A DNA stretch of 24,013 nucleotides, from positions 1 through 24,013 of the IMG/VR virus record IMGVR_UViG_3300020159_001594. The stretch is one strand, 5' to 3'. Below are positions 1 to 24,013 of this stretch, in pieces. The notes under the pieces are model-generated. The model was not told the DNA's origin. It saw only the letters and a program-made list of their open reading frames with translations, and searched no databases. This stretch comes from a virus. Each line of letters opens with the position of its first letter. Within the stretch, counting starts at the first letter, position 1. A program made the position numbers and the translations under genes.

Positions 1-82
1 AAGTATTGCTAGTGTTTCCACCCCAGGTTAGCCTATTATAATCCCAAGCTTCAATTAATTGTCCACTTCCTGTGTATGCCAT
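1..82 (-). CDS. Partial CDS, N-terminus of a further structural-type protein
   Basis: An ATG on the minus strand at 82 opens a frame that runs off the window after 27 codons, beginning MAYTGSGQLIEAWDYN. A good Shine-Dalgarno sequence (AAGGG, 92-96) lies 9 bases upstream, and the start is 13 bases past the stop of the preceding fibre-like gene, so it is almost certainly the next gene of the same operon. The opening resembles in style the short N-termini of phage virion proteins with an early Asp-Tyr-Asn, but too little is visible to name a family. Start choice rests on the ribosome-binding site and on spacing; function is unknown. Confidence 0.72.
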   Translation of the reverse strand, partial: MAYTGSGQLIEAWDYNRLTWGGNTSNT

Positions 83-95
83 TTTACTTTTCCCT

Positions 96-1541
96 TTAAC
101 TATTTAACTTGACGATAGCTTCAATCATGCCTTCGCCATCTGTATTCTTTGTTTCCAATGCGCGACCAAGCACATTAAATGCTGTGAGTTCAGACTTTTT
201 AGCTGCTCTAGCTAGGCCCATGCCTGCTGATACTAAACGATCACCTTTATCAACACGACCAACAACTCTAATTGGCACGCGACCTTGCATGGCGATCGGA
301 GGATGGGTTACATCATCGCCGGCTAAGCCGTTCATTAAGAACCCTGCACGTGTGCTTATTACTCCAAATACTGTTTCACTTAATTCTTGAATCGCACGTG
401 TAATTTCTTTTACACCACCTAGTTCAACTACAGTTCCCGGTAACATAGGAGCATCTGCTTCAAATCGTTCTGCCAAGTCAGCGTATTGAGCTGTGATCGC
501 TTGACCACGGAATGTTGTTGCCCAAACATTGGCAAATTTAAAGCTGGTTGATCCAATTTCGATCGAATTATTAAGGCTAGGTAATACCTGTGCACCTATT
601 GTTGTTATACCACTTAGTAGTGTAGTTGATGACATGGTAGCGGCACCTGTGGTTGTTAGTGCACCTGTGATCGCCACTGCATTTGAGAATGTAACAGCTC
701 CTGTCGTTCCTACAATACCCACAGCTTTAGTGCTAGCACCACTCTTATTAACAAAAAAGTTGATATCTCTATTGCTAGTGCTATTAGTGTAACTTACATC
801 GCCGGCTGCTGTTATTGCTAAATCAGATCCTACTGACAAACCGCCAACACCAAGAGTGTATGCTGTGGTAGCAGCTTGATCGCTACGTAAGAATTGGCTA
901 GCAGTGATACCTTGCAATGATGCGGCTGTTGTTACTGTACCAGTAAATACCGAATTTGGGATCGCTGTGCTTAGATTAAACCCAGGAACAACATTAGTAA
1001 ATCCGCTAAGTCCGGGATTTGGGGCAAAGGATGCATCTTTACTTAAAATAGCAACTACAGTGCTTTGAACATAAAATTTAACTACTACGTGAGGAGTAGG
1101 AACTGCATCATACATTGTTTCAACAACAGCACCGCTAGTACCACCCGACGTTGTTGTGTATGCTGGACCTACTGGTAACCAGGTTGATCCTGTATAAACA
1201 TTTAATTGAACATTTTGGCTATCATACCATAGATCACCGATGATTGGATTGCTTGGTGATTGATTACCTGCGGCAGAACTAGAAATTGGTTTCCATGAAC
1301 TACCGTTCCAAACTTTCAAAGTACCAGCACTATCATACCATAATTGACCAGTCAATGGTGCCGAAGGTGCGCTAGAATTATTAAAATTTTCTAATAATTT
1401 GATATAATTCTCATTGAGAAAAATACCGTAACCGGCATAATTTTTACCTATTAAGGTTAAACTAGTGGTTGTGCTATTGACTGTTCCGTCTGCTATAGTT
1501 GCTAGTGACGATCCAGCTGTTGTAGTTATTGTATATGACAT
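96..1541 (-). CDS. Tail-fibre-like protein with C-terminal Peptidase_G2/chaperone-like domain
   Basis: This 481-aa protein is a probable tail fibre or short-fibre subunit. Residues about 1-130 form an N-terminal module shared with the upstream 470-aa neighbour: an opening MSYTI, TIADGTVN, TSLTLIG, an ENF segment, then repeated GQLWYDS and GDLWYDS units that each precede a 'W.P' strand. A low-complexity Thr/Ser/Gly/Ala shaft follows. Near residue 325 an IEIGS..FKFANVW motif leads into a C-terminal domain from about 353, starting YADLAERFEAD and containing GTVVELGG, VFGVIST and QGRVPIRVVG. That domain is of the kind found at the ends of phage fibres and resembles the Peptidase_G2/intramolecular chaperone group, which assists trimer folding and may cleave itself; I cannot identify catalytic residues. 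A ribosome-binding site AGGT (1549-1552) and two NATAAATA boxes precede the start. The protein type is clear; the exact fibre position is inferred. Confidence 0.85.
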   Translation of the reverse strand: MSYTITTTAGSSLATIADGTVNSTTTSLTLIGKNYAGYGIFLNENYIKLLENFNNSSAPSAPLTGQLWYDSAGTLKVWNGSSWKPISSSAAGNQSPSNPIIGDLWYDSQNVQLNVYTGSTWLPVGPAYTTTSGGTSGAVVETMYDAVPTPHVVVKFYVQSTVVAILSKDASFAPNPGLSGFTNVVPGFNLSTAIPNSVFTGTVTTAASLQGITASQFLRSDQAATTAYTLGVGGLSVGSDLAITAAGDVSYTNSTSNRDINFFVNKSGASTKAVGIVGTTGAVTFSNAVAITGALTTTGAATMSSTTLLSGITTIGAQVLPSLNNSIEIGSTSFKFANVWATTFRGQAITAQYADLAERFEADAPMLPGTVVELGGVKEITRAIQELSETVFGVISTRAGFLMNGLAGDDVTHPPIAMQGRVPIRVVGRVDKGDRLVSAGMGLARAAKKSELTAFNVLGRALETKNTDGEGMIEAIVKLNS

Positions 1542-1551
1542 TTTTCTAACC

Positions 1552-1559
1552 TATTTATA
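1552..1559 (-). promoter_or_regulatory. T4-type late promoter box TATAAATA (proximal of a tandem pair)
   Basis: The minus strand reads TATAAATA here, an exact match to the T4 late-promoter core recognised by the phage sigma factor gp55. It ends 10 bases before the ATG at 1541. If transcription starts 6 bases past the box, as in T4, the RNA would begin near 1546, after the AGG of the ribosome-binding site. This copy would therefore give a nearly leaderless mRNA, and the distal box may be the functional one. Confidence 0.6.
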
Positions 1560-1565
1560 TTATGT

Positions 1566-1573
1566 TATTTATC
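1566..1573 (-). promoter_or_regulatory. Late promoter-like box GATAAATA (distal of a tandem pair)
   Basis: GATAAATA on the minus strand, 14 bases upstream of the TATAAATA copy and just past the stop of the 470-aa gene. A T4-like start 6 bases downstream would be near 1560, giving a leader of about 19 bases that contains the AGGT ribosome-binding site of the 481-aa gene. The same octamer recurs before four other starts in this window. Confidence 0.6.
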
Positions 1574-1579
1574 TTAAAA

Positions 1580-2992
1580 TTATGCTTCTCTTTGGAACCA
1601 AAAATCACCGTTTTTACCAACTGCAGCATCTGGTTCTTCTGTGCTGACAAATTTAGCACTACCACTCCAATATTGCGTAGCTGTTCCAACATATTGAGCA
1701 GTTGCTATTCTAGCATTACCCAACTGTCCTGCGGTATTAGCATAATATTGATGGTATGCTGTTAAGGCAGGTACAGCTGGTGTTGTTGCGATACCTGAGG
1801 CTAACAGGTTAAACCCTACATTACTTGCAGTTGCTATATCAATTCCACCAACTCTTACGATAATATTAGCTGCTGTTGCTCCATTTACTTTGTTAACTTC
1901 AATAAAAGTATCAGCCAATGGCTCTGTAGTACCACTGTATATTTTATTTTTTAAGAATCCTGAATTATTAATCACCCAGGCAGTAGTAGCTACTGTTGTA
2001 TCTGCTGTGCCCGCAGACTGTGTTGGGGCAGTTAAATTTCCTGAGAACGCACCAGTACCAGTTACGTTTAATGCACCAGTAACTGTAGCACCAGAGGCTA
2101 AAGTTAAACTACCTGAAAGTGTAGCACTTAATAGTGCAGCAGTTCCGGTAGCGCCATCTATACCAAATGATAGTGTGTTTGTTCCGCCAACATTAGAATA
2201 AAAATTAATATCACCATTGCTCTTAGTATTCTTGATACTAACATTGCCAGTTGTATCTGTGGTAATTTGTAAATTGCTACTTAATCCAACAGTTAGTCCA
2301 CCGTTTTTAGCGATAGTTAAATTGCCTAGTGTAGAAGAATCTATGTCTGTCCTGAGATAATTACTTGCTGGTTGCTGACCTAAATAGTTAGCATTATTGG
2401 CTGTAGCAAAAAATGTTCCACTGTTGACACTAGAATTAGCTGTTAGGCCTTGTTTAATCGTTGCAAATCCTAAAATACTTGGACTAGGAGTAAAGTCACT
2501 ATCTAAGCTAACAATACTTGTTCGGACATTGCCTAGTTTAATTGATAGCACAGGATGATTTATTGTTCCATCCGAAATCTGTTCCCATATTGCACCACTG
2601 TTATTAAATTGTGGACCAACTAGGATCCAATTAGCACCATCATAAATGAATAATTGTTTATCACCAGAATGAAACCATAGATCACCGGAAATAGCACCTG
2701 TGGGTGGGGCAGTGTCTACTGTGGCACTACTAATGACTTTAAATGCTGTGCCGGTGTAGACTTTTAATCTTTTATAATATGAATCCCACCATAACTGACC
2801 TGCTAACGGATTAGTTGGAGGAGATGTATAAGAAAAATTTTCAACTAGTTTAACCAAGTCATCTGCAATGATCTGACCGTAGTTTGCGTAGTTACGCCCA
2901 ATTAAGGTCAAGCTAGTGAAACTGGTATTTACGGTACCGTCAGCTATCGTGCCTAGCGTAGTTCCATCTGTTTTAATTATAGTGTACGACAT
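1580..2992 (-). CDS. Tail-fibre-like protein, paralogue of the downstream 481-aa protein
   Basis: This 470-aa protein is a probable fibre or adhesin subunit. Residues about 1-130 match the N-terminal module of the next gene almost motif for motif (MSYTI, TIADGTVN, TSLTLIG.NYA.YG, ENF, GQLWWDS, GDLWF, YDGANWILVGP), so the two arose by duplication. Residues about 190-340 are a beta-rich shaft (ANYLGQQPASNYLRTD, repeated 'ltVtGaLnVtGt' units), ending in a TTVATTAWV segment of the kind often seen before phage fibre tips. The last ~120 residues differ completely from the paralogue, have no Peptidase_G2-like domain, and end in a short 'GKNGDFWFQ' motif. The start is set by a Shine-Dalgarno AGGA (3000-3003) 7 bases upstream. 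It lies 14 bases after the 225-aa gene and has no exact NATAAATA box of its own, so it is probably co-transcribed with it. Confidence 0.85.
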   Translation of the reverse strand: MSYTIIKTDGTTLGTIADGTVNTSFTSLTLIGRNYANYGQIIADDLVKLVENFSYTSPPTNPLAGQLWWDSYYKRLKVYTGTAFKVISSATVDTAPPTGAISGDLWFHSGDKQLFIYDGANWILVGPQFNNSGAIWEQISDGTINHPVLSIKLGNVRTSIVSLDSDFTPSPSILGFATIKQGLTANSSVNSGTFFATANNANYLGQQPASNYLRTDIDSSTLGNLTIAKNGGLTVGLSSNLQITTDTTGNVSIKNTKSNGDINFYSNVGGTNTLSFGIDGATGTAALLSATLSGSLTLASGATVTGALNVTGTGAFSGNLTAPTQSAGTADTTVATTAWVINNSGFLKNKIYSGTTEPLADTFIEVNKVNGATAANIIVRVGGIDIATASNVGFNLLASGIATTPAVPALTAYHQYYANTAGQLGNARIATAQYVGTATQYWSGSAKFVSTEEPDAAVGKNGDFWFQREA

Positions 2993-3006
2993 TGTCTTTT
3001 CCTAGT

Positions 3007-3684
3007 TTATGCTGTTAAATTTGTCAGTGTCTGTATTCGCACTGTATATTCAATCTGTATTAATCTGTTTAATGACTTTTGCACTGGGCTAAAAATCACA
3101 TGTGTTAGTAATTTACCTAGTCCTTGCCCGTTAGCATTGAAACCTTTTAATCCTAGTTCATCAAATACGAACTGTCCGCTTAGATCCTGGGCGTTATCAA
3201 ATACTGCTTGTCCACTTGGTTCACCGTAGTCTAGTAAACAACTTACTAAAATATCTGTATAGATATTTCCTGGTGTGTGCGTCACTGTGATACTATTGCG
3301 TAATGGGTCACTATTAGCTGCATTTGTATTATCTACAATTTTATAGTATTGCGGACTATATAAGTCAGCATTTTGCACGTTGGTATTAGTTGGCAAGTAA
3401 GTAATAACACCAGTTGGGTCAACTGTAGTACCACCATTACCAAAGTGCATTTCTGTGATAAAATTACTGTTTTTATTACCCACGCTTAATGCTAGTGCTT
3501 CACTCATATTTTCATAGTGGATAGCATTGCGTTTGTCTACAAAAACTTCCTTGGTTTCAGGATCAAATATTTTGATATGCCCTTGCACGTGGATTCCGCC
3601 GCGTTCGTCAGGTTGCTTTTGGATTTTAGGTTGATTATCTTGTGTATTAGTAGTCATATTCTTATTTATCGCATTATTGTCCAT
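3007..3684 (-). CDS. Probable virion structural protein, family not recognised
   Basis: A 225-aa protein I cannot name with certainty. After a polar, Asn/Gln-rich lead of about 30 residues comes a compact region with HVQGHIKIFDPETKEVF, NAIHYENMSEAL and EMHFGNGGT, and a C-terminal beta-rich part with VIFSPVQKSLNR followed by an alternating strand. Its place between fibre-like genes suggests a fibre-base, collar or baseplate-peripheral protein (inference). It does not look like T4 gp8. The start is uncertain: the ATG at 3684 is 9 bases past the previous stop but has only a weak ribosome-binding site, while a second in-frame ATG at 3657 (residue 10) lies exactly 5 bases after a GATAAATA box. Both forms may be made, the longer from read-through mRNA and the shorter from a late promoter. 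Confidence 0.8.
   Translation of the reverse strand: MDNNAINKNMTTNTQDNQPKIQKQPDERGGIHVQGHIKIFDPETKEVFVDKRNAIHYENMSEALALSVGNKNSNFITEMHFGNGGTTVDPTGVITYLPTNTNVQNADLYSPQYYKIVDNTNAANSDPLRNSITVTHTPGNIYTDILVSCLLDYGEPSGQAVFDNAQDLSGQFVFDELGLKGFNANGQGLGKLLTHVIFSPVQKSLNRLIQIEYTVRIQTLTNLTA
3663..3670 (-). promoter_or_regulatory. Late promoter-like box GATAAATA inside the start of the 225-aa gene
   Basis: GATAAATA on the minus strand lies within codons 5-8 of the long form of the 225-aa protein, with 5 bases between it and the second in-frame ATG (3657). With T4 geometry (start 6 bases past the box) transcription would begin on the A of that ATG. This supports an N-terminally shorter product and a leaderless transcript; the promoter role is inferred from the motif and position only. 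Confidence 0.5.
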
Positions 3685-3693
3685 AGGATTTTC

Positions 3694-4989
3694 TTACCAA
3701 ATAGCTAAATTAGCACGGCGCCAATTATTAGTTCCAATACATATATAAACATAATTATCATTATAGGTAACTTGTCCTGTGGTTCCTGTTGAATTTGCTA
3801 GGGCCGGAACATATACATTGCCGACGGTTAAATTACCAACGATAGTTGTTGCCCCAGATACTGCTAGGTTTCCGATAACGGTAATCCCGCCAATGTTTCC
3901 TGCATAATTAGGTAAATTTGTTGTTAAGAATGCGCTAGTCTGCACATTTGAATATGTCTGCGCATCAACGTAACCTTTCATACCTATATTAGCCGTCGTA
4001 ACTCCTGCATTGGCTACAGTGATACGACTATCAACGTAGCCTATCATACCTACATTGGCTGATGTGATACTAGCAGTGACAATAGTGTTGCCACGATCAA
4101 CATAGCCTATCATACCTACATTGGCTGATGTGATACTAGCAGTGACAATAGTGTTGCCACGATCAACATAGCCTATCATACCTACATTGGCAGTTGTTAT
4201 TGCACTGTTATCACTAGTGTTTTGTGCATCAACATAACCTTTCATACCTGTATTAGCTGAAATGATATTTGCATATAAGTCTGAGATCGTTGGTCCGGTA
4301 ATATTACCTGTAGTAGATACATTACCTGTGATAGACAAGTTGCCAGTAGGAGTTGAAATATTGCCTGTGGTGACTCCAACGTTGCTGAGTGTAGCTGATG
4401 TTGGACTTGTTTCTGTGATGTAAACATTACCAGAGCCAGCCCAACCTAAAGTGCTGTATAGATATGTGCTGGTTAATAAAATCTGTAGATTGCCTAGACC
4501 TGCAACCCACGGATTGATCACATAATCAGTGCCGTAAGTCATATTGTAGATATTATAACTACCATCACCTATCTGGTAAGTTAATGTGGCCGATAGTGTG
4601 CCAGATCCATTTGCTCGCCCACCAGTGACCTGTATGTTGCCTGGAACTACATTATTTGTGGTGATTATGTTGTTCCATAGGATGACCGGTGCCGGAGCAA
4701 CCGTGATACTGCCGCTGGCCGCTTTGATCGTAGTATTGCCTAAAAATATAGTGCTGCCGCTAAGATATAAGTGTCTCCATTGTCTGGCTAAACTACCTAT
4801 GTCGTAAGCAACATTGGCTGAAGGAATAAGATTACCGTAAGTATATGCTCCGCTGGTAATATACTGCCCAATTTGATCTATATTTGATTTTACGGTGGTA
4901 AATGTGCCAGTGATATTACTCACTATTGGTATCAGGGCATTGCCCTGTACGATGGTTAAATTTCCAAGCTGGCTAATCTTAATTGTCAT
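3694..4989 (-). CDS. Repeat-containing tail-fibre-like protein
   Basis: A 431-aa protein, probably a fibre or baseplate-attached spike. The N-terminus (about 1-45) is a small head (MTIKISQLGNL...VQGNALIPIVS). Residues about 50-85 carry a YDIGSLARQWRHLYLSG motif followed by I.LGNTTI, common in marine phage fibres and probably a beta turn of the shaft. The middle is rich in Thr/Asn/Gly ('GNLSITGNVSTTGNI'). Residues about 240-345 hold 22-residue repeats built on MIGYVD or MKGYVD and TANVG, two of them identical at the DNA level. The C-terminus ends in a small beta unit (GQVTYNDNYVYICIGTNNWRRA), of a type found at the ends of many phage structural proteins. It starts 2 bases after the giant gene's stop, so coupled translation is likely; a GATAAATA box in the end of the giant gene may also drive it. 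The ribosome-binding site is weak (AGAG). The exact role is inferred. Confidence 0.85.
   Translation of the reverse strand: MTIKISQLGNLTIVQGNALIPIVSNITGTFTTVKSNIDQIGQYITSGAYTYGNLIPSANVAYDIGSLARQWRHLYLSGSTIFLGNTTIKAASGSITVAPAPVILWNNIITTNNVVPGNIQVTGGRANGSGTLSATLTYQIGDGSYNIYNMTYGTDYVINPWVAGLGNLQILLTSTYLYSTLGWAGSGNVYITETSPTSATLSNVGVTTGNISTPTGNLSITGNVSTTGNITGPTISDLYANIISANTGMKGYVDAQNTSDNSAITTANVGMIGYVDRGNTIVTASITSANVGMIGYVDRGNTIVTASITSANVGMIGYVDSRITVANAGVTTANIGMKGYVDAQTYSNVQTSAFLTTNLPNYAGNIGGITVIGNLAVSGATTIVGNLTVGNVYVPALANSTGTTGQVTYNDNYVYICIGTNNWRRANLAIW
4039..4190 (-). repeat. Perfect 66-bp tandem repeat in the fibre-like gene (2.3 copies)
   Basis: Bases 4039-4104 and 4105-4170 are identical, and 4171-4190 repeats the first 20 bases before diverging. 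The unit encodes 22 residues including MIGYVDRGNT and ITSANVG. Flanking sequence (about 3960-4038 and 4191-4260) holds older, diverged copies of the same 22-residue unit with MKGYVDAQ. Length in multiples of 3 keeps the frame. This is a recent duplication within a fibre shaft. Confidence 0.95.
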
Positions 4990-4991
4990 GT

Positions 4992-7900
4992 TTATGTCTC
5001 TGTGTAAATGTCATTTCCGTTTTCGGTATCTATATTTATCGCATCTTCAGTGGTTACTGGACTACTTCCGCTGCCTATAACTATATTACCATAGAACGCT
5101 GGAGAGGCTTTTAAGAACCCAGCGGCTGTAGTTGTTGAACCATTGAACCCTGTACCATCTAAGATAGTGCTAACTCCGTGTGTATACCAAACACAAATAT
5201 TAGATATCAAATTGCCGTAACTGATGCTTGGTATAAGTTGTGTAGCACTAGAATCGATCACAGATACCCCGGCACCATGCACTATAGCTGCGGTTCCTTG
5301 TGTACCTCTACGGATTCGTCCTAGGGTATTTGTTACTAAATCAATGGTCCAATAAGTAATACGTTCTGCATCAATGAATACTACACCTGGTTTATTACGT
5401 ATTATATCTGGTGCAGTTAATGTTGACGCATCGGCTACATATATATTACCATCTGTTAAACCTAAAGTTTGGGTTAATACCGTAGCATTTGCACTGCCAA
5501 TACGTAAATAACTAGGTTCATTGATCATGTTATCAAAAATTCTAAAGCCTAAACTTGGTGTGACTCCACCCACTTCATCTATCTTTGTATATACACGCAT
5601 ATCTAATGTATCAAATACTATACCCGGGACTAGTTCTTCAGGAGCATGACTATGATATGTGTCGATATAAGCGCCACCACCTAATATTATATCTTCAGGA
5701 TTTAATCCAAGATATTGTGATTGGTAAACACTATAATGGACAGTATCATACGCTGATTTATCTAATAATACTGACCCGTCTTTGTTGAATTCAACCGGAT
5801 CAAATATCGTATTGTCGAACCCGACTCCATAATTTGGACTGATGCTAAAGTTAGGACCAGTCAATGGTAATCCTGGGAATATTGTGCCGTCAACCAATTG
5901 ATACATGCTGTTGTAAGTAGCTTTAATGGTCATGTTCTGGGTTGGCAATGTTACATTTGCAGATAATTTTATCTGTGTGCAGACTGTGGTAACATCATCA
6001 AGAACTATGGCTACATTTGGTTTAATCGCCGTAATATAACCAGCTGTAACCCCACTTCCACTGATATACATACCAAGCGTTATGAAGTCTGCGGGGAACA
6101 CATATATAGTCTTAGAGTCAATTGCGGCATTGGCTGTGTTTAATTCGACCTCAATGACGTCCACCACCGGCATCTTAGCAGTTGGCTTGTAATAAGACAT
6201 GATACGATCGTTGGCATTAGAAAAACTATTAGCTGCATAAATTGTGTAATCAGCGTAGATAAAATTGTTAGCAGTAGTTGTGTTACTCTTAACTTTATAT
6301 CCAACGCCATCATAGGCAACGATGGTATTTGCTGTATAACTAGTATTTGCTGACCAAGGTAAAACAGTAGTACCATATGATACTCTATCAAATTTTAAAG
6401 TGCTATCAAATGTTCTAACCTGTTCGTTATTTAACATTGCATAAGCTGTTGCTGGTCTGCCACCAAAACTAATCGTTTGATTTATAAAGGCGCCAATATT
6501 ACCAGTGCTCATAGTAATTTTTAAATTACCCAAATCAATTGAAGTAATATAACTATCAGCATCAAACACAGCATTAGCAGTCATGCCAATCATTAACCCA
6601 TTAATGGTATTTACAGAGAACACATAGCCTGTCGATATCGCTGTTCCCACCACAGTAACATTAGATGTTATCCCACCATTTATAATCACAGTCGGTGTTA
6701 GATAATAACCACTGCCCGACGTTAAGAGATCAATTCTAGCAAGGCCTCCAGTGATACTATTGATAGTTGCTGAAGCTGTGGCATATATATTTGTTCCGCC
6801 ACCTAAAATTGTAATAGTTGGAGCAGATATATATCCAACTCCGGGATTTGTTATAACTATGCTATCTACAAAGAAGTTTCTATTTTTATACCAATTTTTA
6901 TAATCAATATTAATTAATGATCCGGTGCTGGTCAGATATCCAGTGGCCCATAATTGTTGATCTTTGGATATTAGTTCACCGCTAGGGCTGCGGAATATTT
7001 TAGTATCTGGATCGTAGTATGGTGCTAGATCAAAGTCAGTGATATCTCCACCGAACGTATCATCACCATTATAGTTTGTTAGATATTCACGTATTTTTGT
7101 AACATAGGGTTTAATCTCTTCTATATAATTCTCATAGTAGGTGATATTATCTTTGATATAATTAGCAGGTTGTGTTAATGCTCTTAGATAGTGAGTAATA
7201 CTTACAAAACTAGTTTTGAAAATCCAATCAACATATTTTTGTTCAGTGAACAAATAGTTAACCATGACAAAGAATAAACTATTAAATTCACCTTGAAGTT
7301 CATTTATGAATATATCTTTCTTCAATGCTTCGATAATATATCGAGTTTCTATGGTTGGATTTTGATCAAATCTACTAGTGTCAAATCCTTGATTCCAGAA
7401 TCCAATACCATTATTAGCAAAATCCCAAATTGAACTCTTTAACTGTATCGTTCCGTTCTGTATTCCGACCACCTGGAATTCTAAATTAATATTAACTGTA
7501 ATTAAATTCCACCCGCCCAGATCACTGGTACTAACACGCACTAAAATTTCTTCACCGACAGCTACAGGAAGTTTCTTTGCGTCTACTAATGTGTCTACTA
7601 CATAATCAAGTTTAGTATTTGGGCCAAATCCATCAGCATACCAATCTACATATTCCCAGAATAGACTTGTTTTGTAACTTTGTATTTTAGTAATCTCCCA
7701 AGTCTTATCAATGGCTAATTCATATAATACCCAAAGATTATCTTGTCTAGAATCCATGTTAACTAATACTCGATATCCTGTAGCCAATGGCGTTGTATCA
7801 ATATATTCTAAGTCTACTTCAGTGTCAATCTTAAGATCATATTCATTGAGTTTTAAACTAGGTGCAGCTTCTTCAGCCTGCAGGGTGTTCAGACTATATT

Positions 7901-10900
7901 GTCTTGCTATAGGTTTTTTAATAAGAACACTATTAACATACGTTACTAAATCACTTAGAGCTCTTAGACGATCAATAAATATGCTTTGTCTTGGGCGAGT
8001 ATTAATTCCGTATCTATCTGCCACACTTAGACTAGGGTCCGGAACTACGCGACCTATCTGATCAATGCCTGATAAACTATCTATTAATTTATTACTAATT
8101 TTCTCAGAGATTAAGCTAAACGGATTTGCTTTCTGTAATAATTCATACTCACTATGTATTACATTCTTATCTTTATTGATATCGTAGTCAATATGTAATA
8201 CCGTGGTCTTTGCTGATAGATATTTTGCTACATTATAAACTATGATAGCATTGTTACGTGTCACCGCGGCATACGCAATATCCTGACTCTTAGGATTGGA
8301 AATATAATCAGCTATTGTCTGAATAGGTAAATTACGTTTAGCATCATTGACCGGCACAGTGGTTTTATTAGTTACCCAGAAATAATATAAACTGCCAACA
8401 ATATTAGTGATTGGATCAACACGAACAATTTCAACGTAGTGAGTATTATTAGGGTATTTAGGTATACCATCATATTTTCCACTGATTACATATTCGCTAG
8501 GTAATACAGTTGATTCAACCCATTCACAAACTTCAATTACTGATCCTGGGAATAATCGTCCCCAATTGATACTACGGTATGTTAATGTATCTTGTTCATA
8601 GTCAATAAATCTAACTTTGTCTAGATTCCACCAAACTTGATTTATCTGATTTTCTCCCCAGTAGTATTCAGAATTAGAATTAATTCCACGATTATAAACT
8701 GCTGGGTCATACTCTGTTTTATAAGTAATGTCCTGATCAGCCTGACCTAGTATTACTCCTTTAGCTGGATCAATAAACTCTAAATTACTTTGTATTTTAT
8801 TATTAACATTATCGTATAGATATAGTCTACTAATTGATCCAATATCAACTTTTGGTTGTTGATAGCGAATTAATTTCCATCCGCGAGTCATAGTTGGGTT
8901 TCTAAATATATATACGCTACCTGCTTTAGTTTTTGTGGTGCTATCACTTGGAGCCGATATTATAACGTCTGATCCAATGATGTCTATGGCTGCCCCAAAT
9001 CTATCACCTGGGTTTAAATCGCCGCCTATTTGTTTTAAGAAGTCTCCGGTATTCAACTGTTGAGCAAAACTATATCGTCCAGGATCTTCTACAGCGTTGC
9101 GTGGGTCATCATATAATTCGTAAATGTAAACACTACCACTTCCTGATATTTTATCAAAGAATGCTGTGGTTCTTTGATCTAATATAGTTGATCCAATATC
9201 AAATGTAGCATAAGATTTTGTTGTTCCTCGCTCACTACCAATGACCAACATGTAAGCATTTTGTGCTAGAACAACTTTATTGCCAAAATATTCGCCACTG
9301 GCATTGAATGGATTAACAATAATCTGCATGTAGGCAAATACTATCAACCCAGCGTCAGCATATACACCTTCACTGCCTGCGGTATTTGTTCCAGTTAAAA
9401 CACGTAATAGATTTTTAGCTACGGTCTTGTTGGTATTCAATCTTAAAGTATTGTTTTCATTTACTGCCGAGATACCTAGCAATTCAGCGTCGTTGATATC
9501 TTTGATTAGGCTGTCTAAGCTGGCCATTGGATTAACGCTGGTATAGGTTGTTGCTACATTTGCATTGCCAGTCACTGTGATATCACCAGATCCAAATGTA
9601 AATGAGTATATATTAATAGCTGTTGGGTATACACTGCCGCCAGTTGTTTCGTTGTTAGCTTTCCATGTAACATTAACATTATTTGGTGATGTTGTAAATG
9701 TTCCAGTTATAGGTCTCACATTTACGGTAGTGGTGCTAACTGTTGTTTCAATTACCTGCACCGTTGCATTGCCTTGTGAAATAATATCACCAAGACTCAA
9801 TGAAATACTACTGTTAAATGTTACTTTTCTGTGATAATCACTTACAACTATCGAGTTAGTGTTTTCCACGTCATTAACAACAATAACATTGGCACCCGAC
9901 ACAGTTTGAGTGATGTAGTTGCCTGCGTTGGCAGTAATATTAGCACCTTTTGTCAACGTTAATATATAATTTGACTCTTGAGGCATCATTCTGCCAGAAA
10001 CAATAATTTCAAAGTTATCTAAACGAATACTATCACCAGGCATGAATACCGGATTTACGGTATAGCCATTGTTAGTACCATATAGTCGACCTCTGTTGTG
10101 GAATTTCCATACAGCACCTGAATTATATGTTGGACCATTATCATAATATGGTGCTCCAATATAAATTGCGCAGTTGTTACTACAGATAGTTAAGTCAGTT
10201 CCGAATGCCGCATTACTTTGTATTGCGCCTAGACCACCAGTTAAACTGTCAATCCCAGTTAATTTCTCTAATAGATTAAACTGATTAGTTTCAATATAAA
10301 TTACCTTACCAGCTGGCGGCGGATTAGTAAATCTGATCGCATACGAATCAGTAGATGATGATGTAGTTGGATATATACCGATGTTTGCTATCTGTGTTGG
10401 GTAAACTCCAATGTTTGATGATGTGCTAGGATACACACCAATGTTTCCTGTTAAGTTTACTGTAACATTAGCATCAATATTATCAATCTTGATGTTTGCT
10501 GATGAATCAAATGTATATGCTGTAATATAAGATACCGACAATGTGCTGCTAAAATTATTACCAGAAATAACCGTAGCATTAGCATAGTTGCCACTGCCTA
10601 AATATTCACTGATAGTCTGCCCAACATTGGCTGTGATGACATTACTGAAATATACCTGCACACCAAGATTCGCAACCATGGTTCCACCAACATTAATAAC
10701 ATTGGCTGGAGGAGTAAAGATATTGCCAGTTAACACAAACACATTAGCATCTTTATAAGTTACTGTGACGGCATTTGGAACAACATTTGCCCAAATTGGA
10801 TAGATACCATATACTATGTTAGCTGACGTTGTAGGGTAGACATTTGCATTAACGTTGGCGGTTAAATTGCCAACAGTTACATTGCCTGAAGCTATAGTAA

Positions 10901-13900
10901 ACACGCTAGAACTATTATAAATTATAGTTACTGTGTTACCATAACTATTTGCTACTACCGTTGCGTTTGCATTTGAAATAGATTGTCTAATATATTGTCC
11001 AACATTAGCAGTAATATTACCATTGAAGTAAATTTGTTTATAGCTAGATGGTAATGTAGCAAGTGTGCCGTTGACTGTAACGTTGCCAGAACCTGATGTA
11101 AAATTAGTGCTGGTTATAAAATCAACTTCAACTAAAGTATTAGACCCTGTAACTGATGTTACTTTGGTAACTACAGCATTTGCACCTGTGGTAACCTGTG
11201 TAATAGTGTCACCGATGGTAACTAGATTAACTGAATTGATATTACCAGAAAATACGATAGTTCCTGGTCTAGATATAACATTGGCATTGGCAATATTGTT
11301 ACCATTGGTTACCTGCGTGATGAACTGACCAACGTTAGCAGTAACGTTGCTGGTAAAATACACAGTGCGTTGTGCAGGTGTATATTTGTCAAGGAACGTT
11401 CCGCCAATACTAATATTAGATAATGAAGTTAATACAAATGCATTGGCAATATTAGCATATGATATTGTTACAGTATTTCCCACACTGTTAGCAACCACCA
11501 CAGCATTTGAAGTAACGGAGCCTACAGTCTGTGTGATGTATTCTCCAACATTGGCTACAATATTACTACTAAAATAAACTTGTTTACGAACAGGGCTATA
11601 TAGTTCTGTCACCGTTCCATTAACACTGATATTACCTGATCCTAAAGTTATTCTGTCAGATAGATATCGTAGAACAACTGAATTTACATTAGTTCCGCCT
11701 ACTACAACTTCTAAATTAGCACCTGTTGATGGCTGTGTTATATGATCCCCTACGCTAGTAGTAAGATTTCCACTGAGATATAGCGTTACATATGGAACTA
11801 CCTCATAGTCATTGACTTCAACATTTTCAACAGTTACTCTGTGTGCAAGATCTATATTTCCTGATGTGATATATTCTGTTGCTCCGGTTGTTATATTAGC
11901 TTCAATGACACGGTCATAAACATAAACAGCGCCAGCACCTTGTAGCCATGTATCATTAACAAATACGTTAGCACCTGGTGCCCCTACAGCCAACTGTGCT
12001 CCATCAAGACTTGAATCTAATGCATAACCAAATTGAGTTCCTGTATCGCCTTGAAGGGTGGCGTGTAAAGTATAACGAGGTTGTTGATCAATTTGGTAAA
12101 CCCCTTCTGCTATATTTGCAGTGAATACTACTTTATTGTTTACTACGGTATAATCTAGATCAGGAATAAATGTTCGGGCACCTACATCTGCAAAAGATCC
12201 AACTATGCCCAACATCGAAGCATTATTAGCTATCTGAGGAGTAAATGATAACGTGATGTTGCTGGTTATTGATGCATAATATGGTTCAGCAGTAACATAG
12301 CTACCAGTGTTGGCCGTTACTCCAGTTACACTGTCATATTTGTAGACCCATTTACCGGCGGTAATATTAGTTCTGTTGTTTACTAAAATGTTGGCTGAAC
12401 TTATGCTGGTTTCTCTTACTATCGTAACTGCACCTGTTTCAGGCAATGACAATGTATCACCGATGTTAGCACGAATACTTGAACTAATTGGCATGCGAAT
12501 ATTATCAATAACAAATTCAGTGTGTGATTTTTTAATTACATGATTGTTTAAACCGTAGACATATACTCGATCATTGCCAGGGGCACCCACATATAACCAT
12601 GTGCCGTGCTGGTCAAACGCAATCCTGCTGCCAAATCTATCATTGGTTGCATTAACATTGCCTGACCAAAGAACCTGCGGTTTATTAAATGTTGTGGTTG
12701 CTGGGTCTCTATTATATACATAAACTAATCCTATGTTGCCAAAACTACCTGGCGCACCAACACCCACAATATTAATAGCCTGATCAACACTATAACCAAA
12801 TTCTCTTGTAGTTATTATAGCGTTACCTGCATCAGGTATTAATGATGTACCTTCAATGAATCTACCAAGGGTGTTTTTATCAAATGTATTAACGATACCT
12901 GTGGTTACTTCTATATCTTTACTGTAATAGGGATAGCAATTAGCATAAGGGCTACCTGTTATAGCTAACAATCCATCATAGCTTAGTTTAACGCTGGTAC
13001 CAAATCCAGAAACATTGGCTGAATATTCTGAACTTGCTTTTAATAATGTCTGATCATAATTCCATGGTTGTTGTTTTTCATAAACTTTCCATAGGTTATC
13101 ACCGGTGGTATATGACTGCCCATTGTCAGTCGTAGTTGCGGCGTCATCGTCGATCCAAATCTTGTCTCCAACTTTCCATCCATGCGGTGGATTTAGTAGA
13201 CCGTATACGCGACTGTCTTCCATAAATCGGAAACGCATACTATCTAGTTTATATAATATACCATAACCTGATTCAGTTGTTATTCCATCTAGATTGCCAA
13301 TAGGTCCTAGGTAACTAACAATAACTGTATCAAGACTGACCACAGTGTCAACTTGATAGAATCCGTCAAATTCTACACTAAATCCTTTAATTAAGAAAAC
13401 ATTAGTTTCTGATAATGTATGTGGGTATTCTGATACCCACGTGAGCGTTCCATCGGTATTATTAGTTAATGTTGTTATATGATTATTTGTTTCTGTTACA
13501 CGATACACATTCCAATTACCAGTAAGATCTTTGGCACACCATATGGTGTATCCTCTGCCTATGTCAGCTAACTGTGTATTTAAATTTACATAATCGTTTA
13601 AGTCATAGATGGTTGTTGAGACATCATCAATATTAACATATCCTGCTGTTAATATATCATTATCATAATTGCTGTGTGTATCTCTAATCAGACTGATATT
13701 TCCATTAAATGCATCTGTAGATTTATATAGTTGAGATTTGTTGAATACCGTTAATCCGTCGCCCCTGTTGTTATCGACTTGACTCACAAATTCTGCGATC
13801 GCTGGATTTACTGAAAATGCTTTTTCATCTAAAACAATCTCAATATAAGGATTTGAATCTAGTGCGCCATATTCCCCTGTTCGCACTGCCCACTCTTCAA

Positions 13901-16900
13901 ATAAATTAATATCGCTAGATACATTATTAAACTCAGCTTTTGTTAATGCGTTTACAGCATTCATCGATCCTTTCTGTTTAATGTATCCTTTATATAACTC
14001 AATCTGTGTAGTTTCACTCAATCCCAGATCACTGAGATATTGTCGAGGTTTAAATCCTATTAGACCGTGGCTATATGATAGCTGATTGTTGTCTTTGATA
14101 ATTCCATAACTATCATAAGAACTCTGACTTCCTACTGCAATGGTACTAAAGTTGCGTAACAGTCCTGTTTTTATCTCATTTGATGATAATTGTCTCCAAT
14201 AGGCAAAATTAAATTCAATTTCAGCAGCAATATTTTGTAGAGCCACGTAGTAGAAATTTTTGTATAATACTAGTTCGCCTTTGAGATAATCTTTACCTGC
14301 TTGCCAACTTTGTATTGTTTTGCTATTGTATATAAATCCTGGGGCAAATAAACTACCGTCCCAGTTGTCGGTTTTTTGTCCAATTAGTTTTAATCGATAT
14401 TGTCTATTACCTAATTCTGGTTTATAGATAACATCATTGAATACTGTAACATTATCAAAAACTAAAACATGCTCATACTGGACTAGGTTTAATTCTACAA
14501 ATGCCAACATAGTAGTATCTTCAAGTAAGGTTACCTTGAACGAACTAGGAGTGCGCATGGTTTTATATCCAGTTTTTCTGACTAGATTAAAGTTTTGATC
14601 GACGACTTTACTTCCTTGCTGACTATCAGTAACTTCGTCAACTATGCTGTTGCTGGTAATGGCACTAATAGAATTTACCACTGGACTTAACACTAAGATA
14701 CTGCCAGTCTTCCAACCTTGTTGTGCCCAAAATAAGAATTCTTTAACTGATAATTTCCAATTTCTTTCTTCTCCAAGATCACTATCTCTGTCATTAAATG
14801 TAAATCCTTGAGATAATAGATATCTTTCGTAACTAATTAAGAAATCCACAATTTGTTGCTTATTTTTAAACTCATAACCATACGGAACTGTTAACTTAAC
14901 ATTTTGATATTCTTTATAAACTACTCCGCTGCTATTCAATACCGTTATCTTATATCCATTTGAATTCGGTACACTAGGAATTATTGTAAAATACGGTTGA
15001 TTAATATTATAACCTTTGACAACATATCCATTGGTGCTCTTTTCAACTATTACAGCACTATATACGATTTTATCAATTGGTGCTGACTTAAACAACAACA
15101 CATTATAATTGTCATCTGGGATCAAGATACTAGCATTGGTGCTAGTTGGACTACTTTGCTCGGCTAATATCTGTAGATATTTTTTATCGCTAAATCCAGC
15201 CAATTTATATGCAAGATTAACTTGATAATTTCTTAGCATAGGAGTTATCATAGTGCCAGGGGCAATCCCTAAACTAATAAGATAATCTGCGATCCAATTT
15301 AAATACCCGCTGGCTCTGTAAATTAATCCTGTGCTGGTATCTCCGTTGAAATTAATATCTGTTTGTTTGACGTGATGATTGTCTAGAGTTAGATATTGAT
15401 TTACTTCGTAATTATATTTTATCCTGTAAGTGTCAACATATTGACCAAAATATCTTGCAGGGGTTGCTAATGCGATTGCTTTTTGTATTGCAAATGGAAA
15501 ATCGCTGCTATTTCTCCAGGCCATTTCAACTGGCCCTAGCTCGCCAATTGCCCATGAGGTTGCGGCACTTTTTGGTGATGTTGCACGAGCTATAACTGCT
15601 GCTGGGCTTAACAAGATACCATTTTCATCAACGGGTATTACTTGGCTAAGGCCAGGGCGCACATATCGAGGATCGATGCCTGGTCCAAGCCCTGCATCTA
15701 AATTAGCCCTTGGACCATTACGTATCAGACCTGCTTCTAGATCGTCCCATAGAAGTTTATTACCGCCGGTGTAAGGACCTGGACCATAGAAACTTTCCCA
15801 CCAATTAGGTATTGCAGTAAAGCCCAACATTTCCCATGGTCGAGTATGTGGATAGAATGTATCATAGAAATATTGGAAACATGCACGCCAACTACCTTGT
15901 AGTTTTTCTCCCGACAATCTATCTACAAATCCTGAATAATTCCAAGTAAATGAATCACTACTTTCAAATGTAGTATTTGTCGAATAGTCAACTTTGTTAT
16001 TGCCAACCCATGTTAAAAATGAGCTAGATAAAATTTTCCATAAGTCCGAATATAAATATGAAGATTTTCTAAATTTACCAGGAATTATTGTATAGATATC
16101 AGGATAGGTTCCGGTGTTTTCTCCCTTAATATTATTGTATATACGTTTTTCTAATTCCAATAGAAAGTTATCTCTGTAGTCATTGAATGCAGGAGTAATA
16201 CTACCGTCATGGCCGCGTATTATATTGATAGGTGTTCTATAAGTATTGTCGCTTACAATTTCAGGAATAAATTTAGCCCAGGTACCTACTTTTGTGGGGG
16301 TCTCTGGGATATAGCAACCATCAGTATTAGCAAATTCTACAATGGTAATACTATCATCAACATTTAATGTAATATTATCAGTGTTAAATGTGATCGCTGG
16401 TCTCGTGGTATCAAAACTATAATCTGATCCGACTATCAATTGGATGTTATTTAAATAAACCAATATAGATTTATTACTTAGGTCTGATATTGAAAATATG
16501 TTTGTAATTTCATAACTACTAATCAATGGATCATATACTGTATAATTAATAGTATTTCTCAATGTTCCGTATGGAACCATGTCGCTATAGAACCACGGAA
16601 ATGAAGTATTTTTATTTTTGTTAATTTCTGTAATTATTTTGTCAACACTAGTTTGAGGATTTGTAGGATCTATGCCCGGTAATGATATGCTGAGCTCTAA
16701 GAATTTATTCTTAAATTTAGTGTATTCTCGTTGAGCGTATTCTAAAGCTGGAATAAAGTTACTTTGTCCGTCTAGCAAGAATAATTCAGCGAGAGGAACA
16801 GGTGCACTATGTTGTAAAATACTACCACCTTGTTGCTTGATTTCAATATCGCGTAAATTATTAGGGCCAAGAATATTTCCAATTAGAGTTGAACTATTCC

Positions 16901-19900
16901 TGCTCATAGTTATAAGATGATTTCTCATCTGGCCAAGGGTGAGTGATGTTAGATCAACATTTTGTGCATTTAAATCTAAATTCAATGGAATCTCATAATA
17001 TCCCATCGCACTAATTTGATCACTGTAAATTTCTATATCAATGACATCGCCTTGAGTTAATGTTGTTAATAATGTTAGTTTTTTAGTTGCTGTCGTAAAA
17101 GTCCATTGGTTACTAGTCAAGAAAGTTTTATTTTGATAAACTTTTAAATAAGGAATTGAATCAACTTGATTTATAGTAACAATCTCGTTGGGGGCGATAT
17201 CTAACATAAACGGATTGTTGCCGCCGTCAAATGTATAAGATATTAGTTGATATTGTTTACTATATTCATTAACAGTGCGCCAGGTATTTCTACTAGCTAG
17301 ATTGTCTCTATCAGTTATATTCTTTAAGAAACCAACGCTGATATTTTTTGTGATGAATGTTTGATCTATAACATAGGTAAAAGTATCTGTATTAAAATAA
17401 TTTTTAAATAATATGTCACCTTGACTAGTAAAACTTCTATAGGTTAATGGAAACCCTAATATTTTATCATCAACTCCTAAAGTATTTTGTTCATACCCAA
17501 ACAATTTTGTTCCAACAAAATTACTTCGTGGATAAACAGTGAGGTCACTTAAACTTTTACCATCATTATCATGCACATCAAATAATGGATCTTGTTGTAA
17601 CGAAGTTTTTTGTTGGCCTTCATTCCAATTGGTTCCATCATACCACCAAGCACTGCCTTTATAGTTTCCTAATTTAACTACTACACTGTCATATACTAGA
17701 CTTTCACCGTCGTCCGCAACATTGAGTGAGATGTGGTATGGGCCTGTTGGGAGTCCATTTGAATCAACTTGGTACTGAACAAGATTTAAAATATAGATTT
17801 TATTTTTAACTAAAGGATCTTCAGCCGCCCCAAAAATTACTCGCATACCATCAAACATTTCAACACCAAGAGCATAAGAACCAATGAACGAAACTGTAAG
17901 GGTAGTTCCAAGTTCAATCGATTTCCAAAAAACTTTTGCAGGCTCTGCGCCACTAATGCTTCCCTGAGGCACAAACGTTATATTTGAATCGCTGATTGTT
18001 TTACCTTGTAGATCTCTTAGAGGATTTGTTACATCGGTATCTAAAATATCAATGGCGTTTTTTCCAATACGACCATAATTAAATAATTGTAAATCACCCT
18101 CAAATTGAACAATAGGACGTTGGGCACGTAGCTGCTGGTCAAGAACTAATTGTTCATTATTATAAATTGCTGTATTTTTGATTACGTCAACATGGAACCA
18201 ACGATTGTTTCTTGACCATGCATTGAGATCTTTAGCATCTCTCTTGATAGTAATATACTCTGGAAATAATGTGTCAGCATATACATCATAGACTAGTGTC
18301 CCACTAGATATTCCCACCCCAGTAACTTCTAATCCTTTAGTTATAGAGTTAGTTGAATCTAAAGTGGTAATTTTTGTCGCGCCCGCAGTGATCTCAATAT
18401 TGTTTGTAATTACAACATTTCCAAAAGTAATATTAGATCCGGCTGGAATCACTGCATTGGTTGGGGTATCTAAGACAATTTGACGTATAGGATAGTTTAC
18501 TGCTAATTCGTCATTATAAGGTTCTGGTCTTACTAATAATTCTATATCTACTAGATTAATACTATCGCCTACATTTTCTACATAGTATTCTCGATCTCGA
18601 TAAGATGTTGGAGTAACACCAACATCAAATTTGATTTTTAATCCGCTGGTAAATTCGACACCATTAGGGCTGGTGTAGGTAAGTTGTCCTAAAATATCAT
18701 TGTCAACATCGATTACAAAATTAGTCTGATCTACTATTTTAATAATAGAATAGATATCTGGTCGTAAACCATCTTGTATGTATAAAGTATCTTGTAAGCT
18801 GGTCAGCAATGGAATTTGATGGAAGAAGCCATCAAATTCTTTATACCATTCTGTATTGGCAAATTTTATCCCATATCTAATATAAACTTTTTCATCTAAT
18901 GTTACATCTTGCACCCAGAATAGATTAAGTAGTTTATCAGCAATGCCGCCGGGGCGTGTTACATCAAGTAACTGAATTTGCCAAATTCCAAAACGTTTAT
19001 CATTAGGAACTACACTATCTTTAGGGTAACCAAGTGCGACTGTTGTGTTTGTTCCACCTACTGTCCATACCTCTTCACCAAGATTAATGCTTTGATTTTG
19101 CCCTTGGAATATCGTGGTCTTGCCATTGAGTTGCCCGATGATGCCTTGATATTGTGGAAAATTTATTAAGAAATCACTTAGATATTGATTTTGTAAATCA
19201 CTGAATTTAATCGGAGTCGCATAGTCTACATTGTAGACTGTGGTCATTTTTATAAATCTGTCTTGCGCATCTTTTTGTGGAACATTAAATACCACGTCGC
19301 CCACAGTGGCGCCATTATTTTCTACACCTAGCACATTTCTTGAACTGATCGATGGTGTTGCTGTCAATACCCCATCTGTTCCTAGTTCACTTTGTATCCA
19401 AAATTCACTAGATTGATCTACAGTAAAAGTGTATGACCCGCCACGTGCTAATACTATTGTATTATTTTTTGCACCTCCTGTGGTAAAGTCATATCTTGCT
19501 GAACTAACATTGCGTGCTACTGTATAGGTCTTCGTTAACTCTATACCAGACGTGTTGACTTGAACTGAGGTTGGACCATTGGGTAACCAATAATACTGAC
19601 CAAAATTTATTAACTTGTCAAATGATATCTTTGGATCAAAACTATAATACTCACTAGCAAATAATCTGCTGTGATCTTCTGTCAATCCACCATAATATTT
19701 TATTTTATTAAGTAAATCTATATAACTGGAAAAGAAAGTAATTTCACCGCTAGCATCTTTAATAATTGTGCTAGGCTCAAGTTGATAATATTGTCGATCT
19801 AATGAATCTTCAATTATATAACTATCAGAATTTTTATATGTGGGAGCAAACTTACGCCCGATGTATCCATAAAGATTTTTTAACGCAGGTTCAGAAATTA

Positions 19901-19988
19901 ACTGATCAATTGTTGCTGAAAGAAATTTTTCGTTGACATCGGTGCGAAACACACCAGGTAACAACTCTATACTTTTTCTAATAGCCAT
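4992..19988 (-). CDS. Giant 4998-aa virion protein with interrupted FG-GAP beta-propeller
   Basis: One intact frame encodes 4998 residues. It begins 1 base past the gp6 stop, with GGTGA 9 bases upstream as ribosome-binding site. Visible parts in order: a conserved N-terminus (1-145; SATIDQLISEP, LYGYIGRKFAPTY); a cupredoxin-like sandwich (about 177-237; TIVLARGGSYTFTV, FWIQ, GVENNGATVGDV) without a visible copper site; a block with RPWEMLGF (1383) and PNWWESFYGPGPYT; WKLSVKEFLFWAQQGW (1744); seven FG-GAP motifs with Phe at 2329, 2397, 2452, 2653, 3262, 3568 and 3664; long repeats inserted between blades; a helical part near 4150-4290; paired GxGY repeats (about 4374-4440); and a C-terminal block with SHAPEELVPG (4780) and RIRRGTQGT (4891). 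From memory, several of these blocks occur in large structural proteins of marine T4-like phages. No signal peptide or membrane segment is evident. Its place after gp25-gp6 matches T4 gp7, but I see no gp7 similarity. A baseplate-linked adhesion scaffold is my inference. Confidence 0.9.
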   Translation of the reverse strand: MAIRKSIELLPGVFRTDVNEKFLSATIDQLISEPALKNLYGYIGRKFAPTYKNSDSYIIEDSLDRQYYQLEPSTIIKDASGEITFFSSYIDLLNKIKYYGGLTEDHSRLFASEYYSFDPKISFDKLINFGQYYWLPNGPTSVQVNTSGIELTKTYTVARNVSSARYDFTTGGAKNNTIVLARGGSYTFTVDQSSEFWIQSELGTDGVLTATPSISSRNVLGVENNGATVGDVVFNVPQKDAQDRFIKMTTVYNVDYATPIKFSDLQNQYLSDFLINFPQYQGIIGQLNGKTTIFQGQNQSINLGEEVWTVGGTNTTVALGYPKDSVVPNDKRFGIWQIQLLDVTRPGGIADKLLNLFWVQDVTLDEKVYIRYGIKFANTEWYKEFDGFFHQIPLLTSLQDTLYIQDGLRPDIYSIIKIVDQTNFVIDVDNDILGQLTYTSPNGVEFTSGLKIKFDVGVTPTSYRDREYYVENVGDSINLVDIELLVRPEPYNDELAVNYPIRQIVLDTPTNAVIPAGSNITFGNVVITNNIEITAGATKITTLDSTNSITKGLEVTGVGISSGTLVYDVYADTLFPEYITIKRDAKDLNAWSRNNRWFHVDVIKNTAIYNNEQLVLDQQLRAQRPIVQFEGDLQLFNYGRIGKNAIDILDTDVTNPLRDLQGKTISDSNITFVPQGSISGAEPAKVFWKSIELGTTLTVSFIGSYALGVEMFDGMRVIFGAAEDPLVKNKIYILNLVQYQVDSNGLPTGPYHISLNVADDGESLVYDSVVVKLGNYKGSAWWYDGTNWNEGQQKTSLQQDPLFDVHDNDGKSLSDLTVYPRSNFVGTKLFGYEQNTLGVDDKILGFPLTYRSFTSQGDILFKNYFNTDTFTYVIDQTFITKNISVGFLKNITDRDNLASRNTWRTVNEYSKQYQLISYTFDGGNNPFMLDIAPNEIVTINQVDSIPYLKVYQNKTFLTSNQWTFTTATKKLTLLTTLTQGDVIDIEIYSDQISAMGYYEIPLNLDLNAQNVDLTSLTLGQMRNHLITMSRNSSTLIGNILGPNNLRDIEIKQQGGSILQHSAPVPLAELFLLDGQSNFIPALEYAQREYTKFKNKFLELSISLPGIDPTNPQTSVDKIITEINKNKNTSFPWFYSDMVPYGTLRNTINYTVYDPLISSYEITNIFSISDLSNKSILVYLNNIQLIVGSDYSFDTTRPAITFNTDNITLNVDDSITIVEFANTDGCYIPETPTKVGTWAKFIPEIVSDNTYRTPINIIRGHDGSITPAFNDYRDNFLLELEKRIYNNIKGENTGTYPDIYTIIPGKFRKSSYLYSDLWKILSSSFLTWVGNNKVDYSTNTTFESSDSFTWNYSGFVDRLSGEKLQGSWRACFQYFYDTFYPHTRPWEMLGFTAIPNWWESFYGPGPYTGGNKLLWDDLEAGLIRNGPRANLDAGLGPGIDPRYVRPGLSQVIPVDENGILLSPAAVIARATSPKSAATSWAIGELGPVEMAWRNSSDFPFAIQKAIALATPARYFGQYVDTYRIKYNYEVNQYLTLDNHHVKQTDINFNGDTSTGLIYRASGYLNWIADYLISLGIAPGTMITPMLRNYQVNLAYKLAGFSDKKYLQILAEQSSPTSTNASILIPDDNYNVLLFKSAPIDKIVYSAVIVEKSTNGYVVKGYNINQPYFTIIPSVPNSNGYKITVLNSSGVVYKEYQNVKLTVPYGYEFKNKQQIVDFLISYERYLLSQGFTFNDRDSDLGEERNWKLSVKEFLFWAQQGWKTGSILVLSPVVNSISAITSNSIVDEVTDSQQGSKVVDQNFNLVRKTGYKTMRTPSSFKVTLLEDTTMLAFVELNLVQYEHVLVFDNVTVFNDVIYKPELGNRQYRLKLIGQKTDNWDGSLFAPGFIYNSKTIQSWQAGKDYLKGELVLYKNFYYVALQNIAAEIEFNFAYWRQLSSNEIKTGLLRNFSTIAVGSQSSYDSYGIIKDNNQLSYSHGLIGFKPRQYLSDLGLSETTQIELYKGYIKQKGSMNAVNALTKAEFNNVSSDINLFEEWAVRTGEYGALDSNPYIEIVLDEKAFSVNPAIAEFVSQVDNNRGDGLTVFNKSQLYKSTDAFNGNISLIRDTHSNYDNDILTAGYVNIDDVSTTIYDLNDYVNLNTQLADIGRGYTIWCAKDLTGNWNVYRVTETNNHITTLTNNTDGTLTWVSEYPHTLSETNVFLIKGFSVEFDGFYQVDTVVSLDTVIVSYLGPIGNLDGITTESGYGILYKLDSMRFRFMEDSRVYGLLNPPHGWKVGDKIWIDDDAATTTDNGQSYTTGDNLWKVYEKQQPWNYDQTLLKASSEYSANVSGFGTSVKLSYDGLLAITGSPYANCYPYYSKDIEVTTGIVNTFDKNTLGRFIEGTSLIPDAGNAIITTREFGYSVDQAINIVGVGAPGSFGNIGLVYVYNRDPATTTFNKPQVLWSGNVNATNDRFGSRIAFDQHGTWLYVGAPGNDRVYVYGLNNHVIKKSHTEFVIDNIRMPISSSIRANIGDTLSLPETGAVTIVRETSISSANILVNNRTNITAGKWVYKYDSVTGVTANTGSYVTAEPYYASITSNITLSFTPQIANNASMLGIVGSFADVGARTFIPDLDYTVVNNKVVFTANIAEGVYQIDQQPRYTLHATLQGDTGTQFGYALDSSLDGAQLAVGAPGANVFVNDTWLQGAGAVYVYDRVIEANITTGATEYITSGNIDLAHRVTVENVEVNDYEVVPYVTLYLSGNLTTSVGDHITQPSTGANLEVVVGGTNVNSVVLRYLSDRITLGSGNISVNGTVTELYSPVRKQVYFSSNIVANVGEYITQTVGSVTSNAVVVANSVGNTVTISYANIANAFVLTSLSNISIGGTFLDKYTPAQRTVYFTSNVTANVGQFITQVTNGNNIANANVISRPGTIVFSGNINSVNLVTIGDTITQVTTGANAVVTKVTSVTGSNTLVEVDFITSTNFTSGSGNVTVNGTLATLPSSYKQIYFNGNITANVGQYIRQSISNANATVVANSYGNTVTIIYNSSSVFTIASGNVTVGNLTANVNANVYPTTSANIVYGIYPIWANVVPNAVTVTYKDANVFVLTGNIFTPPANVINVGGTMVANLGVQVYFSNVITANVGQTISEYLGSGNYANATVISGNNFSSTLSVSYITAYTFDSSANIKIDNIDANVTVNLTGNIGVYPSTSSNIGVYPTQIANIGIYPTTSSSTDSYAIRFTNPPPAGKVIYIETNQFNLLEKLTGIDSLTGGLGAIQSNAAFGTDLTICSNNCAIYIGAPYYDNGPTYNSGAVWKFHNRGRLYGTNNGYTVNPVFMPGDSIRLDNFEIIVSGRMMPQESNYILTLTKGANITANAGNYITQTVSGANVIVVNDVENTNSIVVSDYHRKVTFNSSISLSLGDIISQGNATVQVIETTVSTTTVNVRPITGTFTTSPNNVNVTWKANNETTGGSVYPTAINIYSFTFGSGDITVTGNANVATTYTSVNPMASLDSLIKDINDAELLGISAVNENNTLRLNTNKTVAKNLLRVLTGTNTAGSEGVYADAGLIVFAYMQIIVNPFNASGEYFGNKVVLAQNAYMLVIGSERGTTKSYATFDIGSTILDQRTTAFFDKISGSGSVYIYELYDDPRNAVEDPGRYSFAQQLNTGDFLKQIGGDLNPGDRFGAAIDIIGSDVIISAPSDSTTKTKAGSVYIFRNPTMTRGWKLIRYQQPKVDIGSISRLYLYDNVNNKIQSNLEFIDPAKGVILGQADQDITYKTEYDPAVYNRGINSNSEYYWGENQINQVWWNLDKVRFIDYEQDTLTYRSINWGRLFPGSVIEVCEWVESTVLPSEYVISGKYDGIPKYPNNTHYVEIVRVDPITNIVGSLYYFWVTNKTTVPVNDAKRNLPIQTIADYISNPKSQDIAYAAVTRNNAIIVYNVAKYLSAKTTVLHIDYDINKDKNVIHSEYELLQKANPFSLISEKISNKLIDSLSGIDQIGRVVPDPSLSVADRYGINTRPRQSIFIDRLRALSDLVTYVNSVLIKKPIARQYSLNTLQAEEAAPSLKLNEYDLKIDTEVDLEYIDTTPLATGYRVLVNMDSRQDNLWVLYELAIDKTWEITKIQSYKTSLFWEYVDWYADGFGPNTKLDYVVDTLVDAKKLPVAVGEEILVRVSTSDLGGWNLITVNINLEFQVVGIQNGTIQLKSSIWDFANNGIGFWNQGFDTSRFDQNPTIETRYIIEALKKDIFINELQGEFNSLFFVMVNYLFTEQKYVDWIFKTSFVSITHYLRALTQPANYIKDNITYYENYIEEIKPYVTKIREYLTNYNGDDTFGGDITDFDLAPYYDPDTKIFRSPSGELISKDQQLWATGYLTSTGSLINIDYKNWYKNRNFFVDSIVITNPGVGYISAPTITILGGGTNIYATASATINSITGGLARIDLLTSGSGYYLTPTVIINGGITSNVTVVGTAISTGYVFSVNTINGLMIGMTANAVFDADSYITSIDLGNLKITMSTGNIGAFINQTISFGGRPATAYAMLNNEQVRTFDSTLKFDRVSYGTTVLPWSANTSYTANTIVAYDGVGYKVKSNTTTANNFIYADYTIYAANSFSNANDRIMSYYKPTAKMPVVDVIEVELNTANAAIDSKTIYVFPADFITLGMYISGSGVTAGYITAIKPNVAIVLDDVTTVCTQIKLSANVTLPTQNMTIKATYNSMYQLVDGTIFPGLPLTGPNFSISPNYGVGFDNTIFDPVEFNKDGSVLLDKSAYDTVHYSVYQSQYLGLNPEDIILGGGAYIDTYHSHAPEELVPGIVFDTLDMRVYTKIDEVGGVTPSLGFRIFDNMINEPSYLRIGSANATVLTQTLGLTDGNIYVADASTLTAPDIIRNKPGVVFIDAERITYWTIDLVTNTLGRIRRGTQGTAAIVHGAGVSVIDSSATQLIPSISYGNLISNICVWYTHGVSTILDGTGFNGSTTTAAGFLKASPAFYGNIVIGSGSSPVTTEDAINIDTENGNDIYTET
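5033..5040 (-). promoter_or_regulatory. Late promoter-like box GATAAATA within the 3' end of the giant gene
   Basis: GATAAATA on the minus strand lies in the last 20 codons of the 4998-aa gene, 43 bases before the ATG of the 431-aa fibre-like gene. It is the only minus-strand copy I find inside the 15-kb gene, and it sits exactly where a promoter for the next gene would be. A start about 6 bases past the box would give a leader near 38 bases. It could raise fibre expression independently of the long upstream transcript. Confidence 0.55.
6671..6870 (-). repeat. Pair of GxGY beta-repeats in the giant protein
   Basis: Residues about 4374-4440 contain two copies of a roughly 32-residue unit: NPGVGYISAPTITILGGG and, after an ATASATI strand, SGSGYYLTPTVIINGG. 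The pattern 'GxGY...PT(V/I)xIxGG' is a beta-repeat that I recall from marine phage structural proteins. The copies are diverged at the DNA level. A role as a rigid linker or knob is inferred. Confidence 0.75.
9555..9963 (-). repeat. Second cluster of ANxGxxI repeats, between propeller blades 5 and 6
   Basis: Two further copies of the long repeat occur in the insertion between the fifth and sixth FG-GAP motifs. One starts at about 9963 (LTLTKGANITANAGNYITQ) and one at about 9827 (KVTFNSSISLSLGDIISQG), the second trailing into FGSGDITVTGN near 9570. They are more diverged than the main cluster but keep the strand pattern and the 'xxGxxIxQ' signature. A single degenerate copy (SIRANIGDTLSLPETGA) lies in the insertion between blades 3 and 4, near 12470. 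Confidence 0.75.
10360..10449 (-). repeat. Three 10-residue NIG(V/I)YPT repeats
   Basis: Three consecutive 30-base units encode NIGVYPSTSS, NIGVYPTQIA and NIGIYPTTSS, with unit starts at about 10369, 10399 and 10429 and partial DNA identity. They end the large insertion before the fifth blade. A related, degraded stretch (ANVYPTTSANIVYGIYPIWANVVP) lies about 130 residues upstream in the protein, so this short repeat has spread separately from the long one. Confidence 0.85.
10440..11789 (-). repeat. Main array of ~70-residue ANVG repeats in the giant protein
   Basis: Six copies of a beta-rich repeat start at about 11789, 11582, 11366, 11261, 11036 and 10661. Unit lengths are about 69, 72, 35 (truncated), 75 and 125 residues (the last with extra material), and about 70 for the final copy. 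Each opens with a 'xVYFxSNITANVGxxITQ' type segment, continues with ANA.V(V)...GNTVTISY and closes with GSGNI(T)VNGT. Copies are diverged in DNA but clearly homologous in protein. Spacings are multiples of 3. The array fills the insertion between FG-GAP motifs 4 and 5 and probably forms a stacked beta-stalk projecting from the propeller (inference). Confidence 0.9.
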
Positions 19989-19989
19989 T

Positions 19990-22900
19990 TTATGCTGTCA
20001 CCGTTTGATTAAGTTGAGCCGCTGTAATCGCTGATATGATTTGCACATTATCCACAGTTGCGGCACTTACAATAATTTCATTATATCCAGCATTAATCTG
20101 TAGTAAACTACCAAATATAGTTGATGCACTAGCCGGAACAATAGTAACACTGGCAATGTTAGGTGCTAATATACTGTGTAGATATGCTGACAGTTCACTG
20201 AAATAAAATGTTTCTCCAAAATCCCAATTTGCAATATCAAAATAACTGTTAATTGCAGAGATCACACTTGTTTTAATATCATTATCACTGACCACTACAT
20301 TAGGATTTTTAACTACTTTGAATGTAGCTTGTAATGCTAGGTCGGCTTTGGCACCAAATATTGGTTTGAATTTTGCTGGATTATAAATGATAGTGTCTGA
20401 AATACTCTTATAGTTTTCTAGTTCATTATAGTCTATCCCCAATATTTCCGGAGTTGGTGCCGATGGCTCAACAACTGTTCCTGTATTATCCTGGACCCAA
20501 GAAATATAATCAGCGGCATAGGTCTTGGTTAATATATACAAGTCAATAACGTTGTTTGGGCTTGGATCAATACGACGATTGTTTGGGCTGTTATGTCGAT
20601 ATTGGAAATAAAGATTTTCTCTACCAACCTTGGCAGTATAAGTCACAGGGGTAGCTAATTTTGTTGTTTCTATTAAATTATATGACGAATCATTGATGAC
20701 AGATAGTTTATAAAACTTATTTGAGCTTGGAATATAGAACAACTGACCATTTTGGTATAAAGTAGCATCAACTTCTGCCGCAGACAATAGGTCATAAGTA
20801 GAAATCACTGAACTGCTAGCGACTGGGGTTTGTATAACAAAATTATCATATCCATAAGTTGCTTCAAAATACACATATTTTCTTTCGGGACTGGTAGCAG
20901 GATCTACAATAAGTTCAAATAATTCAGGATTATCAGGGACTCCGTCAACATTTTCGTCGGGGAATGTAATTAATATCTTATTAGAATTTGCATATCCGTC
21001 CACTTCTGTAATAGATTTATAAATGTACCAAGTGTAATCAAGGGTCAAGGGAGTTGAATCATTGGGTGCCGAATTTACCTTAAGGACTTTGATCTGATCA
21101 TTGATTGTTAATCCTGTTTTTGGATCAAATGTTTTTACTCGATCATCAAAATAGAAATTAGTTTCTTTTACGCTTTCAAAAACATAGTTTAATCCGCGAT
21201 AGTATACTGTATATGTTTGCCCAACGGCTTGAAATCTTATTAACCAACTGCTGTCTAATCCACTTGAACTAGTATTACCCGTATAGCCCAAATCAAAATT
21301 GCCAGTATTTAAATCTCCAGGCAAGATTATCTTCCAGGATGTCGAATCAACATCATATCGTAATCCAAAATCTTCATATGATTGTATATATGACGACATC
21401 GTGTTAACCAATGATGTTGAAAAGTTGACATTGAACACTGGAAAAACCTGAACTGCAATAGCACCAGTTGGAACAATTTGACTTAATGTAATTGGACCAG
21501 ATCCATTGATTAAATTTCCTTGACCACTGTTTGTTCCATCTGCTAAAACTTGTATAACTCTTGCATAGATATAAAACTTATCTCCTGTTTGAATTGGCTC
21601 TCCAGACTGTATTTTATTCTGTGCATCAAAGTAATTGCCGGTGCCTGCAGAAAATTTAACTATTGCATTTTGTTTAATATATTGTTTACTATCACTAACA
21701 TAATTTCCAACTTGTAGTATCTTTCCCGAAGCGTCATAGAAATATCCAGTTAATCCAGTTTGATCTAAACTTTTATTCCATAGTGTGTTTGTTACTGCGG
21801 GTTGATTGTAGGCAGAATAAAAATATTGTAGTATTTCATTTTCAGTAACAATAGGTTTAATTTGATTATTAATTACTCTATATATGTCAACAGCGGTATT
21901 AAAACTAAATCCAAATGTTTTTGTAACCTCATCTTTATATAATCTGCCATCTTGACAGAAAATATTAGTTGACGAATACTTACCAGTGGTATCAATAACA
22001 TCTAAATATCGCGATACGCCCGAACTTGTTCTGTTTACGGCTTTAACTTTTAATACATTACTGAACAATGTATAAGGTAAGATATTATAGTCTTCACCTG
22101 TAACCATACGATTTTGAGTATAATATTGTTGTGGTGCTTTTTGTCTTACGTCATCTAGTGTTTCTCTCGCAGTTGCATTAGTAACGGTATATTGTAGACT
22201 AGCTCTAACAGTTATTGTTTCGATACGGCCCCCAGCACTGGTATAATTAATAGGTATGATAATATTAGACATTTCATCAGGAGTGACTTTGTATGCCTGA
22301 CCATTACTTACTCTGTAATAAAGTCTAAAACGGCCTTGTGGCATATTAGCAAAGGCACCGTCACCAAATATTAATTCAATTCTATCACCTGCCTTGCTAT
22401 TAACCTGATAGATATTTTTATTAGTGCTGGTATTATAGATAATGTTAGTATTGCCTACTGCTGGAACTTGTTGCCACATTGTATCAATGTCACCAGTAGA
22501 ATTAATGCTATATAACCAGATGTCCGAATTATTAATATTATCAACATCTATACCATACACTCGATTTGGTAAACTTTCTTGAAAGTTTAAATCTATTGAC
22601 ACTATCGATCCTTGTTTAAAATACAAGAAGAATCCTGTGTTATTACTGCCGTTACCTAAATTATCATTCCTATAAAGCAGATTGAACGGATTGTTAGGTT
22701 TTGGTGCTGTTTCATAAACGTAGCTTTTTCCAACAGTGGTCGGGCTAACAATTTCAAAATTAGTTTGTGTTCCTTCGATGGAGGTTTTAAATGCGTAGGT
22801 AGCGATTAGGCTAGGTATGAGATTTACCTGATATTCTTCTGTGGTTACTCCGTTGACAATATTTTTATTGTATGGTTTTCCAACAACTTGATTATTATTT

Positions 22901-23391
22901 AAACTGGCATTAATGATTGCAGTGAACTGTTCTAACCAGTTATCATTAGCACTATCTGCCCAGTTAATAACTAACCCTGCTAGATTTAGTCCATTGCTGT
23001 CATAAACTGCTTGTGTGGTGCTAACGCTGTCAACTTTAAGTAATCCGCTAGAGGGAATATTGCGTTTAGGGTTGTAGCTAATAAGTTTAGCTAATTTAAG
23101 AATGCTGTCGCGACGTTGGGCTGTATCAATATAATTTTCACGGGCATTTAAATCACCGCGGAATGCTAGACTTTGCCCTAGGAACGCGATTAGATCAATT
23201 AAAGCAATGAATTCGCTGGACTCAATAAAGTCATTAAAGTCTTCTGGATAATATAAGCGCAAATAATCAACCATTGACTTACGAAGTGTTTCGTAGTCAT
23301 AGCTTTGGAAATCCGCATTACGGAAGGTTTGATATAGTTTAGTCCAGTCTTCAGCAACTAGTAAACTGCTTTGTCTTGTGGTAATCGCCAT
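19990..23391 (-). CDS. 6: Baseplate wedge protein gp6-like (baseplate_J family), enlarged
   Basis: This 1133-aa protein corresponds to T4 gp6, which in dimers forms the ring of wedge arms around the baseplate hub and governs its change of shape on contraction. The N-terminal part shows the family pattern: a short helix region, YDYETLRKSMVDYL, SEFIALIDLIAFLGQSLAFRGDLNARENYIDTAQRRDSILKLA split as residues about 58-103, then ISYNPKR. The baseplate_J-like core has FGDGAFANMPQGRFRLYYRV at 342-361. T4 gp6 is 660 residues, so this version is about 470 longer; the extra is mostly beta-rich sequence in the second half, consistent with inserted domains. The C-terminus (about 1000-1133) returns to a conserved style with NSYFDIANWDFGETFYFSEL. 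A ribosome-binding site AGGAAA (23398-23403) lies 6 bases before the ATG. It follows gp25 as in related phages and ends 1 base before the giant gene. Confidence 0.92.
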   Translation of the reverse strand: MAITTRQSSLLVAEDWTKLYQTFRNADFQSYDYETLRKSMVDYLRLYYPEDFNDFIESSEFIALIDLIAFLGQSLAFRGDLNARENYIDTAQRRDSILKLAKLISYNPKRNIPSSGLLKVDSVSTTQAVYDSNGLNLAGLVINWADSANDNWLEQFTAIINASLNNNQVVGKPYNKNIVNGVTTEEYQVNLIPSLIATYAFKTSIEGTQTNFEIVSPTTVGKSYVYETAPKPNNPFNLLYRNDNLGNGSNNTGFFLYFKQGSIVSIDLNFQESLPNRVYGIDVDNINNSDIWLYSINSTGDIDTMWQQVPAVGNTNIIYNTSTNKNIYQVNSKAGDRIELIFGDGAFANMPQGRFRLYYRVSNGQAYKVTPDEMSNIIIPINYTSAGGRIETITVRASLQYTVTNATARETLDDVRQKAPQQYYTQNRMVTGEDYNILPYTLFSNVLKVKAVNRTSSGVSRYLDVIDTTGKYSSTNIFCQDGRLYKDEVTKTFGFSFNTAVDIYRVINNQIKPIVTENEILQYFYSAYNQPAVTNTLWNKSLDQTGLTGYFYDASGKILQVGNYVSDSKQYIKQNAIVKFSAGTGNYFDAQNKIQSGEPIQTGDKFYIYARVIQVLADGTNSGQGNLINGSGPITLSQIVPTGAIAVQVFPVFNVNFSTSLVNTMSSYIQSYEDFGLRYDVDSTSWKIILPGDLNTGNFDLGYTGNTSSSGLDSSWLIRFQAVGQTYTVYYRGLNYVFESVKETNFYFDDRVKTFDPKTGLTINDQIKVLKVNSAPNDSTPLTLDYTWYIYKSITEVDGYANSNKILITFPDENVDGVPDNPELFELIVDPATSPERKYVYFEATYGYDNFVIQTPVASSSVISTYDLLSAAEVDATLYQNGQLFYIPSSNKFYKLSVINDSSYNLIETTKLATPVTYTAKVGRENLYFQYRHNSPNNRRIDPSPNNVIDLYILTKTYAADYISWVQDNTGTVVEPSAPTPEILGIDYNELENYKSISDTIIYNPAKFKPIFGAKADLALQATFKVVKNPNVVVSDNDIKTSVISAINSYFDIANWDFGETFYFSELSAYLHSILAPNIASVTIVPASASTIFGSLLQINAGYNEIIVSAATVDNVQIISAITAAQLNQTVTA

Positions 23392-23397
23392 TGATAG

Positions 23398-23427
23398 TTT
23401 CCTGTTATAATACTATTTATCAGGAAA
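23398..23427 (-). promoter_or_regulatory. Inverted repeat enclosing the gp6 late promoter and covering its RBS
   Basis: On the minus strand TTTCCTG (23427-23421) and CAGGAAA (23404-23398) are perfect 7-base inverted arms with a 16-base loop. The downstream arm contains the gp6 ribosome-binding site AGGAAA. The loop contains most of the GATAAATA box and the predicted transcription start near 23408. RNA reading through from gp25 could fold and hide the ribosome-binding site, while RNA started at the promoter lacks the upstream arm. There is no U-run, so a terminator is unlikely. Confidence 0.5.
23414..23421 (-). promoter_or_regulatory. Late promoter-like box GATAAATA upstream of gp6
   Basis: GATAAATA on the minus strand in the 53-base gap between gp25 and gp6, 22 bases before the gp6 ATG. 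T4-like initiation 6 bases past the box would give a leader of about 17 bases carrying AGGAAA at good spacing. This is the best-formed promoter and ribosome-binding-site pair in the window and probably drives gp6 and the giant gene together, as no box precedes the latter. Confidence 0.7.
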
Positions 23428-23444
23428 ATAAAGTGTGTAGTTAA

Positions 23445-23822
23445 TTAAGCTGTTGTTAGAGTGTTATTCTGATTATCAAAACGCAAACTAAGTAGATTGC
23501 TTTGATTTGTTTGAACGTAGCGTAGATGTAATTCTACTTGGATACCTCTATCATATTCTGTAATCATAACATTGTCAATCGATACGCGAGGATCATAGCT
23601 AGCTATGGCTTTAATATCAGTTGTGATCACTGATTTTAACTCGTCTGTAAAGGGTTCATGTAGCACATTCCATATAATAGTGCCAAAGTTTGGCTTCATT
23701 AATTTCTCACCTTTACGAATATAAAAATGATTAATAATATCTTGCTTTACCAGCTCAAAATCAGTCAAGCGGAATTTCCTAATCCGATCAACTGTGCTGA
23801 ATCCTCTATACATTGTAGCCAT
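23445..23822 (-). CDS. 25: Baseplate wedge protein gp25-like (GPW/gp25 family)
   Basis: A 125-aa protein, close to the 132 residues of T4 gp25. This small wedge component contacts gp6 and gp53 near the sheath and belongs to the GPW/gp25 family found in all contractile injection systems. Visible family signatures are the RKGEKLMKPNFGTIIWNVLHEPF stretch (about residues 36-58), whose 'xMxPxFG..iw' and EPF parts are typical, followed by an amphipathic segment, DPRVSIDNV and a C-terminal beta hairpin. The start ATG at 23822 is 8 bases past the preceding stop. The nearest ribosome-binding-like sequence (AGGGG, 23835-23839) is 12 bases away, rather far, while a GATAAATA box ends just 5 bases before the ATG. 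It may be translated from a leaderless late mRNA or by coupling to the gene upstream. Confidence 0.95.
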   Translation of the reverse strand: MATMYRGFSTVDRIRKFRLTDFELVKQDIINHFYIRKGEKLMKPNFGTIIWNVLHEPFTDELKSVITTDIKAIASYDPRVSIDNVMITEYDRGIQVELHLRYVQTNQSNLLSLRFDNQNNTLTTA

Positions 23823-23827
23823 ATAAA

Positions 23828-23835
23828 TATTTATC
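23828..23835 (-). promoter_or_regulatory. Late promoter-like box GATAAATA directly before gp25
   Basis: GATAAATA on the minus strand overlaps the TAA stop of the upstream gene and ends 5 bases before the gp25 ATG. A start 6 bases past the box would fall on the A of the ATG. The box is part of a perfect 12-base palindrome (23823-23834, ATAAATATTTAT), so the plus strand also carries TATAAATA (23822-23829); only the minus-strand copy faces a gene. Confidence 0.5.
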
Positions 23836-24013
23836 CCCTATTAAATGGCTCATGAGTCGGAGCCACTGTGCTGATAGTGCTGATACTATTAGCAATAGAA
23901 TTCCATGTGCCTGTATTAGCATTAAAATAACTGTCAGGCAAGGAATTTACCGTTGTAGATAAATTACCAGATGCGTTAGTTGTCAGCACTACTGCATTAC
24001 CATTTGTGCGCAT
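23831..24013 (-). CDS. Partial CDS, C-terminal end of an upstream structural protein (possibly gp5-like)
   Basis: At least 60 residues are visible, ending in TVAPTHEPFNRG and a TAA stop; the frame is open to the window edge. An ATG sits exactly at the edge, but it may be an internal Met. The stretch is Ser/Thr/Asn-rich with a Tyr/Phe/Trp-containing middle (DSYFNANTGTW). A PTHEP(W/F).R type ending is, from memory, seen at the C-termini of gp5-type baseplate hub/lysozyme proteins in some marine T4-like phages, and gp5 upstream of gp25 would fit that gene order. That name is a guess from a short tail; only the existence of a structural gene here is well supported. Confidence 0.6.
   Translation of the reverse strand: MRTNGNAVVLTTNASGNLSTTVNSLPDSYFNANTGTWNSIANSISTISTVAPTHEPFNRG

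Follow-up and report, generated by a model that had tools for sequence, protein, structure and literature searches.

The giant baseplate-associated protein encoded in the window—the whole stretch of 24,013 nucleotides analyzed here—very probably carries an integrin-type (FG-GAP) seven-bladed beta-propeller within one of its hairpins. Relatives carry this propeller bare or armed, swap it or lack it; thus, it probably serves as an exchangeable part for surface contact and not as a component of the core machine. Our best explanation as a whole, an exchangeable module for contact with the host surface, has in our estimate a probability of about 0.5.

Genomic Locus and the Giant Virion Protein

The window is a 24 kb IMG/VR fragment of a jumbo myovirus, in which genes for a gp25-like protein, a gp6-like protein, and a protein of 4998 aa (P0001) follow one another on the minus strand.

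23445..23822, minus strand: gp25-like baseplate wedge protein (phrog_43)
19990..23391, minus strand: gp6-like baseplate wedge protein (PHROG_10646 and phrog_219)
4992..19988, minus strand: P0001, giant virion protein, 4998 aa (ORF; PHROG_10938; homologs in PA5oct, 121Q, Atu_ph07, SCTP-2, and CBB)
13092..19988, minus strand: conserved scaffold upstream of the insertion site, residues 1–2299 (tblastn to cultured phages; blastp segments)
4992..8861, minus strand: C-terminal part of P0001 with the scaffold past the insertion site, residues 3710–4998 (blastp; CBM_5_12)

P0001 matched the profile of PHROG_10938 (virion structural protein) with 1145 bits and an E-value of 0. Residues 1–2300 matched 87 cultured phage records in tblastn searches (e.g., PA5oct, Atu_ph07, SCTP-2, 121Q, RaK2, and CBB), and the C-terminal part (residues 3710–4998) was matched by all six cultured homologs tested with blastp. 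A CBM_5_12 match was located in the portion after the propeller. The order gp25–gp6–giant protein was the same for the homologs in PA5oct, 121Q, Atu_ph07, Phosso, and CBB, and in the neighborhoods that were read, the homologs sit after the gp6 gene wherever gp6 was annotated. The gene of P0001 directly follows the gp6-like gene, which is the place of gene 7 in T4; no sequence homology was detected between T4 gp7 and P0001 (hhalign probability of 0.3%, E-value of 0.2), and the scaffold profile of P0001 gave 0 matches in the PDB. Four further genes, the tail-fibre region of the fragment, come after P0001.

CBB_236, a homolog of P0001, was detected in virions by mass spectrometry (PMC5259590), and another homolog, PA5oct gp355, is marked as a virion protein by an ESI-MS/MS note in the PA5oct record. 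The gp25–gp6 neighbors together with these virion-detected homologs support P0001 as a baseplate-associated virion protein, in agreement with the baseplate location proposed in an earlier, sequence-only reading of this DNA.

Predicted Seven-Bladed FG-GAP Propeller

FG motifs start in P0001 at residues 2329, 2397, 2452, 2653, 3262, 3568, and 3664 (window positions 13004, 12800, 12635, 12032, 10205, 9287, and 8999, respectively, minus strand), with motif-to-motif spacings of 68, 55, 201, 609, 306, and 96 residues. Pfam FG-GAP_2 (PF14312) matched P0001 with 38.2 bits against a curated cut-off of 23 (E-value of 1.6e-9) and also matched every one of the 55 propeller sequences in the family, the relatives having been gathered by two IMG/VR scans with the propeller and one with the scaffold. 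Even with the window excluded from its training set, a blade HMM recovered six of the window's seven motifs at 9–44 bits, the best of 200 shuffles reaching 2.7 bits. The seventh motif, that of blade 6 (FGNKVVL...MLVIGSE), is divergent and was placed by the family alignment and the structural model. The blades are located as follows:

12840..12995, minus strand: blade 1 (strands A–D mapped from the model of the relative L030)
12663..12791, minus strand: blade 2 (strands mapped from the L030 model)
12051..12626, minus strand: blade 3, including its C–D hairpin insertion (strands mapped from the L030 model)
10260..12020, minus strand: blade 4, including its C–D hairpin insertion (strands mapped from the L030 model)
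9315..10196, minus strand: blade 5, including its C–D hairpin insertion, the most conserved propeller part (L030 model mapping)
9057..9287, minus strand: blade 6, divergent FG-GAP (alignment and model)
8862..8987, minus strand: blade 7, with the scaffold hairpin's exit strand WKLIRY at its end (FG-GAP_2 search, empty-site alignment, L030 model mapping)

The motif was present at seven of seven positions in all 50 whole-region sequences, the window included. The iterated blade HMM found no eighth blade in any protein of the family and scored exactly seven in three relatives with bare propellers (L155, L164, and L168). The count of seven and only seven motifs, first made from the sequence alone, is thereby confirmed in the window and its relatives; extra blades breaking the sevenfold count, named beforehand as a refutation, occur in no relative.

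Blade 5 has the highest mean identity in the propeller (74%); L006 lacks the start of this blade, which may be an assembly fault. The spacings varying most among relatives are 3–4 (116–293), 4–5 (115–190; 609 in the window), and 5–6 (145–329), while 1–2 (52–131) and 6–7 vary less often. The more distant relatives L138 and L153 have hundreds of residues ahead of the second detected blade. Searched against cultured phage genomes, the propeller of the window gave no match and that of the shortest relative gave only marginal ones (23 records, E-values up to 10). None of the bacterial and archaeal genomes scanned with the family alignment encodes a relative of the propeller, and for this reason it offers no clue to the host.

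An AlphaFold2 model was made on L030, a relative with two repeat-bearing insertions and about 56% identity to the window, from an alignment of 55 sequences; it replaced a first model made from nine. It reached a pLDDT of 84.5 and a pTM of 0.85 over 871 residues, all five models being consistent (82–84.5), and its strands form seven blades of four each (28 blade strands). The propeller of the window comprises 1410 aa, and L030, of which the fold model was made, is shorter. A profile search of the PDB returned integrin alpha chains only (alpha-6, E-value of 9.7e-8), bar one marginal match; the window sequence alone found nothing there. With the first model, the top 32 Foldseek matches were integrin alpha chains; the second model matched mostly integrins and, along the entire length of the model, viral FG-GAP proteins. 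TM-scores against the PDB were modest and many alignments had high rmsd (16–19), since many of them probably slip register in a repeat fold.

The propeller is thus predicted, on a relative, to be one coherent seven-bladed domain, as the sequence-only reading had supposed. Separate or partial domains that do not close into a propeller are highly improbable: the modeling of L030 in place of the window protein and the pLDDT of 64 of the shallow first model leave some room for them, but the pTM and the 28 blade strands of the L030 model, the bare relatives, whose seven motifs follow one another without long intervening sequence, and the viral FG-GAP proteins matched by Foldseek along the entire model speak against them.

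Insertion Site of the Propeller

The scaffold alignment is interrupted only once in blastp segments, at the propeller, where the chain enters through the following feature:

13044..13088, minus strand: entry strands WKVYEK and NYDQTL, residues 2301–2315, on the scaffold side of the propeller-bearing hairpin (empty sites of Atu_ph07 and L165; model strands)

The hairpin of the window reads WKVYEK-[propeller]-GWKLIRYQQPKVD, with WKLIRY as its exit strand. The site is empty in Atu_ph07, where WKVKEF leads straight into DWNTIREETPMVD, and in the uncultured relative L165, where WAVYTY leads to WDRTRQQSAKVD and the whole reads WAVYTYNGATWDRTRQQSAKVD. At the same point, the three bare-propeller phages, close kin of L165 by scaffold, have seven motifs with no long insertions. 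An FG-GAP propeller was not found at the site in any of the six cultured homologs examined; in cultured homologs, it holds unrelated sequence of about 110 to 1500 residues.

Because the site is found empty, with a bare propeller, or with unrelated inserts, we regard the propeller as a plug-in at one beta-hairpin. Sequence comparison marks it as an accessory module: the scaffold is also found in phages lacking the propeller, which itself comes bare or decorated. Within the clade, the empty site was not supported as ancestral; L165 nests among the bare-propeller phages and, therefore, looks like a loss. The integrin-type propeller, plugged into the hairpin WKVYEK ... WKLIRY of a jumbo-myovirus baseplate-associated protein, would project from the wedge and be solvent-exposed, since a part that phages can lack, replace, or lengthen by 500 residues has no place in a packed core.

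Insertions and the ~60-Residue Repeat

The three long insertions of the propeller are given below:

12078..12545, minus strand: insertion 1, 156 aa, C–D hairpin of blade 3 (alignment, repeat HMM, strand mapping)
10305..11891, minus strand: insertion 2, about 530 aa, C–D hairpin of blade 4 (spacing of 609 versus 115–190 in full-length relatives)
10476..11786, minus strand: tandem array of 6–7 copies of the ~60-aa repeat, inside insertion 2 (repeat HMM)
9339..10094, minus strand: insertion 3, 252 aa, C–D hairpin of blade 5, with two repeat copies at 9669–9944 (repeat HMM, strand mapping)

As mapped from the L030 model, the C–D hairpins of blades 1–7 of the window hold 5, 6, 156, ~530, 252, 13, and 7 residues, respectively. 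Three enlarged loops of roughly 140, 550, and 245 residues had been recognized earlier and are recovered here; their position has to be corrected. They had been placed between blades 3–4, 4–5, and 5–6, whereas the L030 strands mapped to the window put them inside blades 3, 4, and 5, within the C–D hairpins. In a canonical propeller, the C–D hairpins lie along the outer margin of the face bearing the A–B and C–D turns. The arms of the phage propeller would likewise leave from the outer edge of one face.

Insertion 1 contains one copy of the ~60-aa repeat (12360-12485) and a small beta domain (FIPDLDYTV...). The two larger insertions had been described as made mainly of a repeat that is not FG-GAP, and this held true, with 6–7 copies in insertion 2 and two in insertion 3. 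About 480 aa of insertion 2 were found only in the window, the nearest relative, L011, lacking 479 columns of the alignment; the arm of ~530 residues stands out as the family's outlier, and no second array like that of blade 4 was found. Most relatives have the repeat in their giant proteins, where it lies in the blade-3 and blade-5 hairpins, in some cases close to blade 1, and also in the N- and C-terminal parts. It was found neither in other ORFs of the relatives' loci nor in the cultured homologs or other cultured phage proteins searched.

Recent tandem duplication of the repeat was rejected: no tandem array was present at the DNA level, and copies within the window are 19–55% identical, no higher than to copies of other phages. 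Judging from this divergence, the blade-4 array is old. A whole arm domain of 82 residues has been cleanly gained or lost between L005 and L011, which are 87% identical. As sequence comparison shows, the C–D hairpins of the blades gain and lose small beta-domains, mainly the ~60-aa repeat.

Exchange and Selection

The DNA of L050 and L051 is 97–100% identical over most of the propeller, with two 150-base stretches at 89–94%, versus 80–86% just outside. For L035 and L053, identity was 69% in the scaffold, 84% in the blades, and 58% in the following region, while L026 and L062 showed the reverse (81%, 57%, and 76%, respectively). These contrasts between the propeller and its flanks indicate that whole propellers were swapped between lineages by recombination. 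L051, a single contig, may be a chimeric assembly; the L035/L053 and L026/L062 cases are independent of it.

Low dN/dS values were obtained across the protein, including the insertions (0.04–0.24 where computable, excluding values from a handful of changes). They were mostly below 0.15 in the blades, indicating strong purifying selection; the insertions evolve somewhat faster than the blades, yet are constrained. Diversifying selection on the insertions was rejected, dN/dS being below 0.25 in every computable pair. Consequently, the suggestion that the insertions are variable, receptor-facing parts finds no support at the residue level: their variability consists of the gain and loss of whole domains, and it is the whole propeller that the phages exchange.

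Could the propeller and its repeats be neutral or bulk-adding decoration, spread by recombination on a tolerated surface loop and having no specific binding? The permissive site, which in other phages accepts unrelated inserts of 100 to about 1500 residues, and the old, diverged repeat copies are consistent with this; however, strong purifying selection on the blades and the keeping of seven blades over a deep clade make it improbable.

Proposed Role

We propose that the free face of the propeller or its arms would touch the host surface—a glycan, a capsule, or a surface-layer protein—in early, reversible adsorption, with the arms acting as spacers. This host-contact role is a guess, to which we give slightly less than even odds. 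Swapping between lineages is the behavior of host-contact modules, and we counted it toward surface contact, together with the wall-glycan binding suggested for a five-bladed baseplate propeller, that of the 80alpha receptor-binding protein (PMC7048315). Purifying selection everywhere, unlike in many fast-evolving receptor binders, counts against such contact, as do the downstream genes, which look like separate tail-fibre genes and could do the receptor binding.

The main rival is a docking platform within the virion, whose blade edges and hairpin arms would hold fibres or neighboring wedges. The SU10 nozzle offers a precedent, its blade loops binding the tail needle and short fibres (PMC9509320). 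Fibre genes lie directly downstream of P0001, and purifying selection acts throughout, with blade 5 the most conserved. Fibre sets also vary among phages, and a dock and its fibre could thus be exchanged as a pair. Nevertheless, the six cultured homologs examined have fibres and no propeller, and L155, L164, and L168 manage with a bare one; we consider a fibre dock possible but doubtful. Returning to host contact, a more far-reaching form of it, in which the socket cassette of jumbo phages in this large uncultured clade, swapped and extended by repeat arms, would set the host surface recognized and so make the baseplate scaffold, not a fibre, the seat of a host-range module, seems to us unlikely.

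The case shows a predicted integrin-head fold serving a baseplate protein of a contractile tail as an exchangeable insert. The natural series of phages with no propeller, a bare one, and one with arms makes its role accessible to comparative tests, and the type of propeller offers a marker for possible matching to hosts. The middle portion of these phages' largest proteins, hitherto annotated only as 'virion structural' or 'hypothetical', also receives a label.

Comparison with Known Systems

The phage propeller resembles that of integrin alpha in its FG-GAP motifs, in the seven four-stranded blades of the L030 model, and in its PDB profile and Foldseek matches. In integrin alpha, an alpha-I domain, optional among integrins, is inserted into the propeller between blades 2 and 3. 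The phage insertions, in the C–D hairpins of blades 3–5, would be on the opposite face. In contrast to integrin alpha, the phage propeller is embedded in a phage structural protein, and the calcium-binding DxDxDGxxD loop, which integrins carry in their last blades, had no match in any propeller of the family.

The architecture had been called unfamiliar from phage baseplates; among phage tails, it has a precedent in the nozzle of SU10. In this seven-bladed propeller, four Ig-like domains separate blade 2 from blade 3, blade 1 bears a dock loop, and loops of blades 4 and 5 bind the needle (PMC9509320). Podophage nozzles (SU10; T7 gp12) thus share with the window a tail propeller bearing an inserted stalk of beta domains. 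They are, however, six-fold nozzles terminating a short tail, whereas the gp25 and gp6 genes of the window belong to a contractile-tailed phage; the insertion sites differ, and no sequence link between the window propeller and podophage nozzle proteins was found. The receptor-binding protein of Staphylococcus phages 80alpha and phi11 has a baseplate beta-propeller suggested to bind wall glycans (PMC7048315); it is five-bladed, trimeric, and a separate protein, while the seven motifs of the window lie within P0001.

The PHROG_10938 proteins PA5oct gp355, 121Q 582, Atu_ph07 gp180, SCTP-2 140, and CBB_236 have the same scaffold and the same place after gp25 and gp6; unlike the window, the six cultured homologs of this group have a site without an FG-GAP propeller. 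Virus-encoded FG-GAP propellers are also present in Vibrio phage nt-1 (ORF127), UFOVP1367_22, cyanophage S-TIM5, and prasinovirus MntV1, but mostly as stand-alone proteins and not as modules of a baseplate scaffold. A 2024 paper suggested that FG-GAP repeats may not have been confirmed in any virus before a prasinovirus (PMC11467894), and we found no report of FG-GAP or beta-propellers in jumbo-phage baseplates in the literature searched. The fold, the inserted stalks of phage tail propellers (SU10), and annotated phage FG-GAP proteins are already known; what is new is the combination of an integrin-like propeller, repeat arms, and a hairpin socket in a baseplate protein.

Exchange of the propeller and variation among its copies

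DNA identity between two relatives' loci, L050 and L051, was mostly 97–100% over a block confined to the propeller (L050:10379-12330), as against about 80–86% in its flanks.

The largest giant proteins, about 6200 residues each, were encoded in loci L138 and L153; in both of them, the first and second detected blades were separated by a gap of roughly 450–630 residues. In the contig of relative L006, the start of blade 5 lacked about 60 residues, and the giant ORF was interrupted upstream; these defects reflect either an assembly fault or decay.

Matches in other proteins

One further gene of the window had matches to fibre families:
96-1541, minus strand, fibre-like protein with C-terminal family matches

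The final ~140 residues of its product matched the C-terminal part of families phrog_6427, phrog_22593, and phrog_19602. In Sinorhizobium phage Phosso (L100), a second giant protein of that phage, encoded by gene 108, contained several weak FG-GAP-like matches along its length.

Content of the propeller site

The propeller site was naturally empty in the giant protein of an uncultured relative, L165 (residues about 2190–2250); the scaffold phylogeny indicates that the propeller was probably lost. In the giant protein of L143, the site was occupied by a segment of about 640 residues with no detectable FG-GAP blade, and the propeller may have been replaced by another module. The same socket was occupied in gene product 140 of Salicola phage SCTP-2 (L014) by residues about 1961–2361; this segment had no Pfam match and, judged by eye from its sequence, looks like a LamG/concanavalin-like domain.
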